From: an uncultured Lachnospiraceae bacterium
GTDB taxonomy: Bacteria; Bacillota; Clostridia; Lachnospirales; Lachnospiraceae
DNA: 64,000 nt
Direction: 5' to 3'
Assembly: GCA_947652735.1 (NCBI GenBank)
Contig: CANTEG010000003.1
Span: 124,001 to 188,000 of the forward strand
A program made the translations under genes and the position numbers. Positions 1 through 64,000 of this stretch are shown piece by piece (the stretch's first letter is position 1; each line of letters starts with the position of its first letter). The notes beneath the pieces are model-generated. The model saw nothing but the letters and a program-made list of their open reading frames with translations, was not told the origin of the DNA and ran no database searches.

Positions 1-687
1 TCGGTGACGGAATTTAAGGAGTACCTTGAAATGTGGATTCATGAGGTAAAGGTGCCGATTTCCAGTTTGGATTTAATGAACTATAACGGAAGCGTGGATT
101 TAAAGGGACAAAAAAAGCAAATAGACAAGCTTAAGGCATATGTGGAGCAGATACTGTTTTACGCAAGAGCCGATGCACCTGAAAAGGATTACCTTATGAA
201 GCGGTGCAATCTGGATAAGCTTGTAAATCGTGTGGTTAAGGAACAAAAGGCACTGATACTGGGAAACAAAATCAGTATTGTGAAGGAAGAACTTGATATT
301 GATATTATCTCTGACAGTAAATGGTTAGAATTTATGCTTGGCCAGATAGTAAACAATTCCATCAAATATCTGATTGTCAAGATGGAGGAAGATAAGGACG
401 TCAAGGGGAATATTACGTTTTCGGTTACAAGGACGGACGATATGGTAATTCTTTCCGTAAAAGATAACGGAATCGGAATAAATGAGGCTGATTTACAAAG
501 GGTATTTGATAAAAGCTTTACGGGTGAGAATGGCAGAAAGACCACCGCTTCAACGGGCATGGGCCTTTATATATGTAAAAAACTTTGTGACAAGCTTGGA
601 CACGGGATAGAAATAGTGTCTGTAGAAGGTGAATTTACGGAAGTGAAAATCAGTTTTGGGAAAGATAAATATTACGAGTTTCGGTAG
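1..687 (+). CDS. BceS-like sensor histidine kinase, C-terminal part (5' truncated by window edge)
   Basis: This is the catalytic half of a membrane histidine kinase; the reading frame is open at base 1, so the N-terminal membrane segments lie outside the window. The phospho-acceptor box is at fragment residues 10-18 (EMWIHEVKV, His14), followed by the N box (NNSIKYL, about residue 117), the G1 box (DNGIGI) and the G2 box (GMGLYI) of the HATPase domain. The W-x-H-x-x-K form of the H box is typical of the small intramembrane-sensing kinases that work with BceAB-type transporters, and a BceAB pair lies 1.7 kb downstream. Its response-regulator partner is presumably upstream of the window. The assignment to the BceS group is by motif and context; the kinase identity itself is secure. 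Confidence 0.9.
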   Translation, partial: SVTEFKEYLEMWIHEVKVPISSLDLMNYNGSVDLKGQKKQIDKLKAYVEQILFYARADAPEKDYLMKRCNLDKLVNRVVKEQKALILGNKISIVKEELDIDIISDSKWLEFMLGQIVNNSIKYLIVKMEEDKDVKGNITFSVTRTDDMVILSVKDNGIGINEADLQRVFDKSFTGENGRKTTASTGMGLYICKKLCDKLGHGIEIVSVEGEFTEVKISFGKDKYYEFR

Positions 688-760
688 GGAGAGCTACGCC
701 GCCCATGCATTTACCGAAACAGGCTTGGAAGTTTCTGATGTTAAATGAAAGGACAGGAAG

Positions 761-2104
761 ATGGAACAGGATTTGACCACTGGCAGTATTACAAGAAAGC
801 TTTTGCTATTTGCAATTCCGCTTATGGTGGGAAATGTGTTGCAGCAATTTTATAATATTGTGGATACATGGATTGTTGGGAAATATATTGGTTCTGATGC
901 ACTGGCGGCCGTAGGGTCTGCATACACGTTAATGACGTTTCTCGCATCCATCATCTTGGGACTTTGTATGGGCAGCAGTGCTTATTTTGCAATCCAGTAT
1001 GGAAGAAATTGTATGGAGCCTTTTAAAAAAGGCATTTTTTTGTCATTTTCCATGATTGGAGTACTTTCGCTTGTCATTACGGTCATTGTTTTGTGGCAGG
1101 TAGATAACATTATCAGCTTGCTTCACGTACCTGAGAAGCTTGCAGGAATTTCGAGAGATTACCTGATTATTATATTTTTTGGAATATTAGCAACGTTTTT
1201 ATATAATTATTATGCAAATCTTTTGCGGGCGGTAGGCAACTCGTTCGTACCGTTACTATTTTTGGGTGTTTCCGTTATTTTAAATGTGGTGCTGGATGTT
1301 TATTTTGTTGTGTCTCTTGGCTGGGGAGTTAAGGGAGCTGCACTTGCAACAGTTATTGCCCAGTATGTTTCAGCACTGGGACTTTTTGTATTTTATGCAA
1401 GAGCTTTTCCTAAGCTTAAGGTGGAGCGGGAGTACATGGTTTGGGACACGTCCATCCTGAAAGATATTTTCAGGCTTTCAGGACTGACATGCCTGCAACA
1501 GTCGGTTATGAATTTTGGTATTCTAATGGTTCAGGGTTTGGTGAACAGCTTTGGTGCGGTTGTTATGGCGGCATTTTCGGTGGCAGTCAAGATTGACACA
1601 ATTGCATACATGCCTGTTCAGGATTTTGGGAATGCATTTTCAACATTTGTGGCACAAAATTATGGAGCAGGCAAAACAGAGCGGATTAAAAAGGGAATAA
1701 AAAGCGCGATTATGGTTGTGTTTATATTTTGCGTTGTAATAAGCAGCATTGTATGCATTTTGGCACCGCAGCTTATGAATATTTTTGTCAAGGGAAAGCC
1801 GGATGTGACATCGGTGGGTGTTTCTTATCTTCGCATTGAGGCGGCATTTTATTTCGGTATCGGACTGCTGTTTATGCTGTATGGCTATTACCGCGGAGTG
1901 AACCGCCCTACAATTTCTCTTGTCCTTACTATCTGTTCTCTTGGAACGAGGGTAGTGCTTGCCTATGTGCTGTCAGGCATACCTGCAATCGGGGTAACCG
2001 GAATATGGGCGGCAATACCAATCGGATGGTTTTTGGCGGATGCAGTGGGTGTTATATATTATGTGAGGTGCATGAGGGATTCGGTAGATAGGGCGACAAT
2101 ATAA
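761..2104 (+). CDS. MATE family multidrug/cation efflux transporter
   Basis: A 447-residue polytopic membrane protein made of two homologous halves of about six hydrophobic segments, the normal size for MATE exporters. The N-terminal block (GSITRKLLLFAIPLMVGN, then QQFYNIVDTWIVGKYIG) and the start of the second half (RLSGLTCLQQSVMNFGILMV) are characteristic. Members extrude cationic drugs or metabolites in exchange for Na+ or H+; the substrate cannot be read from sequence. The ATG follows an AAAGGA ribosome-binding site. It lies between the kinase and the BceAB-like transporter genes, a position not usual in bce loci, so it may belong to the same antimicrobial response (inference). An intrinsic terminator follows at 2241-2290. 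Confidence 0.9.
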   Translation: MEQDLTTGSITRKLLLFAIPLMVGNVLQQFYNIVDTWIVGKYIGSDALAAVGSAYTLMTFLASIILGLCMGSSAYFAIQYGRNCMEPFKKGIFLSFSMIGVLSLVITVIVLWQVDNIISLLHVPEKLAGISRDYLIIIFFGILATFLYNYYANLLRAVGNSFVPLLFLGVSVILNVVLDVYFVVSLGWGVKGAALATVIAQYVSALGLFVFYARAFPKLKVEREYMVWDTSILKDIFRLSGLTCLQQSVMNFGILMVQGLVNSFGAVVMAAFSVAVKIDTIAYMPVQDFGNAFSTFVAQNYGAGKTERIKKGIKSAIMVVFIFCVVISSIVCILAPQLMNIFVKGKPDVTSVGVSYLRIEAAFYFGIGLLFMLYGYYRGVNRPTISLVLTICSLGTRVVLAYVLSGIPAIGVTGIWAAIPIGWFLADAVGVIYYVRCMRDSVDRATI

Positions 2105-2163
2105 GGTATTTAGGGGGATGGTGTGAAATCAGCAAATAAAATGTATAAATTTGAAAAGAGAGG

Positions 2164-2192
2164 TTGATTTTTAATAAGCTTTCGTGTATAAT
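2164..2192 (+). promoter_or_regulatory. Predicted sigma-A promoter upstream of a terminator
   Basis: TTGATT (2164-2169), a 17-nt spacer, then a perfect TATAAT (2187-2192). Transcription would start near 2199 and meet the strong hairpin at 2241-2289, giving a short RNA of about 90 nt with no convincing ORF, or an attenuated leader for the ABC transporter genes. Confidence 0.5.
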
Positions 2193-2240
2193 CCACACGT
2201 GGTAATCGGGACTGAAACCGTGCCATAAGTGTTGAATACG

Positions 2241-2290
2241 AAAAGAAAATAGCACCCCAATTCTGGTTGAAGGGGTGCTATTTTCTTTTT
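2241..2290 (+). terminator. Intrinsic terminator, perfect 18-bp stem
   Basis: Bases 2241-2258 and 2272-2289 are perfectly inverted (AAAAGAAAATAGCACCCC and its complement) with a 13-nt loop and a T-rich 3' arm. The A-rich left arm means it could also work on the opposite strand. It separates the MATE gene from the ABC transporter genes. Confidence 0.85.
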
Positions 2291-2291
2291 G

Positions 2292-2313
2292 AACCTTACA
2301 AAACTGTAAGGTT
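2292..2313. promoter_or_regulatory. BceR-type operator
   Basis: A perfect 9-bp inverted repeat, AACCTTACA / TGTAAGGTT, with the 4-nt spacer AAAC. Its core TTACA-N4-TGTAA matches the TNACA-N4-TGTAA consensus known for BceR-like response regulators. It sits about 80 nt upstream of the BceA-like ATG. A plausible -10 (TATTAT, 2346-2351) lies downstream without a good -35, as expected for an activator-dependent promoter. Confidence 0.75.
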
Positions 2314-2393
2314 GTTGTCATGTAAACCGATGGAACGTTACAAAATATTATTGTAGATTTAAGGCAGATGTTAGCAAACAGGAGGGAATATTA

Positions 2394-3161
2394 ATGAATG
2401 AAATATTAAAACTGGAGGAAGTTGAAAAATATTATGGCGGAAAAATTAACCTTACAAAGGCGTTAGACAAGGTGTCGTTTCGTGTGGATAAGGCAGAGTT
2501 TGTCGGCATAATGGGTTCCAGCGGCTCAGGAAAAACAACACTGTTAAACTGCATATCTACAATAGACAGGGTGACGGCAGGACATATCTTTATGGAGGGC
2601 GAGGACATAACAGGTATCAAAGGAAATAACCTTAATAAATTCAGGCGGGAAAAGCTTGGGTTTATCTTTCAGGATTTCAACCTTTTGGACACCCTTACCG
2701 CATTTGAAAATATTTCCATTGCACTTTCCATTCAGGGTGTAAAGGCAGCAGAAATAGAAGACAGGGTAAAGGCAATGGCAGCCAAGCTTGACATTGAAGA
2801 TGTTATGAACAAGTATCCGTATCAGATGAGCGGCGGACAAAAGCAGAGGGTTGCAGCGGCAAGGGCACTGATAACCTCACCGTCGCTGGTACTTGCCGAT
2901 GAGCCCACAGGTGCACTTGATTCCAAGGCATCAAGATATCTTCTTGAGAGTATGGAAAAGCTGAACAGGGAGCTTGAGGCAACTATACTTATGGTTACCC
3001 ATGATGCATTTTCTGCAAGCTACGCATCAAGGGTTATATTTATTAAGGACGGAAAAATCTTTTCGGAGATAAGAAAAGGAAATGACACAAGAAAACAGTT
3101 TTTTGATAAAATAATTGAGGTCGTGACCATGTTAGGGGGTAATCTGAATGATGCATTGTAA
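2394..3161 (+). CDS. BceA-like ABC transporter ATPase
   Basis: A 255-residue ATPase of the MacB/LolD/BceA class. The Walker A motif is GSSGSGKTT (about residues 42-50), the signature is MSGGQKQRV, and Walker B is LVLADEPTGALD, followed by an H-loop in MVTHD. With the downstream permease it forms a Bce-type transporter, which senses and detoxifies cell-wall-active peptide antibiotics and signals to its kinase. The start is fixed by GGAGGG at 2381-2386, 7 nt from the ATG. The 3' end overlaps the permease gene by 14 nt, indicating translational coupling. The operator at 2292-2313 suggests control by a BceR-type regulator. The exact peptide substrate is unknown. Confidence 0.92.
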   Translation: MNEILKLEEVEKYYGGKINLTKALDKVSFRVDKAEFVGIMGSSGSGKTTLLNCISTIDRVTAGHIFMEGEDITGIKGNNLNKFRREKLGFIFQDFNLLDTLTAFENISIALSIQGVKAAEIEDRVKAMAAKLDIEDVMNKYPYQMSGGQKQRVAAARALITSPSLVLADEPTGALDSKASRYLLESMEKLNRELEATILMVTHDAFSASYASRVIFIKDGKIFSEIRKGNDTRKQFFDKIIEVVTMLGGNLNDAL

Positions 3162-5175
3162 ACTGGCGTTTCGAAACATTAAAAAATCAATCAAAGATTA
3201 CATTGTATATTTTGCAACCCTCATATTGGGAATCGCAATTTTTTATGTATTTAATGCTATAGACAGCCAAAGTGCCATGCTTATTTTAAAGGATACACAG
3301 CTTGATATTATAGGACTAATGACAGATGTACTGTCGGTTGTAAGCGTGTTTGTTGCGTTTGTATTAGGTTTTCTGATTGTGTATGCCAGTAATTTTTTGA
3401 TGAAGCACAGAAAAAAAGAATTTGCAGTATATATGTTGTTAGGCATGAGCAAAAGAAGTATTTCCGCAGTTATCGTTGTAGAGACGATATTTATTGGATT
3501 GATATCACTGGTTGTCGGACTTGGACTTGGAATTATTGCCTCACAGGGAATGAGCGTGATTATTGCAAATTTATTTGAGGCTGACATGACAAAGTTTCAA
3601 TTTACCGTGTCAAGTCAGGCTATTGTAAAGACACTGTTATATTTTCTTGTTATGTACGGCATCGTAATTGTGTGCGATGTGTTCGTAGTGGGTAAAGAGC
3701 GGCTGATAAACCTTATCAATTCCGGAAAACGCGCTGAAAAGAATTACGCAAAAAATCCGTTTCTTTGTGTGATTGTATTCGCTGCCGCGTGTGTGTTGCT
3801 TGGAACTGCATATTATAAGGTTACGGCAGGAGTGGAAGACATAAGCAACATGGGTGACCTTGGCATGCAGGTTGTAAAAGGAATCATTGGTACATTTATG
3901 GCATTCTGGTCAGTGTCAGGAATGATGATAATATTGGCAGAAAAGAACAAACGATTTTATTTTAAGGGTCTGAATGCGTTTAGTGTGAAAGAGCTTGGAA
4001 ATAGAATTAACTCTAATGTATTTTCGGGAGGAATTATATGTCTGCTGCTGTTTTTCACAATCTGTATTCTTTCCTGCTCCATGGCTGTAAAAAACAGCCT
4101 GAACAGTGCACTTACAAAAAATGTGCAGGCGGATGTTCAAATGTATACCCATCAGGATGATTTAAACGGAGCAGGTGGTTCGATTGTGGAATGTCTGGAA
4201 AAAAATAATATGGACATGTCAAAGTTTTCTGACTGGTCAGAAATATATGTATACTATATTGAAGGTGCCAGCATAGAAGAATTGCTCAAGGAGACAGAGT
4301 CTGAGCCTGATTTTTTGGGGTATTTGGATATCGTAACCCAGTCTGATTATAACAAGCTGGCAAACACATATGGCAGGGACGAAGTCAGTGTGGGCGACGA
4401 CGAATATATTTTGCTTGCAAACTATAGCTACATGGCGGATAAATATGATGCTGCACTGGCAAGTGGAGCAACCTTGGATATATGTGGAAAAACCTACAGA
4501 CCTAAGTATGATAAATGCGAAAGGATATCGCTGGTTATTGAGGCGGAGGAAGCCAACACAGGTGTTTTGATTGTGCCTGACACATGTGATGTGGAGACTT
4601 ATACAAAGGAACATCCGGGGGAAACACCTGGCAGGGGAGTAATGTTTACTGCGAATTATGCGGATATGAGTGATAAGGAGCGTGACAAATGGGATGAATC
4701 TCTGCTGAATGGCGTATTTCGGAAATCAACGGAGTATGGGATATCTGTAGATACGAGGGATAAAATATATGAAGCCAGCGTAGGACTTACGGTACTGTTC
4801 GTGTTTACAGGCAGCTATCTGGGATTGGTTTTCCTGATATCGGCAGCGGCAATCCTTGCCTTAAAGGAGTTGTCAAATGCATCCGATAATCAGGGTAAAT
4901 ATTCGGTATTAAGAAAAATCGGTGTCGATGAAAAGATGATAAACCGCTCCCTGCTTGGTCAAAGTGCATTGTTTTTCGGACTGCCCCTTGGACTTGCGGT
5001 CATACATTCTATATTTGGAATACAAACGGGCGTATTTATGCTGTCGGCGTTCTCGCGGGACGGACTGACAGGTGCAATTATCTTCTCGGCGGCAATCATA
5101 TTAATGATATACCTGATTTATTTTGCCGTCACTTATCTTTGCAGCAAGGAAATTATAAAAAACAATAAAAATTGA
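3148..5175 (+). CDS. BceB-like ABC transporter permease with large extracellular domain
   Basis: A 675-residue FtsX-family permease with the BceB layout. There are several N-terminal membrane segments (such as the one at about residues 20-40). A large soluble loop of roughly 200 residues follows the segment ending near SCSMAVKNSLNSAL, before the last three membrane helices. Such loops bind or sense bacitracin, nisin or similar peptides in characterised relatives. It starts inside the end of the ATPase gene and uses AGGGGG as ribosome-binding site. Length and topology match the family. The extracellular domain is the variable part, so the ligand cannot be inferred. Confidence 0.9.
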   Translation: MMHCKLAFRNIKKSIKDYIVYFATLILGIAIFYVFNAIDSQSAMLILKDTQLDIIGLMTDVLSVVSVFVAFVLGFLIVYASNFLMKHRKKEFAVYMLLGMSKRSISAVIVVETIFIGLISLVVGLGLGIIASQGMSVIIANLFEADMTKFQFTVSSQAIVKTLLYFLVMYGIVIVCDVFVVGKERLINLINSGKRAEKNYAKNPFLCVIVFAAACVLLGTAYYKVTAGVEDISNMGDLGMQVVKGIIGTFMAFWSVSGMMIILAEKNKRFYFKGLNAFSVKELGNRINSNVFSGGIICLLLFFTICILSCSMAVKNSLNSALTKNVQADVQMYTHQDDLNGAGGSIVECLEKNNMDMSKFSDWSEIYVYYIEGASIEELLKETESEPDFLGYLDIVTQSDYNKLANTYGRDEVSVGDDEYILLANYSYMADKYDAALASGATLDICGKTYRPKYDKCERISLVIEAEEANTGVLIVPDTCDVETYTKEHPGETPGRGVMFTANYADMSDKERDKWDESLLNGVFRKSTEYGISVDTRDKIYEASVGLTVLFVFTGSYLGLVFLISAAAILALKELSNASDNQGKYSVLRKIGVDEKMINRSLLGQSALFFGLPLGLAVIHSIFGIQTGVFMLSAFSRDGLTGAIIFSAAIILMIYLIYFAVTYLCSKEIIKNNKN

Positions 5176-5209
5176 ATAGTGAAATAATAATGAAATGCCA
5201 AATTTTAGC

Positions 5210-5238
5210 TTGCCATTTTAAAATTCATATGGTATCAT
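5210..5238 (+). promoter_or_regulatory. Promoter of the rpsF-ssb-rpsR operon
   Basis: TTGCCA (5210-5215), a 17-nt spacer and TATCAT (5233-5238), 79 nt upstream of the rpsF start codon. It is the only good sigma-A-like site in this 141-nt gap. Confidence 0.6.
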
Positions 5239-5267
5239 CTAACCTTGTGATATATTTTATATATATT

Positions 5268-5304
5268 CCTTGCTCCCGCATAAGGGGGCCATTAGACCAT
5301 AAGG
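5268..5304 (+). promoter_or_regulatory. Structured rpsF leader, possible S6:S18 autoregulatory hairpin
   Basis: GCTCCC (5272-5277) can pair with GGGGGC (5284-5289) around the loop GCATAA. An outer CCTT (5268-5271) can pair with AAGG at 5301-5304, which is part of the ribosome-binding site AAGGAGGT. rpsF leaders in many bacteria carry an element bound by the S6:S18 complex. The pairing is visible here, but I cannot confirm the family consensus. Confidence 0.35.
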
Positions 5305-5316
5305 AGGTGCAATAAC

Positions 5317-5607
5317 ATGAACAAGTATGAATTAGCGTTGGTTGTTAGTGCAAAGATTGAAGATGATGCCAGAACAGCAGTTGTTGATAAGGCTAAGGCT
5401 ATTATCGAGAAGGCTGGCGGAACTATTACTAACGTTGATGAGTGGGGTAAGAAGAGATTAGCTTACGAAATTCAGAAGATGAAAGAAGGCTATTACTACT
5501 TTATCGCTTTTGATGCAAATGCAGATGCCCCTGCTCAGATTGAGGCCAATGTTCGTATTATGGAATCTGTTATCAGATATCTTTGTGTCAGACAGGATGC
5601 AGAGTAG
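5317..5607 (+). CDS. rpsF: 30S ribosomal protein bS6
   Basis: A 96-residue bS6 protein with the family start MNKYELALVV, the internal EWGKKRLAYEIQK block and the C-terminal ESVIRYLCVR. It binds 16S rRNA as a heterodimer with bS18 in the small-subunit platform. A strong AAGGAGGT lies 8 nt before the ATG. It is first in the rpsF-ssb-rpsR operon, the common order in Firmicutes; length is normal. Confidence 0.98.
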   Translation: MNKYELALVVSAKIEDDARTAVVDKAKAIIEKAGGTITNVDEWGKKRLAYEIQKMKEGYYYFIAFDANADAPAQIEANVRIMESVIRYLCVRQDAE

Positions 5608-5626
5608 TGGATAAGGAGGAATTCCA

Positions 5627-6070
5627 ATGAACAAAGTAATTTTGATGGGTCGTTTGACTCGTGATCCGGAAGTTAGATATTCACAGGCAGCCGAGCCTTT
5701 GGCAATAGCAAGATACACACTTGCAGTTGACAGACGTGGAAGACGTGATACAACAGGCAATGACCAGACAGCGGATTTTATTCCGTGTGTGGCATTCGGC
5801 AGAGCGGGCGAGTTCGCTGAAAAGTATTTCAGACAGGGACTTAAAATCGTTGTATCGGGCAGAATTCAAACAGGAAGCTATACGAACAAGGATGGTGTAA
5901 AGGTTTACACGACTGAGGTTATAGTGGAGGAACAGGAATTTGCCGAGAGCAAGAGTGCCAGTGAAAGTAGCGGCGGATATCAGGCTGACAGACCTGCACC
6001 GAGCAGTGCAAGTGCTGATGGATTTATGAGTATTCCTGAGGGAATAGAGAACGACTTACCATTTAAGTAG
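5627..6070 (+). CDS. ssb: Single-stranded DNA-binding protein
   Basis: A 147-residue SSB. The OB-fold spans about residues 1-105, starting MNKVILMGRLTRDPEVRY and including DFIPCVAFGRAGEFAEKYF and GSYTNKDGVKVYTTEVIV. It is followed by a Ser/Gly/Ala-rich disordered tail and the acidic tip GIENDLPFK, close to the DDDLPF tip through which SSB recruits repair and replication proteins. It forms tetramers that coat single-stranded DNA. It sits 19 nt after rpsF behind AAGGAGG and is co-transcribed with the two ribosomal genes. Confidence 0.97.
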   Translation: MNKVILMGRLTRDPEVRYSQAAEPLAIARYTLAVDRRGRRDTTGNDQTADFIPCVAFGRAGEFAEKYFRQGLKIVVSGRIQTGSYTNKDGVKVYTTEVIVEEQEFAESKSASESSGGYQADRPAPSSASADGFMSIPEGIENDLPFK

Positions 6071-6118
6071 AGTTATGTCGGTTGGATGACCGTGTACAGT
6101 AAAATGGAGGTAAATAAA

Positions 6119-6391
6119 ATGGCTTATAATAAGACAGAAAAGGGCGATCGTGCTGACGCTCCTATGAAGAGAAGACCGATTCGCAGAAGAAAAAAAGTTT
6201 GTGTATTCTGTGCAGAGAAGAATTCTGTTATTGATTATAAAGATGTAAACAAGCTTAAGAGATATATTTCTGAGAGAGGAAAGATTCTTCCTAGAAGAAT
6301 TACTGGAAATTGTGCAAAGCATCAGAGAGCTTTGACAGTTGCCATAAAGAGAGCAAGACATGTAAGCTTAATGCCATATGTAGTTGATTAA
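6119..6391 (+). CDS. rpsR: 30S ribosomal protein bS18
   Basis: A 90-residue bS18. The ATG at 6119 is chosen because GGAGG (6106-6110) precedes it by 8 nt and the protein then has normal length; an upstream in-frame ATG at 6086 would add an unrelated 11-residue leader. The basic stretch [10 protein letters not shown] is followed by CVFC and later C-x2-H (NCAKHQ), which would make a zinc-binding form of S18. It ends the ribosomal operon, with a terminator 20 nt downstream. It pairs with bS6 on the ribosome platform. Confidence 0.97.
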
Positions 6392-6411
6392 TTTAATATT
6401 AGTCCAAAGGT

Positions 6412-6446
6412 AAAGCCCTGACTGAATAGTCGGGGCTTTGTTTTTA
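6412..6446 (+). terminator. Terminator of the rpsF operon
   Basis: AAAGCCCTGACT (6412-6423) pairs with AGTCGGGGCTTT (6428-6439), with one G-T pair, around the loop GAAT and is followed by GTTTTTA. The rest of the 6392-6808 gap is AT-rich and, apart from the promoter below, holds nothing I recognise. Confidence 0.9.
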
Positions 6447-6661
6447 GTAGGAAATTTTCACTGTATTGGTTTTTTTAATCAAATCTTAATTATTTTGTTA
6501 GTTTTATTTTAATGTAACAGATGTTATTATGTATGTAGCATTAAAAATATATGTTATTATTTTGAAAAGAGATTCAAGATTAAAATGAAAATAATTGAAA
6601 GTAAACAAAATACAATACAATGTGGAAATGCATAGTCATTTGAAATAAAAATGTATAGTTC

Positions 6662-6690
6662 TTGACAGTATCTACAAAGTGTGCTACTGT
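6662..6690 (+). promoter_or_regulatory. Promoter of the dlt-like operon with a direct repeat
   Basis: A perfect TTGACA (6662-6667), 17-nt spacer and an extended -10 (TG at 6682-6683, TACTGT at 6685-6690). A 9-nt direct repeat, AGTGTGCTA (6678-6686) and AGTGTACTA (6694-6702), offset by 16 nt, overlaps the -10 and start region and could be a regulator site. The 5' leader is about 110 nt. Confidence 0.6.
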
Positions 6691-6808
6691 ATTAGTGTAC
6701 TATCAGAGTAATACAAAAGCGCAAATTATAAAACATAAACGAAAGCCTATTAATTTGTATACAGTTTGCAAAAGCTACAGTTTATAGTTATATTAAATGG
6801 AGACAGCT

Positions 6809-8332
6809 ATGAAAAATGTTTTAGAATATCTTGAGGAAAGCACTTTGAAGCACCCTGATAAGCAGGCGGCACGTGACGATAAGGAGTCGTGTACATATAA
6901 AGAGCTTGTTTCGGCGGCTAAGGGAATTGGAACACTGCTTGCAGGAAAGACCTGCGAAAGAATGCCTGTGGCAGTTTTTATGGATAAAAGCGTTGTCTGC
7001 CTTAAGGTGTTTATGGGAATTTTATATAGCGGCTGTTTTTACAGTCTGGTGGACCCGTCATTTCCTGACGAACGGGTCGCAAGTATGCTTGATACCCTTC
7101 AAAATGACATAGTTATAACGAAAAGGGAGCATGAACAAAAGCTTCGGGGGACAGGATATGATGGACAAATCATATTTGCCGAGGACTTAGATAACCTGCC
7201 GTGTGACGAGATTAGTTTATCGCATATTCGCGATATGGCAACGGACACGGATGGTGTTTACTGCAATTTTACATCAGGCTCCACAGGAGTGCCAAAGGGA
7301 GTTTTGGTGTGTCATCGTTCTATTATAGATTTTATTGATAACTTTACAGACCTGTTCCAAATTACAGGTGAGGATGTAATCGGAAATCAGGCACCATTTG
7401 ATTTTGATGTATCGGTAAAGGATATTTACAGCACTCTTAAGGTGGGAGCCACAATTGTGATGATACCGAAGTCATACTTTATGTTTCCAAATCAGGTTGT
7501 TGACATGCTGGATGAAAATAACGTGACAACGCTGATATGGGCAGTGTCTGCACTTTGTCTGTTAAATCGTCTGCATGGGCTTAAGTATAAGGTGCCTGCC
7601 AAAATCAACAAGATTTTGTTCAGCGGTGAGATGATGCCGATTAAACAATTGAATGGATGGCGGAACTGCTATCCTGATGCAATGTTCGTGAATCTGTACG
7701 GGCCTACGGAGATTACATGCAATTGTACCTATTATATTTTGGACAGGGAATTTGCAGAAGATGAAACGCTTCCGATGGGACATGCATTTCCAAATGAAAA
7801 GGTATTCCTGCTTGATGAAGCTGATAAAGAAATCACGCGTGACATGCCAAATATCACGGGGGAAATATGTGTTGCAGGGACATGTCTTGCCCTTGGATAT
7901 TACAACAATGAAGAAATGACCGAAAAAGCCTTTACGAAAAATCCGCTTGAAAAGCGGTTCCCTGAAATGATATATAGGACGGGTGACCTTGGATACCGAA
8001 ATGAGGATGGACTGCTGTTTTTTGCAGGAAGAAAGGATTTCCAGATTAAGCATATGGGTCACAGAATAGAACTTGAGGAAATAGAAAGCGTGCTTGGAAG
8101 TGTAAGTTTTGTTTGTCAGGGCTGCTGTTTCTTTGATGAAGAAAAAAGCAAGGTTGTTGCCTGCTATGTGGGAGACGGAGATAAACGGCAGATTGTGGAG
8201 GAAATGAGAAAAAAAGTGCCTGACTATATGGTGCCAAATGTATTTATTCCAATGGATGAGCTTCCAATTACAAAAAATGGAAAGACGGACAGGGCATTGT
8301 TAAAGACGCAGTACAAAAGCGGGAGGAAATAA
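6809..8332 (+). CDS. dltA: DltA-like adenylating ligase (amino acid:carrier protein ligase)
   Basis: A 507-residue ANL-family adenylation enzyme that should activate an amino acid with ATP and load it onto the carrier protein encoded at 9664. The motifs in order are TSGSTGVPKG (P-loop), NQAPFDFDVSVKDIY, NLYGPTE, YRTGDLG, GRKDFQIKHMGHRIELEEIE, and the C-terminal PITKNGKTDR with the catalytic Lys. Overall spacing is that of D-alanine:carrier ligase DltA. One difference stands out: the FCGE motif of characterised DltA is FSGE here (Ser272). That Cys helps form the D-alanine pocket in the Bacillus enzyme, so the substrate may differ. I prefer the ATG at 6809 because GGAG lies 6 nt upstream; an ATG at 6797 is in frame but has no ribosome-binding site. 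Confidence 0.85.
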   Translation: MKNVLEYLEESTLKHPDKQAARDDKESCTYKELVSAAKGIGTLLAGKTCERMPVAVFMDKSVVCLKVFMGILYSGCFYSLVDPSFPDERVASMLDTLQNDIVITKREHEQKLRGTGYDGQIIFAEDLDNLPCDEISLSHIRDMATDTDGVYCNFTSGSTGVPKGVLVCHRSIIDFIDNFTDLFQITGEDVIGNQAPFDFDVSVKDIYSTLKVGATIVMIPKSYFMFPNQVVDMLDENNVTTLIWAVSALCLLNRLHGLKYKVPAKINKILFSGEMMPIKQLNGWRNCYPDAMFVNLYGPTEITCNCTYYILDREFAEDETLPMGHAFPNEKVFLLDEADKEITRDMPNITGEICVAGTCLALGYYNNEEMTEKAFTKNPLEKRFPEMIYRTGDLGYRNEDGLLFFAGRKDFQIKHMGHRIELEEIESVLGSVSFVCQGCCFFDEEKSKVVACYVGDGDKRQIVEEMRKKVPDYMVPNVFIPMDELPITKNGKTDRALLKTQYKSGRK

Positions 8333-8333
8333 A

Positions 8334-9545
8334 GTGTACGAAAGCAAATTGATAGAAATTGCCGAAACCTACGGTACGCCAACATATGTATTTTTTGAGG
8401 AAGAATTAACGAAACAGGTTGATTTAATAAGAAAAATGCTTCCACAAGGTACAGGACTTTGCTTTGCAATGAAAGCAAATCCATTTTTGGCAGGAGCACT
8501 TGCGGGGCTTACCGACAAACTGGAGGTTTGTTCCTACGGAGAGTATGAAATATGCATACGGGAAGGAATCGCTGCGGATAGGCTGGTAGTGTCAGGAGTC
8601 AGCAAGACATTGGAACAGATGGAAGAAATCATGTGCTATAGCAAAGGCAGGGGCACATACACCATAGAGTCAAAACAGCAATATGAGGTTTTGAAAACAT
8701 GTGCAGGGAAGCTTGGTGTGAGACTGAACGTATTACTGAGACTTTCTTCGGGAAATCAGTTTGGTATGGATGAGGAAAGCCTGACGCAGGTTCTGTCACA
8801 GATTGACGGGGATGACCTTATGGATGTGGTGGGGCTTCACTATTATGGCGGAACACAGAAAAAAGCAGAAAAAGTGGAAAAAGAGCTGAAGCTTTTGGAG
8901 GAGGTTGCAAAACGGATTTCTGAAACGTATAAGCTTGACGGATTGGAGCTTGAGTATGGTCCGGGACTTCGGGTGTCATACTTTGAAAATGACAGTGCAG
9001 GCGAAAAGGAGTCGGCAGATGCGGAAAGACAATTGACAAAGCTTGCTTGTATGCTGGAGAAACTTCAGGGATATAACCAAGTTACAATAGAGCTTGGAAG
9101 GTTTCTGACGGCTTATTGCGGATGCTTTCTGACGCGGATTATGGATATTAAGCAGACAGGAAAGTCGGGATATATAATCGTAGATGGAGGAATTCATCAG
9201 ATAAATTATTATGGGCAGCTAATGGGAATGAAAAAACCATATATGAAGCTGATAGGAGAAAATGAAGTCAGGGAGGTAGGACAAAATGACGGCGGACAAG
9301 GCGGATACTCAGTCTGCGGCTCGCTGTGTACAGCAAATGACGTGCTGGTAAGGGACATTAAGCTTGACTGCCCTAAAACAGGAGATGTAATTTCCTTTGA
9401 ACGCTGTGGTGCATATTCGGTGACAGAGGGAATGGCATTGTTTTTAAGCAGGGATTTGCCACAGGTGCTTTACGTGAAGGCGGATGGCACGGTGGAAAGG
9501 CTGAGAAATAAAACTGAAATTAATATATTTAATGCAAAAGAGTAA
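8334..9545 (+). CDS. Fold-type III PLP decarboxylase-like enzyme within the dlt operon
   Basis: A 403-residue relative of diaminopimelate and ornithine/arginine decarboxylases (alanine-racemase-fold barrel plus beta domain). Lys47 in CFAMKANPF is the expected PLP lysine. Further landmarks are GLHYYGGTQ, the phosphate-binding ELGRFL, the active-site Cys-Asp block CGSLCTANDVL, and the late GAYSVTEG. All catalytic landmarks appear intact. The GTG start overlaps the ligase stop region and has GGGAGG upstream, so it is translationally coupled to dltA. Standard dlt operons lack such a gene. Its position suggests it produces or modifies the amino compound that the ligase activates. It is too divergent in context to call LysA. 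The substrate is unknown. Confidence 0.8.
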   Translation: MYESKLIEIAETYGTPTYVFFEEELTKQVDLIRKMLPQGTGLCFAMKANPFLAGALAGLTDKLEVCSYGEYEICIREGIAADRLVVSGVSKTLEQMEEIMCYSKGRGTYTIESKQQYEVLKTCAGKLGVRLNVLLRLSSGNQFGMDEESLTQVLSQIDGDDLMDVVGLHYYGGTQKKAEKVEKELKLLEEVAKRISETYKLDGLELEYGPGLRVSYFENDSAGEKESADAERQLTKLACMLEKLQGYNQVTIELGRFLTAYCGCFLTRIMDIKQTGKSGYIIVDGGIHQINYYGQLMGMKKPYMKLIGENEVREVGQNDGGQGGYSVCGSLCTANDVLVRDIKLDCPKTGDVISFERCGAYSVTEGMALFLSRDLPQVLYVKADGTVERLRNKTEINIFNAKE

Positions 9546-9613
9546 AAAGTTGTATTACAGTTTCTGCGAAAACCTGATATACAGCAACCCGTTTACTGAA
9601 AACAAATTTGACT

Positions 9614-9630
9614 TTATCAGAAGCTGATAA
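9614..9630. other. Small hairpin before dltC
   Basis: A perfect 7-bp inverted repeat, TTATCAG / CTGATAA, with a 3-nt loop, in the 118-nt gap between the decarboxylase and dltC. There is no T-tract, so it is more likely an mRNA stability or processing hairpin than a terminator. Confidence 0.4.
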
Positions 9631-9663
9631 GGAATGATGTTTAGAAAATAGGAGGATTTTACA

Positions 9664-9894
9664 ATGGAAAAATTATTGGAGATTTTAGAGGAAATTGCAC
9701 AGGGAGCAGATGTGAGGAATTGTACGACACTGATTGATGACCATATATTGGATTCCTTTGCAATATTGTCATTGGTATCAGAGTTGGAGGAGGAATTTGA
9801 CGTTGAGATATCACCGGCAGAGCTTATACCTGATAACTTTAACTCAGCGGAAAAGCTTTGGGAAATGGTTTGCAGACTGAAGGGAGATAATTAA
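9664..9894 (+). CDS. dltC: DltC-like carrier protein
   Basis: A 76-residue acyl-carrier-type protein. The phosphopantetheine attachment site is the Ser in ILDSFAILSL, the DSF form found in DltC proteins. The rest is the usual acidic four-helix carrier (LEEEFDVEISP). It would receive the aminoacyl group from the ligase at 6809 and hand it to the membrane MBOAT protein encoded next. An AGGAGG lies 8 nt before the ATG. It follows the decarboxylase by 118 nt and is separated from dltB by a single base. Confidence 0.92.
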   Translation: MEKLLEILEEIAQGADVRNCTTLIDDHILDSFAILSLVSELEEEFDVEISPAELIPDNFNSAEKLWEMVCRLKGDN

Positions 9895-9895
9895 A

Positions 9896-11386
9896 TTGTC
9901 ATATCATTTACTTACTTACAGTCTGCTGTTTCTGCCTGCAGTGATGCTTCTTTATCAGCTTACTCCCCAAAAGGTAAGATGGATAACTCTGCTGGCAGCA
10001 GACTACATATTTTTCTGGCTGATAAGCGGCGGACTTATTATTTGGATGCTTGCGGCAACTCTTGTCACATATGTCTGCGGTCGTGTGATTGCCTATGTGG
10101 TAGAACATTCTCCTGCAAAAGGCAAGGAACTGGTCAAACAAAAACGTGTAATACTTGGAATTGGCGTAATACTTACACTTGGAATGCTGGTAGTGTTCAA
10201 ATATTTAAAGGTTTTTGGCATTACATTTATAGCCCCGATTGGAATATCATACTATACACTTCAGACGATTTCCTATATGACTGACGTGTACAGGGGAACG
10301 GTGAAAGCGGAAACACATATCGGAAGACTGGCACTTTATTTAAGCTTTTTTCCTCAGATTATGGAGGGACCAATCAGCAGATACAGTGAGACTGCACACC
10401 CGCTCTTTTCAGGAAAACAGCTAGAGTTCCACAATATTGCATTTGGATATCAGAGGATTTTGTGGGGCTTATTTAAGAAGATGCTGATTGCAGACAGGCT
10501 GGCACCTGCAGTAATTAAGGTGTTTTCCGGTTATGAAAATTATGATGGTTCGGCAGTTGCTGTTGGAGTTGTTTTTTATACCATTCAGCTTTACATGGAA
10601 TTTTCGGGCTGTATGGATATTATAATCGGAACGGGAGAGGTATTTGGCATTGTTCTTCCTGAAAACTTCAGACAGCCATTCTTTGCAAGAAATGCATCTG
10701 ACTTTTGGCGCAGATGGCACATAACTCTTGGTACATGGCTGAAAGATTACGTCTTTTATCCAGTTTCCCTTGCAAAGCCGGTTAAGAAAGTGGCAAAGAG
10801 CGTCAAAGGTAAATTTGGAATTGGTGTCAGTAAATTTGTGGCACCGACTGCCGCACTATTTTGTGTATGGCTTTCAAACGGCATCTGGCACGGTGCAGGC
10901 TGGACGTATATATTTTATGGAATGTATTACTTTGTGTTAATATTTATTGAAAATATAACGGAGGCACCTGTTAAGAAGTTTGCAGAACGAAAGAATATAA
11001 ACATGGAGGGCGTTGCCTGTAAGGTACTTCGGGGCGTAAAGCTGTTTTTTATCGTAAATATCGGAGAACTGTTTTTCAGGGCGACCAGTGTTGCACAGGG
11101 CTTTTCCATGCTGGGACGTATTTTTGGAAAGTTCCATATATCTGCTTTGTTGGAGAGTAATTTAGGCATGGATGTGTATGATGTTGCTTTGGCATTTGTG
11201 GGAATTGTGATTGTCCTGCTTGTTGATATATTGCACGAAAAAGGCGTTTCTGTAAGAGAAAAAATTGCATCGCTTAGGCTGCCGCTTCGCTGGGGCGTAT
11301 GGTATGCTGTGATACTTAGCGTTATTATTTTGGGAGCATATGGTGCAGGATATACAGTGGTAGATATGATTTATGCCGCATATTAG
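9896..11386 (+). CDS. dltB: DltB-like MBOAT acyltransferase
   Basis: A 496-residue membrane-bound O-acyltransferase with many hydrophobic segments. The conserved block DFWRRWHITLGTWLKDYVFYP and the catalytic histidine region SNGIWHGAGWTYIFYG are both present. In dlt systems this protein takes the aminoacyl group from the carrier protein on the cytoplasmic side and moves it across the membrane for transfer to teichoic acid. It starts at a TTG one base after the dltC stop, with AGGGAG inside the dltC end as ribosome-binding site, so the pair is tightly coupled. Typical family length is 400-500 residues. Confidence 0.92.
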   Translation: MSYHLLTYSLLFLPAVMLLYQLTPQKVRWITLLAADYIFFWLISGGLIIWMLAATLVTYVCGRVIAYVVEHSPAKGKELVKQKRVILGIGVILTLGMLVVFKYLKVFGITFIAPIGISYYTLQTISYMTDVYRGTVKAETHIGRLALYLSFFPQIMEGPISRYSETAHPLFSGKQLEFHNIAFGYQRILWGLFKKMLIADRLAPAVIKVFSGYENYDGSAVAVGVVFYTIQLYMEFSGCMDIIIGTGEVFGIVLPENFRQPFFARNASDFWRRWHITLGTWLKDYVFYPVSLAKPVKKVAKSVKGKFGIGVSKFVAPTAALFCVWLSNGIWHGAGWTYIFYGMYYFVLIFIENITEAPVKKFAERKNINMEGVACKVLRGVKLFFIVNIGELFFRATSVAQGFSMLGRIFGKFHISALLESNLGMDVYDVALAFVGIVIVLLVDILHEKGVSVREKIASLRLPLRWGVWYAVILSVIILGAYGAGYTVVDMIYAAY

Positions 11387-11419
11387 CAGGTGATACAAAG
11401 GTACGAAAGAGGTGTTTTT

Positions 11420-12382
11420 ATGAAAATAAATAAAAATGTTGTAAAGTCAGTGGGCTTTTTGCTTGGACTTTTTGTTTTACTGCTTGCAATGTCGGCTGTG
11501 TTTCACAGAAAAAACTTTGTCAATGTATATGACAGGGAGTCTGTGGAACGTAAAATAAATGAGGTGGATGCGGAAAAGGATAATTCTCTTGAGGTTTTAT
11601 TTTGTGGTGACAGTGAGTGTTACTCCAGCTTTTGTCCTACGCTGTTGTTCTCAGAGTTCGGACACACCTCCTATGTATGTGGAACATCCGCACAGAGACT
11701 TTGTGACACATATACCATATTAGAGGAGGTATTTAAAACCCAGTCTCCTAAAGTAGTTGTCATAGAGACAAATTGTTTTTACAGAGGGGCAAAATCCTCA
11801 GGTGACAGCAACGACAGTGTGCTTAATTTTTTGACAAATCGTTTTTCCGTATTTGCATATCACTCGGACTGGAAGAATTTTGTGGGCAGTTTTACGGGAA
11901 AAGGAACAGGGAAAAAAGAAAAGAATGATTTAAAGGGCTTTATAGTAAGAAACAGTGTAAATCCATATAAAGGTGGACGTTACATGGTTGAGTGTGAGGA
12001 TGAGGAGGAGTTTCCAACTGACACATATACCTATTTGGATAAGATTTTAAAGCTTTGCAATGATAATAATACAAAGCTGTTGCTGATAAGTAGTCCATCC
12101 CCGAAAAACTGGACATACGCAAGACATAACAGCGTAAAAAAGTGGGCAAACCAGTCGCAGGTTGGTTATCTGGATTTGAATCTGCAAAACAATTTGGGTA
12201 TAGATTGGGATACAGACACAAAGGATGGCGGAGATCACGTAAATTATGCAGGAGCGAAAAAGGTGACAAGATTTATCGGGGCATACTTAAGTGAAACATA
12301 CGGACTTCCTGATTTGCGGGAGGAACAAGATTATGCAGACTGGAAAGAGAACTGCAAAGCAACCTATGACTTAGAGAAATAG
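11420..12382 (+). CDS. dltD: DltD-like SGNH-fold transfer protein
   Basis: A 320-residue protein with an N-terminal membrane anchor (VGFLLGLFVLLLAMSAVF) and an extracytoplasmic SGNH-like domain. The nucleophile block is LFCGDSECYSS and the C-terminal DxxH is GGDHVNYAG. DltD proteins act outside the membrane, next to DltB, in the final transfer of the amino acid to teichoic acid. I use the ATG at 11420, preceded by AGAGGTG; an in-frame GTG at 11390 would add ten hydrophilic residues and has no clear ribosome-binding site. It ends the operon. Similarity to canonical DltD is by fold motifs and context, not by obvious full-length identity. Confidence 0.82.
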   Translation: MKINKNVVKSVGFLLGLFVLLLAMSAVFHRKNFVNVYDRESVERKINEVDAEKDNSLEVLFCGDSECYSSFCPTLLFSEFGHTSYVCGTSAQRLCDTYTILEEVFKTQSPKVVVIETNCFYRGAKSSGDSNDSVLNFLTNRFSVFAYHSDWKNFVGSFTGKGTGKKEKNDLKGFIVRNSVNPYKGGRYMVECEDEEEFPTDTYTYLDKILKLCNDNNTKLLLISSPSPKNWTYARHNSVKKWANQSQVGYLDLNLQNNLGIDWDTDTKDGGDHVNYAGAKKVTRFIGAYLSETYGLPDLREEQDYADWKENCKATYDLEK

Positions 12383-12385
12383 GTA

Positions 12386-12545
12386 GGCTGTTCCTGTGCG
12401 AATAACCCAAGTAACACTTGTATCATGAAGACATATATGTTATTATGAAACCATAAAAGGAACAACCGCCCACAAAGTGGTTGACCTCATAGTGTTGGTA
12501 GAAATTCCACCCGCCACTCGGTCAAAGTTTAGGGTGGTTTTTCTA
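12386..12545. other. Structured non-coding region with a pseudoknot-like arrangement
   Basis: GGCTGTTCCT (12386-12395) pairs with AGGAACAACC (12458-12467), one mismatch. A small hairpin CCAC-AAA-GTGG is at 12470-12480. Two further pairs interleave: TTGACC (12481-12486) with GGTCAA (12520-12525), and CCACCC (12507-12512) with GGGTGG (12532-12537). That order gives an H-type pseudoknot on either strand. On the + strand the last arm is followed by TTTTTC and could act as a terminator after the dlt-like operon. On the - strand it could be a transposon-associated RNA: bases 12580-12720 read on the - strand as a degenerate ORF tail. I cannot name the family. The remainder, to 12756, shows only a TATAAT at 12723 without a well-spaced -35. 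Confidence 0.4.
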
Positions 12546-12756
12546 TGTTTTGTTCTTGTTCATAAGCACCACCCCCATTCTATGTAGAATAGAGGTCAGC
12601 CACCCTGTAACACGATTGCTCTGTTTGTATCACAACATAGCGCATAGCGTCACGTAACAATTTTAATGCTGCCAATTGCGTTTTATAAAAACGTGTGGTA
12701 CACTTGAAACGAAAAAAATACCTATAATGTATTTGAAGTGTAAGGAGCATGGCACT

Positions 12757-13626
12757 ATGAAGTTTACTAAAATGGAAGGTCTTGGCAACGATTATGTATA
12801 TGTCAACTGCTTTCGTGAGACGGTGAAGAACCCGAAAGAGCTTGCAATCAAGGTGAGTGACAGGCATTTTGGAATCGGCTCTGACGGACTGATTCTGATA
12901 AAGCCGTCTGAAATTGCAGATTTTACAATGGAAATGTACAACGCTGATGGTTCCCAGTCGGAAATGTGTGGAAATGGGATACGGTGTGTGGGCAAATATG
13001 TGTATGACTATGGGCTTACAGATAAAAAATCCGTGTCCGTGGAGACGTTGGCAGGCATTAAATATCTTGATTTTACAATTGAAAATGAGGAAAAGGATGG
13101 ACGGGGAACAGTTGCAAAGGTCACCGTAAATATGGGTGCACCGATTCTTTCTTCGTCCCTTGTTCCTGTAAAGATAAATGGTGTTTCAGACAAAGATACG
13201 GTTGTCAGCCGTACAGTGAAAATTGCAGACAGGGAATGGAATATTACCTGTGTTTCGATGGGAAATCCGCACTGTATCACGTTTGTGGATGATGTGGACA
13301 CATTTCCTTTGGAGGAAATAGGAGCCAGCTTTGAAAATGCCCCGATATTTCCAAGACGGGTAAATGCAGAGTTTGTACAGATTGTGGACAGAAAATATGT
13401 AAAGATGCGGGTGTATGAGCGTGGAACAGGCGAAACCCTTGCCTGCGGTACGGGAGCATGTGCCACTGCCGTTGCATGTATGTTAAACGGACTTACGGAA
13501 GAGGAAGTCACCGTTAAGCTGCTTGGCGGTGAGCTTATCATAAAATGGGACAAGGAACAAAATGTTGTTTACATGACGGGACCTGCAAAGGTCGTATTTG
13601 ATGGAGTGATAGAAACTGATTTATAG
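12757..13626 (+). CDS. dapF: Diaminopimelate epimerase
   Basis: A 289-residue DapF, which converts LL- to meso-diaminopimelate for lysine and peptidoglycan synthesis. The two catalytic cysteines are Cys71 (EMCGNGIRC) and Cys230 (LACGTGACA). The N-terminal MKFTKMEGLGNDYV, the substrate-binding MGNPHC and the YERGTGET block are all intact. The start is the ATG at 12757, 9 nt after AAGGAG; upstream in-frame extension to 12676 is unlikely. It is followed 98 nt later by dapL, so the window holds the last two steps of the aminotransferase route to meso-DAP. Confidence 0.97.
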   Translation: MKFTKMEGLGNDYVYVNCFRETVKNPKELAIKVSDRHFGIGSDGLILIKPSEIADFTMEMYNADGSQSEMCGNGIRCVGKYVYDYGLTDKKSVSVETLAGIKYLDFTIENEEKDGRGTVAKVTVNMGAPILSSSLVPVKINGVSDKDTVVSRTVKIADREWNITCVSMGNPHCITFVDDVDTFPLEEIGASFENAPIFPRRVNAEFVQIVDRKYVKMRVYERGTGETLACGTGACATAVACMLNGLTEEEVTVKLLGGELIIKWDKEQNVVYMTGPAKVVFDGVIETDL

Positions 13627-13673
13627 ATAAGATGTGTCAATTTTTTTATGAAAGTTGGCATGTACCGTCAGTC

Positions 13674-13710
13674 ATTTGTCAAGGACAAATATGGAATGGC
13701 TGATGTTCAA
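13674..13710 (+). repeat. Intergenic repeat copy A, upstream of dapL
   Basis: A perfect hairpin ATTTGTC-AAG-GACAAAT (13674-13690) is followed by ATGGAATGGC and TGATGTTCAA. This right half matches copies B-E of a dispersed element elsewhere in the window. It ends 14 nt before the dapL ATG. It is the most divergent of the five copies. Confidence 0.45.
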
Positions 13711-13724
13711 ATTAGGAGGAAGAT

Positions 13725-14942
13725 ATGTTTAAGGTAAATGACAATTATTTAAAGCTGCCGGGAAGCTATTTGTTTTCTACAATCGGCAAAAAGGTAAGGG
13801 AGTATCAGGAGAAAAATCCTGACAAGGAAATTATAAGGCTTGGAATCGGTGATGTTACCCAGCCGCTTGCACCTGCAATTATTGACAGGCTGCACAAGGC
13901 AGTAGATGAGATGGCAGCAAAGGAAACCTTTAAGGGATATGCACCTGACCTTGGGTATGAATTTTTGAGAAGCTCCATTGCAAAGTATGATTACAAGGAA
14001 AGAGGCGTAGACATTGCAATTGATGAGATATTTATTAGTGACGGTGCAAAATGTGATTCAGGAAATATTCAGGAAATATTTTCCCTTGATAACAAAATAG
14101 CAGTGTGCGACCCAGTCTATCCTGTATATGTTGACTCTAACGTTATGGCGGGAAGAACAGGTACATATGACAGCAATACAGGACTTTGGAGTGATGTGAT
14201 ATATATGCCTTGTAAGGAAGAAAACGGCTTTGCGCCTGAACTTTCGACAGAGGCACCTGACATTATATATCTTTGTTTTCCAAATAACCCGACGGGTGCA
14301 ACCATAAACAAGGAACAGCTTCAGAAGTGGGTGGATTATGCAAACAGTATTCAGGCGGTTATTATTTATGATGCCGCATATGAGGCATACATAAGTGAGG
14401 ATGATGTTCCACATACAATTTATGAGTGTGACGGTGCAAAAACATGTGCAATAGAGCTTAGAAGCTTTTCAAAAAATGCAGGCTTTACGGGAACCAGGCT
14501 TGGCTTTACCGTTGTTCCTAAGGCACTTTGCAGCAGTGACGGCACCTGCCTTAACGCACTTTGGGCGAGGAGACATGGAACAAAATATAACGGAGCACCG
14601 TATATTGTACAGCAGGCAGGAGATGCCGTATATTCCGAGGCAGGCAGAGCACAGACCAAGGAGCAGATTGCTTATTATATGAACAATGCAAGGTACATAT
14701 ATGACGGACTGAAAGGTGCAGGATACAGTGTTTCAGGCGGCGTAAATGCACCGTATATCTGGCTGAAGACACCTGATGGAATGAGCTCTTGGGATTTCTT
14801 TGACTATTTGCTGGAAAAGGCGAATGTTGTAGGAACTCCGGGTTCAGGCTTTGGACCAAGCGGAGAGGGATATTTCCGACTGACGGCATTTGGAACCAAC
14901 GAAAATACCGTAAAGGCGATAGACAGAATAAAAGCATTATAG
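13725..14942 (+). CDS. dapL: LL-diaminopimelate aminotransferase
   Basis: A 405-residue fold-type I PLP aminotransferase that makes LL-diaminopimelate from tetrahydrodipicolinate and glutamate in one step, bypassing the acylated intermediates. The N-terminal block ([20 protein letters not shown]), [28 protein letters not shown] and [15 protein letters not shown] (PLP lysine at 250) are diagnostic of DapL. AGGAGG lies 6 nt before the ATG. It is paired with dapF upstream. No terminator is evident after it; the next promoter begins at 15016. Confidence 0.96.
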
Positions 14943-15015
14943 CATGTGTATAAAAAGACTATAAATTATAAATGACCATAAAATATGGTGCAAAAGCGTT
15001 ATAAAATATAGAATA

Positions 15016-15044
15016 TTGAAAAAAATAGTTGGGTATGCTAGAAT
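15016..15044 (+). promoter_or_regulatory. Promoter of the sugar-transferase operon
   Basis: TTGAAA (15016-15021), a 17-nt spacer, and TAGAAT (15039-15044) preceded by an extended TG (15036-15037). It lies 39 nt upstream of the GTG start. Confidence 0.6.
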
Positions 15045-15082
15045 TGACAAAATAATACTCCGATAATGGGCGGTGATAAAAG

Positions 15083-16483
15083 GTGTCAGGCAGATATACA
15101 AGCAGAAGCAAGCATTTCGATTTCATATTTATAGATTTGATATGTGTCGAGGTATCTTTTATCATCGCCTATTATGTGCGTTTGGGACAGGAACAGGCAG
15201 TGCCGGGTGATTACACTATGATGAACATCATAGTCATACTTGCCCACATTGCCATTGCTTTTTTTACGGAATGTTATTCGGGTATTATAAGAAGAGGGTA
15301 TGGCAAGGAAATCAGGCATGTGCTTGTACACAATTTTGAACTCCTTGCTGTGCTGCTTGCGATTTGGTTCTTTCAGAAACAGTCTTCTGATTATTCAAGA
15401 ATTTTGATTGCACTTTTTGTAGGCATTGATTCGGTGCTTATGTATGGTGCACGCTGTCTGTTGAAGTCATATTTAAGGCATCATATTAAAACGGAAGATA
15501 AGCTTAGCCGCGTGCTTGTTGTCACGGAGCGGGCTGACGCGGACGAGCTTTTAAAGGGACTTACGGGTGTCAACTATGTTTCCTTTGCCGTTCAGGGTGT
15601 TGTAGTTATTGACAAAAACATGGTTGGGCAGCAGATACAGGACGTGGATGTTGTGGCAACGGGAATTGATATGTATGACTATGTGAGAACAAATGTGATT
15701 GACGAAATATTTTTAAACTATGGGGGAAAGAGTTTAAATCATGTTGTAAACAAATTTCTTTCCATGGGAGTCGTGGTACATGTGAATTTGAACGGAATCA
15801 TTACAAATGTGCCGAATGCTGTTGTTGAGCGTATGAATTCATATACAGTTGTTACAACAAGTAATAATTTGATGTCCGCAAAACAAAAGATTGCAAAGAG
15901 GCTTATTGATATTTTTGGTTCACTGGTGGGAATTGTCATAACATTACTATTGTTTCTTATCTTTGGACCTGCAATCAAAATACAATCCAAGGGTTCCATT
16001 TTTTTCAAGCAGGTAAGAGTGGGCAAGAACGGACGGAAATTCAAAATGTACAAGTTCAGATCCATGTATGCTGACGCAGAGGAACGCAAAAAGGATTTGA
16101 TGGACCAAAATAAAATGTCAGGGCTTATGTTTAAGATGGATGATGACCCGAGAATTACCCCAATCGGGAAATTTATGCGAAAATGGAGCTTGGACGAGTT
16201 CCCGCAATTCATCAATGTGTTCAAGGGAGATATGAGCTTAGTGGGCACAAGACCGCCCACCGTAGATGAATATGAGCGTTATGCGGGGCACCATAAGAGC
16301 AGACTTGCCATGAAGCCGGGGGTTACAGGGATGTGGCAGGTTTCGGGAAGAAACGATATTACAGATTTTGAGGAGGTTGTACGGCTGGACAATGAGTACA
16401 TCAAAAATTTCAGTATAACCTTGGATATGAAAATAATCGTGAGAACTATTGCGGCGGTTGCCACAAAAAAAGGTTCCATTTAA
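15083..16483 (+). CDS. Polyprenyl-phosphate sugar-1-phosphate transferase (exopolysaccharide priming enzyme)
   Basis: A 466-residue three-part protein. Several N-terminal membrane segments (within about residues 10-130) are followed by a CoA-binding-like domain (about 140-250) and a C-terminal bacterial sugar transferase domain beginning at KRLIDIFGSLVGIV. The catalytic stretch includes KMYKFRSMYADAEE, WSLDEFPQFINVF and GDMSLVGTRPP. It should place the first sugar phosphate on undecaprenyl phosphate to start a surface polysaccharide. A GTG start is used, with GGGCGGTG as ribosome-binding site. It is the only priming transferase in the window, so it may serve one or both export clusters downstream. 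The sugar cannot be read from sequence. Confidence 0.9.
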   Translation: MSGRYTSRSKHFDFIFIDLICVEVSFIIAYYVRLGQEQAVPGDYTMMNIIVILAHIAIAFFTECYSGIIRRGYGKEIRHVLVHNFELLAVLLAIWFFQKQSSDYSRILIALFVGIDSVLMYGARCLLKSYLRHHIKTEDKLSRVLVVTERADADELLKGLTGVNYVSFAVQGVVVIDKNMVGQQIQDVDVVATGIDMYDYVRTNVIDEIFLNYGGKSLNHVVNKFLSMGVVVHVNLNGIITNVPNAVVERMNSYTVVTTSNNLMSAKQKIAKRLIDIFGSLVGIVITLLLFLIFGPAIKIQSKGSIFFKQVRVGKNGRKFKMYKFRSMYADAEERKKDLMDQNKMSGLMFKMDDDPRITPIGKFMRKWSLDEFPQFINVFKGDMSLVGTRPPTVDEYERYAGHHKSRLAMKPGVTGMWQVSGRNDITDFEEVVRLDNEYIKNFSITLDMKIIVRTIAAVATKKGSI

Positions 16484-16496
16484 GTTGGAGGAAAAC

Positions 16497-17666
16497 ATGC
16501 AGCATGTATTTATTGTAGGTTCCAAGGGAATACCGGGAAATTATGGCGGATATGAAACCTTCGTGGACCGCCTTACGGAGTGTCACCAGAATAACAGGCA
16601 TATCAGATATCACGTTGCCTGTAAAAATATGGAAAAAAAAGAAGTAAAATACCATAATGCAAGGTGCTTTTCGGTTAAGGTTCCAAATATAGGAGCAGCA
16701 CAGGCTGTCTACTATGACTTAAAGGCACTTCACATGTGCTGTAAATATATTGAAAAGCACAACATCAAAAATCCAATTGTCTATGTGCTGGCATGCAGGA
16801 TAGGACCTTTTTGCGGACATTATTTGCGGAAGCTTCACAGTCTGGGCGGGAAGCTCTATGTTAATCCTGACGGACATGAATGGAAGCGTTCCAAGTGGAA
16901 TAAACCTATCAGATGCTACTGGAAGCTGTCAGAACGGCTTATGGTAAAACATTCAGATATGCTTGTTTGCGACAGCAAAAATATAGAAAAGTATATAAAG
17001 CATGAATATGGAACATATAACCCGAAAACAACATTTATAGCTTATGGTGCAGATATATTGCCAAAGACAGAAGATGAGGCGGCCATGTCCGCTGCATCGG
17101 AACAATATCATACATGGCTTAAGGAAAAACAGTTGAAGCCATATGGTTACTATTTGATTGTGGGAAGATTTGTCCCTGAAAACAACTTCGAGACCATGAT
17201 TCGTGAATTTATGAGATCGGACAGTAAACGTGATCTGGCAATACTGACCACAGCCGATGAGGACTTTTATGAAAAACTTCAGGAAAAGCTTGATTTTGAG
17301 GCTGATGACAGAATCAAATTTGTGGGTACGGTTTACGAGCGGCAGTTGCTTTTTAATATAAGAAAACATGCATACGCATACCTGCATGGACATGAGGTGG
17401 GAGGTACAAATCCAAGTCTGCTTGAGGCACTTTCTGCAACGGATGTTAATATGCTGTTAGGTGTCAGGTTTAACAGGGAAGTAGGAGAAAGAGCCGCCCT
17501 GTACTGGGATAAATCCGAGGGAAATCTTGCAGCACTTATTAACAAGGCAGATGGCTTTGACGAAAACAGAAGGAAAGAGTACGGTGCCCGTGCAAAGGCA
17601 AGAATAGAGGAAGCATACACATGGGAGCATATAGCGGGGCTGTATGAAAACCTGTTTTTGGGATAA
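16497..17666 (+). CDS. DUF1972 glycosyltransferase, probable rhamnosyltransferase
   Basis: A 389-residue GT-B enzyme with the N-terminal DUF1972 module (FIVGSKGIPGNYGGYETFVD) typical of beta-1,4-rhamnosyltransferases such as Cps2T, and a C-terminal GT4-like half (GRFVPENNFETMI, then HEVGGTNPSLLEALS). It starts 14 nt after the priming transferase with GGAGG before the ATG, so it probably adds the second sugar to the primed lipid. rmlC, an enzyme of dTDP-rhamnose synthesis, is 27 kb downstream, which fits a rhamnose donor, but the donor is not proved by sequence. Confidence 0.85.
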   Translation: MQHVFIVGSKGIPGNYGGYETFVDRLTECHQNNRHIRYHVACKNMEKKEVKYHNARCFSVKVPNIGAAQAVYYDLKALHMCCKYIEKHNIKNPIVYVLACRIGPFCGHYLRKLHSLGGKLYVNPDGHEWKRSKWNKPIRCYWKLSERLMVKHSDMLVCDSKNIEKYIKHEYGTYNPKTTFIAYGADILPKTEDEAAMSAASEQYHTWLKEKQLKPYGYYLIVGRFVPENNFETMIREFMRSDSKRDLAILTTADEDFYEKLQEKLDFEADDRIKFVGTVYERQLLFNIRKHAYAYLHGHEVGGTNPSLLEALSATDVNMLLGVRFNREVGERAALYWDKSEGNLAALINKADGFDENRRKEYGARAKARIEEAYTWEHIAGLYENLFLG

Positions 17667-17695
17667 CCTGAAATAATGAAGCAGAATAAATAATC

Positions 17696-17732
17696 TTGAC
17701 AATAAATGGCGTTATGGTATATAGTACGCCAT
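17696..17732 (+). promoter_or_regulatory. Promoter and palindromic operator for the teichoic-acid gene run
   Basis: TTGACA (17696-17701), a 16-nt spacer and TATATA (17718-17723). A perfect 7-bp inverted repeat, ATGGCGT (17706-17712) and ACGCCAT (17726-17732), brackets the -10 and is well placed to be a repressor site. The first start codon is at 17760. Confidence 0.55.
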
Positions 17733-17759
17733 ATAAAATAGGAAATACAGGTAATTTAA

Positions 17760-18536
17760 ATGAAAAAGAGTTTAGAAAACTTTTGGAAATATAGAAATCT
17801 TTTAAAAGAACTCGTAAAAAAGGGAATTAAGTTAAAATACAGGCGTTCATATTTAGGTATCGTGTGGTCACTGCTTGAACCATTACTTCAGACGCTTGTT
17901 CTGACAATTGTTTTCGGTACATTGTATGGCAGAGAGGATAAAACATTTCCTGTTTATATACTGACTGCAAGACTTTTGTATGGCTTCTTTTCCACATCAA
18001 CAAGGTCGGCAGTAAAGTCAATTCGCTCTAATTCAGGACTGATAAAAAAAGTATATGTGCCTAAATACTTATATCCGCTTTCGGTAGTGCTTTATGATTA
18101 CGTAATCTTTTTAATTTCACTGGTTGTATTGTTCTTCACAAGCATGATTTTAGGGGTTCATCCGACTATATATCTGCTACAGGCACCGATAGCCCTGCTG
18201 CTTATATTTATGTTAAGTTATGGTGTCAGCATGATTATGGCGACCATAGGTGTATTTTTCAGGGATATGGAGTACTTGTGGTCAGTTGCACTCATGCTTG
18301 TAATGTACACTTGTGCAATTTTCTATTATCCTGAAAAGCTTTTGGAAAGCAAGTGGGCATTTTTATTGAAGTACAATCCACTATACTGTATCATTGACAT
18401 TTTCAGAAGCTCCGTGTTCGGCAGGCTGATAAATATGGACTATTTAATTTACGCTTCAGCGTTTAGTATTATTACCATCCTGATAGGATGTGTTTATTTC
18501 AAAAAGGAACAGGATAAATTTATATTGAACATATAG
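17760..18536 (+). CDS. tagG: TagG-like polysaccharide/teichoic acid ABC exporter, permease
   Basis: A 258-residue ABC-2 permease of the Wzm/TagG type. The amphipathic N-terminus ends in the family motif LVKKGIKLKYRRSYLGIVWSL, followed by about six hydrophobic segments. With the ATPase 12 nt downstream it forms an exporter that flips lipid-linked wall polymer to the outside. The association with two TagD genes and several glycerophosphotransferases supports a teichoic-acid role. The TagG symbol reflects context and family; a general Wzm name would also be valid. Confidence 0.88.
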   Translation: MKKSLENFWKYRNLLKELVKKGIKLKYRRSYLGIVWSLLEPLLQTLVLTIVFGTLYGREDKTFPVYILTARLLYGFFSTSTRSAVKSIRSNSGLIKKVYVPKYLYPLSVVLYDYVIFLISLVVLFFTSMILGVHPTIYLLQAPIALLLIFMLSYGVSMIMATIGVFFRDMEYLWSVALMLVMYTCAIFYYPEKLLESKWAFLLKYNPLYCIIDIFRSSVFGRLINMDYLIYASAFSIITILIGCVYFKKEQDKFILNI

Positions 18537-18547
18537 AGGTATGATAT

Positions 18548-19285
18548 ATGGGTAAACCGGCAATTGTCGTTGATAATGTAAGTATAAAATTTAATTTGAG
18601 CAAAGAAAAAATTGAAAGTCTTAAGGAGTATATCATTAAGATGATAAAGCACCAAATCCAGTATAAGGAATTTTGGGCACTCACGGATGTTTCCTTTACA
18701 ATTGAAAAGGGAGACCGTGTGGGGATTTTGGGACTGAACGGTGCAGGAAAGAGTACATTGCTGAAAATAATTTCAGGTGTTTTCAAGCCTACAACGGGAA
18801 CAGTAAAAAGATATGGGAATATTGCACCGCTTCTTGAACTGGGGGCAGGCTTTGCATCTGAGTATACGGGAAAGGAAAATATATTTTTATACGGAGCTAT
18901 TTTGGGATACAGCAAGGCATTTATAAAAGAAAAATATGATGAGATAGCTGAATTTTCTGAGCTGGGTGAGTTTTTGGATGTTCCGCTTTCCAGCTATTCA
19001 TCAGGTATGAAAGCGAGACTTGGTTTTTCAATCGCCACGGTTGTATCACCTGAAATACTCATTCTGGATGAGGTTTTGTCGGTAGGAGACGCAAAATTCA
19101 AGAAAAAGAGCGAAAACAAAATAAAGAGTATGATGACGGACGGAGTTACGGTGCTTCTTGTTTCACATTCATTAAAGCAGGTAAAGAACATATGCAATAA
19201 GGCAATGATACTTGACAAGGGAAAGCTTATTGCATATGGTGATATAGATGACATAGCACCTCAATATGAAAAAATGACGGAATAA
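18548..19285 (+). CDS. tagH: TagH-like polysaccharide/teichoic acid ABC exporter, ATPase
   Basis: A 245-residue ABC ATPase with Walker A GLNGAGKST, the polysaccharide-exporter motif LLELGAGF, signature YSSGMKARLGF, Walker B EILILDEVLSVGD and H-loop VSHS. It lacks the extra C-terminal domain seen in Bacillus TagH and in the second exporter ATPase of this window (46276). It therefore probably accepts substrate without cap recognition. It is 11 nt after the permease and ends one base before the first glycerophosphotransferase, consistent with a single operon. Confidence 0.9.
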   Translation: MGKPAIVVDNVSIKFNLSKEKIESLKEYIIKMIKHQIQYKEFWALTDVSFTIEKGDRVGILGLNGAGKSTLLKIISGVFKPTTGTVKRYGNIAPLLELGAGFASEYTGKENIFLYGAILGYSKAFIKEKYDEIAEFSELGEFLDVPLSSYSSGMKARLGFSIATVVSPEILILDEVLSVGDAKFKKKSENKIKSMMTDGVTVLLVSHSLKQVKNICNKAMILDKGKLIAYGDIDDIAPQYEKMTE

Positions 19286-19286
19286 G

Positions 19287-20573
19287 ATGAAAAAAGAAAT
19301 CATTAAACAAAGAATAAAAAATAATGGATTGATATATACTTTATTTTACTATTTATGCCGTATTGTTACACTTGCTGGTGAGAAATGCGTACATTTTTTT
19401 ATCAGGCACTTTGGCGGCTTGAATGAGACTTATATTGTTTTCAAAAACAGGCAGCAACAGGATTTTACAGATAATGCGAGAGCACTTTTTGAGTATTTGT
19501 ATGAAAACGGATATTCAAAAAATTATAAATTTATCTGGCTTGTTTCTTCTAAGAAAAGCATAGATAGGAAAAAATACAAAAATATAACCGTTGCAGTTGC
19601 TGAAAATAAATTTGGGTGGACAAGCCCAAGAGCATTTTACTACGGATGTACGGCAAAGTATTTTTTTTATACAAACAACACTGCAAACCTGAACAGGGGA
19701 GCTGCAAAGGGACAGCTTGTGGTCAATTTGTGGCATGGCTGTGGCTATAAGGATTCCACCCATAAAAACAAAAAAATTAAGTACAGCAAATCCATGGAAA
19801 TGTTTGACTTGGCACTTGTGCCGGGCGAGCTTTTTGTGGAAGCAAAGGCAAGATACTGGGAGTGTGACAGGAGCAAAATACTTGGAATCGGATATCCGAG
19901 GTATGACTGGCTGCTTCAAAAGGACCTTGATAAAAAAGCGATAATGAAAACTCTTTTTGGGGAATCCATGCAAAACCGAAGACTTATTTTGTGGATGCCG
20001 ACCTTTCGAAAGGCATCGGACGGCTCGGGGTTTGCAGAGGGAGATATTGGGCTGGAATACGGAATACCGATTGCAGGCGACGATGAGAGCTTACAGGAGC
20101 TTGACAAAATATGTGGTGAGACAGGTTGTCTTCTTGTTATAAAGCGGCATCCGCTTCAGACACCTGTGCCAGGCGGGCGGAAATTTAAGAATATAAAATT
20201 TATAGATAACAAATTGCTTGATAAACGGGATGTATTATTGTATCATTTTATAGCAGTAAGCGATGCTCTTATTTCTGATTATTCCTCTGTTGCAGTAGAT
20301 TATATATTACTTGACAGGCCAATCGGATTTGCGGTTGGAGATATTGAACAATATAAGCAGAAACGTGGATTTATATTTGATAATCCGATGGATTATATGC
20401 CGGGAGAAATTATTTATACCTTTGAGGATTTGAAGCACTTTCTATCGGACATATGTCAGGGCATGGACAAATACGTTGCGGCAAGGCATAAGCTATTGCC
20501 GATTATGCACAATCAATGCGAAAATTACCGTGCACGGATTATAAAAAATCTGGGAATAAAAAAGGAGAGGTAA
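19287..20573 (+). CDS. CDP-glycerol:glycerophosphate glycerophosphotransferase (TagB/TagF family), first copy
   Basis: A 428-residue single-domain enzyme of the TagB/TagF family, which transfers glycerol phosphate from CDP-glycerol to a lipid-linked acceptor at the cytoplasmic face. The conserved blocks are NLWHGCGYKD (catalytic His), IKRHP and SDYSSVAVDY. The N-terminal basic, partly hydrophobic helix fits peripheral membrane attachment. It is followed 7 nt later by tagD, the enzyme that makes CDP-glycerol. Whether it acts as primase (TagB-like) or polymerase (TagF-like) cannot be told by motif. It is clearly paralogous to the gene at 21014. Confidence 0.9.
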   Translation: MKKEIIKQRIKNNGLIYTLFYYLCRIVTLAGEKCVHFFIRHFGGLNETYIVFKNRQQQDFTDNARALFEYLYENGYSKNYKFIWLVSSKKSIDRKKYKNITVAVAENKFGWTSPRAFYYGCTAKYFFYTNNTANLNRGAAKGQLVVNLWHGCGYKDSTHKNKKIKYSKSMEMFDLALVPGELFVEAKARYWECDRSKILGIGYPRYDWLLQKDLDKKAIMKTLFGESMQNRRLILWMPTFRKASDGSGFAEGDIGLEYGIPIAGDDESLQELDKICGETGCLLVIKRHPLQTPVPGGRKFKNIKFIDNKLLDKRDVLLYHFIAVSDALISDYSSVAVDYILLDRPIGFAVGDIEQYKQKRGFIFDNPMDYMPGEIIYTFEDLKHFLSDICQGMDKYVAARHKLLPIMHNQCENYRARIIKNLGIKKER

Positions 20574-20580
20574 AAACACA

Positions 20581-20997
20581 ATGAAAAAAATAGTTGGATA
20601 TACGCAAGGGACATATGATATGTTTCACATAGGACATTTAAATTTGCTAAAAAATGCAAAGAGACATTGTGATTATCTGATAGCGGGCATCAACAGCGAT
20701 GAGCTTGTGGCAAGCTACAAGGAAAAACGCCCTATCATTCCTTTGGAGGAGCGTGTGGCAATCGTTCGGGCAATCAAGTATGTTGACGAGGTTGTTGTAA
20801 CGACGACTCTTGACAAGATGGAAATGTGGGATATCCTTAGGTTTGATGAAATATATATCGGTGATGACTGGAAAGGAAATGCCAGATGGGAAGAAACCGG
20901 AAAGGTTTTGGAGACAGTCGGAGCAAGATTGGTGTTTTTACCATATACAAAGGACACATCATCAACGTTACTTAGACAAAAGTTAAACGAGTATTAA
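20581..20997 (+). CDS. tagD: Glycerol-3-phosphate cytidylyltransferase-like protein, first copy
   Basis: A 138-residue nucleotidyltransferase making CDP-glycerol from CTP and glycerol 3-phosphate. The HxGH motif lies in GTYDMFHIGHLNLL (about residues 9-22). IGDDW is conserved, but the C-terminal RTxGISTT block of classical TagD reads KDTSSTLLR here. That makes it more divergent than the second copy at 29738, so another cytidylyltransferase substrate is possible. It is embedded between two glycerophosphotransferase genes, which supports CDP-glycerol. Confidence 0.82.
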   Translation: MKKIVGYTQGTYDMFHIGHLNLLKNAKRHCDYLIAGINSDELVASYKEKRPIIPLEERVAIVRAIKYVDEVVVTTTLDKMEMWDILRFDEIYIGDDWKGNARWEETGKVLETVGARLVFLPYTKDTSSTLLRQKLNEY

Positions 20998-21013
20998 TCG
21001 GAACGGAGAAACT

Positions 21014-22282
21014 ATGGGCAACATAAAAAAGAAATTAAAAAAATTCAAAGAACTTGTAGTGAACCTGAAAAAGGATGGGGACTGGAAAGCCTTTTGGGGT
21101 AATATGTCTTTCCAGATTTATGATAACGGTAAGATTAACCGATTGAAAAAAAAGCCGCCAAAGCTTGTCATGGACCGAATTGTCTTTGAGACGGGAAATG
21201 ATTTTACGGATAATGGCAGGGCGCTTTTTGATTACATGATTGAAAAGGGCTACAATGAAAAATATGAGCTTGTATGGCTTGTTCACGAACCTGATAAATA
21301 TAAAAAATATAAAGCAAAGAACGTTACATTTGTAAAGAGCTTTAAGACCCATACGCAGCTTAGAACTGCAAAGTCACATAAATATGCCCAAAGTGCGCAT
21401 TATATTTTTTATACTACAGCGGTTAACTGGGTGAAAATGTCACGTGCCAATCAGGTCTTTATTGATTTGTGGCATGGATGCGGATACAAGGCAAATAAGC
21501 TGGAACGAAAAGTATTTTTTGATTACTGTCTTGTCCCGGGAGATATATTTGTAGAGACAAAAAGAGAATTTTTCCACTGTGCCACGAGAAAGCTTCTGCC
21601 GCTTGGATATCCGAGATATGACCAGATGCTTCGGGGCTCGGAACGGGCAAAACAGTATGTGGAAAGACTGCTCAAGGAAGCGTCGGCAAACAAGTTTATA
21701 TTGTGGATGCCTACATTCAGGCATTCGGAAAGTGAACGTCTGAATGAGGAGACATTAAACAATGAATTTAACATTCCTATCATAGATGACAAGGAAAAGC
21801 TTCTTGAACTGGACGCTTATTGTCGTGCTCTTGGAGTGCTTCTTGTTATTAAGAGACATTATCTTCAGGTTCAGTATGATTTTGGAGATAACAAGCTTAC
21901 TAACATTGTTTATATAGAGGATGCGGATTTGGAAAAAGAGGATGTTCAGCTTTATGAGTTTATACATTACTCGGATGCCCTCGTTTCTGATTATTCTTCC
22001 GTTGCAATCGACTATATTCTGATGGATAAGCCGATTGGTTTTACGCTGGAGGATTTTGAGGCATACTCTGTCGCAAGAGGCTGGGTATTTGATGAACCCC
22101 TTGAGTATATGCCGGGAAGCCATATATACAACATGGACGAAATGAAACAATTTGTTAAGGATATAAAAGAAGGCGAAGATAAGCACAAGGCGAAGCGTGA
22201 TACGGTGCGTGAAAAAACACATAATGTATCAGAGAATTACTGTCAGAGAGTTCTTGATTATTTTAATATTACGGTTGACTAA
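21014..22282 (+). CDS. CDP-glycerol glycerophosphotransferase (TagB/TagF family), second copy
   Basis: A 422-residue paralogue of the 19287 enzyme with the same landmarks: DLWHGCGYKAN, VIKRHYLQ, SDYSSVAIDYILMDKPIGF. The His after IKR (IKRHY) is kept although the following Pro is not. It lies 16 nt after tagD. Two adjacent paralogues suggest separate primer and polymer steps, or two different acceptor linkages, in one teichoic acid. Membership of the family is certain; the division of labour is inference. Confidence 0.9.
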   Translation: MGNIKKKLKKFKELVVNLKKDGDWKAFWGNMSFQIYDNGKINRLKKKPPKLVMDRIVFETGNDFTDNGRALFDYMIEKGYNEKYELVWLVHEPDKYKKYKAKNVTFVKSFKTHTQLRTAKSHKYAQSAHYIFYTTAVNWVKMSRANQVFIDLWHGCGYKANKLERKVFFDYCLVPGDIFVETKREFFHCATRKLLPLGYPRYDQMLRGSERAKQYVERLLKEASANKFILWMPTFRHSESERLNEETLNNEFNIPIIDDKEKLLELDAYCRALGVLLVIKRHYLQVQYDFGDNKLTNIVYIEDADLEKEDVQLYEFIHYSDALVSDYSSVAIDYILMDKPIGFTLEDFEAYSVARGWVFDEPLEYMPGSHIYNMDEMKQFVKDIKEGEDKHKAKRDTVREKTHNVSENYCQRVLDYFNITVD

Positions 22283-22314
22283 ATGCTTTGTATATACGAG
22301 GATGGAGAATTTAT

Positions 22315-23502
22315 ATGAAGATATGTATTTGGGTTACAAAAATATTTGAACAGGGTGGAACAAAAAGAGTGGTAACGCTTCTTGCCAATGAGCTGGTGAA
22401 GGAGCATGACCTTACAATTATGTGTTATCAGGACAGATTCGCTGAGGATTTGGAGATGTATCACATGAGCGAGGACATAAAGCTTGACTTTATAGATAAC
22501 TTTAACTTTGTGGACAAGCGTCGCACCCCTGCAAATATAAGAAGAAGCATCATACAGAAAATGAATAGCAAGTGGGGTACTTTTAACAAGAAAAAGCATA
22601 ATGCAAAGCTGGCAGATGCTATTTTCCCTAAGAAAACCCAGGATAGATGGGTCGAATATTTAAATGAAAAGAATTATGATGTTATTATTACCACGGCAGG
22701 CTTAAGCTTAAGGCTCGGTATGATTTCAGACAGGCTGAATGCCAAGACTGTGGGCTGGCAGCACAACTGCTATGATGGATATATTAATACGCCGGGAGTT
22801 GTGTTCTGGAAGCAGGAGGAGCTTCTCAAGGAGTACCTGCCAAAGCTTGACAGATACATTGTACTTAGTGAGTACGACAAGAGAGACTACAAGAAGAAGC
22901 TTGGAATTGATACGGAGGTAAAGATAAATCCGAGAAGCTTTACAACAGACGTAAAATGCAATCCTGAATCAAAACGGTTTTTGGTATGTGCAAGATTTGT
23001 TTATGCAAAGGGTCTTGATTTGCTGATGGATTCCTTTGCCAAATTCTGCCAGACTGATGATGAGTGGACGATAGATATTATAGGAGATGGTGCATTGTGG
23101 AATAAAACAATTGCACTTGCCAAAAAGAAAAAGGTAAAGGAACGGGTAATGTTTTATGGCTATACAACCAATGCAGAAAAGTATTACCAAAATGCATCCG
23201 TATTTTTGCTCCCGTCAAGATGGGAGGGCTGGCCTATGGTTATTATGGAGGCATTTGAATATGGACTGCCTGTTATTGCGTACCATACCGGTTCCATGGA
23301 TTTGATGATTGATGACGGGAAAACAGGACTTTTGCCAACGGCATTTGATACGACAAAGTTTGCACAGGCGATGAGCCAAATTGCACATGATGATGAACTA
23401 AGAAGAAAAATGTCCGAGAATGCAATTAAAAAGTCTGATGATTTTGATATCAAGTATGCGGTTGAGGATTGGAACAACCTGTTTAACAGACTTGTAAAAT
23501 AA
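22315..23502 (+). CDS. Glycosyltransferase family 4
   Basis: A 395-residue GT-B enzyme. The N-terminal domain starts MKICIWVTKIFEQGGTKRVV, the glycine-rich sugar-nucleotide loop type found in GT4. The C-terminal domain has VCARFVYAKGLDLLM and the donor-binding PSRWEGWPMVIMEAFEYGLP with the EX7E glutamates. It should transfer a sugar from a nucleotide donor to the growing polymer in the cytoplasm. The ATG at 22315 has GGAG 8 nt upstream and gives the normal N-terminus; an in-frame start at 22288 is not supported. Donor and linkage are unknown. Confidence 0.9.
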   Translation: MKICIWVTKIFEQGGTKRVVTLLANELVKEHDLTIMCYQDRFAEDLEMYHMSEDIKLDFIDNFNFVDKRRTPANIRRSIIQKMNSKWGTFNKKKHNAKLADAIFPKKTQDRWVEYLNEKNYDVIITTAGLSLRLGMISDRLNAKTVGWQHNCYDGYINTPGVVFWKQEELLKEYLPKLDRYIVLSEYDKRDYKKKLGIDTEVKINPRSFTTDVKCNPESKRFLVCARFVYAKGLDLLMDSFAKFCQTDDEWTIDIIGDGALWNKTIALAKKKKVKERVMFYGYTTNAEKYYQNASVFLLPSRWEGWPMVIMEAFEYGLPVIAYHTGSMDLMIDDGKTGLLPTAFDTTKFAQAMSQIAHDDELRRKMSENAIKKSDDFDIKYAVEDWNNLFNRLVK

Positions 23503-23533
23503 AAACTGGGTTTGCGGTTGGTACATTTCTTAT

Positions 23534-23562
23534 GGAACCTGCTAAGGAATGGGCTGATGGTA
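23534..23562 (+). repeat. Intergenic repeat copy B
   Basis: GGAACCTGCTAAG, AATGGGC and GATGG in register with the other copies. It begins 32 nt after one GT4 gene and ends 18 nt before the next. It differs from copy E at only a few positions. Confidence 0.6.
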
Positions 23563-23580
23563 AAATATAAGGGTTGATAT

Positions 23581-24930
23581 ATGAAAATTGTTCATTATTT
23601 TTTGGGATTTCCACCATACAGAACAGGAGGCTTGACCAAATTTGCCGTTGATTTAATGAGTGAGCAGGCAAAAATGGGACATGACATATTTGCGTTGTGG
23701 CCGGGTAAAATAAGCATACTCCGTAAGGATGTAAGAATTGTCCATCGTGGAAGCGTTGGAGATATAGACAGCTATGAGCTTGTAAATCCTGTGCCTGTTT
23801 CACTGGATAAGGGAATTTCGGAGCCTGAGCGGTTTATTGCTACGGAAAAACATCCTGTGTATGATAAGTTTTTTTCGAAGCTTAAACCTGATGTGATACA
23901 TGTGCATACGCTTATGGGACTGCATGAAGCTTTTTTTATAGCGGCGAAAAGGCACAATATACGGACGATATACACAACCCATGATTACTTTGGTATTTGT
24001 TTAAAGGCATATTTATATACAGACGGAAGCGTATGTGATACATGCGAAAAGGGAGCAAAATGTATGAATTGTAACAGGGACGGACTGTCATACAAAAAGA
24101 TAGTTCTGCTGCAATCACCCCTTTACCGTATGCTGAAGGACTTCGCGTTGGTGCGGGCATTAAGAAGAGCATACCTGAACAAAAAGCCGAATGGAAACAA
24201 CAGCGACATTGCCTTAAATGGGAACGGGAGTGAGGATACCCGTAAGAGGGCAGAGAAATATAGCGAACTGATTTATTATTATAAACGATTATTTTCGTAT
24301 ATAGATTTCTATCACTTTAACTCGGGTACGGCAAAAGAAATATATACGGATTTTATGCCTGACATAAAGGGAACGGTAATTACGATATGTCACGCTGATA
24401 TTTCGGACAGACGTAAACGCAAAACATATACGAATGATAAAATCAGATATACAATGCTGGCGCCTGCAAAGACACACAAAGGCTTTGAGGTTGTAAGAAA
24501 AGCGATGAATGAGCTGTGGCAGAATGGAAAAAGAAATTTCAGCCTCACATTATATACGGAGCCTGATAAGACAGAACCATATATGGATATACACAAGCAT
24601 GGATATTCATATAAAGACTTGAACAAAATATTCGATGAAACGGACGTCCTGCTTGTGCCAAGTATTTGGTATGAAACATTTGGGTTTACGGTTCTTGAGG
24701 CAATCAGCTATGGTGTCCCTGTGATTGTAACTGACCATGTGGGAGCAAAGGATATTATAGGGGAAGGCGGAGCAGTAATCCCCGCAGGCTCTTATCAGGA
24801 ACTGAAACATTTACTTGAGGGGCTTGATGCAAAGCGGCTTGCAGCGTGGAATGATGCTGTGCTTGCCATAGATGGGATAAAGACAATGCCTGAACTGGCA
24901 GGGGAAATTGAAGAAATTTACAATTTATAA
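23581..24930 (+). CDS. Glycosyltransferase family 4 with a cysteine cluster
   Basis: A 449-residue GT-B glycosyltransferase. It begins MKIVHYFLGFPPYRTGGLTK, has the N-domain HVHTLMGLHEAFF and TTHDYFGIC segments, and the C-terminal VPSIWYETFGFTVLEAIS EX7E block. An insertion near residues 145-160 contains four cysteines (VCDTCEKGAKCMNCN), a C-x2-C-x5-C-x2-C pattern that could bind a metal. A weakly conserved, Asn-rich linker follows around residue 205. It sits 78 nt after the previous GT4, with repeat copy B between them. The sugar is unknown. Confidence 0.88.
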   Translation: MKIVHYFLGFPPYRTGGLTKFAVDLMSEQAKMGHDIFALWPGKISILRKDVRIVHRGSVGDIDSYELVNPVPVSLDKGISEPERFIATEKHPVYDKFFSKLKPDVIHVHTLMGLHEAFFIAAKRHNIRTIYTTHDYFGICLKAYLYTDGSVCDTCEKGAKCMNCNRDGLSYKKIVLLQSPLYRMLKDFALVRALRRAYLNKKPNGNNSDIALNGNGSEDTRKRAEKYSELIYYYKRLFSYIDFYHFNSGTAKEIYTDFMPDIKGTVITICHADISDRRKRKTYTNDKIRYTMLAPAKTHKGFEVVRKAMNELWQNGKRNFSLTLYTEPDKTEPYMDIHKHGYSYKDLNKIFDETDVLLVPSIWYETFGFTVLEAISYGVPVIVTDHVGAKDIIGEGGAVIPAGSYQELKHLLEGLDAKRLAAWNDAVLAIDGIKTMPELAGEIEEIYNL

Positions 24931-24967
24931 AGAGTGTGTGAATATGTGGAATAAACATGTTCCTTAA

Positions 24968-24998
24968 GAAACTTGCTAAGCAATGGGCGGATGTTCCA
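24968..24998 (+). repeat. Intergenic repeat copy C
   Basis: AGAAACTTGCTAAG, CAATGGGCGG, ATGTTCC. It matches copies B and E at most positions; CTGC/GCAG pairing in copy E becomes TTGC/GCGG here, keeping G-T pairs. It ends 16 nt before the preferred start of the Stealth gene. The apparent ORF extension across it to 24957 is therefore probably not coding. Confidence 0.6.
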
Positions 24999-25013
24999 GG
25001 GATGAGGAAAATT

Positions 25014-26003
25014 ATGAGTGATATAGATGTTGTGATTGCATGGGTAGATGGCAACGACAGGGAATGGCAAAATGAAAAGGAAAAATATGCACCGCCATTT
25101 GAGCGGGAGGCTTCCAGTAACATCAGATACAGGGAGTGGGATAACCTTCACTATATATTCAGGGGAATTGAAATATTTATGCCTTGGGTTAGGACTGTTC
25201 ATTTTGTGACATGGGGACATGTACCAAAGTGGCTCAATACTGCTTGCCCAAAACTTCATGTGGTAAAACATCAAGATTTTATTCCAAAGGAGTATCTTCC
25301 TACATTTAACGCAAATGCAATCGAACTTAATTTTCATAGAATCCCAAATTTGGCAGAGCAGTTTATTTATTTTAATGATGATATGTTCGTAGTGCGAAAA
25401 ACGGAAGCGGAAGACTTTTTCAAGGATGGTCTGCCGAGGGACATGGCATGTATAAGCCCACAGCCTATATACAGAAATTCCATTATGAACATTGAACTGA
25501 ATAACCTGAAAATAATAAACGATTATTTTACAAGGGATGATATCAAAAAAAATAAAAGGAAATGGATGAAACCGGGTCTGTATGGTCAGTATGCATTACG
25601 CACCCTTTTATTTTTACAGTTCAAATCCATCATTGGGATTTTTCAGCCCCATGTGCCATATACACTTCTAAAGAGTACCTATGCAACCTTATGGGATAAG
25701 GAATTTAAAATATTAGATGATACATGCAAAAGAAAGTACAGGGATATGGCTGACAATAATGTGTGGCTTATGCGGTCGTGGCAGCTTGTATCGGGTAGCT
25801 TTATTCCCAGAAGTCGTAAATTTGGACAACTGATTTCGGCTTCTGATTTAGAGGGAGTCAAACATTTTTTGCACCATGAGAAAAAGTGCCACCTTGTATG
25901 CATCAATGATGATGATACAGTTGAGAATTATGAAGAGACAAAAAATAAAGTAAACAATGAGCTTGAAAGGATTCTTCCAAATAAAAGCAGCTTTGAGAAG
26001 TAA
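25014..26003 (+). CDS. Stealth-family sugar-phosphate transferase
   Basis: A 329-residue Stealth protein (hexose-1-phosphoryltransferase type, related to GlcNAc-1-phosphotransferase and capsule polymerases). Conserved region 1 is IDVVIAWVDGNDREW at the N-terminus. Region 2 includes NIRYREWDNLHYIFRGIE, FVTWGHVPKWL and EQFIYFNDDMFV. Region 3 contains HVPYTLLKSTYATLW, and region 4 follows at NNVWLMRSWQL. It would create a sugar-phosphodiester linkage in the polymer. I place the start at the ATG of MSDIDVV (25014); a longer ORF from 24957 would run across the dispersed repeat. Sugar identity is unknown. Confidence 0.9.
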   Translation: MSDIDVVIAWVDGNDREWQNEKEKYAPPFEREASSNIRYREWDNLHYIFRGIEIFMPWVRTVHFVTWGHVPKWLNTACPKLHVVKHQDFIPKEYLPTFNANAIELNFHRIPNLAEQFIYFNDDMFVVRKTEAEDFFKDGLPRDMACISPQPIYRNSIMNIELNNLKIINDYFTRDDIKKNKRKWMKPGLYGQYALRTLLFLQFKSIIGIFQPHVPYTLLKSTYATLWDKEFKILDDTCKRKYRDMADNNVWLMRSWQLVSGSFIPRSRKFGQLISASDLEGVKHFLHHEKKCHLVCINDDDTVENYEETKNKVNNELERILPNKSSFEK

Positions 26004-26043
26004 GGAGAAAATAAGCCGGTGTTTAATGAAGGAGGCAGATAAC

Positions 26044-27174
26044 GTGAAGTTTTCAAAAGATGATACATGGGCAGTGAAGGGCTTTGCAATTTGTATAATG
26101 CTGTTTCATCATTTGTTTTTGGATGCAGATAGATTTAAGGGATATGCAATTAATTTTGCACCCTTTGGGAAAACATGGGTGGTGTGTGTGGCTGCCATGT
26201 TTAAGGTATGTGTCAGTATGTTTGCGTTTCTCACGGGTTACGGGCTTTTTTTGTCATACAATAAATTGATGAAAAATAAGCATGACGGGCTTACAACGGA
26301 TAAGTGGTGTCTGTCAAGATATATCAAAACAATGTCGGGTTTTTGGTTTATATACATCGTCTGCTTTGCTGTGACAATGCTGATTGACAGACTACCTGTA
26401 ATTAAGTATTTCAAAGGTAATGGGCTTGTAAAAGGGACGTTGTATTGCCTGATTGACTTTTTCGGGATGGCTTCACTGCTAAAAACACCCGATATGTGCG
26501 GTACATGGTGGTACATGGCAGCAGCAACGATTTTTATTATGCTGGTTCCTGTATTATGTCATGTGACAAAACGGACGGGCTGGCTTCCAATACTAGTTTT
26601 AGCACTTTTATATCCGAGGCTGATAGGCAGGACTTATATGGGTGGAACAAACGCAATGACATTTGTGCCTGCGTTAATTCTTGGCATGATGTTTGCAAAT
26701 TATGAAGTATTTGAGCATCTTGGTGCCAAGTTTGATAAAATGGGAAAGTTTTGGAAGACAATAGTTTGTTGGCTTATTTCCATAGTTGGTATCGTAGCTG
26801 CTGTCGCAGTACAAGATAATTTTGAAAAAAATGAAATGTGGAGGATAAAGCTGCTGTTTGTACCGCTTATATTCATTTTTTTCATTAAATATTGTCTGGC
26901 CCCAATCAAGTGGGTGAATGCTTTTTTGGTATTTATGGGAAAACGTTCCATGACGATTTTCATGACCCACACATTTTTGAGATCCATATATTTAAAGGAC
27001 TGGATATATTCACAGGGGCATTTTCTTAAGGTGTACCTTGCACTGTTTGTCTCTTCGCTTATACTTGCCATAGTGCTGGATGTGATTAAGCATGTGATAG
27101 GACTGGATAAGGCAGTTGATAAGTTGTGTGAAAAAATCATGAAAGGCACGCCAAAGACATCTGTTGCAAAGTAA
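26044..27174 (+). CDS. Acyltransferase family 3 (membrane O-acetyltransferase)
   Basis: A 376-residue integral membrane acyltransferase-3 protein with about ten hydrophobic segments. The N-terminal catalytic histidine region is AICIMLFHHLFLDADRF, and the family C-terminal block MGKRSMTIFMTHTFLRSIYL is present. Such proteins O-acylate exported or membrane-bound polysaccharides using cytoplasmic acyl donors. The GTG at 26044, 8 nt after AAGGAGG, is the likely start. The ORF is open back to 25957 inside the Stealth gene, but that extension lacks a ribosome-binding site. It probably decorates the wall polymer made by its neighbours. Confidence 0.88.
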   Translation: MKFSKDDTWAVKGFAICIMLFHHLFLDADRFKGYAINFAPFGKTWVVCVAAMFKVCVSMFAFLTGYGLFLSYNKLMKNKHDGLTTDKWCLSRYIKTMSGFWFIYIVCFAVTMLIDRLPVIKYFKGNGLVKGTLYCLIDFFGMASLLKTPDMCGTWWYMAAATIFIMLVPVLCHVTKRTGWLPILVLALLYPRLIGRTYMGGTNAMTFVPALILGMMFANYEVFEHLGAKFDKMGKFWKTIVCWLISIVGIVAAVAVQDNFEKNEMWRIKLLFVPLIFIFFIKYCLAPIKWVNAFLVFMGKRSMTIFMTHTFLRSIYLKDWIYSQGHFLKVYLALFVSSLILAIVLDVIKHVIGLDKAVDKLCEKIMKGTPKTSVAK

Positions 27175-27207
27175 TGTTAGTTTATACAAAAAAGAGGAAG
27201 GAAATAA

Positions 27208-28155
27208 ATGATTTCAGTTATTATACCGGCATATAATGAGGCCGCAATGATACCCAAAACTTCCAAAGTGATTTCAGGTATTTTAGAACAAAATTCTATC
27301 GAATATGAGCTTATATTTGTAAATGACGGCTCAAAGGATATGACATGGATGGAAATTGTCAATGCCCATGAGCAAAATAAAAATGTAATCGGCATAAGCT
27401 TTTCCCGCAATTTTGGTAAGGAGGCTGCCATGTTTGCGGGGCTGGAAAAGGCACAGGGAGACTGTGCTGTAATTATAGATTGTGACTTACAGCATCCACC
27501 GGAAAAGATTGTTGAAATGTACCAGCTCTGGGAGCAGGGGTATGAGGTTGTGGAAGCAGTAAAGGATGACAGGGGCAGGGAAAGCCATGTACACGGATTT
27601 TTTGCCAATACATTTTATAAAATAATTGGTAAAGCAACAGGACTTGATATGAAAAATGCGTCTGATTTCAAGCTTATGGACAGAAAGGTTGTGAATGTAT
27701 TAAACGGTATGCCTGAAAGGAACGTATTTTTCAGGGCGTTGTCTACATGGGTGGGTTTTAAATCAACCAAGGTGACGTTTTCCGTGAGGGAACGCGAGGA
27801 GGGAACGTCAAAGTGGAGCACGAAAGCATTAGTTAAATATGCAATATCAAATATCACATCCTTTTCCACAGCACCTATGCAAATCATTACCGTGCTTGGA
27901 TGTATCTGTTTGTTATTTGATTTTGTGTTTGCAATTTACTCTCTTGTAGCGTGGCTGACAGGGGGAACGGTTTTTGCATACACCGTATTGATTTTAGTTA
28001 ATATGCTGCTTTCGGGCGTAATAATGGTAGGAATCGGTGTTTTGGGGTATTATACATCCAAAATTTATGACGAGGTAAAACAACGACCGAGATATATTAT
28101 TTCGTCACAATTATATGTTGATGACAAAAACAACGATATGGATAATAATAAATAA
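27208..28155 (+). CDS. GtrB-like polyprenyl-phosphate glycosyltransferase (GT2)
   Basis: A 315-residue GT2 enzyme of the dolichol-phosphate-mannose synthase/GtrB type. The N-terminal catalytic domain carries VIIPAYNE, FVNDGSKD and the metal-binding DCDLQHPPEKI; the retaining-class ARFRNFG-type block is SFSRNFGKEAAMF. Two C-terminal membrane helices (about residues 230-285) complete the family layout. It should move a sugar from a nucleotide donor to undecaprenyl phosphate for use outside the membrane. The gene that follows encodes a GT-C-like membrane protein, the usual partner in three-component glycosylation. Confidence 0.92.
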   Translation: MISVIIPAYNEAAMIPKTSKVISGILEQNSIEYELIFVNDGSKDMTWMEIVNAHEQNKNVIGISFSRNFGKEAAMFAGLEKAQGDCAVIIDCDLQHPPEKIVEMYQLWEQGYEVVEAVKDDRGRESHVHGFFANTFYKIIGKATGLDMKNASDFKLMDRKVVNVLNGMPERNVFFRALSTWVGFKSTKVTFSVREREEGTSKWSTKALVKYAISNITSFSTAPMQIITVLGCICLLFDFVFAIYSLVAWLTGGTVFAYTVLILVNMLLSGVIMVGIGVLGYYTSKIYDEVKQRPRYIISSQLYVDDKNNDMDNNK

Positions 28156-28186
28156 ATTCAGATAAATTATTCTAGCGGAGAGGAGA

Positions 28187-28206
28187 ATGATGCAAATGTG
28201 CATCAT
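28187..28206. other. Hairpin just before the GT-C-like gene
   Basis: A perfect 8-bp inverted repeat, ATGATGCA-AATG-TGCATCAT, ends 11 nt before the ATG at 28218. It leaves only a weak GGGG ribosome-binding site and could restrain translation. Confidence 0.4.
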
Positions 28207-28217
28207 GGGGAAATAGG

Positions 28218-29741
28218 ATGAAAATAAACAAAAAGTGGGCTTTTTTAATTGGTGCGGCATCGATTTTATTATTTATTATGTTTCTCTTCGAGCCGATGAG
28301 ACTGGATGATTGGGCATGGGGCAGCAAATTTGGCATTGAAAGATTGAATAATAAATTTGCAGGCTATAATGGCAGATATGTAGGTAACATCATAGTTATT
28401 GTATTATTAAGGCTGCCCAATATAATCAGGGCACTTGTAGAAACTGCCTTTGTATTGTTCTTCTTGAAAATGGTATATGATATATTGGAAAAAAACAGTA
28501 TGGCATTTGCTTTTTTTGCCGTTTCGTTTGCATGTATACCATTGCGTCTCAGTACACAGTGTATCACATGGACATCAGGCTATGCCAACTACTTTATGGC
28601 GGCTGTTGCCCTTGTTTTTATTATTAAAACAGTTTTTGATATTGTATTTTCCGGTGAAGAAACAAAAAAATATATGTATATTATATTCCCTGTTATTATA
28701 TTCTGCTCACAGCTTATATTGGAAACAACTACGATATATATATTCGTTTTCTTAGTTGCGATGACAATCATCACATGCAAAAATAAGGACAAAAAGAATA
28801 TAATATTCCTTGGTATATGTACGCTTGTCTCGATTGCGGGGCTTATGGTCATGTATAGCAACAGTGCATACAGTGCCGCCGTGACGGATGATGATGCAAC
28901 CTATAAACGAATTAATATTTTAGGTTTTCTGTCACAGATAGGAGATTACTTTGATAAATTTATCGATGAAATGATGCCTGACTTTGTCAGCAATTATCAC
29001 CTGCTGATTTTATTTATTTTAATTGCATTACTTGTACTTTGGGTTATGAAAGGCGGAATGCTGTCAAAGGTAATGTGCTGTGTCGGAGCTGTACTTGCCG
29101 CATTCTTTGTGTATGATATGATGGACAGCCGTTGGGAGAGTTTGTACAGGGACGGTCAGCTTGGATTAATTATAAGATTTGTTCTCTCATTTCTTATGTA
29201 TCTATATCTGATTATATCAATTGCCATGCTTACAGATGGAAAACGAAGGGTTAAGATGCTGATAATAGGAGTATCACAGTTTATTTTAGTCGCACCGTTG
29301 GTAGTTGCAACTCCATTGGGAGCAAGATGCTTTTTTCACAATTACATTTTCTGGGCATTGATTTTGGGTCAGCTTGTACTTTGTATCTGTGAAAGGATAA
29401 AGAGTGGAACTGCTGAAAAAGTGGAAAACTATATTATGAAAGCGGCAACGGCATTTACCCTGATGACAATGGTATGCAATCTGGGCGTTCAAATAAAAAC
29501 TTTTGAGATATACGGAATCAGACAAAAAATTATTGATGACTGCAAGGCGGAACATGCCAAGGAAATCATTTTGCCTGAGGTTCCGTGGTCATCCATATAT
29601 TGTTTTGGAGCCAATGTAAGCAACGAAAATGAATACTGGCTTGATAATTATAAAATATATTATGAGATACCAAGTGACACTAAGGTGCAATTTATGGATT
29701 ATTTCAAATGGCAGGAACAGAACAAGGAGGGCATACAATGA
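28218..29741 (+). CDS. DUF6056/GT-C-like membrane glycosyltransferase
   Basis: A 507-residue membrane protein with about eleven hydrophobic segments and a short C-terminal soluble tail. Its first loop has the acidic RLDDWAWGSKFG and GYNGRYVGN motifs typical of DUF6056/GtrC-like proteins. In GT-C enzymes the early acidic pair is catalytic and faces outward. Coming 62 nt after a GtrB-like gene, it probably transfers the polyprenyl-phosphate-linked sugar onto the exported polymer. Its stop overlaps the tagD start by 4 nt (ATGA). The family assignment is by layout and motif; the function is inferred from the pair. Confidence 0.75.
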   Translation: MKINKKWAFLIGAASILLFIMFLFEPMRLDDWAWGSKFGIERLNNKFAGYNGRYVGNIIVIVLLRLPNIIRALVETAFVLFFLKMVYDILEKNSMAFAFFAVSFACIPLRLSTQCITWTSGYANYFMAAVALVFIIKTVFDIVFSGEETKKYMYIIFPVIIFCSQLILETTTIYIFVFLVAMTIITCKNKDKKNIIFLGICTLVSIAGLMVMYSNSAYSAAVTDDDATYKRINILGFLSQIGDYFDKFIDEMMPDFVSNYHLLILFILIALLVLWVMKGGMLSKVMCCVGAVLAAFFVYDMMDSRWESLYRDGQLGLIIRFVLSFLMYLYLIISIAMLTDGKRRVKMLIIGVSQFILVAPLVVATPLGARCFFHNYIFWALILGQLVLCICERIKSGTAEKVENYIMKAATAFTLMTMVCNLGVQIKTFEIYGIRQKIIDDCKAEHAKEIILPEVPWSSIYCFGANVSNENEYWLDNYKIYYEIPSDTKVQFMDYFKWQEQNKEGIQ

Positions 29742-30127
29742 AAAAAGTAATAACCTACGGAACCTATGATTTGCTCCATTACGGACATATAAATTTGCTC
29801 AGACGGGCAAAAGAGCAGGGGGATTATCTGATTGTTGCTCTGTCAACGGATGAATTTAATTGGAATATGAAACAAAAAAAGTGCTATTTTACCTATGAAC
29901 AGAGAAAGCAGCTTTTGGAGGCAATCAGGTATGTTGACCTTGTTATACCCGAGGAAAACTGGGAGCAGAAAATAGATAATGTAAAGGAATTTAAGGTGGA
30001 TACTTTTGTTATGGGTGATGACTGGAACGGGAAGTTTGATTTCTTAAAGGATTACTGCGAGGTCGTTTATCTGCCAAGGACACCGGAAATTTCAACGACG
30101 CAGATTAAAAATGATTTAAGTGTTTAA
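29738..30127 (+). CDS. tagD: Glycerol-3-phosphate cytidylyltransferase, second copy
   Basis: A 129-residue protein, exactly the classical TagD length, that makes CDP-glycerol from CTP and sn-glycerol 3-phosphate. The motifs are GTYDLLHYGHINLLRRAK (HxGH), FVMGDDWNGKFDFL and the C-terminal LPRTPEISTTQI, the RTxGISTT-type nucleotide block with Glu for Gly. AAGGAGGG precedes the ATG. It is much closer to characterised TagD than the copy at 20581, so this is probably the main CDP-glycerol supplier. It opens the second set of glycerophosphotransferase genes. Confidence 0.95.
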   Translation: MKKVITYGTYDLLHYGHINLLRRAKEQGDYLIVALSTDEFNWNMKQKKCYFTYEQRKQLLEAIRYVDLVIPEENWEQKIDNVKEFKVDTFVMGDDWNGKFDFLKDYCEVVYLPRTPEISTTQIKNDLSV

Positions 30128-30142
30128 TTCAGGGGGATATCA

Positions 30143-31684
30143 ATGGGTATACACACATTACTTGAAAATAAACAGCTTTTAAAGGCACTTAATGATGAAT
30201 ATGATAAGTGGGATTGCACTTCGGAATATGAGCAGAGCGATTACCTGCTTGGACGGCAAAATGCAAAGTTTAAAAATAGGATGCTTTTCGTTCACGGAAA
30301 CCCGTCAGGTAAAAGAGGAACAATAACGGAGGAGCTTGTAAAGCAGGCACTGGAACAGGGCTTTGAGGTTGTAGCCACAGACAAATGGAAGGACAGAATT
30401 GGAGAAAGTGGGAAGATGATTTACGTGGAAAAAAATTCCGTGGAATATTTCAAGTTTCTCACAGAGGCAAAATATATATATGCTACTTCAAACTTAAATT
30501 ATAATTTTTCCAAGACTGATAAGCAGGTTTTGATTGTAGACTTGCCCTCTTACGACAGGGAGGACTTTGATAATCGTATCAAGGTTGACTCTATACTGTG
30601 TCATGCTGACCATATTGTAAAAGGGAAAAAAACAAGGAAAGAAATTTTTGATTGTCTGATTGCAAAAAAACTGAAAACCAATGTGATTCAGGAAGATAAA
30701 AAAAAGGTTCTTTTTATACTAAACACAAATTATTATGATAGAACCCTCGAGTATATTTTAAGCATTCAAAATCAGATTGATTATACAAAATATGATGTGA
30801 CTGTTCTTTTTGCAATGAGTGTAAAGGAACGGTTTCGAAAACAGATGGACAGACTAAACCCCGAGATACATGTTGTGTTCCGAAAGGCAAGTATGGAATG
30901 TGATGCCGAGACGGAAAAAAAACTTGCTTTTCTTGAGGAAAAAAATTTTGACCTGCCTGATGTGGCAGTTGTGGAAAAGTTTTTGGGGAAGGATGTCTAT
31001 ATTCAGGAAGCAGGCAAATTGTTTGGAAACAAGAACTTTGATTATGTGTTTAACATGAAATACGACGGGATAAAGTGGAGATTGTTTATTCATGCCCTCA
31101 CGGGGAAAAAGATATTTTATAATTTAGATAGTTACAATAATCCGTCAGAGTGGGCAGTCGCAAAGTTGAAACATCTTGGCATGTATGATGAGATACTGTT
31201 TCCAAATGAGGACAGACTAAGTCAGGCGGAAGCATTTGCGCCTGAGGTATTTGAGGGAAAATCATATGTAGCACCGTCACCTTCGATTGGATTGGGTAAA
31301 AATACAGATACAATAGATATTGAGGAAGACGAAAAACGTTTTTGTCTGGCTGACACAAATATTGTTTCAGACGAGGATTCTCTCAGTGTGCTTTTGGTAA
31401 AATATCCAAAAGAAAAGACAGAATATGTAACTATAAGCCCGAACTGCACGGAATTATATGCGGAAGAAAAGCTGAAAGAAATTTTAGACAGAGGTATTTG
31501 TCCAATTATATTTGACTTTGGCAGGGTGCTTGTAAAAAATGATGTTGCAGCAGGGCTTGACTATTATAAAAGATACAGTTCGTCACTGGCTTTGGGCAAG
31601 TTGACTGGTCAAGGTATACTGGTGGAGGCGGACGTGCAAAACAGCAGGGAGAGCACCCTTGACAACATTTTGTCGTCACATTAA
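30143..31684 (+). CDS. Uncharacterised protein distantly related to the neighbouring glycerophosphotransferase/GT fusions
   Basis: A 513-residue soluble protein that I do not firmly recognise. The first part (VEYFKFLTEAKYIYATSNLN, about residues 96-117) resembles the AKYI-NN segment just before the WHG motif in TagF-type enzymes, but the WHGxPLK motif is absent. The middle (KKKVLFILNTNYYDRTLEYI) resembles the joint before the GT4 half of the next gene. No catalytic EX7E or SDYSS block is visible. It may be a degenerate or accessory glycerophosphotransferase. It lies 15 nt after tagD and is followed by a full catalytic relative. Confidence 0.55.
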   Translation: MGIHTLLENKQLLKALNDEYDKWDCTSEYEQSDYLLGRQNAKFKNRMLFVHGNPSGKRGTITEELVKQALEQGFEVVATDKWKDRIGESGKMIYVEKNSVEYFKFLTEAKYIYATSNLNYNFSKTDKQVLIVDLPSYDREDFDNRIKVDSILCHADHIVKGKKTRKEIFDCLIAKKLKTNVIQEDKKKVLFILNTNYYDRTLEYILSIQNQIDYTKYDVTVLFAMSVKERFRKQMDRLNPEIHVVFRKASMECDAETEKKLAFLEEKNFDLPDVAVVEKFLGKDVYIQEAGKLFGNKNFDYVFNMKYDGIKWRLFIHALTGKKIFYNLDSYNNPSEWAVAKLKHLGMYDEILFPNEDRLSQAEAFAPEVFEGKSYVAPSPSIGLGKNTDTIDIEEDEKRFCLADTNIVSDEDSLSVLLVKYPKEKTEYVTISPNCTELYAEEKLKEILDRGICPIIFDFGRVLVKNDVAAGLDYYKRYSSSLALGKLTGQGILVEADVQNSRESTLDNILSSH

Positions 31685-31764
31685 CAAGGATAGGTACAAA
31701 GGGACATAACGAAAACAAAGTTTTGCAATTACCTGTAACGCAGGTATGTGTAAGGAGAACATAT

Positions 31765-34305
31765 ATGGAAGAATTGGAACAATTGTTTCAGCCTTATCTT
31801 GAGGAACAGCAGGCACAATATGAAGAAAATGAAGCATATGCCCGCGTGGCTGACTATGCCGAAATTCGTGAGCAATGTGAGCTTGATGATAAGCTTATGG
31901 TTTTCACGTCCTTTTTTGGACGTGGAATGATATGTAATCCGTTTGCGTTGTTTAAGTATTGTATGACGCAGGAAAGATTTCACGATTTCAGATTTGTGTG
32001 GGTTTTAGATAATATTGAAAACCATTCCGTAGAACTTGATGCGTATAAGGATGATGACAGGGTTATTTTTGCCAACTTTCACAGTAACGATTATTTTAAG
32101 TATCTGTCGTCCGCAAAATATATTATTAATAATGTAAACGAACAGAGATACTTTGTAAAAAAAGAGGGACAGATTGTAATTAATACGTGGCACGGAATCC
32201 CTCTTAAATATTTAGGATACGACATTCCAAACGGTGCATTCGAGTCACCGAATTCATTCAGAAATTTTTTATTTGCAGATTATATTCTTTCGCCAAATGA
32301 GTACATGACTGATATTTACGCAAAGGCATATAAGCTCCATGACTTATACGATGGAAAGATAATAGAAGCAGGATACCCGAGGTGTGATACCCTGATAAAT
32401 ATTGACAGGGATGCCTTTATAAAAAAGGCAGGTACGTATGGTGTGAATATAGATTCAGGAAAAAAGGTTATTTTGTATGCCCCTACGTGGAGAGGTGAAA
32501 AATATGCCACACCTGATATCAGTATGACAGAGTATAATGCCTTTGTAGAGCAGATAAAAGATGTAATCAATCTTGAGGAATATCAGATTTTGTTTAAGCC
32601 CCATCAGGTTGTTTACAAAGCACTCTGTGAGCAGGGACTTGCAGATGACACGATGGTTCCTGCTGCCATAGATGCGAATGAGCTTTTAGGTGTGACTGAT
32701 ATTTTGATATCAGACTATTCCAGCATATTTTTTGATTTCCTTGCCACGGGACGCCCGATTCTGTTTTATGTTTCGGATTTGGAGGAATATAGGACAACAA
32801 GAGGACTTTATTTTCCTGTTGATGAATTGCCGGGACCTGTGTCCGATGACGCAAAGGTTGTGGCAGAATGGTTGAAGAAGCTTACTTTTAATGAGGCGGA
32901 GTATGGTGCTTTATTCGATTATGGCAAATATGAAAGAGCTGTTTCAAAGTTTGTTCCCAATGAGGATGGACATGTATGCGAACGTATTGTGAATACAATT
33001 TTTGAAAATGATGACTCGTGCGTAAAGCGGTTTAAAACAAGTAAACCAAGACTGCTGGTTCATTTGGATAATTTAAAAGAAGAAAATATTACAACTGCCT
33101 GCTTCAAATTGCTGGACAGTATTGATTATAATAAATATGATGTAACCTTTAACGCAGTTGTGCCCAAGGATTGTGAAAATATACTTTTGTCCATAAACGA
33201 AAATGTGCGTGTGCTTTGTAATATAGGCAGGGTTTACGGCACAGTAAAGGATACTGCGGTCAGAAAGTATTGTGATGACAACTTTATTGTTGAAAGTGAT
33301 GGCAGGGAATGCTTTCCGTCCCATGTATACAAAACGGAATTTAAGAGACGGTTTGGTGCCTGCCAATATGACTGCATTATTAATTTTTCAGGTGTTGACA
33401 GCTTTTGGGTGAATGTATTCACAACTCAGAAAAATGCAAGACAGCTTCTTTGGGTTCATAATGAATTCAGATTGGAATTTGAAAATTCAGCTAATGATAT
33501 TGACTCTGCGGAACGGGATAATTGGAAACAGGCAATAAAACATTTTAACTGTGTTGACAGGGTTGTAGGATGCTCGGAAGCCACAATGAAAACTATCAGA
33601 AGAAATTTGGATGCAGAAAATATCTGTGATAAATTTACATTTGTGCATACCATGGTGGATGCAGATTTTGTTTTTGCCAAGGCAACCCGGGGGCAGGTGA
33701 TTACGTTTGATGATAAGGCTTGGTATTTGGATATAAATGATAATATGCTTGGTGGCTCTGAGATTAATACAGCTTTGGTTCCATGTCCGGATAAGGATAA
33801 CATTAACTTTGTGGCAGTGGGACAGCTTTGTGCTGAAAATAATTATGAGAATCTGATTAAAGAATTTGAAAAGCTGGCTGGTGAAAATGATAAGGTCAGG
33901 TTATATATAATTGGTGATGGGTCTCAAAAGTCAAGACTGCGGGGGCTTATTAAAGAGCTTAAGCTTGATGGCAGGGTGCTTCTTACCGGTAATGTGAAAA
34001 ATCTTTCTGCCATATTGAAAATGTGCGGTTATCTGGTTATACCGTCGCTCTATGGATGGAAACCGATGACACTGCTTGAGGCGGGAGTTCTGGGTCTTAC
34101 TGTTGTCATGCCTGAATCTGATGAAATCAAGGATTTGCTCATTGACGAGGAAGCATATTTTATAATTAAAACAGGCAAAGACTTCATGTATGAGGGTCTA
34201 AAGGCATCAATTGGACGTGACAAGACTGTATTTGCCCCGAAGACATATAACTTGAAATGCATGGAGGAATTTGATAAGGTTATAGATGAGGTGCTTCATT
34301 TATAA
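31765..34305 (+). CDS. Fusion of CDP-glycerol glycerophosphotransferase and GT4 glycosyltransferase
   Basis: An 846-residue two-enzyme protein. The N-terminal half (about 20-400) is a TagF-type domain with INTWHGIPLKYLG, LYAPTWRG, FKPHQ and SDYSSIFFDF. The C-terminal half (about 430-840) is a GT-B domain with LWVHNEFRLEF, VAVGQLCAENNYENLI and PSLYGWKPMTLLEAGVLGL. It could add glycerol phosphate and a sugar in alternation, building a repeat unit. The ATG at 31765 follows AAGGAG; the ORF extends to 31723 without support. The organisation suggests a polymer in which glycerol phosphate and sugars alternate. Confidence 0.88.
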   Translation: MEELEQLFQPYLEEQQAQYEENEAYARVADYAEIREQCELDDKLMVFTSFFGRGMICNPFALFKYCMTQERFHDFRFVWVLDNIENHSVELDAYKDDDRVIFANFHSNDYFKYLSSAKYIINNVNEQRYFVKKEGQIVINTWHGIPLKYLGYDIPNGAFESPNSFRNFLFADYILSPNEYMTDIYAKAYKLHDLYDGKIIEAGYPRCDTLINIDRDAFIKKAGTYGVNIDSGKKVILYAPTWRGEKYATPDISMTEYNAFVEQIKDVINLEEYQILFKPHQVVYKALCEQGLADDTMVPAAIDANELLGVTDILISDYSSIFFDFLATGRPILFYVSDLEEYRTTRGLYFPVDELPGPVSDDAKVVAEWLKKLTFNEAEYGALFDYGKYERAVSKFVPNEDGHVCERIVNTIFENDDSCVKRFKTSKPRLLVHLDNLKEENITTACFKLLDSIDYNKYDVTFNAVVPKDCENILLSINENVRVLCNIGRVYGTVKDTAVRKYCDDNFIVESDGRECFPSHVYKTEFKRRFGACQYDCIINFSGVDSFWVNVFTTQKNARQLLWVHNEFRLEFENSANDIDSAERDNWKQAIKHFNCVDRVVGCSEATMKTIRRNLDAENICDKFTFVHTMVDADFVFAKATRGQVITFDDKAWYLDINDNMLGGSEINTALVPCPDKDNINFVAVGQLCAENNYENLIKEFEKLAGENDKVRLYIIGDGSQKSRLRGLIKELKLDGRVLLTGNVKNLSAILKMCGYLVIPSLYGWKPMTLLEAGVLGLTVVMPESDEIKDLLIDEEAYFIIKTGKDFMYEGLKASIGRDKTVFAPKTYNLKCMEEFDKVIDEVLHL

Positions 34306-34365
34306 CATATTGATGTGCAAGCTGACAATTGGGTTTGTTTTATTTATATAAGAAAGAGGGATAAA

Positions 34366-37300
34366 ATGAGTAAAAAATATGAGTTTGATGTAAGTGTCGT
34401 TATACCTGTTTACAATGTGGAAGAATATTTAAAGGAATGTCTTGATTCCATGCTCGTTCAGGGTAAGGCTTCACTTCAGGTAATTATGATAGATGATGGT
34501 TCTACTGATGGCAGCGGTATGATAGCACAGCAATATGTAAATGTATATGATAATTTTGAATACCATCTGATAGAAAACGGTGGGCTTGGACATGCCAGAA
34601 ACTATGCCATACAGTTTGTCAAGGGAAAATATCTTACTTTCTTTGATTCAGATGATATTATTGTTGATGGTACCTACACAAAAATGTTTCAGTTGGCAGA
34701 AAAATATAAGAGTGATATTACTATCTGTGATGTTGCACGTTTTGATTCACAAAAAACATGGGCAGCAGGACTTTTTGAGAAGGTATTTGCTGATATAGAG
34801 GATAATACACATATTACGAAAAGCCCACGCCTTTTGTATGATACGATTGTATGCGATAAATTAATACTCACAAGCTTTTATAAAAAAAATAAATTCTTTT
34901 TTACGGAAAATGCCCTGTATGAGGACATTCCCGTTTCAATGCCAATGCACTATAAGGCAAACAGTGTATCCATACTAAACAGTGTGGGTTATTTATGGCG
35001 CGTGCGTGATGGCGCGTCAAAATCCATCACACAAGGCACCTCAAGCCAGAAAAACTTAACAGACAGACTGGATGCCATGAAAAGGCTGAATGCTTTTTAT
35101 AAGAATGAACTGAAAAATGATGATATGTGGCGCAGACAGCAGGAGAAAAATTTCATCATTGATTTGATTATATTTATAAATGAGTGCAATAAAGTACCGC
35201 GTGAACAGGCGGAGGAGTCAATGAAGATTATCAGGTCGTACATTGACGAAAACATGGATAAGGATATCATAGATAACCTGCCTGTTTTTTATAGGGAAAA
35301 GTATAAGTGCCTGCTTAACAATGATTTAGACAGGCTGGTTTCGCTTTTGGATAATCAGTCCCAGTATGGGGACTTTCCGGTTCAGGAGAAAAATAACCGT
35401 TTGTGGATGAAAGTGCCTGAAGATTTATTTGAAAAGGGAACATATGATGTGACGGATGAATTAAATGATGCCCCTGTTAAATGTACAATCAGGGATTTGA
35501 AAATAGATGAATCAAAAATTATAATATCAGGGCATGTGTTTAAAACGAGAATAAGTGTACCGCAAAATTCAGAGAGAACGCTTAAAGTTTATTTGTATAA
35601 TGAGGTGACGCACAATAGGGTAGAACTGCCTGTAGAGGATTTGCTGACAACGGAGTTGACAAGCAAATGGGGACAAAAGCTGTGCAGTTATAATGGGGAC
35701 GTTTCCAATTACAATTATGACGGTGCGGGATTTCAGATTGTATTAGATGCAGCCCAAATTTCCTATACGGATGAGCTTTATGGGAGAAATAAAATACTAA
35801 TTGAGTATACGGACCGTTTCTGTAAAAAAAGCTTTATATTAAAGAAACTCAGAAGTGGAATCAAAGGCAGCAAAAACAATACGACTGTACTTGTAGATAA
35901 CAATGTAACGACAATCAGGTTTGGGTGCCTTGATGAAATTTGCTTTGATATTATAAAGCTTGAAACTATTTGTGAAGACCTGTATCTGGAAAATGAAACG
36001 CTTATATGTAAAACAACGGGGAACTGCAATGAAGTGGTAGCTTTATGGGATGACACAAGGGAATGTAAGCTTGAAAAACAGGATGAACACACATACAGTA
36101 TAGATGTAAAAAAGCTTCAAACAGGAGATACACGTCAAGGCAGGCTGTTTACAATAAGTGAAACAGGTGATAGGCAGGCACTTTACGCAGTACAAAAGGA
36201 CATCAAAATTAAGGAATATGAAAAATGTGTACTGGTTGTGAATACAATCAGTACAAGACAGGTTCGTTTTGTTATAGATAATGTCATAACAAAGATAACG
36301 AATACAAAAAAAACAAATAAGACCCTTCAAATGACAGTAGCTGTGGCAGGCAATAAAAAGACGCTGGAAAAGGCAAAAAGTTTAAAGGTGCTTGTGCGGG
36401 ATGATAAAGCACAAAAGGATGTTATCCTTGCGGAAACAGTGTGTGATTTTTCGAATGGTGTGTATGACCAAAGCATTACCATAAATTTTGCCAGCAAAAA
36501 AATAACAAAAAATTTCTATAACAGTACACGTATTGTATATGTAGAATATAAGCTGGAGGATAATACCACATATAAAACCGCGTTATTCAGTGAGACAAAA
36601 GGTAAGCATAATATAAAAATTAAAGATTTAAAAATAGGATGTTACCGAGCAGCTAACGGTCTGTTCAGTATTCGGCTTACAAATGAATGGCAGGAGGGGG
36701 AAGATTCTCCTGAAAAGCGTAAGCTTCTTACCAATGAAAACTATCCGAAGTACAGGAAGAAAAAACTATGCGAAAACCGAATTATATTTGAGTCAATGTG
36801 GGGAACCAAGTATAGCTGTAACCCACAGGCTTTATATGAATATATTGATAAGCATTACCCTGAATATGAGTGTATCTGGTCATTGGAGGATCCGAGGACA
36901 CCAATTAAGGGGAGAGGAATCCGTGTGCGAAGAGGTTCGCAAAAATATTTTGAATATCTTGCAACGGCAAAATATTTTGTGAATAATGTGAATTTTGAAG
37001 ATACTTATGTTAAGAGAAAAGGTCAGATAGAAATTCAGACAATGCATGGTACACCTCTGAAAACAGTAGGTTTAGATGTTACCGAGGATTTTGCTACAGA
37101 GGCTGCCCGCGAAAAATATATAAAAAAGAATTCCAGATGGGATTACCTTATCGTTCAGGGAAAATTTATGGAGGGGAAAGGATACTCCTGCTACAGGTTT
37201 GACAAAAAAATTTTAACGACAGGATATCCAAGAACAGACCGATTATTTCACACGGATAATGCCAAACTGAATGATTTAAAAAAGAAACTGGGCCTGCCCC

Positions 37301-37875
37301 TTGATAAAAAACTGATTTTGTATGCTCCTACATGGAGGGTAAAAAACAGGTTTGATATGATGCTGGACTTGGAAAAAATGAAGGAAATATTGCAGGGTGA
37401 ATACGCACTTTTAGTACGTCTGCATCATTTTTCAACAGCTGGTTATGAAGTTCCTGAGGACGGGGAGTTTATATTTGATTTGGGCGATTATCAATATGTG
37501 GAAGACCTATATAATATATCTGACATTTTGATAACAGATTATTCTTCCGTTATGTTTGACTATGCACTTTTAAATAAACCAATGATATTCTTCACATACG
37601 ACATGGAAGAATACTGTAACAAATTAAGAGGATTATATATAGATTTTGAAAAGGAAGCTCCGGGAACTCTGGCATTTACTTCGGATGATGTCATCAATGC
37701 CATAGTAAATCTTGAGGAAGAGCAGAAAAAAAACAGGGAGAGGATTGAAAGCTTTCATTCAAAATTCCTTACCTATGAAAACGGTAATTCCTGTGAAAAG
37801 GTTGTACAGGAGGTTTTAAAGCCGCGAAGCTTTTCCAACAGGCTGAAAAGATTTTTGAGAAGAAAAAAGAAATGA
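34366..37875 (+). CDS. GT2 glycosyltransferase fused to CDP-glycerol glycerophosphotransferase
   Basis: A 1169-residue protein, the largest in the window. Residues about 8-230 are a GT2 domain (VSVVIPVYNVEEYLKECLDS, IDDGSTDGS, TFFDSDD). A long middle of about 500 residues has no motif I recognise and looks beta-rich. Residues from about 790 to the end form a TagF-type domain with IQTMHGTPLKTVG, LYAPTWRVK and ITDYSSVMFDYALL. The catalytic Trp-His of WHG reads Met-His here, which keeps the His. It ends in a strongly basic tail (RRKKK). It is a second bifunctional polymer-assembly enzyme, with reading frame overlap excluded by GAGGG before the ATG at 34366. Confidence 0.88.
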   Translation: MSKKYEFDVSVVIPVYNVEEYLKECLDSMLVQGKASLQVIMIDDGSTDGSGMIAQQYVNVYDNFEYHLIENGGLGHARNYAIQFVKGKYLTFFDSDDIIVDGTYTKMFQLAEKYKSDITICDVARFDSQKTWAAGLFEKVFADIEDNTHITKSPRLLYDTIVCDKLILTSFYKKNKFFFTENALYEDIPVSMPMHYKANSVSILNSVGYLWRVRDGASKSITQGTSSQKNLTDRLDAMKRLNAFYKNELKNDDMWRRQQEKNFIIDLIIFINECNKVPREQAEESMKIIRSYIDENMDKDIIDNLPVFYREKYKCLLNNDLDRLVSLLDNQSQYGDFPVQEKNNRLWMKVPEDLFEKGTYDVTDELNDAPVKCTIRDLKIDESKIIISGHVFKTRISVPQNSERTLKVYLYNEVTHNRVELPVEDLLTTELTSKWGQKLCSYNGDVSNYNYDGAGFQIVLDAAQISYTDELYGRNKILIEYTDRFCKKSFILKKLRSGIKGSKNNTTVLVDNNVTTIRFGCLDEICFDIIKLETICEDLYLENETLICKTTGNCNEVVALWDDTRECKLEKQDEHTYSIDVKKLQTGDTRQGRLFTISETGDRQALYAVQKDIKIKEYEKCVLVVNTISTRQVRFVIDNVITKITNTKKTNKTLQMTVAVAGNKKTLEKAKSLKVLVRDDKAQKDVILAETVCDFSNGVYDQSITINFASKKITKNFYNSTRIVYVEYKLEDNTTYKTALFSETKGKHNIKIKDLKIGCYRAANGLFSIRLTNEWQEGEDSPEKRKLLTNENYPKYRKKKLCENRIIFESMWGTKYSCNPQALYEYIDKHYPEYECIWSLEDPRTPIKGRGIRVRRGSQKYFEYLATAKYFVNNVNFEDTYVKRKGQIEIQTMHGTPLKTVGLDVTEDFATEAAREKYIKKNSRWDYLIVQGKFMEGKGYSCYRFDKKILTTGYPRTDRLFHTDNAKLNDLKKKLGLPLDKKLILYAPTWRVKNRFDMMLDLEKMKEILQGEYALLVRLHHFSTAGYEVPEDGEFIFDLGDYQYVEDLYNISDILITDYSSVMFDYALLNKPMIFFTYDMEEYCNKLRGLYIDFEKEAPGTLAFTSDDVINAIVNLEEEQKKNRERIESFHSKFLTYENGNSCEKVVQEVLKPRSFSNRLKRFLRRKKK

Positions 37876-37912
37876 TTGATTCGTTTACTACTTGCGGAGG
37901 AATAACGGAGAC

Positions 37913-39352
37913 GTGTTATTTAATTCATTTGCATTTGCAATATTTATGCCTGTAGTGTTTATCATCTATTGGGCTATACCACATAAATACAGATGGGTGC
38001 TTTTGCTGGCAGCAAGCTATTATTTTTATATGAGTTGGAATGTAAAATATGTTTTTCTTATTTTACTGACAACAGGAGTTTCCTATTTTGCAGCAATATA
38101 CTTACAAAAAGCAGAGAGTAAAAAGCAAAAGAAATTAATTCTGGCGGCAACGGCAATCATCTGTCTGGGAGTATTATTTTTCTTCAAATATTTTAATTTT
38201 GTAAGCGACTCCGTTGTGAAATTTTGTAGTTTGTTTGCGTTAAAACTGAACCCGCTGACCTTGAAGCTCATGCTGCCTGTGGGAATATCCTTTTACACGT
38301 TTCAGACACTCAGCTATGTGATTGATGTTTATAAAGGAGAGATACAGGCAGAACGGCATTTTGGAAAATATGCCACATTTATTTCCTTTTTTCCACAGTT
38401 GGTTGCAGGTCCCATTGAGAGAACTGCTAATTTGCTTCCCCAGATAAAGGCGGAACACAAATTTGATTATGAACAGGCGTCATACGGCTTAAAGCTGATG
38501 GCATGGGGATATTTTAAAAAGATTGTTATTGCAGACACATTGTCACAGTATGTCAGTAAAATATATGATGCACCAGAGCAATATGAGGGCTTTGCCTTAG
38601 TTCTTGCTACATTGTTTTTTACGGTTCAGATATATTGTGATTTTTCAGGTTACTCAGATATTGCAATCGGAACGGCAAAGCTGCTCGGCATCAATCTGAT
38701 GATTAATTTTAAAAGTCCGTACTGGTCCCAATGCATCAAGGAATTTTGGGGGCGGTGGCATATTTCGTTATCTACGTGGTTTAGGGATTATGTCTATATT
38801 CCAATGGGAGGCAGCCGCGTAGGGAAATTAAGACATTATTTTAATCTGATTGTCACATTTTTAGTAAGCGGCTTATGGCACGGAGCAAGCTGGACCTTTG
38901 TTATATGGGGCGGCATACATGGAGTGGCACAAGTAATTGAAAATGCTCTTGTCCCATCAAAATATAATAAAAGCACAGGACTGCTATGGTTCATAAGGGT
39001 AGCTTTTGTATTTGCATTTTGTTCCTTTGCATGGATATTTTTTGTATCGGACTCTGTTGGTGATGTATTTTATGTTATATCACATATGTTTTATGGAATC
39101 GGAAATCCATCGTCATATTTGCGGGGCGGAATTGCTGATATTGGTTTGGCAAAGCTGCCACTTATACTGATATGCCTGTGGATTGTCATTCTTGCAATCT
39201 ATGATTTGATTTCACTGAAAACGGATGTGATAAAATTAATTAGTGACAGGAAAAAGGTTGTAAGATGGCCAGCTTACATATGTCTGGTGCTGATAATTGT
39301 TTTCTTTTCGCAGAAAGGAATTGCGGCTGAATTTGTTTATTTTCAGTTTTAG
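37913..39352 (+). CDS. MBOAT O-acyltransferase (AlgI/PatA-like)
   Basis: A 479-residue MBOAT protein. The start MLFNSFAFAIFMPVVFIIYW is the standard AlgI-type N-terminus, which favours the GTG at 37913 over an open TTG at 37892. The family block EFWGRWHISLSTWFRDYVYIP and the catalytic His in SGLWHGASWTFVIWG are present. With the SGNH protein that follows 12 nt later it would O-acetylate a polysaccharide outside the membrane. No carrier protein or ligase accompanies it, unlike the dlt-like operon, so an acetyl rather than aminoacyl donor is likely. Confidence 0.9.
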   Translation: MLFNSFAFAIFMPVVFIIYWAIPHKYRWVLLLAASYYFYMSWNVKYVFLILLTTGVSYFAAIYLQKAESKKQKKLILAATAIICLGVLFFFKYFNFVSDSVVKFCSLFALKLNPLTLKLMLPVGISFYTFQTLSYVIDVYKGEIQAERHFGKYATFISFFPQLVAGPIERTANLLPQIKAEHKFDYEQASYGLKLMAWGYFKKIVIADTLSQYVSKIYDAPEQYEGFALVLATLFFTVQIYCDFSGYSDIAIGTAKLLGINLMINFKSPYWSQCIKEFWGRWHISLSTWFRDYVYIPMGGSRVGKLRHYFNLIVTFLVSGLWHGASWTFVIWGGIHGVAQVIENALVPSKYNKSTGLLWFIRVAFVFAFCSFAWIFFVSDSVGDVFYVISHMFYGIGNPSSYLRGGIADIGLAKLPLILICLWIVILAIYDLISLKTDVIKLISDRKKVVRWPAYICLVLIIVFFSQKGIAAEFVYFQF

Positions 39353-39364
39353 GGGTGCTGGCCG

Positions 39365-40336
39365 ATGAAAAAATTTATAAGAAATATTTTAATATTGCTT
39401 GTGCCTGTTTTGATTGTAACTTGCTGCTTAAACTATGTATATAAGAAGAACAGCCCGAATTTCGGAACGATGGGAAAGCATAAAAATGATGATGCATATA
39501 TAGTGAATGTACCTGATGAAATAGAACTTATGTGTGTTGGAAACAGTCATGGCTATTATGGCTTTAATTTTGATAAATATGAGGACAATTACGTTTGTTT
39601 TAATTTTTCACTGCCATCGCAGTCAATGTCATACAATTATAGAATTTTAGATAATTATAGGAATAAAATAAAAGAGGGTGCCTGTGTCTTTATATGTGTG
39701 TCATATACAAGCTTTTTCGGGCTTGATGAAACGGATTTAGATAACTTTGAATCGAAAAATAAAAGGTATTATCATTTTTTGGACAGAAAATATATCAAGG
39801 AATATGATTTTAAAACAGATGTGTTTGTGCGGTATTTTCCGTCACTGGGCGTTGACAGTATAAAATTTATAAATACATTGCGGGGACGTGCTGAAAACAG
39901 GGATTACTGGAATCAGGAGACATCAAAGGATGCTGCAAAAAAGCATGGAACACACAGATATAAAACACAGATTGAGGTTAATGTTGACAGTGATGGAAAC
40001 AGAATTATCAATGAAGAAGAAATAAAGTCCCTGTATGACTTAATAAGCTTATGTAGGGAGGAGGGGGCAGTTCCGATACTTACCACTACTCCGATTTTGT
40101 CTGAGTACACGAATTCTGTGCTTAAAAATGACCCTGAATTTTTTGATGATTTTTATGGCATACTGGAACAGGTTCAAAAGGACACAGGTGTGGAGTATTA
40201 CGATTACGGGTTCGATGACAGATTCTGTTTTGACTATAAGTTATTTTTCAATACGGACCATTTGAACAGAAAAGGTGCAAAAAAGTTTGTGGATATTCTT
40301 ATGAAAGAAATCGTGTATGAAAAGGGGCTTCTGTAG
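39365..40336 (+). CDS. SGNH-family acetyltransferase partner of MBOAT
   Basis: A 323-residue protein with one N-terminal anchor helix (ILILLVPVLIVTCCLNYVY) and an extracytoplasmic SGNH-like domain. Block I is MCVGNSHGYYGF; the C-terminal catalytic pair is FNTDHLNRKGAKKF. In AlgI/AlgX or PatA/PatB type systems such proteins complete transfer of the acyl group to the polymer. It closes the run of genes that begins at the 17696 promoter. The following 267 nt (40337-40603) are AT-rich; I see no gene and no convincing terminator there. Confidence 0.82.
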   Translation: MKKFIRNILILLVPVLIVTCCLNYVYKKNSPNFGTMGKHKNDDAYIVNVPDEIELMCVGNSHGYYGFNFDKYEDNYVCFNFSLPSQSMSYNYRILDNYRNKIKEGACVFICVSYTSFFGLDETDLDNFESKNKRYYHFLDRKYIKEYDFKTDVFVRYFPSLGVDSIKFINTLRGRAENRDYWNQETSKDAAKKHGTHRYKTQIEVNVDSDGNRIINEEEIKSLYDLISLCREEGAVPILTTTPILSEYTNSVLKNDPEFFDDFYGILEQVQKDTGVEYYDYGFDDRFCFDYKLFFNTDHLNRKGAKKFVDILMKEIVYEKGLL

Positions 40337-40603
40337 TTAAGGCGTTTTTATTATTGCATATAGTATTTATAACTATTATAATAAATTTATAATTGACGGT
40401 TAGTTTAAATATTATGATATCTTGAGAAAAAGGACATGGAATGGAAGGAACTTTGGAAAGATTATTGAATAAGGGTCTTGGAAAAAAATAAAGGAAATAA
40501 ATGGCATAGATAAAAGCTAATGGGATGGTGTGTATTGAAGAAATATGTCATGAAATATGTGTGTTTCCGAGAACGCTCAGGCTATTTTAGGGAGGGATTT
40601 ATT

Positions 40604-42673
40604 ATGAGAAGAAAGTCAAATGATAAAAAACATGTGTTGTTTTCTCTTATGGTATGTATATTAATGGTGATTATGCTTTGTGCGGATGTTACCTGTCAGG
40701 CGGCGGCAAAGGTTCCGAAAGTAAGCGGTGTGAGTGCGGAATCTAAGACTTATAATTCCGTTGAAGTGAAATGGAAAGCAGCAAAGGGGGTTACCGGATA
40801 TGAGATATATCGAAGCACAAGCAAAAACAAAGGATATAAAAAAATTGCAACAGTCAAGAAAAACAGCAAACTGATTTTTACAGATAAGAAACTAACAACG
40901 GGTAAGACGTATTATTATAAAATCCGTGCCTATTATAAAAGCGGCTCAAGCGTCAAGTATGGTTCGTATTCAAAAGTGGTAAGTGTTAAGCCTGTACCTG
41001 CAAAAACGACAATTTCTTCTATAACTTCAGTTGATTATAAGACTTTAAAATTAAAATGGAAAGCTGTGACCGGCGCAAGCGGTTATCGTATTTATAAAAG
41101 TACTTCTAAAACTGGTAAATACACATTGGCGAAGACAGTTTCAGGTAAGAATACGGTGTCCGCAAACGTAACAAATCTTGCAGGGGGGAGAACTTATTAC
41201 TTTAAAATCAGAGCATATAAGACTGTGAGCGGAAAACAGGTGCTGGGAGTTAGTTCTGCTGCTAAGAGTGGTTATTCGGTCCCGAAAGCTGCAGAAATTG
41301 CTACGATTGAGTTGAATTCTTTGAAATCCGCGACATTGACATGGAAGTTTGTTTCAGGGTCAAGCGGATATTATATTTACCGAAGCGATTCGGAATCAAG
41401 CGGTTACACTAAAATTGGCACAATCAGAAATAACAGTACAAAAGAGTTTACCGATAACACAATTGTTAAAGGGTCCACTTATTATTATAAAGTATCTGCG
41501 TACCGTGAGGCAGATGGTAAAAAAGTTGAAGGAGAAAAGTCGAAGTCAATAAAGCTTCGCGTAGTTAATTCCTATACTATTTCGCCAAACTCTGCTCCTT
41601 ATGCAGGAAATTATACCAAAAATTCAAATTATAACAGCAATACCAAAAATTATTTTACCATTGTATCTTATATGCAACTGTTTGAGCGCTTGGGTGGAGG
41701 TGAATTGAAACTTAATTCGGGTTCTTATAGTTTGTGGAAGCCAATATACATCCCGTCCAATACGACAATCCGTTTTTCCGATGGTGTCACAATCAAGAGT
41801 GCTGCTACTTCAAGTGGTAATTATGGGATGTTTGTGCTTGCAGCACCATCCATTATGGAAAATTCAAGGAAATATTATGGATATAATGGTGTGCACGATG
41901 TAAAGCTGATTGGAACGGGGACAGTCATTTTTGACAAAGAATACAAGAAAAATTCGGCTCTTTTGATTGGGCACACCAAGAACATATTGATTGAGGGTAT
42001 TACATTTAAGAATATGGATGGCGGCACACATTTCATAGAACTTGATGCCTCACAAAATGTAGTCGTGCAGAATTGCAAGTTCACAGGATATAAGGATACA
42101 GGAGCGATTAAGGAAGCAATTAATATTGATACACCGGACAGTATTACAGGCGGATTCAGCGGAACCTACAGTAGTATGGACAAAACCGCAAATGATGGCA
42201 TTGTGATTCGAAATAATGTTTTTGACAATCTTCCGACTGCAATTGGCACACATGCGTATTCTGACGGACATCCTCATAAGGGAATTGAAGTGACAGGAAA
42301 TACGATTCGCAACTGCAAGTATTACGGCATTCGTGCCATGAACTGGCAGGATAGCTACATTACAAACAATAAAATAGATAAAATTTCGGGCACTGATGGC
42401 TCCCTGGTAATTGAAATGCGTGGTGTGTCGAATGTCAAGGTGTCTGGCAATAGTGTAAAAAACAGCGAACGATTTATGATTATCAAAGTTGCAGCCTATT
42501 CCCAGAGTGCGATAGCTTCCCATCCGGGCTTGGGCAGTTACCAGTCGGTGTATAATAATGTCAGCGAGGAAGATGTTGTACACAATACGCTGGAAAATAT
42601 TAAAAATGATTGTGATATTTATTATACGAATACATTAGATTTTAGCGACAAGGAGAATTGGAGCGTTCGATAA
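40604..42673 (+). CDS. Secreted FN3-like and parallel beta-helix protein
   Basis: A 689-residue exported protein. After a signal peptide (VLFSLMVCILMVIMLCADVTCQA) come three FN3-like modules of about 90 residues, each with a VKWKAxxGxxGYxIYRS entry and a YYYKIRAY exit. Residues about 330-689 contain repeated N-V-x-V-x-x-C/N-x-F turns and read as a right-handed parallel beta-helix of the pectate-lyase type (for example NILIEGITFKNMDGG). Such helices often bind or cleave polysaccharides; active residues cannot be assigned. The ATG at 40604 follows GGGAGGG; the ORF from 40520 adds non-signal sequence. The FN3-like modules are related to those in 42808 and 54983-63982. Confidence 0.8.
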   Translation: MRRKSNDKKHVLFSLMVCILMVIMLCADVTCQAAAKVPKVSGVSAESKTYNSVEVKWKAAKGVTGYEIYRSTSKNKGYKKIATVKKNSKLIFTDKKLTTGKTYYYKIRAYYKSGSSVKYGSYSKVVSVKPVPAKTTISSITSVDYKTLKLKWKAVTGASGYRIYKSTSKTGKYTLAKTVSGKNTVSANVTNLAGGRTYYFKIRAYKTVSGKQVLGVSSAAKSGYSVPKAAEIATIELNSLKSATLTWKFVSGSSGYYIYRSDSESSGYTKIGTIRNNSTKEFTDNTIVKGSTYYYKVSAYREADGKKVEGEKSKSIKLRVVNSYTISPNSAPYAGNYTKNSNYNSNTKNYFTIVSYMQLFERLGGGELKLNSGSYSLWKPIYIPSNTTIRFSDGVTIKSAATSSGNYGMFVLAAPSIMENSRKYYGYNGVHDVKLIGTGTVIFDKEYKKNSALLIGHTKNILIEGITFKNMDGGTHFIELDASQNVVVQNCKFTGYKDTGAIKEAINIDTPDSITGGFSGTYSSMDKTANDGIVIRNNVFDNLPTAIGTHAYSDGHPHKGIEVTGNTIRNCKYYGIRAMNWQDSYITNNKIDKISGTDGSLVIEMRGVSNVKVSGNSVKNSERFMIIKVAAYSQSAIASHPGLGSYQSVYNNVSEEDVVHNTLENIKNDCDIYYTNTLDFSDKENWSVR

Positions 42674-42708
42674 CTGATATTTTGCGATAACAAAATCAAC
42701 AAATATTA

Positions 42709-42737
42709 TTGCAAAATTTACATTGATATGATAAATT
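42709..42737 (+). promoter_or_regulatory. Possible promoter of the 42808 gene
   Basis: TTGCAA (42709-42714), 17-nt spacer and TAAATT (42732-42737), 71 nt before the start codon. The -10 is weak. Confidence 0.35.
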
Positions 42738-42807
42738 TAAAGGTAGCAGCATTTGTATTGCAAAAATGAAAAAACTAATTTTTAAAATTTAAAAAGGAGA
42801 GTGAGTT

Positions 42808-44070
42808 ATGAAAACAAAAACAAAAAAACGCGTGATGCTCACACTTGCACTTGCCGTTATTATGACATTTGCAATGTCCATCACAGCACTTGCAGCAACA
42901 AAGGTGACTGGTTTGAAGCAGACAGGAGCTTCTAGCAACAGTGTTAAGGTTGCATGGACCGCAGATATCACAAGTACTGGATATCAGGTATTTATTAGTA
43001 ATACTGCCACTGGCACTTATACAAGAAAGAATAACGCGACAGGTGCCGGAGTAGATGTTGTTTCTCCTGAGGTATCTATGTATAATCTTTCACCGGGAAC
43101 TACATATTATGTAAAGGTAAGAACTGTATATAAAGTGAATGGGGTATATTCATATGGACCGATGTCAGATGCTCTTGCAGTTACAACTGCACCAGTAAAG
43201 CCTAAGACAGTAAAGCAGTTAAAGGCAACAACTAGTGGTGTTACGTTAAAGTGGTCTAAGTCAGCAGGTGCAACATCATATGTTGTATACAGAGATAACA
43301 AGAAAGTTGCAACAACTACAGGTACAAGTGCAACAATCAAGCAGACCGTTGGAACAAGCCAGTATTACAAGGTTTACGCTGTAAGAAAGGTTGGCAGTTA
43401 TTCTGCACAATCAGATAGTTTTACATCAGCATATGCGGATGCAGTTCCTGCAAAGCCTGTATATGTTGCAAATTCAGCAAAGGGAAATGTAAAGTGGGAT
43501 CCGGATACGAATCAGGTTACCCTTTACGCAGACAAGAACACAAAGGATAAGACAGTTGATGGTTTCCAGTTCGTAATTTATTCGGCAAATGGAAAGAAGA
43601 AGCTGAAGTCGATCACAACTGACTCCACATATGCTTATGCAAGATTTACATTAAAGGCAGTTAGGAATAAGGGCTTCTCGGTAAAGGCAAGAGGCTATGC
43701 AAAGGTTAACGGCAAGAAGTGCTGGGGTGCATGGTCTGCAAGAAAGGTGATTATTCCACAGCCTAAGGTGACAGCAAGTATTAATGGTTCAAACACAGCT
43801 AAGATAAAGTGGGCTAAGGTATCAGGTGCAACGAAGTATTATGTATATGTTGCAAAGAACTTAAGCTCAACCTACAATGTATCTTCTTCAAAGTTTAAGA
43901 GGGTTGCTACAGTAAACAGCAAGACAACATCTTACAACGTAACTGGTCTTAAGTCAAATACATACCTTTGTGCTTATGTTGTTCCGGCAGTTAAGGTTGG
44001 AAGCAAGACATATAATGGCTTGAAAGATTATTACTGGAGCTGGAGATACTACACTTACTATACTTACTAA
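42808..44070 (+). CDS. Secreted FN3-like repeat protein with aromatic C-terminal tail
   Basis: A 420-residue exported protein. The signal peptide ends at about ITALAA, followed by four FN3-like modules (VKVAWTADITSTGYQVFIS, VTLKWSKSAGATSYVVYRD, and two more). The last residues, YYWSWRYYTYYTY, form an unusual Trp/Tyr-rich tail. There is no LPxTG or membrane anchor, so attachment may be non-covalent. Compared with neighbours it uses AAG and GCA codons heavily and has a strong AAAGGAG site, which fits high expression. It has its own intrinsic terminator at 44154, so it is probably a separate single-gene unit. Function is unknown. Confidence 0.82.
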   Translation: MKTKTKKRVMLTLALAVIMTFAMSITALAATKVTGLKQTGASSNSVKVAWTADITSTGYQVFISNTATGTYTRKNNATGAGVDVVSPEVSMYNLSPGTTYYVKVRTVYKVNGVYSYGPMSDALAVTTAPVKPKTVKQLKATTSGVTLKWSKSAGATSYVVYRDNKKVATTTGTSATIKQTVGTSQYYKVYAVRKVGSYSAQSDSFTSAYADAVPAKPVYVANSAKGNVKWDPDTNQVTLYADKNTKDKTVDGFQFVIYSANGKKKLKSITTDSTYAYARFTLKAVRNKGFSVKARGYAKVNGKKCWGAWSARKVIIPQPKVTASINGSNTAKIKWAKVSGATKYYVYVAKNLSSTYNVSSSKFKRVATVNSKTTSYNVTGLKSNTYLCAYVVPAVKVGSKTYNGLKDYYWSWRYYTYYTY

Positions 44071-44153
44071 AAAGCATTAATGTATGTTTATAGTAAGGCA
44101 TGTGATGTTATGACATGTGTTAAGAAGTTAATTGTAAATACAGTAATATAAAG

Positions 44154-44197
44154 AACGAACCATTCAGGGGCGGATGCTTTTGGATGGTTCGTTTTTG
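44154..44197 (+). terminator. Terminator of the FN3-like gene
   Basis: AACGAACCAT (44154-44163) and ATGGTTCGTT (44184-44193) form a perfect 10-bp stem with a 20-nt loop, followed by TTTTG. Confidence 0.85.
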
Positions 44198-44254
44198 TTG
44201 AAAATTAATACAGGGCTTGAAGTTGACTTTTGCAGAAATATATATTTATACCGC

Positions 44255-44283
44255 TTGACATATTTAGGGAAAAACTGTATGTT
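44255..44283 (+). promoter_or_regulatory. Promoter-like site before the transposase relic
   Basis: Perfect TTGACA (44255-44260), 17-nt spacer, TATGTT (44278-44283), in the 582-nt gap between the FN3-like gene and rmlC. It now precedes only a broken gene. Confidence 0.45.
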
Positions 44284-44331
44284 GAAAAATAGAAAGTGAA
44301 TTAGACGCATGCTGCTCATTTCTTGTCTGTG

Positions 44332-44466
44332 ATGAATATGTTTTCTGAGGAATTAAGGATATTGGATAAGAATACGGTTCAACTGGTGATTGACGAGTAA
44401 TAGGCAGAAATTGACGAGAAAAATGCAACAATTGCTGAACAAAATGTTATGATAGGAAATTTGTAG
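44332..44466 (+). pseudogene. Relic of an Rpn/PD-(D/E)XK-type transposase C-terminus
   Basis: From the ATG at 44332 the frame reads MNMFSEELRILDKNTVQLV then IDE, followed by two consecutive stops (44398-44403). In the same frame it continues as a charged heptad-like stretch, AEIDEKNATIAEQN, to a stop at 44464. The LDKNTVQ-IDE segment followed by a Glu/Lys-rich coil is the usual tail of Rpn-family transposase-like proteins in clostridia. The nuclease domain is absent. It is therefore a remnant; the family call rests on remembered tail motifs. Confidence 0.5.
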
Positions 44467-44540
44467 CCTGCTAAGATTCGCCCAAAGTGCCATAAAAGTA
44501 GTGGTAGTATAAAGAGTGCCGAAGGCACTTTGTTCTTGAA
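44467..44540. repeat. Dispersed hairpin repeat, copy 1
   Basis: Begins CCTGCTAAGATTCG and contains a perfect 9-bp inverted repeat, CAAAGTGCC (44483-44491) and GGCACTTTG (44524-44532). A 74-nt copy with few differences is at 52485-52558. It directly abuts the stop of the transposase relic. Confidence 0.75.
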
Positions 44541-44603
44541 TAATGCTAAAGGGTAGGCTATAATGTGCTAAGTGGCTGCATTTCCCATATGGAACGGTTC
44601 TAA

Positions 44604-44634
44604 GGAACTGGCACAAGGATGGGATGATGTTCAA
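44604..44634 (+). repeat. Intergenic repeat copy D, upstream of rmlC
   Basis: GGAACTGGCACAAG, GATGGGATGATGTTCAA, aligned with copies B, C and E. It ends 18 nt before the rmlC ATG; the ORF extension to 44572 crosses it and is not considered coding. A second GGAAC and GGTTC lie just upstream (44591-44600). Confidence 0.5.
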
Positions 44635-44652
44635 AAGGTGGAGGTTTTTACG

Positions 44653-45237
44653 ATGAAAGAGGTTTTCGGCAAAATAACGGTAGAGACTTGTGATATAGAC
44701 GGATTAAAGGTAATCAGTCCTTCTGTTTTTGGGGATGACAGGGGATACTTTATGGAGACATACCAAAAGCAGGACTTTCAGGCGGCAGGTATCGATGTGG
44801 AATTTGTACAGGATAATCAGTCAAGCTCAAAAAAGGGTGTATTACGTGGTTTGCATTTTCAGATAAATTATCCCCAGGACAAGCTGGTAAGGGTTGTGAG
44901 CGGTGAAGTATTTGATGTGGCAGTTGACCTTAGAAAGGATTCCAAAACCTTTGGAAAGTGGTATGGGGTTTTACTTTCTGCCGAGAATAAAAAGCAGTTT
45001 TTTATTCCGAAAAACTTTGCACATGGATTTATCGTTCTTTCGGACAGTGCGGAATTTACTTATAAATGTTCGGATTTTTACCACCCAAATGATGAGGGAG
45101 GGCTTTATTTTGATGACCCTGATATAGGTGTGCAGTGGCCGCTTCCAAGTGGTTTTACAAAGGATATGCTTATTATTTCGGATAAGGATAAAAAGTGGGC
45201 AGGAATCAAAGAATATAAGAAGGAACCTGCTAAGTAA
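44653..45237 (+). CDS. rmlC: dTDP-4-dehydrorhamnose 3,5-epimerase
   Basis: A 194-residue RmlC cupin enzyme acting on dTDP-4-keto-6-deoxyglucose in dTDP-L-rhamnose synthesis. The catalytic histidine is in GVLRGLHFQ, with KLVRVVSGEVFDVAVDLR, FIPKNFAHGF and the DPDIGVQWP end block. The ATG at 44653, behind GGTGGAGG, gives the usual N-terminus. RmlA, B and D are not in the window, so it is separated from the rest of its pathway or they lie elsewhere. It supports rhamnose in the polymer handled by the adjacent Wzm/Wzt exporter and by the DUF1972 transferase at 16497. Confidence 0.95.
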   Translation: MKEVFGKITVETCDIDGLKVISPSVFGDDRGYFMETYQKQDFQAAGIDVEFVQDNQSSSKKGVLRGLHFQINYPQDKLVRVVSGEVFDVAVDLRKDSKTFGKWYGVLLSAENKKQFFIPKNFAHGFIVLSDSAEFTYKCSDFYHPNDEGGLYFDDPDIGVQWPLPSGFTKDMLIISDKDKKWAGIKEYKKEPAK

Positions 45238-45252
45238 TGGGCAGATGTTCAA
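45222..45252 (+). repeat. Intergenic repeat copy E, overlapping the rmlC stop
   Basis: GGAACCTGCTAAG, TAATGGGCAG, ATGTTCAA. Its arms can pair as GAAC with GTTC and CTGC with GCAG. The first half encodes the last codons of rmlC, and the element ends 38 nt before the exporter permease start. Confidence 0.6.
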
Positions 45253-45289
45253 GATAAACTTTTAGGCAGAAAGGAATAATAATTATAAC

Positions 45290-46252
45290 ATGGATAAAAA
45301 ATATACAGGTGTCTCGGCACTGGTCAGTCTGGGTGTTTTCGGACTGGCATTATTATGGGCACCTAAGGACAAAGGAATGCATGAGGCATTCATTGCTGCC
45401 ATAGCATCATTTGTCATATTGTTTGTACTGCTTCAACTAAATAAAGAGCCAATTATGGGCATGATAAACGGAACAATAAAAAGCAGGAAGCAGGTGACTG
45501 CTCTTGCAAAAAGTGATTTTAGGGGAAGATACTCAGGCTCCTATTTCGGTGCTTTTTGGGGCATTGCACAGCCGACAATGACGATTCTGCTGTTTTGGTT
45601 TGTTTTTCAGGTGGGTTTCAGAAGCCAGCCGGTTTCGGATGCACCGTTTCTTTTGTGGCTTGTGGCAGGCATGATGCCGTGGAATTTTTTTCAGGATGCG
45701 TGGACATCCAGCAATCGTGCATTTGTGGGCTATGACTATATCGTAAAAAAAATAGTGTTTAATGTTGACATTCTTCCGATGGTTAAAATACTGGCATCCT
45801 GCATTATGAACATCATTTACAATATGATTATTCTTGTGGTGTTCATGCTATATGGCTGGTTCCCGGGTGTGCACATTTTAGATATGCTGTATTTCTCCGT
45901 GTGCCTTACCATGTTTGCGTGGGGGCTTTCCATGATAACGGCAACTGTGACAGTTTTTGTCAAGGATGTCAGCCAGTTACTCACAATTGTAATGCAGTTT
46001 GTAATGTGGCTTACACCTATCATGTGGGATTATCATATGCTTGATGCAGTTTCGACAAAGCTTAAGTGGGTATATTTGCTCAATCCGCTGTTTTATGTTG
46101 TAAATGGCTATAGAGAGGCACTCATAGATGGTAAATGGTTCTTCAATCATTTTTATATGATGGCGTGGTTCTGGCTTGTAACTATTGTTATCGACATAAT
46201 CGGAATCAGGCTTATGCGGACATTTAAGCCACATTTTGCAGATATATTGTAG
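45290..46252 (+). CDS. wzm: Wzm-like polysaccharide ABC exporter, permease
   Basis: A 320-residue ABC-2 permease. Two extra N-terminal hydrophobic segments (about residues 8-25 and 36-52) precede the family entry motif (KSDFRGRYSGSYFGAFWGI), followed by about six membrane segments with VFQVGF and WLTPIMWDY. It is longer than the TagG-like protein at 17760. It works with the ATPase 24 nt downstream to export a completed lipid-linked polysaccharide. The ribosome-binding site (AAGGA, 45271) is rather far from the ATG. The neighbour genes suggest a chain-terminated, rhamnose-containing polymer. Confidence 0.87.
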   Translation: MDKKYTGVSALVSLGVFGLALLWAPKDKGMHEAFIAAIASFVILFVLLQLNKEPIMGMINGTIKSRKQVTALAKSDFRGRYSGSYFGAFWGIAQPTMTILLFWFVFQVGFRSQPVSDAPFLLWLVAGMMPWNFFQDAWTSSNRAFVGYDYIVKKIVFNVDILPMVKILASCIMNIIYNMIILVVFMLYGWFPGVHILDMLYFSVCLTMFAWGLSMITATVTVFVKDVSQLLTIVMQFVMWLTPIMWDYHMLDAVSTKLKWVYLLNPLFYVVNGYREALIDGKWFFNHFYMMAWFWLVTIVIDIIGIRLMRTFKPHFADIL

Positions 46253-46275
46253 AACACGGGAATTGGTGGTAAAAG

Positions 46276-47598
46276 ATGGGTAAAGATGTAGTAACGGTTA
46301 AAAATTTATCAAAGATGTACAAGCTGTATTCCAACGGAAAAGACAGGATTCGGGATGCCCTTTCGCCGGGCGGCAAGAAACGGTATAAGGAGCACTATGC
46401 CTTAAGAAATATCAATTTCACCATTGGACAGGGTGAAACTGTGGGAATTATCGGCACAAATGGTTCGGGAAAATCCACGATTTTAAAGCTAATTACAGGA
46501 CTGCTCACACCGACAGAGGGTGAGATTCGCGTGGATGGAAGAATTTCCGCACTGCTTGAGCTTGGCGCAGGCTTTAATCCTGAGTATACGGGAATTGAAA
46601 ATATATATTTAAACGGAACCCTGCTTGGATATTCCAAGGAGGAAATGAAAACGAAAATTGATGATATTGTGGAATTTGCTGATATAGGAGATTATGTAAA
46701 CCAACCTGTAAAGACATATTCGTCAGGTATGTTTGTCAGGCTGGCATTTGCAGTTGCAATTAACATTGACCCTGAGGTTCTTATTATTGATGAGGCACTT
46801 TCCGTTGGAGATATATTTTTCCAGTCCAAGTGTTTCCGTAAGTTTGAGGAATTTAAGAATAACGGAAAGACCATTTTGTTTGTCAGCCATGACCTTGGAA
46901 GTATTATGCGCTATTGTGACAAGGTAGTCTTATTGAACAAGGGACATATGGTGAAGATGGGTGATCCGAAAGAAATCATAGACATCTACAAGAAAATCCT
47001 TGTAAACCAGTATGATGAGGACGATGACGATTATGGCAACGCAGAGGGAACGAGCTTAGAACAGCTTGCCGCTATGGCAAAGGATGACGGGATTGTTCTT
47101 TGGCGTGACAATTTCGGTGTGAATCCGACGGTTCTTGATTACGGTGACAGGAGAGCAGAAATATTTGATTTCTGTGTTACTGATTCAAAGGGTATCATAA
47201 CAAACAGTGTAGAAAAAAACGGAATATTTAATATAAAAGTAAGGGTGCGGTTCCATGAGGCAGCGGATGACCCTATATTTGCATACTCCTTTAAGGACCG
47301 TATGGGAAACGAGCTGACGGGAACAAACACCTTGTTTGAAAAATCTGATGTGGGACATGTGGAAGCAGGCGAGGTTGTTGAGGTTACATTTACACAAAAA
47401 ATGACTCTTTGCTCAGGGGAGTATCTTGTATCCCTTGGATGTACAAATTATGAGGGCGTTGATTTTGTGGTGTATCACAGGCTTTATGATGCGTTTAACG
47501 TAACGGTTGTTTCACACAAGGACAGTGTTGGATTTTTTGACCTGAACAGTGAGATTGAGGTAAAGCGGATTGTGAAATCCGATGGGACGGACGTGTAA
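46276..47598 (+). CDS. wzt: Wzt-like ABC exporter ATPase with C-terminal substrate-binding domain
   Basis: A 440-residue protein. The ATPase domain (1-245) has Walker A GTNGSGKST (60-68), LLELGAGFNPEYTG, signature TYSSGMFVRLAF, Walker B EVLIIDEALSVGD and H-loop VSHD. After an acidic linker (DEDDDDYG) a second domain (about 265-430) has the beta-sandwich pattern of Wzt C-terminal domains (ITNSVEKNGIFNIKVRVRF; CSGEYLVSLGCTNYEG). In E. coli O9a this domain binds the terminal modification on the finished chain and licenses export. The next gene resembles the enzyme that makes that modification, so chain-length-controlled export is likely here. Confidence 0.9.
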   Translation: MGKDVVTVKNLSKMYKLYSNGKDRIRDALSPGGKKRYKEHYALRNINFTIGQGETVGIIGTNGSGKSTILKLITGLLTPTEGEIRVDGRISALLELGAGFNPEYTGIENIYLNGTLLGYSKEEMKTKIDDIVEFADIGDYVNQPVKTYSSGMFVRLAFAVAINIDPEVLIIDEALSVGDIFFQSKCFRKFEEFKNNGKTILFVSHDLGSIMRYCDKVVLLNKGHMVKMGDPKEIIDIYKKILVNQYDEDDDDYGNAEGTSLEQLAAMAKDDGIVLWRDNFGVNPTVLDYGDRRAEIFDFCVTDSKGIITNSVEKNGIFNIKVRVRFHEAADDPIFAYSFKDRMGNELTGTNTLFEKSDVGHVEAGEVVEVTFTQKMTLCSGEYLVSLGCTNYEGVDFVVYHRLYDAFNVTVVSHKDSVGFFDLNSEIEVKRIVKSDGTDV

Positions 47599-47616
47599 GA
47601 AAATGGTGGAGAATGA

Positions 47617-49764
47617 ATGACAAATACTATTGGCAAAGTGAAATTGAATGACGATTGCTATATGGGCTATGATGAGGAGCATGGAACAGATACGGACGAT
47701 ATGCTCCTTGCACTATTCAACAAACATATGGATGATGAGTCATACAGTGGTTGGATGGAGCGGGAGATTGAAGAAAGAAAATCATGGGATGTTCTTTTTT
47801 CCCTGTCATATGTGCGACAAAACATCATAGAGTGGCTTCCAATAAGGCAAGGGACAAATGTTTTGGAGATTGGCTCGGACACAGGTGCCATAACGGAGCT
47901 TCTTGCCAAAAGGGGATGTCATATTACATGTGTTGAACCATCCAAAAAGCGTTCACTGATAAATGCTGCAAGAAACAGCAGGCAGGAAAATATTTCTATT
48001 ATGGTTGGTGATTTTAAGACGGTTTGCCATAAGCTTACTGATAAGTATGATTTTGTACTTCTTATTGGTGCTTTGGATAATGCCTTGATTACCGGCTATT
48101 CCTTTGATGAGCATGATGTGCTTATGAATCTCCTTGTAAACTATATGAAACAAGATGCGGCACTTGTGATAGCTGCTGACAATAAGTACGGATTAAAATA
48201 TCTTGCAGGATGCAGGGAGTATTATACAGGAAGATATTATGAGGGAATAGAGGGCTTTAACAACAGCAAACATATAAGAACCTATACGAGAAAAGGACTG
48301 GAAAACAGGCTCCACGCATGTGGTTTTTTAAGCACTACTTTTTATTATCCGTATCCTGATTTCAGGATTCCCCTCGATATTTTTTCAACAGCGTACATGC
48401 CTGCAAAGGGAAGTCTTGACAAAAATGGTTTTTTCTTTGATGGCGACAGGATAAAAACCTTTAACGAGTCAAAGGTATATGACAGCCTGATAGAGGATGA
48501 AATGTATGCGGATATGGCAAACTCTTTTCTGGCGGTTGCATGGCGGGAGCCTGAACAGTGTCTGCCTGCCCTATATACAAGATATTCGGTGGAAAGAAGC
48601 AGGGAGAAACAAATAAGGACAAGCATCATAAGAGAACAGGATAAAAAAAGTGTTGTCAAGCATCCGTATACCGAGGCTTCCTGTGCGTATGTCAGAGGTA
48701 TATATGACAGCTACGTTAAGCTTAAGGATGGGATAGACAAAGCAGCCTTTGATATAAACAAATGCAGTCAGAGTGGAAATGATGTAATATTTGAATATAT
48801 TTCAGGAAATACCCTTGAGACAGCATTGGATGAGGCATGGAATAAGGATAGGAAGCGTTTTTATACACTTTTGGATGAATATAAAAAACGTGTTTATACT
48901 GCATTTCCAACAAGTGACTTTGAGATAACAACGGGTTTTAATATGGTATTTGGGGAGGTTTCCTTTGAACGGACGCTTCAGGCGGGAGCACTGGCTGATG
49001 TGGACCTTATATTTGGCAACATTATAATAAATGACAAATGGACAATCATAGATTATGAGTGGACGTTTGATTTTCCTGTACCGTTAAATTATATATTATA
49101 CAGGGCTGTCTTTGATTATGCCTATAAGAATGATAGAAGAAGCTATCTGTGGGATGAAAATTTATATGGCTATATGGGACTTGCTGATGATGAACTTCGG
49201 CAGTATAGAATGATGGATGCACAGTTTCACAAATATGTAAATGGAAATCAGACATCCCTTGGAATTATCAATGAGGCAATCGGAAACAGAAGCTTTGATG
49301 CAGTTGCCTTTGCCACCTCAAAAAATCCTGATGTCATTCAGGTTTACACGGATAGGGGCGATGGTTTTTCAGAGGAAAATTCCATGCTTGTCAAAACATT
49401 TTTTGATGCAAATGGAGACAGGCATGCAGTTATAACAAATATAAGGGGGTGCAGGCATTTAAGGATTGACCCTGCTGCGTGTCCTTGTGCTGTGAAAATA
49501 AAGTCACTTGTGGGGGAAACCGATGACGGAACAAGTATACCGCTTCAGTATTATGCAGATATCGTGTCGTCCAAACATGGGTATGATACATACAAGACTG
49601 ATGACCCGCAGATGTTTGTCAAGGATATGAATGAGAATATCGCCAAAATTGAAATGATATTTGAGGTAAATGAGGTGACCCGTGATTATGCCGAAATGCA
49701 GGAAGAACGGTTGTCTAAACTTAAATTTAAAATAAATAACAGGATATATGGAGGCACAAAGTGA
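47617..49764 (+). CDS. WbdD-like methyltransferase-kinase fusion, probable chain terminator
   Basis: A 715-residue protein. An N-terminal class I SAM methyltransferase (about 60-250) has motif I VLEIGSDTGAITELL (83-97), VEPSKKR and a DFVLLIGALD segment. A kinase/aminoglycoside-phosphotransferase-like region (about 335-520) has a hinge FEYISGNTLE (392-401), a catalytic-loop-like DVDLIFGNII (461-470) and a metal-binding-like IIDYEW (477-482). This order matches E. coli WbdD, which phosphorylates then methylates the non-reducing end of the O9a chain. The C-terminal about 190 residues are unassigned. It directly follows wzt. Catalytic residues look plausible but diverged; the chain-terminator role is inference. 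Confidence 0.72.
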   Translation: MTNTIGKVKLNDDCYMGYDEEHGTDTDDMLLALFNKHMDDESYSGWMEREIEERKSWDVLFSLSYVRQNIIEWLPIRQGTNVLEIGSDTGAITELLAKRGCHITCVEPSKKRSLINAARNSRQENISIMVGDFKTVCHKLTDKYDFVLLIGALDNALITGYSFDEHDVLMNLLVNYMKQDAALVIAADNKYGLKYLAGCREYYTGRYYEGIEGFNNSKHIRTYTRKGLENRLHACGFLSTTFYYPYPDFRIPLDIFSTAYMPAKGSLDKNGFFFDGDRIKTFNESKVYDSLIEDEMYADMANSFLAVAWREPEQCLPALYTRYSVERSREKQIRTSIIREQDKKSVVKHPYTEASCAYVRGIYDSYVKLKDGIDKAAFDINKCSQSGNDVIFEYISGNTLETALDEAWNKDRKRFYTLLDEYKKRVYTAFPTSDFEITTGFNMVFGEVSFERTLQAGALADVDLIFGNIIINDKWTIIDYEWTFDFPVPLNYILYRAVFDYAYKNDRRSYLWDENLYGYMGLADDELRQYRMMDAQFHKYVNGNQTSLGIINEAIGNRSFDAVAFATSKNPDVIQVYTDRGDGFSEENSMLVKTFFDANGDRHAVITNIRGCRHLRIDPAACPCAVKIKSLVGETDDGTSIPLQYYADIVSSKHGYDTYKTDDPQMFVKDMNENIAKIEMIFEVNEVTRDYAEMQEERLSKLKFKINNRIYGGTK

Positions 49765-50801
49765 TGTACCTTACAGTAACAAATATAATATTGACAGTGG
49801 TAGTGTTGGGCGTTGTACCCATACTCATGGGAAATACGATTTGTATCCTGTGTGATGAGGAGCTTTTGTGGGGGAAAAGCTATGTAATCGGCATGATGAG
49901 TATGTGGGCAATCTGTCAGCTTATTTCCGTGCCTGTCATACTTGCAAAGGGTTCATTTTTAATTGTTGTTGCCATGCTTTCAGGGGTTTTTGTTATTATA
50001 TCAAGCTACGCACTTGTCAGAAAAAAATATCCCACAGTATCATTTCATATACAAAATATATGGGACAAGCTTGGATTTGTCGTGATGATTATTTTTATAC
50101 TTGCCATTGTAGTGCTCGGTGTTGTTTTACAACACACGGATAACGATGATTCAAGATTTGTTGCCAATGCCGTGGATATATGCAGGACAAACCGTATGTT
50201 TCTCACCAATCCTGCATCGGGAGAGCTGTTAGGGGAATGGCGCGGAGAGCTTATAAAGGATGTAACATCACCGTGGGCAGTGTTTATTGCGTGGGTTGCT
50301 ACGCTTACGGGTGTAAGTGCAACCGTGACGGCACATGTGATACTCCCCATTTTTATTTATATAATGATAGGATGTATCTATTTCATGCTGTCAAAGGAGC
50401 TTGTGGGTGACAGGCTGGTATATCGTTCCCTGTTTGTTTGCTTTGCCATATTAGTGACGGTGTTTGGCTTTTACAGTAATGCAAGTGCAGAGGCTTACAC
50501 GATGCTCAGAATATGGCAGGGAAAGGCAGTTGTGGCAGGCGTGGGCGTCCCGCTTGTATTTTTGCTTTGCATGTGGATATACAGGGAATATGAGAAGAAA
50601 TCATACTATGTTCTGCTGCTGATATGTGAAATGGCACTGTGTCTCCTGTCGGGCATGGGAATCATAATTGGTGCTGTTATGGCAGGGTGTCTTGGATTTG
50701 TATATGGCATTGTAAAGAAAAATATCAGGGTATGCTTTGGTATATGGCTGACCGTATTTCCATGTGCAGTTTTTTATGCGGTGAATGCTTTGTTGGGGTA
50801 A
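49764..50801 (+). CDS. DUF6077-like polytopic membrane protein
   Basis: A 345-residue membrane protein with about nine hydrophobic segments and an outward loop rich in acidic and aromatic residues (LQHTDNDDSRFVANAVDICR). The layout resembles DUF6077 and GT-C-type proteins of clostridial polysaccharide loci. Start choice is ambiguous: GTG at 49761 or ATG at 49764, both behind GGAGG; it overlaps the previous stop. Four bases separate it from the next gene, whose N-terminal membrane part could be the missing second half of a longer DUF6077 protein. Function is unknown; assembly or modification of the exported polymer is a reasonable guess. Confidence 0.65.
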   Translation: MYLTVTNIILTVVVLGVVPILMGNTICILCDEELLWGKSYVIGMMSMWAICQLISVPVILAKGSFLIVVAMLSGVFVIISSYALVRKKYPTVSFHIQNIWDKLGFVVMIIFILAIVVLGVVLQHTDNDDSRFVANAVDICRTNRMFLTNPASGELLGEWRGELIKDVTSPWAVFIAWVATLTGVSATVTAHVILPIFIYIMIGCIYFMLSKELVGDRLVYRSLFVCFAILVTVFGFYSNASAEAYTMLRIWQGKAVVAGVGVPLVFLLCMWIYREYEKKSYYVLLLICEMALCLLSGMGIIIGAVMAGCLGFVYGIVKKNIRVCFGIWLTVFPCAVFYAVNALLG

Positions 50802-50805
50802 AAAA

Positions 50806-52362
50806 ATGAGCGAATTGATAGAATTACTTAAAAATCCTATAAGAGAAACCATGAGCAGCTATTACGGCGACAAACGGATTTTGCTGCTTATGGCTGTGTG
50901 TTTTTTGTATCTTCTTTTTGCATCAAAGGAGCTTAGGAGAAAGCTTATTTATCCTGTCATGCTGATGGCGGTAGTCATTGTCAATCCTATTTTGTACAAA
51001 TATATATTCAGTAAGATTGTGTACAAGCGGATGTTCTGGGTGATTGCAGATGTGATTGTTATACCGGCGGCTACGGTTACACTGATGCGGGATTGCAGGA
51101 AAAAGTGGCAAAAAGCAATCATCGGGCTTGTGTCAGTTTTGGCTGTGATGTTTGCAGGAAATATTGTCTACAGCCATGAAAACTATGTGCGGATTCAAAA
51201 TATGGAAAAGCTTTCGGACACAACTAAGGGCGTGTGCGATATTATGCTTGCGTATGACGATTCCCCAAGATGCATATTACCGGTTGAAATTGCCGTGGAG
51301 GCAAGGGTCTACAATGGAAATATTGAGCCGATGTTTGGCAGGGACTGCTATGGATTTATTATGCGTGCGGGAGCAAGAGAGCGTGCATTGGCAAACAGTA
51401 TTGACAGTGTATCGCCTGACTACGAAAAAATATTGTTTTATGCAAGAGCAGAGGAACGAAGCTTCGTTGTGGCAGAAAGCATTAAGCCCATAAGTGGGGA
51501 ACTGCTTGAAAAATACAGTTACAGCCAGATAGGTTCTTATGGTAAATACGATGTATACTATTGTGCACCTGAACCAGATGACAATATGGGCTGGCTGGTT
51601 ACACAGCTTGCTTCTTACAGGGTAGAAAACAGGCTGCTGCACAGATATGTGATAGAGGACGCAGGCGGGCATTTGATTGTCATTGATGGAGGTACAGACA
51701 GGGGGGATGCCACCCTTATGCAGTATATACAGGATTATGGCGGCAATGTTGACGCATGGATTATAACAAGCTACGCACCTGAAAGCGCAGGGGCATTTGC
51801 AGATTTGATGGATAAGTATGACATTCATATAAACAGCTTATATGTGCCTGAATTTGCAGAGGAGGAATATAAGTCGGTGGCCACCCAAAAGCAGTGGAGC
51901 TTATATGAAACATGTAAATCCTTTTTCGGAAAGGCGGACAATGTTCAGAAGCTGAAACAGGGAGATACAATTGACATTTACGGACTTAAGGTGGATATTT
52001 TAAGTGATTTGATAGTAAAAAATGGTGAAAAAGTAAGCAGAGGTGCAATGACACTTGCCCTTACGGGAAGGGAAGAAACGATGCTTTATTGTTCCATTGC
52101 AGGCAGGCTGACCAAAACGCTTTTATCTGGGATTTCGGATGATTACAATATAAAGTATATTCAGCTTGCCAACAGTGGCAGGGTACTAGATGGGAAGGCA
52201 TATCATACATTAAATCCTGAGGCCGTTTTTATAGATGCATCAAATGGCTTTATGGAGACAGAAAAAGGACAAAATTCATATAATATAAAAGCTTATTTTG
52301 AAGAACAGGGTGTGGGTGTATATCAGTTTGATACATGTCCGAATTCTGTGCATATTCACTAA
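50806..52362 (+). CDS. Membrane protein with a degenerate metallo-beta-lactamase-like domain
   Basis: A 518-residue protein. Residues 24-122 form about four membrane segments; 140-255 is a soluble stretch ending ISGELLEKYSYSQIGSYGKY then DVYYC. From about 285 a ComEC-type metallo-beta-lactamase fold seems to begin: HLIVIDGGTDRGDATLM (289-305) corresponds to the DGG strand. Where active enzymes have T-H-x-H-x-D-H it reads TSYAPESAG (321-329), so the metal ligands are missing. The domain is probably non-catalytic, perhaps a binding module. The ATG at 50806 follows GGGG. It is coupled to the DUF6077-like gene and ends the second exporter operon. Confidence 0.68.
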   Translation: MSELIELLKNPIRETMSSYYGDKRILLLMAVCFLYLLFASKELRRKLIYPVMLMAVVIVNPILYKYIFSKIVYKRMFWVIADVIVIPAATVTLMRDCRKKWQKAIIGLVSVLAVMFAGNIVYSHENYVRIQNMEKLSDTTKGVCDIMLAYDDSPRCILPVEIAVEARVYNGNIEPMFGRDCYGFIMRAGARERALANSIDSVSPDYEKILFYARAEERSFVVAESIKPISGELLEKYSYSQIGSYGKYDVYYCAPEPDDNMGWLVTQLASYRVENRLLHRYVIEDAGGHLIVIDGGTDRGDATLMQYIQDYGGNVDAWIITSYAPESAGAFADLMDKYDIHINSLYVPEFAEEEYKSVATQKQWSLYETCKSFFGKADNVQKLKQGDTIDIYGLKVDILSDLIVKNGEKVSRGAMTLALTGREETMLYCSIAGRLTKTLLSGISDDYNIKYIQLANSGRVLDGKAYHTLNPEAVFIDASNGFMETEKGQNSYNIKAYFEEQGVGVYQFDTCPNSVHIH

Positions 52363-52374
52363 TGAAAAATTAAG

Positions 52375-52436
52375 AAGCTGCCGTACTAAGAAAAGTTATA
52401 TAATAATATAACATTTTTAGTGCGGCAGCTTTTTTG
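52375..52436 (+). terminator. Terminator of the second exporter operon
   Basis: AAGCTGCCG (52375-52383) pairs with CGGCAGCTT (52423-52431), and the stem continues through ACTAA/TTAGT into GTTATAT/ATATAAC. A T-tract follows. It lies 12 nt after the stop codon. Confidence 0.9.
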
Positions 52437-52439
52437 CTT

Positions 52440-52558
52440 TATAGGAAAGTCCTTCGAACTTTCCTATAAGGCAGGATTAACAATCCTGCTAAGATTCGCC
52501 CAAAGTGCCATAAAAGTGGTGGCAGCATAAAAAGTGTCGAAGGCACTTTGTTCTCGAA
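52440..52558. repeat. Hairpin cluster containing dispersed repeat copy 2
   Basis: Three perfect inverted repeats in a row. TATAGGAAAGT / ACTTTCCTATA (52440-52450, 52458-52468). GCAGGATT / AATCCTGC (52471-52478, 52482-52489). CAAAGTGCC / GGCACTTTG (52501-52509, 52542-52550). The part from 52485 on is the same element as 44467-44540, which lacks the first hairpins. It resembles a small non-autonomous element or REP-like unit. No target-site duplication is obvious. Confidence 0.75.
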
Positions 52559-52562
52559 AACA

Positions 52563-52590
52563 TGAAACCAATAAGGATGTTTTTGCGACT
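52563..52590 (+). promoter_or_regulatory. ECF-type promoter of the sigma factor gene
   Basis: TGAAACC (52563-52569), 16-nt spacer, CGACTTATAT from 52586. This matches the -35 TGAAAC and -10 CGnC pattern of extracytoplasmic-function sigma promoters. The same arrangement recurs at 54419-54447 after the sigma gene. The start codon is 50 nt downstream of the -10. Confidence 0.65.
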
Positions 52591-52640
52591 TATATTATGG
52601 GAGTTTGAGTTCAAATGAAGCAGATGGAGGATAAAACATT

Positions 52641-54413
52641 ATGAATGATGAGAATTTCAAAGACGAGGCATCCATGCATTACAGGGAATGGCAACAGGAG
52701 ATATGCAATTACATTACAGATATACGGAGTGGAAATAAGCAGGCATTTAATGAATTGTATCGTCACACAGAGCAGTATGTTTATTACTGTATTACGAAGC
52801 ATGGTGTACCGGAAGAGTCCGCCTCAGATGTTATGCAAAAGGTGTATATGGCAATGTATGAAAATCTGGAGACGTTACGGGATGTAAGTGCTGCAATTGG
52901 CTGGATAAAAAGTATCGCGTATCATAAATCCATGGACTATTTCAGGAGTGAGAAAAAAGAAGAAATAATTGCCGGGCAGATGGAGCTTATTGTTGATTGT
53001 ACACTGGAGGATACAATGAGGCTTCCTGAGGATATTTTAGAGAATAAAACAATGCAGGAAATGATTCGTAATATGATAGATAGTCTTCCAAAGGATTATA
53101 AACAGGTGATTATTGCATATTACTTTGATGAGTGTAAGATTGACGATATTGCAGAGATACTTGGGATTCCGTCAAATACGGTTAAGACGAGACTTTCACG
53201 GGCAAGAAAAAAGCTTCAGGATTCCATTGAAAGGCTGGAAAAGGAGCAGGGAATACGACTGCATTCTGTTTCGGCGGCACCGATTTTATTGCTGCTGTTC
53301 CATTTGGAAGCGGAGGCAACGGCTGTGCCAGTTGGGATATCGAAAATAGTAGGGGCTGCCATGGGACAATTTTTAGGGCAGCTTCCGCAACTTTCAGGTG
53401 GTGTTATAAGTAGTGGAATGGTGTCACAGGGAGTGGGAACTGTTGGCACTGCTGGGGCTGCTGAGATGGTCGGAGCTAAAGTGGCGGGGCTTGCAGTGAA
53501 AAAATTAGTCGTCTGGATTGTGGCTTCGCTGCTTGCGGGAGGAATCATTATCTATATGGTGAATAACAACGATGAAACAGTAAATACCACAACAACGGAA
53601 CAGGTGACGGATACGGAAACAGACAGCCCGCTGCTAACAGAGGATGAAGAACCGCCTAAGACAGAGAAGCCAACAGAAATAACGACGACGGAAGCTGGCA
53701 GCTCTCCTTCAACAGAGCTGGCAGAACCTATGCAGACAGAGCAAATGACAGAGGCAGTGACGACGGAAGAAGCAACGACAGAGACAGTAACAGTAGACCC
53801 GGAACGCCAGACAAAATTACGCAGGTGCTATCATGACATATATCATAGAATGTGTCAGACACGTCAATGGGCGGACGGCACGGATTTGTATATCAGCACG
53901 GATATAATGGAGGCCTTGCAATATGCAGTGTTTGATTTTGACAAAGACGGATATGAAGAGTTTGCTGTTTCGGTAATCACGGCAGATAATATGGCAGCCC
54001 GTCAGGAGAAGCTATACAAATGCAATCCGGATACGGGAGAAATTACCTGTATGTTAACAATATATCCCGGTGCAGCATACTATGATAACCAGACCGCATG
54101 GGGACCTTCCGATAATTCACATAGATTTGGCAAGGATTTATTCAAATACAATGCAACCAGTGGAATTTATGAAAGACAGGCATATGTATTCAAGTGGACG
54201 CGTGACGAGTGGGGCGAACAATACGAAGATGATTTGTTGGATGATGTGGATAATGACGGAGACGGAATTGTTTATCGTTTTGTTTCACCTGATAACAGTG
54301 TGTCTTATCTGGAGCAGGATGAATATGATGCATGGTATAAGCAGCAAATTGGTACAGCCGGACAGATGGAGGTTCCGTGGATAGTATTTTCCAATGGATG
54401 GCAATATGAGTAA
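52641..54413 (+). CDS. Membrane-tethered ECF sigma factor with extracellular sensor-like domain
   Basis: A 590-residue one-piece signalling protein. Residues about 30-105 are sigma region 2 (QAFNELYRHTEQYVYYC, ASDVMQKVYMAMYENL) and about 137-192 sigma region 4 (LPKDYKQVIIAYYFDE, LGIPSNTVKTRLSRARKKL). A Gly/Ala-rich segment leads to one membrane helix (about 288-307, VKKLVVWIVASLLAGGIIIY). Then comes a Thr/Glu-rich linker (310-395) and an outer domain (395-590) with Asp-rich loops FDFDKDGYEEF and DVDNDGDGI, like FG-GAP or calcium-binding loops. No anti-sigma gene is adjacent, so the fused outer domain may take that role. GGAGG precedes the ATG. The promoter motif upstream suggests autoregulation. 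Confidence 0.85.
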   Translation: MNDENFKDEASMHYREWQQEICNYITDIRSGNKQAFNELYRHTEQYVYYCITKHGVPEESASDVMQKVYMAMYENLETLRDVSAAIGWIKSIAYHKSMDYFRSEKKEEIIAGQMELIVDCTLEDTMRLPEDILENKTMQEMIRNMIDSLPKDYKQVIIAYYFDECKIDDIAEILGIPSNTVKTRLSRARKKLQDSIERLEKEQGIRLHSVSAAPILLLLFHLEAEATAVPVGISKIVGAAMGQFLGQLPQLSGGVISSGMVSQGVGTVGTAGAAEMVGAKVAGLAVKKLVVWIVASLLAGGIIIYMVNNNDETVNTTTTEQVTDTETDSPLLTEDEEPPKTEKPTEITTTEAGSSPSTELAEPMQTEQMTEAVTTEEATTETVTVDPERQTKLRRCYHDIYHRMCQTRQWADGTDLYISTDIMEALQYAVFDFDKDGYEEFAVSVITADNMAARQEKLYKCNPDTGEITCMLTIYPGAAYYDNQTAWGPSDNSHRFGKDLFKYNATSGIYERQAYVFKWTRDEWGEQYEDDLLDDVDNDGDGIVYRFVSPDNSVSYLEQDEYDAWYKQQIGTAGQMEVPWIVFSNGWQYE

Positions 54414-54418
54414 TTTTT

Positions 54419-54447
54419 TGAAACCAATAGTATTTTTTTAACGACTT
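54419..54447 (+). promoter_or_regulatory. ECF-type promoter after the sigma gene
   Basis: TGAAACC (54419-54425), 16-nt spacer, CGACTT (54442-54447), followed by ATATTTATG. The AATA just after the -35 and the TTATAT after the -10 are shared with 52563-52590. It would drive the small membrane protein at 54551 and perhaps the FN3-like genes beyond. Confidence 0.65.
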
Positions 54448-54550
54448 ATATTTATGAAAGGAGACGGATTTTAATTCGTATGTTTAACTTGGGCGGACAT
54501 AAGTTTTTTTCAGATGTCTCAATTATAACTAAACTTAAGGGAGGATTCAA

Positions 54551-54856
54551 ATGAAAAGGGTAATTAAAACAGTCGTCATGGCACTTGTTGGAGCAATTTT
54601 GGGAGTTATAATAGGCAGCTTTTCCGCTTTTGGGGCAGACAAGCGGTTTTGGATATTATTTTGTATGGGCGTGCCAATAGGATGGACCTTTTTGGGAAAA
54701 TATTTTGGGCAGCTTGTAACGAACAATTTTCCCTTGATGCTTTTTTTGCTTACCATGCGTGCCATGCTGGCAGGGCTAATTGGATGGGTACTAATTCCGA
54801 TTGAGATTGTGCGTGGTTTAATCGATGTATTAGGAAGTAAGAGAGAAGAAGAATAA
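54551..54856 (+). CDS. Small membrane protein
   Basis: A 101-residue protein with three likely membrane segments (VVMALVGAILGVIIGSFSAF, ILFCMGVPIGWTFLG, and MLAGLIGWVLIPIEIVRGLI) and a charged C-terminus GSKREEE. I do not recognise the family. GGGAGG lies 7 nt before the ATG. It is the first gene behind the second ECF-type promoter, which makes it the best candidate for a sigma target or a regulator of the sigma factor (inference). The gap of 126 nt to the next gene contains no terminator that I can see. Confidence 0.7.
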   Translation: MKRVIKTVVMALVGAILGVIIGSFSAFGADKRFWILFCMGVPIGWTFLGKYFGQLVTNNFPLMLFLLTMRAMLAGLIGWVLIPIEIVRGLIDVLGSKREEE

Positions 54857-54982
54857 GAGGCGATACGATAAATAAATGGTACCATGAAATAGTGGTGAGC
54901 TTAGGGGTTGAACGTATTGACCGAATATGCCGTTTTCAGTGAAAAGCGGTTACGGATAAAAATGAAAGAAGGGAGCGGTTAT

Positions 54983-57166
54983 ATGGAATTTATGAAAAGT
55001 CTAAAAAAAATAATAATGCTAAGTGTATTTCTTGTTGCTGCTATGGTAATGGGAGAGGCAGGGGCTGTTCTTGCAGCGGAGAATCAGACAGAATCTGATG
55101 ATGTTACCCTTGACAAGGCAACTCATACGGCAGGTATCGATACGATTGAGACAACGTATCTCACGCAAAGCAACAGTGATTTATACAGCTATCTATCAAT
55201 ACATGTGTCAGGGTATGGAAGTAAGGCTGACATATATATAAATGGTAAACTGGTTGAACAGGTAACGGAGGATAGTGCAGCCATAGATAATCCGGCACCC
55301 CAATTATCCGGGTATGCCAGTTTTAAAGATGTGTTATATGGCGGGACATATAAAATAGATGTCATCCCATATACATATACCGCATCAGGTCATGTTGCAG
55401 GTCCTGTCTTGTCAAAAACGGTTACGATACCTGCTTTTAATATGAAAAGGATGTCGTATTCACAAAATGGCAACAGGTCAGCGAATGGGTATGCAAAATT
55501 TGACGGAATAAAGCTTTGGCTAACTTGTGATGCGTGGCTGAATGAAGCACAATTTGAGATACAGCGAAAAGAAGGAAAAGGTGCATGGAAGACAATCGAT
55601 AAAATAGCAAAGCAGGGCGTGTATGTTGATAAAACAGCTTCCTTCGGAAAAACATACCAGTACAGAATTCGGTCTGCCGCAGGACAAAATGCTTATGGCA
55701 AGGTTGCCGCAGGGAAGTGGTTTTATTTAAAGGGTGTTAAAAGTACAACACCGCCTGCAAACTTTGCCCTTTCTTTGCCAAAGACAGGGCGGGGTGTGGA
55801 AATAGATATCAAGTCAGAGGATATATGGGGTGGCGTGTCAGGATATGAGATTTACCGTTCTGCGAAAGAAAAAAAGGGATATAAAAAGATTGTAAGAACT
55901 GCGGAAAGTTCCTATGTGGACAAAACAGCGAAGAAAGGCACCTACTACTATAAAGTGAGGTCGTATTACTATGATACGGAAACAGGGAAGGTATATTACA
56001 GTACATTCTCAGAACCGAGATGTATTAAACTGATATTAGATGAGATAACGGTTTTGGCGAAGCAGACGGGAAGCTGTCAGGTTACACTTGAGTGGAATAA
56101 GATTAAAGATGTATCATGCTATGAGGTATGGTATAAATCGTCAATACAGGGAGATGCCTTTCAGCTTTATAAATCGACAAAGGGAACAAAGCTAAAGGTA
56201 TCAGGACTGTTAAACAACACAAAGTATACCTTTGTGGTCAGGGCAAAAAAGAATGGGGCTTCCTATTATGCCAGTAATGACTGTGAGTATTATGTGGGGT
56301 TCAAGGAGATTCATCCGTATATTGCAAAAAAGAAGGTGACATCAAATAAGGAGAAGACAGAGGTTACCATAAAATCGACCATTAAGTGGAACCGAATATA
56401 TGGAGCAAAGGGGATAACGATTGTTGGCACTACCAAACGTGGTACTTCTACGGTTCTGAAGACATTGAAGGGAAGTGCAACAAGTTATACAGTGACATCT
56501 AAATGGACCGAACAAAGTGGGGGTTATAGAGAAATTACGATTTATGCGTTTAATGAAAAGGATAAGATATATAAGGATTTTAGCCTGTCTGATTGTGCCG
56601 AACTAGATGGTGTGAGCAAGCTTACCATAAAAAGAGCAGGTAATAAGGGATGCGTCATTTCATGGAAAGCGGTGTCGGGAGCAACCGAATATGCGGTATA
56701 TAGACAGTCGCCTTACGGATATGAAGAATTTTTAGGAACGACTGATAAGTGTACTTTTAAAGATTTATATGTAGCACCGGGAGTAAAATATACCTACTAT
56801 GTCAGGGCATTTAATGAAAATGTGCGTCTTGATGGACACTGGGAGTCGTCGCTTGTGAAAGTTTATACACATAAGCTTGGCAGACCGAAAATAAAAAGTG
56901 TAAAAAATACTGCAAAGAAAACGGCAACAATAACGTGGAGTAAGGTAACATATGCCGACAGGTATATTGTGTATCGTGCGACAGCAAAAAATGGGAAATA
57001 TAAAAAGCTTGCAACTATAAGCAAGGGCAGGACAAGCTATACTGACAAAAAGCTGAAAAAGGGAAAGACATATTACTACAAGGTAAAAGCAATGGCAAAA
57101 AACCCGGCAGGCTTTCATGTTTCTTCGGCATTGTCTGTGTACAAGGCTGTCAGGATTAAAAAGTAG
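54983..57166 (+). CDS. Secreted FN3-like protein, type A
   Basis: A 727-residue exported protein. The signal peptide ends MVMGEAGAVLA at about residue 35. An N-terminal beta domain (SKADIYINGKLVEQV through GTYKIDVIPYTYT) is followed by FN3-like modules, including GYEIYRSAKEKKGYKKI, QVTLEWNKIKDVSCYEVWYK, a divergent module with IKSTIKWNRIYGAKGI, GCVISWKAVSGATEYAVYRQ, and a final HKLGRPKIKSVKN module. It ends in basic residues (VRIKK) with no sortase or membrane anchor. The ATG at 54983 follows AAGGGAG. It is most similar to the protein at 59494. Role unknown: adhesion or wall binding is plausible. Confidence 0.8.
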   Translation: MEFMKSLKKIIMLSVFLVAAMVMGEAGAVLAAENQTESDDVTLDKATHTAGIDTIETTYLTQSNSDLYSYLSIHVSGYGSKADIYINGKLVEQVTEDSAAIDNPAPQLSGYASFKDVLYGGTYKIDVIPYTYTASGHVAGPVLSKTVTIPAFNMKRMSYSQNGNRSANGYAKFDGIKLWLTCDAWLNEAQFEIQRKEGKGAWKTIDKIAKQGVYVDKTASFGKTYQYRIRSAAGQNAYGKVAAGKWFYLKGVKSTTPPANFALSLPKTGRGVEIDIKSEDIWGGVSGYEIYRSAKEKKGYKKIVRTAESSYVDKTAKKGTYYYKVRSYYYDTETGKVYYSTFSEPRCIKLILDEITVLAKQTGSCQVTLEWNKIKDVSCYEVWYKSSIQGDAFQLYKSTKGTKLKVSGLLNNTKYTFVVRAKKNGASYYASNDCEYYVGFKEIHPYIAKKKVTSNKEKTEVTIKSTIKWNRIYGAKGITIVGTTKRGTSTVLKTLKGSATSYTVTSKWTEQSGGYREITIYAFNEKDKIYKDFSLSDCAELDGVSKLTIKRAGNKGCVISWKAVSGATEYAVYRQSPYGYEEFLGTTDKCTFKDLYVAPGVKYTYYVRAFNENVRLDGHWESSLVKVYTHKLGRPKIKSVKNTAKKTATITWSKVTYADRYIVYRATAKNGKYKKLATISKGRTSYTDKKLKKGKTYYYKVKAMAKNPAGFHVSSALSVYKAVRIKK

Positions 57167-57183
57167 GCAAGGAGGAAAATCGT

Positions 57184-59355
57184 ATGGGACGGATAAAAAA
57201 ATTAATGGCAGGTGTTGTACTTGCCGCTGCCATAGCGATTGGTGGGACTGGTACGGTATTTGCGGCAACGCATGAAACAGAAACGGGTGAAAAACCAAAT
57301 TATGAAATTCAAAATCCTGAGCTTGATACGACTGTGGGGACATCTATATATTTAGATGTGACATATGATAAGAAAACGAAGTATATCAATATGTCATTTA
57401 CCGGATATGCCAGAAAATGCGATGTTTTCATAAATGGCAAGAATATTGCCACTACATTCAGTTCAAGTGAAACGGCGGATGGACTGCCGCCTATCAGCTG
57501 GGAGAAACAGATTCGGGGAATAGCTGGCGGAAGCTACATGGTCAAGGTTATACCATATCGTTATTCTGACGGGTCCTATGTTGCAGGTGCGGCTGTTGAA
57601 AAGAAGCTTACCATTCCTGCACCCCAAATTTTAAATTTAAATGTAAAATCAGTATGTAATACTTATGAAAAGGGCTATGGGAAAAATCCGTATAACGATA
57701 TTTGGTGGACATGGGCCGATGTCTCGTCAGATTGTGAGGTATGGCGCAGGGAAGGAACGGGGGCATGGCAGAAGCTTGGTACAATCACTTATTATATGTA
57801 TGATATGGATGTCGTTCCGGGGAAAAAGTATCAATACCGGATACGGGTTGCAGAGCAGAAGGATGACTATGTAACGGTACCAGCGGGGAAATGGGTGACA
57901 TCGAAATCGGAACAGATGAAGGTTGCAGATATCAGTAAGGTTTCCTTTGAGTATAATGATAATATCTCTTTGACCATAAACCGGGAATTTGGCGGTCTTA
58001 TTTCCGGATACGAAATCTGGCGTTCCACCAAGCAGACAAAGGGCTACAAAAAAATTGCAACGGTTGCGGAAAATACATATACCGACAAAAAGGTAAAGCG
58101 TGGAACTTATTATTATAAAGTAAGATGCTATTATTATGATAGTAATACAAGAAAAAAGAGTTATGGTACATTTAGTGAGGCATATCCAATCAGTATTATT
58201 TTAGGTGACCTGCAGATGACGGTAAAACGTGCAGGAAACAGTGCGGTAAAGCTTCAGTGGAATAAGGTGGCAGGAGCTTCCCAATATGAGGTATGGTATA
58301 AAAGCTATACAGTGGGCGATGCGTGGAAGCGTGTAAAAACAACAAAAGGAACGAGCGTAAAAATTACAGGACTGAAAAATAATATGACCTATGATTTCAG
58401 GGTGAAGGCAATTAAAAAAAAGAAAGGAAAAATTTATTATACCAGAGATACAAAAAGCTTTACTGTGGGATTTCAGGTACCGGAGCCTGAGGTGACAAAA
58501 CGAACGGTGACGGTATCGGCAGATAAGTCTGTGTATACAATAAAGACGACCATTAAGTGGAATAGGGTATATGGAGCAAAGCAAATACGAATCATAGGAG
58601 TAAGGATGGGGCATACGGAAAATGGAGTTTGGATACCGGACAAGGAAACCGTACTGAAAACCTTAAAAGGAACAGCGACCAGCTATACGCTTTCAACCAG
58701 GCATAAAAAATGGAATGACGGCTATGATTATATATTGCTGATGGCTGTGAATGACAAAAATGAGGAACGTTACTATCAGGGGCGGATTTATCTACGGGCA
58801 TATGCTCCTACAAAGGTTACGGTGAAAAGAAAGGATGCGGAAAACGCAGTATTATCATGGAAAGCACAGCCGGGAGCAACCGAATATACTGTGTATGCAA
58901 AGACACCGTATCAATCCGGTTATGATTATGTAACATCTACTACCGATACTTCTTTTACACAATCCGTAACCTTGGGTGCTTATTATATGTATTATGTTGA
59001 GGCATACAATTCTACCATCAACATCGGCAGCGGAGGGGAGGAGCCGACGGTAACAGTGTATAAGCATAAGCTTGGTGTACCAAAGGTGAAAAGCATAAAA
59101 AATGCTGCATCAAGGCAGGCCGTTATCACATGGAGCAAGGTGACAAATGCCAGGAAGTACGTGGTTTACCGTGCGACAAGTAAGAATGGAAAGTATAAAA
59201 AAATAGCAACAACGACAAAGACAAGCTTTACCGATAAGAAGCTTAAGAAAGGGAAAAACTATTACTACAAGATTAAGGCAGCGGGCACGAATGATGCAGG
59301 TATTACTGTAATGTCCTCTTTCTCCAAGGTGAAAGCGGTTAAGATTAAAAAGTAA
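57184..59355 (+). CDS. Secreted FN3-like protein, type B
   Basis: A 723-residue exported protein starting MGRIKKLMAGVVLAAAIAIG and cleaved near GTVFAA. It has the same overall plan as its neighbours: an N-terminal beta domain (KCDVFINGKNIATTF, GSYMVKVIPYRYS), then FN3-like modules with GYEIWRSTKQTKGYKKIAT, VKLQWNKVAGASQYEVWYKS, IKTTIKWNRVYGAKQIRI and a C-terminal YVVYRATSKNGKYKKIATT module ending VKAVKIKK. It is closest to the protein at 61778; their 3' ends are almost identical in DNA. It begins 17 nt after the type A gene, so A and B form a unit. A terminator follows at 59377. Confidence 0.8.
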   Translation: MGRIKKLMAGVVLAAAIAIGGTGTVFAATHETETGEKPNYEIQNPELDTTVGTSIYLDVTYDKKTKYINMSFTGYARKCDVFINGKNIATTFSSSETADGLPPISWEKQIRGIAGGSYMVKVIPYRYSDGSYVAGAAVEKKLTIPAPQILNLNVKSVCNTYEKGYGKNPYNDIWWTWADVSSDCEVWRREGTGAWQKLGTITYYMYDMDVVPGKKYQYRIRVAEQKDDYVTVPAGKWVTSKSEQMKVADISKVSFEYNDNISLTINREFGGLISGYEIWRSTKQTKGYKKIATVAENTYTDKKVKRGTYYYKVRCYYYDSNTRKKSYGTFSEAYPISIILGDLQMTVKRAGNSAVKLQWNKVAGASQYEVWYKSYTVGDAWKRVKTTKGTSVKITGLKNNMTYDFRVKAIKKKKGKIYYTRDTKSFTVGFQVPEPEVTKRTVTVSADKSVYTIKTTIKWNRVYGAKQIRIIGVRMGHTENGVWIPDKETVLKTLKGTATSYTLSTRHKKWNDGYDYILLMAVNDKNEERYYQGRIYLRAYAPTKVTVKRKDAENAVLSWKAQPGATEYTVYAKTPYQSGYDYVTSTTDTSFTQSVTLGAYYMYYVEAYNSTINIGSGGEEPTVTVYKHKLGVPKVKSIKNAASRQAVITWSKVTNARKYVVYRATSKNGKYKKIATTTKTSFTDKKLKKGKNYYYKIKAAGTNDAGITVMSSFSKVKAVKIKK

Positions 59356-59376
59356 CGGAATATAAAAGTTTAACGG

Positions 59377-59412
59377 AAAAATCCCATGATAAATTTTTTT
59401 CATGGGATTTTT
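59377..59412 (+). terminator. Terminator of the first FN3-like gene pair
   Basis: A perfect 13-bp stem (AAAAATCCCATGA at 59377-59389 with 59400-59412) and a T-rich tail. After it, TATAAT at 59438-59443 may be the -10 of a promoter for the second pair; no good -35 is seen. Confidence 0.88.
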
Positions 59413-59493
59413 TATTATATGCCATAAATTTGGGATGTATAATACGTATATATTATGTAAGGGTAGAAAATACATCAAAAAAGGAGGAACTGT

Positions 59494-61761
59494 ATGAGAG
59501 GAATGAAAAGGTTAAAAACAACAATAGTAAGCTTATTTCTAGCCGTTGCCATGATTATGGGTGAGGCGGGGGCTGTTTTTGCTGCCGCACCGCAGCAAAA
59601 AGAAGCAGGTACAATGCTAAGTGAACAAGACGATTATGGGGGAAATAAGCCTGACGTCTATGATGTTGACATGAATACGGCAGATAATGTGGCAGAGGTA
59701 AGGCATTTTGCTGCGTGGTATATAAATAAGATCATGTCTCCAAGCTCTATAGTTATTAGGTTTTCGGGGTCAGGTGCTAAATTTGATATATATATAAATG
59801 GCAAGTTATATAAGGAAATAATCAATGATTCAGCATCTGTGGATAATCCGGCACCCTATAATTATGATATCATAGAAAAATTTTATGGCATTTTATATGG
59901 TGAAACATATAAAATAGAGGTCATCCCTTATGCGTACACCGAAACGGGATATGTTGCAGGTACTGCCGTATCAGATACAGAGACAGTAACTCGTTTTTAT
60001 GCATCTATGTATGCATCCGGGGCTACGACAATTGCCGAAAATGGGTACAGTAAACCAGAGGGGATAAAACTTGAATTTAATGTTGGCTGGATGAAGGAAG
60101 CGTTAATTGAGGTGCAGCGCAGAGAAGGAAAAGGTGCATGGAAAACAATTGCAAAAGTATCAGGGTCGGAGTATCTGGATAAGACGGCTTCTTTAGGAAA
60201 GACATATCAGTATCGTGTCAGGTCTCTCAGCAGAAAAAACGATTATGGTGAGACAACGCAGAGCCAGTGGTGGTATATACTGGACTACGATAGAGGCAAG
60301 ATTATTCATTATACTGTGCCGAATGCGGACCTGTCTCTTTCCTATGAAGGAACAGGCAGTGGTGTGAGTATAAATGTTTGCTCGATATATGCACCAGATA
60401 TTGTTTCAGGTTATGAGATTTATCGTTCAACCAAGGAGTCAAAGGGGTATAAGAAGGTTGCAAAGCTTGCAGGTACTACGTATGTAGACAAAAAGGTGAA
60501 GAAGGGTGCTTATTATTACAAGGCAAGGGCATATTACTATGACACATCAACGGGGAAGACGTATTATGGTGCATTTTCCGACCCACAATATATAAGACTT
60601 GCATTAGGCAGTATCTATGTAAATGCAAAGCAGACGGGAAACCGTCAGGTTACACTTACGTGGAACAAAATAAAAGGTGTATCGGATTATGAAGTATGGT
60701 ATAAGTCGGATATAAAAGGAGATGTCTATCGGCTTTATAAATCGACCAAAGGAACGAAAATGAAGGTATCAGGACTTTCGGATAATACAAATTATGCATT
60801 TACCGTCAGGGCAAAAAAGAATGGTTCCGTATATTATGCAAGTAATGATTGCAGCTATCGCGTGGGATTTAAAATAGCGGTTCCATATGTGGCAAAGAGA
60901 AAGGTTGTCTCAAATAAGGCAAAGACCGCGGTTACGATAAAGTCAACAATTAAGTGGGACAGGATATATGGGGCAAAAAAAATCAAGATTATTGGTGTCG
61001 TAGACGGATATTTTCTAGCTGGCGATTACGTACCACCACAGGAGAAGGTACTAAAGACATTAAAAGGGTCAGCAACGAGTTATACCCTTACCATAAATAT
61101 AACAGAAAAAAATAAGTATGAGGGCTATGATGAAATTAAGGTTGTTGCCGTCAGTGGAGATGAGGAACTGGCCGCTGATGTTAATGGATTTAATAACCTG
61201 AATGAAACAAGTAAGCTTACTGTAAAAAGAGCAGGCAATAAAGGAGGCGTTATTTCATGGAAGGCGGTACAGGGAGCAACGTCATATAAAGTATACAGAC
61301 AGTCGCCATATGGACATAGTATATACATAGGAACAACTGACAAGTGCACCTATAAGGATTTAGGTGTAACACCGGGTGTTACATATACATATAGTATTGT
61401 GGCAAGAAATGATGAATTGAGGCTATCTTCAGATGAGTCTGGTGTGGTTACGAAAGCTTATACCCATAAGCTTGGTACCCCAAAGATAAAAAGTGCAGTA
61501 AATACGGCGAAAAGTACTGTTACAATTAAATGGAGTAAGGTTAGCCTGGCAGACAGCTATGTAATATACCGTGCAACAAGCAAGAATGGTAAATATAAAA
61601 AGCTCGCAACGATAAGTAAGGGCGGGACAAGCTATATTGATAAAAAGGTAAAAAAGGGCAAATCCTATTACTATAAGGTAAAGGCGAAGGCAAAAAATGC
61701 GGCAGGTCTGACCGTGTTATCTAAATTGTCAGCATATAAGGCTGTCAGGGTTAAAAAATAA
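59494..61761 (+). CDS. Secreted FN3-like protein, type A'
   Basis: A 755-residue exported protein, paralogue of the one at 54983. The signal peptide shares the MIMGEAGAVFA cleavage region. The N-terminal beta domain repeats the pattern KFDIYINGKLYKEI and ETYKIEVIPYAYT. FN3-like modules follow in the same order (GYEIYRSTKESKGYKKVAK, VTLTWNKIKGVSDYEVWYKS, IKSTIKWDRIYGAKKI, GVISWKAVQGATSYKVYRQS). The final module carries YRATSKNGKYKKLATISKG and ends VRVKK. AAAGGAGG precedes the ATG. It is separated from the first pair by a terminator, so the second pair has its own transcription start. Confidence 0.8.
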   Translation: MRGMKRLKTTIVSLFLAVAMIMGEAGAVFAAAPQQKEAGTMLSEQDDYGGNKPDVYDVDMNTADNVAEVRHFAAWYINKIMSPSSIVIRFSGSGAKFDIYINGKLYKEIINDSASVDNPAPYNYDIIEKFYGILYGETYKIEVIPYAYTETGYVAGTAVSDTETVTRFYASMYASGATTIAENGYSKPEGIKLEFNVGWMKEALIEVQRREGKGAWKTIAKVSGSEYLDKTASLGKTYQYRVRSLSRKNDYGETTQSQWWYILDYDRGKIIHYTVPNADLSLSYEGTGSGVSINVCSIYAPDIVSGYEIYRSTKESKGYKKVAKLAGTTYVDKKVKKGAYYYKARAYYYDTSTGKTYYGAFSDPQYIRLALGSIYVNAKQTGNRQVTLTWNKIKGVSDYEVWYKSDIKGDVYRLYKSTKGTKMKVSGLSDNTNYAFTVRAKKNGSVYYASNDCSYRVGFKIAVPYVAKRKVVSNKAKTAVTIKSTIKWDRIYGAKKIKIIGVVDGYFLAGDYVPPQEKVLKTLKGSATSYTLTINITEKNKYEGYDEIKVVAVSGDEELAADVNGFNNLNETSKLTVKRAGNKGGVISWKAVQGATSYKVYRQSPYGHSIYIGTTDKCTYKDLGVTPGVTYTYSIVARNDELRLSSDESGVVTKAYTHKLGTPKIKSAVNTAKSTVTIKWSKVSLADSYVIYRATSKNGKYKKLATISKGGTSYIDKKVKKGKSYYYKVKAKAKNAAGLTVLSKLSAYKAVRVKK

Positions 61762-61777
61762 CGGAGGGAGGAATTTT

Positions 61778-63982
61778 ATGGGACGAATAAGAAAAATAGT
61801 AGTAAGTATATGTTTTGCTGCCGTTATGTTGATTGGTGGGGCAGGTACTGCATTTGCAGCGGAGCAGGCACTGTTGACAGATACAGCGTCAGGTCTTGAA
61901 ATTCATGACCCGTCATTTGATACTGCAAGTGCATCTTATGTAGATAGTGTGAGAACAATTGACAAAAGGGATGAAATAGCAATATGTGTACGTGGCGGAC
62001 GTGGGAGTAAATTTGAAATTTATGTAAATGACAAATTAGTTCACACTATTGAAAATGGAGGAAGTGCTGAGGAACCTGCACCATATCTGTCAGAACAGTG
62101 GTATTATTTTACTGATGTTATACAAGGGGCGTCCTATCAGGTGAAAGTAGTGTCATATAGTTATTCAGCAAATGGAGATGTGGCAGGCGGGTCAGCGGTA
62201 ACACAGTGTAATTTAGACGAGGTGGTGCTTAAGGATTTACAAATGTCCACAAGCTATGGTGTAGAAGGAACGTACGGCACCTTCGATGTACTTGTCATGG
62301 GATATATGTGGTATGGCGGCATAAAGATTTCATGGAAGAATTCCTATTTAGGCACGGGTCTTGTGCGACATGAAATATGGAGAAGAGAAGCAAAGGGAGC
62401 TTGGAAGAAGCTTGGTGTGGCGAGTGATACTGAATTTTATGATAGAACTGCTGTACCAGGGAAAAAGTATCAGTACCGGATACGTGTTGAGGCAAGAAAA
62501 AATGAATATGCAAGTGTACCAGCGGGCAAATGGCTTACATCAGAAGCTACGAAGATGTTGATTGCAGATACGGAAGTTTCTCTTGATTATATTGACAATG
62601 TCACCTTGACAATGAGCCCAGGTAGGGGGCTTATTTCAGGATATGAAATTTGGCGTTCGACGAAATCGGCAAAGGGGTACAAAAAAATTGCAACGATTGC
62701 AGAAAATACATACACTGACAAGGAGGTAAAGAGCGGAACCTATTATTATAAAGTAAGAAGCTATTATTATGATAAATACACAGGAAAGAAAGCCTATGGC
62801 GCTTTTAGTACGGTTCAGCCGATAAAGCTTATTTTGGGAGATTTATCTGTAACAGCGAAGCAGACGGCGAACAGTTCGGTAAAGCTTCAGTGGAACAAGG
62901 TCAAGGGTGCGTCTAAATATGAGGTATGGTATAAATGTAATGTGCCGGGAGATGCATGGAAGCGTGCAAAAACAACAAATGGAACGAGCTGCAAGGTGAC
63001 AGGTCTTAAAAATAATCAGGTTTACAGTTTTAGGGTAAAAGCAATTAAAACCAATAACAGTAAAATTTATTACACAAGGGATACAATAGACTTTAAACTG
63101 GGATTTAAAGCACCTGTTCTTAAAACACCGAAAAGAACGGTGGTTTCTAAACAAAAAAATACAATGACGGTAAAACATACCATTAAATGGGACAGGGTAT
63201 ATGGTGCAAAAAAAATCCGTATTATAGGAGTAACATGGGGACATTCTGAAAATGGACAATACATACCTGCGAAAGAAACAGTACTGAAAACCTTAAAGGG
63301 GACTGCTACAAGTTACACGATTTCTATGAAGTATACGGACGGAAACAGTAAATATGATTATATTCGTGTGGTTGCAGTGAATGACGGGGATGAGCGGTTC
63401 AGTGAACACTATAGTCTTCATGAACTGGATTATGTAAAAAGCATTAAGGCGAAAAGGAAAAATGCAACCTGCGTAACAGTATCATGGAAGGCTGTGCCTG
63501 GAGCATCAGGTTATCACGTAGATGTAAAAATTCCATATGATGGAGAATATACGAGTGGTACTTCTGTGAAGGGTACCTCAATTGATATTTTCGTAACTCC
63601 GGGGGCTTATTATAAGTTTTGTGTAACGGCATATAATTATGAGCATGGTTTTACTTATATTGGAGATGAGCCGAAGGTCGTGACGTATAAGCATAAGCTT
63701 GGTGTGACCAAAATTAAGAGTGCAAAAAACCCCGCGGCAAGGAAAGCTGTGATTCAGTGGAGCAAGGTAACAAATGCTGATAAATACGTGGTTTACCGTG
63801 CGACAAGTAAGAATGGAAAGTATAAAAAAATAGCAACAACGACAAAGACAAGCTTTACCGATAAGAAGCTAAAGAAAGGGAAAACCTATTATTACAAGAT
63901 TAAAGCGGCTGGAACGAACGCGGCAGGTATTACTGTAATGTCCTCTTTCTCCAAAGTGAAAGCGGTTAAGATTAAAAAGTAA
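61778..63982 (+). CDS. Secreted FN3-like protein, type B'
   Basis: A 734-residue exported protein, paralogue of the one at 57184. The signal peptide begins MGRIRKIVVSICFAAVML and is cleaved near GTAFAA. The N-terminal beta domain contains KFEIYVNDKLVHTI. Later modules follow the B order: YEIWRSTKSAKGYKKIAT, VKLQWNKVKGASKYEVWYK, VKHTIKWDRVYGAKKIRIIG, ending KAVKIKK. The last 200 bases or so match the end of the 57184 gene almost exactly, while the first two-thirds have diverged. It starts 16 nt after the A' gene behind GGAGGGAGG. The gene ends 18 nt before the window edge, so further copies could follow. Confidence 0.8.
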   Translation: MGRIRKIVVSICFAAVMLIGGAGTAFAAEQALLTDTASGLEIHDPSFDTASASYVDSVRTIDKRDEIAICVRGGRGSKFEIYVNDKLVHTIENGGSAEEPAPYLSEQWYYFTDVIQGASYQVKVVSYSYSANGDVAGGSAVTQCNLDEVVLKDLQMSTSYGVEGTYGTFDVLVMGYMWYGGIKISWKNSYLGTGLVRHEIWRREAKGAWKKLGVASDTEFYDRTAVPGKKYQYRIRVEARKNEYASVPAGKWLTSEATKMLIADTEVSLDYIDNVTLTMSPGRGLISGYEIWRSTKSAKGYKKIATIAENTYTDKEVKSGTYYYKVRSYYYDKYTGKKAYGAFSTVQPIKLILGDLSVTAKQTANSSVKLQWNKVKGASKYEVWYKCNVPGDAWKRAKTTNGTSCKVTGLKNNQVYSFRVKAIKTNNSKIYYTRDTIDFKLGFKAPVLKTPKRTVVSKQKNTMTVKHTIKWDRVYGAKKIRIIGVTWGHSENGQYIPAKETVLKTLKGTATSYTISMKYTDGNSKYDYIRVVAVNDGDERFSEHYSLHELDYVKSIKAKRKNATCVTVSWKAVPGASGYHVDVKIPYDGEYTSGTSVKGTSIDIFVTPGAYYKFCVTAYNYEHGFTYIGDEPKVVTYKHKLGVTKIKSAKNPAARKAVIQWSKVTNADKYVVYRATSKNGKYKKIATTTKTSFTDKKLKKGKTYYYKIKAAGTNAAGITVMSSFSKVKAVKIKK

Positions 63983-64000
63983 CTGAATAAAAAAATTGAC

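Follow-up and report, generated by a model that had tools for sequence, protein, structure and literature searches.

Dlt systems are generally taken to be D-Ala systems. According to the accessible text of the respective reports, a Met and a Cys are D-Ala pocket residues of DltA (PMC8972799), and D-Ser enters wall teichoic acid through dlt (PMC12071552). Carrier-bound decarboxylation is described, in the accessible parts of its sources, for BtrK, whose substrate is BtrI-S-glutamate (PMC7857480), and for VinO, whose substrate is 3-MeAsp-VinL, loaded by VinN; Asp is used by FlvN (PMC11284099). Here, we analyzed a 64,000-nucleotide stretch of DNA (the window) from an uncultured, gut-type Lachnospiraceae bacterium, in which a Dlt-like operon also encodes a PLP decarboxylase. 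This operon probably attaches a small amino compound other than D-alanine, perhaps beta-alanine.

Organization of the Operon

Positions 6809-12382 of the window form a tight operon, and the ORF listing showed all five genes to be co-directional with little space between them:

6809..8332, + strand: DltA-like amino-acid adenylating ligase, distinct from DltA (listed ORF begins at 6797, start at 6809 inferred)
8334..9545, + strand: fold-type III PLP decarboxylase, BtrK-like by profile, without the diaminopimelate-type motifs xRPxxY and CExxD
9664..9894, + strand: small carrier protein, phosphopantetheine Ser in DHILDSFAI
9896..11386, + strand: MBOAT acyltransferase, DltB-related, with a fused C-terminal acyl-shuttle-like motif, MIYAAY
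11420..12382, + strand: SGNH-type protein with a hydrophobic N-terminus, GDSECYSS and GGDHVNY (GTG ORF from 11390, start inferred)

Domain searches, and motifs in the case of the SGNH protein, confirmed that the operon holds the ligase, carrier, MBOAT and SGNH parts named in the initial annotation. The decarboxylase gene, described there as coupled between ligase and carrier, indeed begins with only 1 base between it and the ligase stop, and a gap of 118 bases separates it from the carrier gene. The ligase likely starts at ATG 6809 rather than at 6797, since GGAG lies just upstream and NVLEYLE is found near the N-terminus in the consensus of 16 relatives. A promoter search of 6300-12900 returned 22 promoter-like matches against 17.2 by chance (sd 4.4), and thus the segment ahead of the first gene (6662-6796) is without promoter support. 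The dapF and dapL genes lie directly downstream of the operon.

The Ligase Differs from DltA

Judged by family score, phylogeny and pocket, the window ligase is not a D-Ala ligase. It scored 295.7 bits against the DltA equivalog TIGR01734, under the cut-off of 559.85, and eight DltA-type ligases formed a clade separate from it, with a support of 100 on the dividing branch, in a tree restricted to ORFs of 400-760 aa and built without rows L111, L119_1691 and L140 (one further ligase comparison left out ORFs <450 aa, L047). The pocket, in PheA numbering with positions assigned from motifs, reads D235, V236, K239, I278, L299, S301, L322, C330 and N331; compared with DltA, Met is replaced by Lys, Cys by Ser, Thr by Leu and Ala by Asn. 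In place of the D-Ala pocket signature (FCGE and Met), the window ligase has FSGE and Lys. The difference between FSGE and the FCGE of DltA, pointed out previously, is therefore real: DltA-type ligases of the same genome family carry FCGE in 7/8 cases and LAGE in the other. The number 272 given to this Ser is right when counted from ATG 6809 (276 from 6797).

Loci were also collected with the patterns P[TS]E[IV]TCNC and GNQAPFDF, and the best 80 of at least 589 are referred to as named loci. Lys at 239, a position absent from these patterns, was found in 80/80 named loci (best 80 of at least 589), whereas the conservation of C330 and N331 is partly built in because the patterns cover them. The ligase is not specially near known beta-aminoacyl ligases, as PDB 7dq5, labelled b-aminoacyl-ACP synthetase, matched it with 255 bits, less than DltA (302) and one LgrA module (305).

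Co-occurrence of Ser272 and the decarboxylase had been proposed as a check. The raw association was strong, with Ser in 33/34 ligases with a decarboxylase versus 6/35 without (Fisher 2e-12), row L114 being counted as decarboxylase-bearing (it is a contig end of G001, whose decarboxylase sits at the end of another contig). However, Ser changed once on the ligase tree, and an independent-pairs test showed no independent co-variation. Given this single origin and the six tree ligases that carry Ser without a decarboxylase, Ser does not track the decarboxylase independently, and it was rejected as a sign of the latter. The pocket is altered more strongly by Lys204 and Asn305 than by Ser272.

The Decarboxylase Is Not LysA

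The decarboxylase is a regular component of the system and is distinct from LysA. Pfam matched both decarboxylase domains, and Ala_racemase_N also matched (38.5 bits, cut-off 24.1). The score against the LysA model TIGR01048 was 146.1 bits, under the cut-off of 297.9; a better LysA candidate is found elsewhere in the genome (the C10 gene, 278.5 bits, itself under the curated 297.9). The xRPxxY and CExxD motifs have roles in diaminopimelate decarboxylase (DAPDC). The C10 gene carries NLMRPAMY and LCENND, whereas the window decarboxylase lacks both motifs. The DAPDC-type xRPxxY was found in 0/100 distinct decarboxylases from the family loci and the named loci (best 80 of at least 589), and Thr or Ser replaced the Glu of the genome's LysA in 97/100 of this same set, the motif being unmatched in the other 3. 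Distinct counts were used because family and named loci overlap, 6 decarboxylases being common to both (compared over the last 80 residues); the L044 decarboxylase (1114 aa) was left out of the alignments. Within the CxxxD motif, Cys and Asp were invariant in 16 relatives.

When a profile of the decarboxylase was compared with solved structures, BtrK was the best match (199.5 bits), followed by 6knh (170) and 2p3e (166), although the window sequence alone placed the DAPDC entries 2yxx and 2p3e (85.7 and 84.2 bits) slightly over BtrK (77.0). Its top NCBIfam match was TIGR03099 (165 bits). With a profile nearest BtrK and a ligase and a carrier encoded alongside, the enzyme probably belongs with the BtrK/VinO decarboxylases of carrier-bound amino acids.

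Carrier, MBOAT and SGNH Protein

The carrier is DltC-like (40 bits, under the cut-off of 68), and the MBOAT scored 156 bits against LTA_dltB, under the cut-off of 375. The SGNH gene had no match in Pfam or NCBIfam and was recognised by its GDSECYSS and GGDHVNY motifs only; its product may play a DltD-like role. The features of an MBOAT-SGNH pair are all present: the MBOAT His motif LSNGIWHGAGW, the SGNH Ser and D-x-H motifs, and a shuttle Tyr in MIYAAY. The latter differs from FXYXXF at both Phe, and x[IVM]Yxx[FY] ended 79/80 distinct MBOATs longer than 450 aa, those of 450 aa or less being left out of the MBOAT comparisons. A search for a DltX-like motif in 6300-12800, which a diverged DltX could escape, found only the MBOAT C-terminus on the coding strand, plus two antisense frames.

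Conservation and Alternative Settings

The decarboxylase was present in 86/397 genomes of the family. The ligase adjoined it in 33/35 family loci, the exceptions being L051 and the contig-edge locus L061, and the carrier was present in 32/35. Among the ligase-found named loci (best 80 of at least 589), the decarboxylase lay within the locus in 71/80, and a carrier was visible in 63 of these 71. The coupling of ligase and decarboxylase is far above chance. In the nine other named loci of these best 80 of at least 589, the same or a near-same pocket occurred with no decarboxylase in the locus sequence; together with the six tree ligases lacking a decarboxylase, they indicate that the pocket does not require it.

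An LpxD-like gene was found directly 5' of the ligase in 8/80 named loci (best 80 of at least 589); no MBOAT was found in these eight, and a carrier was seen in seven, the sequence of L218 ending early. The placement of the genes behind an LpxD-like acyltransferase, with no MBOAT found, suggests a portable module.

In one genome, ligase and decarboxylase lie behind panB, panC and coaBC, and no PanD match was found, although PanD was possibly missed since this genome is 93% complete. The panB and panC genes occurred together in 1/121 loci searched, a set that includes overlaps, repeat copies, the operon-less L237 and several short loci. Among PanC-bearing genomes, the decarboxylase was found in 5/8 without PanD versus 17/90 with PanD (p 0.013, ancestry uncorrected). 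In G098, which is among the eight lacking PanD, the PanC match is only partial. Over all genomes, an anti-correlation with PanD was rejected, PanD being present in 17/86 genomes with the decarboxylase versus 75/311 others; the window genome has PanD. In L037 and L070, coaBC immediately precedes the ligase, which could equally mean phosphopantetheine supply.

A gene judged PurA-like from its letters lies upstream in nine loci, and other housekeeping-looking genes are found in some lineages. These were taken as reflecting genome position, and conserved neighbours were set aside as a substrate clue. Likewise, a DAP/lysine link through dapF-dapL was rejected, as the arrangement is not conserved across loci: dapF was found in 1/121 loci searched (L153, with a ligase 86% identical).

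Proposed Function and Alternative Explanations

Because the ligase is not of the D-Ala type and the decarboxylase is regularly part of the system and distinct from LysA, the evidence is best read as pointing to a group other than alanine, probably a decarboxylated one. The initial annotation had proposed such a group, and both of these aspects stand, the former on score, phylogeny and pocket; its suggestion that a ready-decarboxylated compound is activated fares less well, as loading first followed by on-carrier decarboxylation is likelier. We consider it about an even chance that this Dlt-like export system itself produces the acyl group, on the carrier, where a dicarboxylic amino acid would be decarboxylated before export as an ester. 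The ligase would adenylate the dicarboxylic amino acid (Asp likeliest, Glu next) via the side-chain carboxyl and load the carrier, with Asp200 holding the amine and Lys204 the free alpha-carboxylate. The PLP enzyme would then strip the alpha-carboxylate from the carrier-bound amino acid, like BtrK and VinO, and, to judge from family and neighbours, the product may be beta-alanyl- (or GABA-) S-carrier. The MBOAT would transfer this group onto the Tyr within its C-terminal motif, and the SGNH protein would attach it as an ester to a polymer of the envelope. A plausible acceptor is the teichoic-acid-like polymer of a downstream cluster, which is a candidate acceptor locus, not a proven part of the system (10 proteins of the stretch were scanned):

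17760..47598, + strand: candidate acceptor-polymer cluster, comprising the following
17760-19285, + strand: ABC-2 transporter and ATPase, TagGH-like by arrangement
19287, 21014, 31723 and 34315, + strand: CDP-glycerol glycerophosphotransferase-type proteins
37892-40336, + strand: second MBOAT with an SGNH-like gene
46276-47598, + strand: Wzt-type ATPase

Alternatively, the decarboxylase may first release free beta-alanine or GABA from Asp or Glu, which the ligase would then activate. This order would fit the genome in which ligase and decarboxylase follow pantothenate genes and no PanD match was found, and systems devoid of the decarboxylase could take beta-alanine from PanD. We nevertheless regard it as unlikely, since the conserved pocket Lys seems to fit an acid better than a plain amine, BtrK, the nearest characterised decarboxylase by profile, is described in the accessible text as acting on a carrier (PMC7857480), and a second source of beta-alanine would be redundant in the window genome, which has PanD. 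The 146-bit membership of the LysA superfamily and the adjacent dapF and dapL could instead suggest that the ligase loads meso-diaminopimelate and that a LysA-like enzyme decarboxylates its far end, yielding lysyl esters, which are found on wall polymers of some actinomycetes. This is quite improbable, as the DAPDC-type motifs are missing in the relatives checked but present in the genome's own LysA-like gene, and dapF accompanies the operon in L153 only among the 121 loci.

We attach a similarly low probability to the idea that the PLP protein acts as a racemase or in some other capacity, with an intact amino acid being attached: the Ala_racemase_N score over its cut-off and the decarboxylase-free sister systems with the same pocket agree with it, but both decarboxylase domains are matched and the CxxxD Cys and Asp do not vary in the 16 relatives. 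That the operon serves ordinary D-alanylation and the decarboxylase is unrelated to it is very improbable despite the same overall parts list, since three of its proteins score under the dlt cut-offs, the Met and Cys described for the D-Ala pocket in the accessible text of PMC8972799 are replaced, and the decarboxylase is conserved in place.

A broader version of the preferred reading, namely that a widespread Lachnospiraceae-type group makes envelope beta-alanyl (or GABA) esters by on-carrier decarboxylation with a portable module that also serves in amino-sugar N-acylation, is put forward tentatively, at somewhat less than an even chance. If true, gut and rumen bacteria of a common group would carry a different cationic ester on their surface, with a bearing on charge and host recognition, and annotating such loci by DltA similarity would be misleading.

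Comparison with Known Systems

Two chemistries that we found described only separately, decarboxylation on a carrier, as in antibiotic pathways, and acylation of the envelope by MBOAT-SGNH pairs, would be joined in this operon. A search of titles and abstract openings, with subscription journals mostly outside its scope, retrieved no description of such an operon, which is not proof of its being unpublished. The exosortase A-associated ligase and decarboxylase models TIGR03098 and TIGR03099, which are paired in exosortase loci, both match the window proteins, but with 191 and 165 bits, far under their cut-offs of 592 and 478.

BtrK-BtrI (butirosin), as far as the accessible text describes it, also has a PLP decarboxylase acting on a glutamyl carrier, and BtrK is the top solved-structure match of the decarboxylase profile, but it belongs to an antibiotic side-chain pathway. 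BtrI is loaded by an unrelated ligase. VinN-VinL-VinO (vicenistatin) and FlvN, likened here by description and not by sequence, share a stand-alone adenylating enzyme with a stand-alone carrier and a PLP decarboxylase acting after loading, according to the accessible text of PMC11284099, but supply a polyketide synthase rather than an envelope acyltransferase. PatA/PatB-type MBOAT-SGNH transferases have a similar FXYXXF-like motif at the MBOAT C-terminus; in the accessible text they are described without a carrier protein and on acyl-CoA, whereas the window operon encodes a carrier (PMC12148441).

The Dlt D-alanylation system (DltA, DltC, DltB, DltD and DltX) likewise has a single operon for ligase, carrier, MBOAT and SGNH protein, and its donor is an amino acid bound to the carrier. 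In contrast, the window ligase, carrier and MBOAT are all under curated dlt cut-offs, a motif search of 6300-12800, which a diverged DltX could escape, found no DltX-like short coding-strand frame while an acyl-shuttle-like motif is carried on the MBOAT C-terminus, and the operon has another ligase pocket and an extra decarboxylase.

A Conserved Dlt-Like Operon with a Decarboxylase

Five genes transcribed in the same direction were found at positions 6797–12382 of the window, encoding an adenylating ligase, a fold-type III PLP decarboxylase, a small carrier, an MBOAT protein and an SGNH-type protein, with a single base between the ligase stop and the decarboxylase start. The Dlt-like operon with a decarboxylase described in the initial annotation is real and conserved, since the ligase adjoined the decarboxylase in 33 of 35 other family loci, which also contained the carrier (32) and the MBOAT (26), some of the misses being due to contig ends. 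The decarboxylase was detected in 35 of 150 family genomes (E up to 1e-40) and in 86 of 397 (E up to 1e-50). Named genomes, scanned once, yielded at least 589 ligase relatives, of which the best 80 were kept. Among these best 80, mostly with Lachnospiraceae or Clostridia-type titles plus single Bacteroides, Bacilli, Oscillospiraceae and Faecalibacterium loci, 71 carried the decarboxylase, and the nearest named relative (L153) had a ligase 86% identical to that of the window.

The Ligase Is Distinct from DltA

The window ligase scored 296 bits against a DltA equivalog cut-off of 560, and the carrier and MBOAT both fell under their own dlt cut-offs. Standard DltA was not seen in the 2.77 Mb genome bearing the window, because an AMP-binding_C search there returned the window ligase, one acyl-CoA synthetase-like gene and nothing else; DltA above its cut-off occurred in 4 of 150 family genomes. 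In a rapidly built phylogeny of 69 ligases drawn from the family genome sample, eight DltA-type ligases (four exceeding the cut-off, four at 489–546 bits) were set apart by a branch with a support value of 100. The window ligase belonged to a clade of 39 rows (SH-aLRT 96), with an adjacent decarboxylase gene in 33 and none in 6.

With the likely ligase start at 6809, the Ser of FSGE is residue 272, as first annotated. The specificity positions, whose PheA numbering we assigned from motifs, read D V K I L S L C N in the window ligase and D L M V L C T V A in most DltA-type relatives. The pocket Lys was present in all of the best 80 of at least 589 named loci, and FSGE with Lys and Asn in 31 of the 34 decarboxylase-bearing ligases of the tree. 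In B. cereus DltA the pocket for the D-Ala methyl group is described as consisting of Leu, Met200 and Cys268 (PMC8972799); in the window ligase Met is replaced by Lys and Cys by Ser. Judging from family score, tree and predicted pocket, the window ligase is not a DltA.

Two decarboxylase-bearing ligases of the tree set, with FSGS, perhaps use a different substrate:
L040 ligase, 6745–8268: adjoins the decarboxylase; amine-binding Asp235 absent, Arg at 239
L043 ligase, 10215–11717: adjoins the decarboxylase; amine-binding Asp235 absent, Arg at 239

Sister clades of Dlt-like operons showed other pockets, namely FGSE with Lys239 and Met331 (L117, L118, L122, L123, L130–L135, L138) and FAGE (L115, L124, L126–L128). 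No decarboxylase was found in their locus sequences save L044, a decarboxylase-bearing ligase placed outside the window clade, which groups with the first set. Several distinct non-alanine Dlt-like systems may exist. The decarboxylase frame of L044 is either a true fusion or an assembly fault:
L044 decarboxylase open frame, 6713–10057: 1114 aa, running on into surface Ig-like and transglutaminase-like domains

Decarboxylase Identity and Co-Occurrence with Ser272

Against LysA the window decarboxylase reached 146 bits, where the cut-off is 298, and against TIGR03099 165 bits, where it is 478. The same genome holds three more family members:
C10: 278.5 bits; motifs NLMRPAMY and LCENND
C8: 153.4 bits; in a polysaccharide-like cluster
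C1: 77.5 bits

Among 100 distinct relatives of the window decarboxylase, none contained xRPxxY, and the residue after Cys was Thr or Ser in 97, the pattern being unmatched in 3; xRPxxY and the Cys motif of LysA bind diaminopimelate at its far end. When the window sequence alone was the query, two DAPDC entries slightly outscored BtrK, and with a 16-sequence profile BtrK was clearly top (199.5, versus 170 for 6knh, labelled probable DAPDC, and 166 for 2p3e). BtrK decarboxylates glutamyl-S-BtrI (PMC7857480), and VinN loads VinL before VinO decarboxylates 3-methylaspartyl-VinL, FlvN using Asp (PMC11284099). By analogy, the window ligase would load an amino acid that would be decarboxylated on the carrier and then exported, a mechanism to which we give roughly even chances.

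The proposed co-occurrence of Ser272 and the decarboxylase was borne out as a raw association (Ser in 33 of 34 ligases with the decarboxylase and 6 of 35 without; Fisher 2e-12), but not as independent tracking: on the ligase tree Ser changed state once and the decarboxylase six times, and an independent-pairs test gave essentially no independent co-variation. Ser is a marker of the clade. Other tailoring genes were found in decarboxylase-free relatives, the first two among the six such clade members and the third among nine such loci in the best 80 of at least 589:
L116, 2–850: formyltransferase gene in the cluster
L121, 6422–7303: formyltransferase gene in the cluster
L228, 6008–6859: GNAT acetyltransferase gene between ligase and carrier

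These genes suggest that one loaded amino acid may be open to differing tailoring, and the pocket by itself is therefore no proof of decarboxylation.

Modularity and Possible Product

In eight of the best 80 of at least 589 named loci (L187, L209, L212, L213, L217, L218, L222, L230), an LpxD-like hexapeptide acyltransferase lay directly 5' of the ligase; no MBOAT was found in their locus sequences, and seven had the carrier, the sequence of L218 ending early. A domain scan covering the L212 cluster and the L230 hexapeptide protein gave the L212 protein 122 bits for LpxD, under the cut-off of 242.5, and identified a nucleotide-sugar dehydrogenase, a Gfo/Idh oxidoreductase, a DegT aminotransferase and a WecB-type epimerase in the L212 cluster, which looks like UDP-aminosugar synthesis. 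LpxD-type enzymes take acyl-ACP. The trio of ligase, decarboxylase and carrier would thus seem to be a portable module that supplies an aminoacyl-carrier as donor.

Of single products, beta-alanine is the most likely, although the evidence for it is weaker than that for the mechanism. One locus, in a genome (G101) 93% complete and giving no PanD match, is a candidate alternative beta-alanine source:
L070, 8738–15779: ligase and decarboxylase region directly behind panB, panC and coaBC; no carrier or MBOAT recognised next to it

Such panB and panC neighbours occurred in 1 of 121 loci searched; coaBC was also 5' of the operon in L037. Among 98 PanC-bearing genomes, the decarboxylase was present in 5 of 8 without PanD versus 17 of 90 with it (p 0.013, uncorrected for ancestry), and in the other four PanD-less decarboxylase genomes the operon does not adjoin panC. 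This pattern points weakly to beta-alanine.

Export, Acceptor Polymer and Comparison with Known Systems

Downstream window genes encode an ABC-2 transporter and ATPase, a Wzt-type ATPase and four CDP-glycerol glycerophosphotransferase-type proteins; judged by gene content, this set may supply the acceptor polymer. The region includes:
24957–26003: Stealth-type protein (Stealth_CR1, CR2 and CR4 matches)
31723–34305: large composite protein, CDP-glycerol glycerophosphotransferase and glycosyltransferase domains
34315–37875: large composite protein, same domains
37892–40336: second MBOAT, then an SGNH-like gene (motifs by eye, no Pfam match), within the polymer cluster

Four similar-reading, long, secreted-looking tandem repeat proteins (752, 723, 755 and 734 aa) lie at 54908–63982.

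The operon MBOAT ends in MIYAAY, its relatives for example in FIYAQF or LIYAGF, and x[IVM]Yxx[FY] fits 79 of the 80 distinct MBOATs longer than 450 aa. A motif search of the coding strand at 6300–12800 revealed no DltX-like short frame. The second MBOAT ends in FVYFQF, which fits the acyl-shuttle motif FXYXXF; no neighbouring carrier gene was seen at 37892–40336. PMC12148441 places this motif on DltX for the Dlt system and, for carrier-less pathways, on the MBOAT; a carrier together with an MBOAT-fused motif is not mentioned in its accessible portion. The window operon, which we judge to be a new Dlt variant, differs from Dlt as described there in bearing an acyl-shuttle-like motif on its MBOAT, and from the carrier-less MBOAT pathways in encoding a carrier along with the fused motif.
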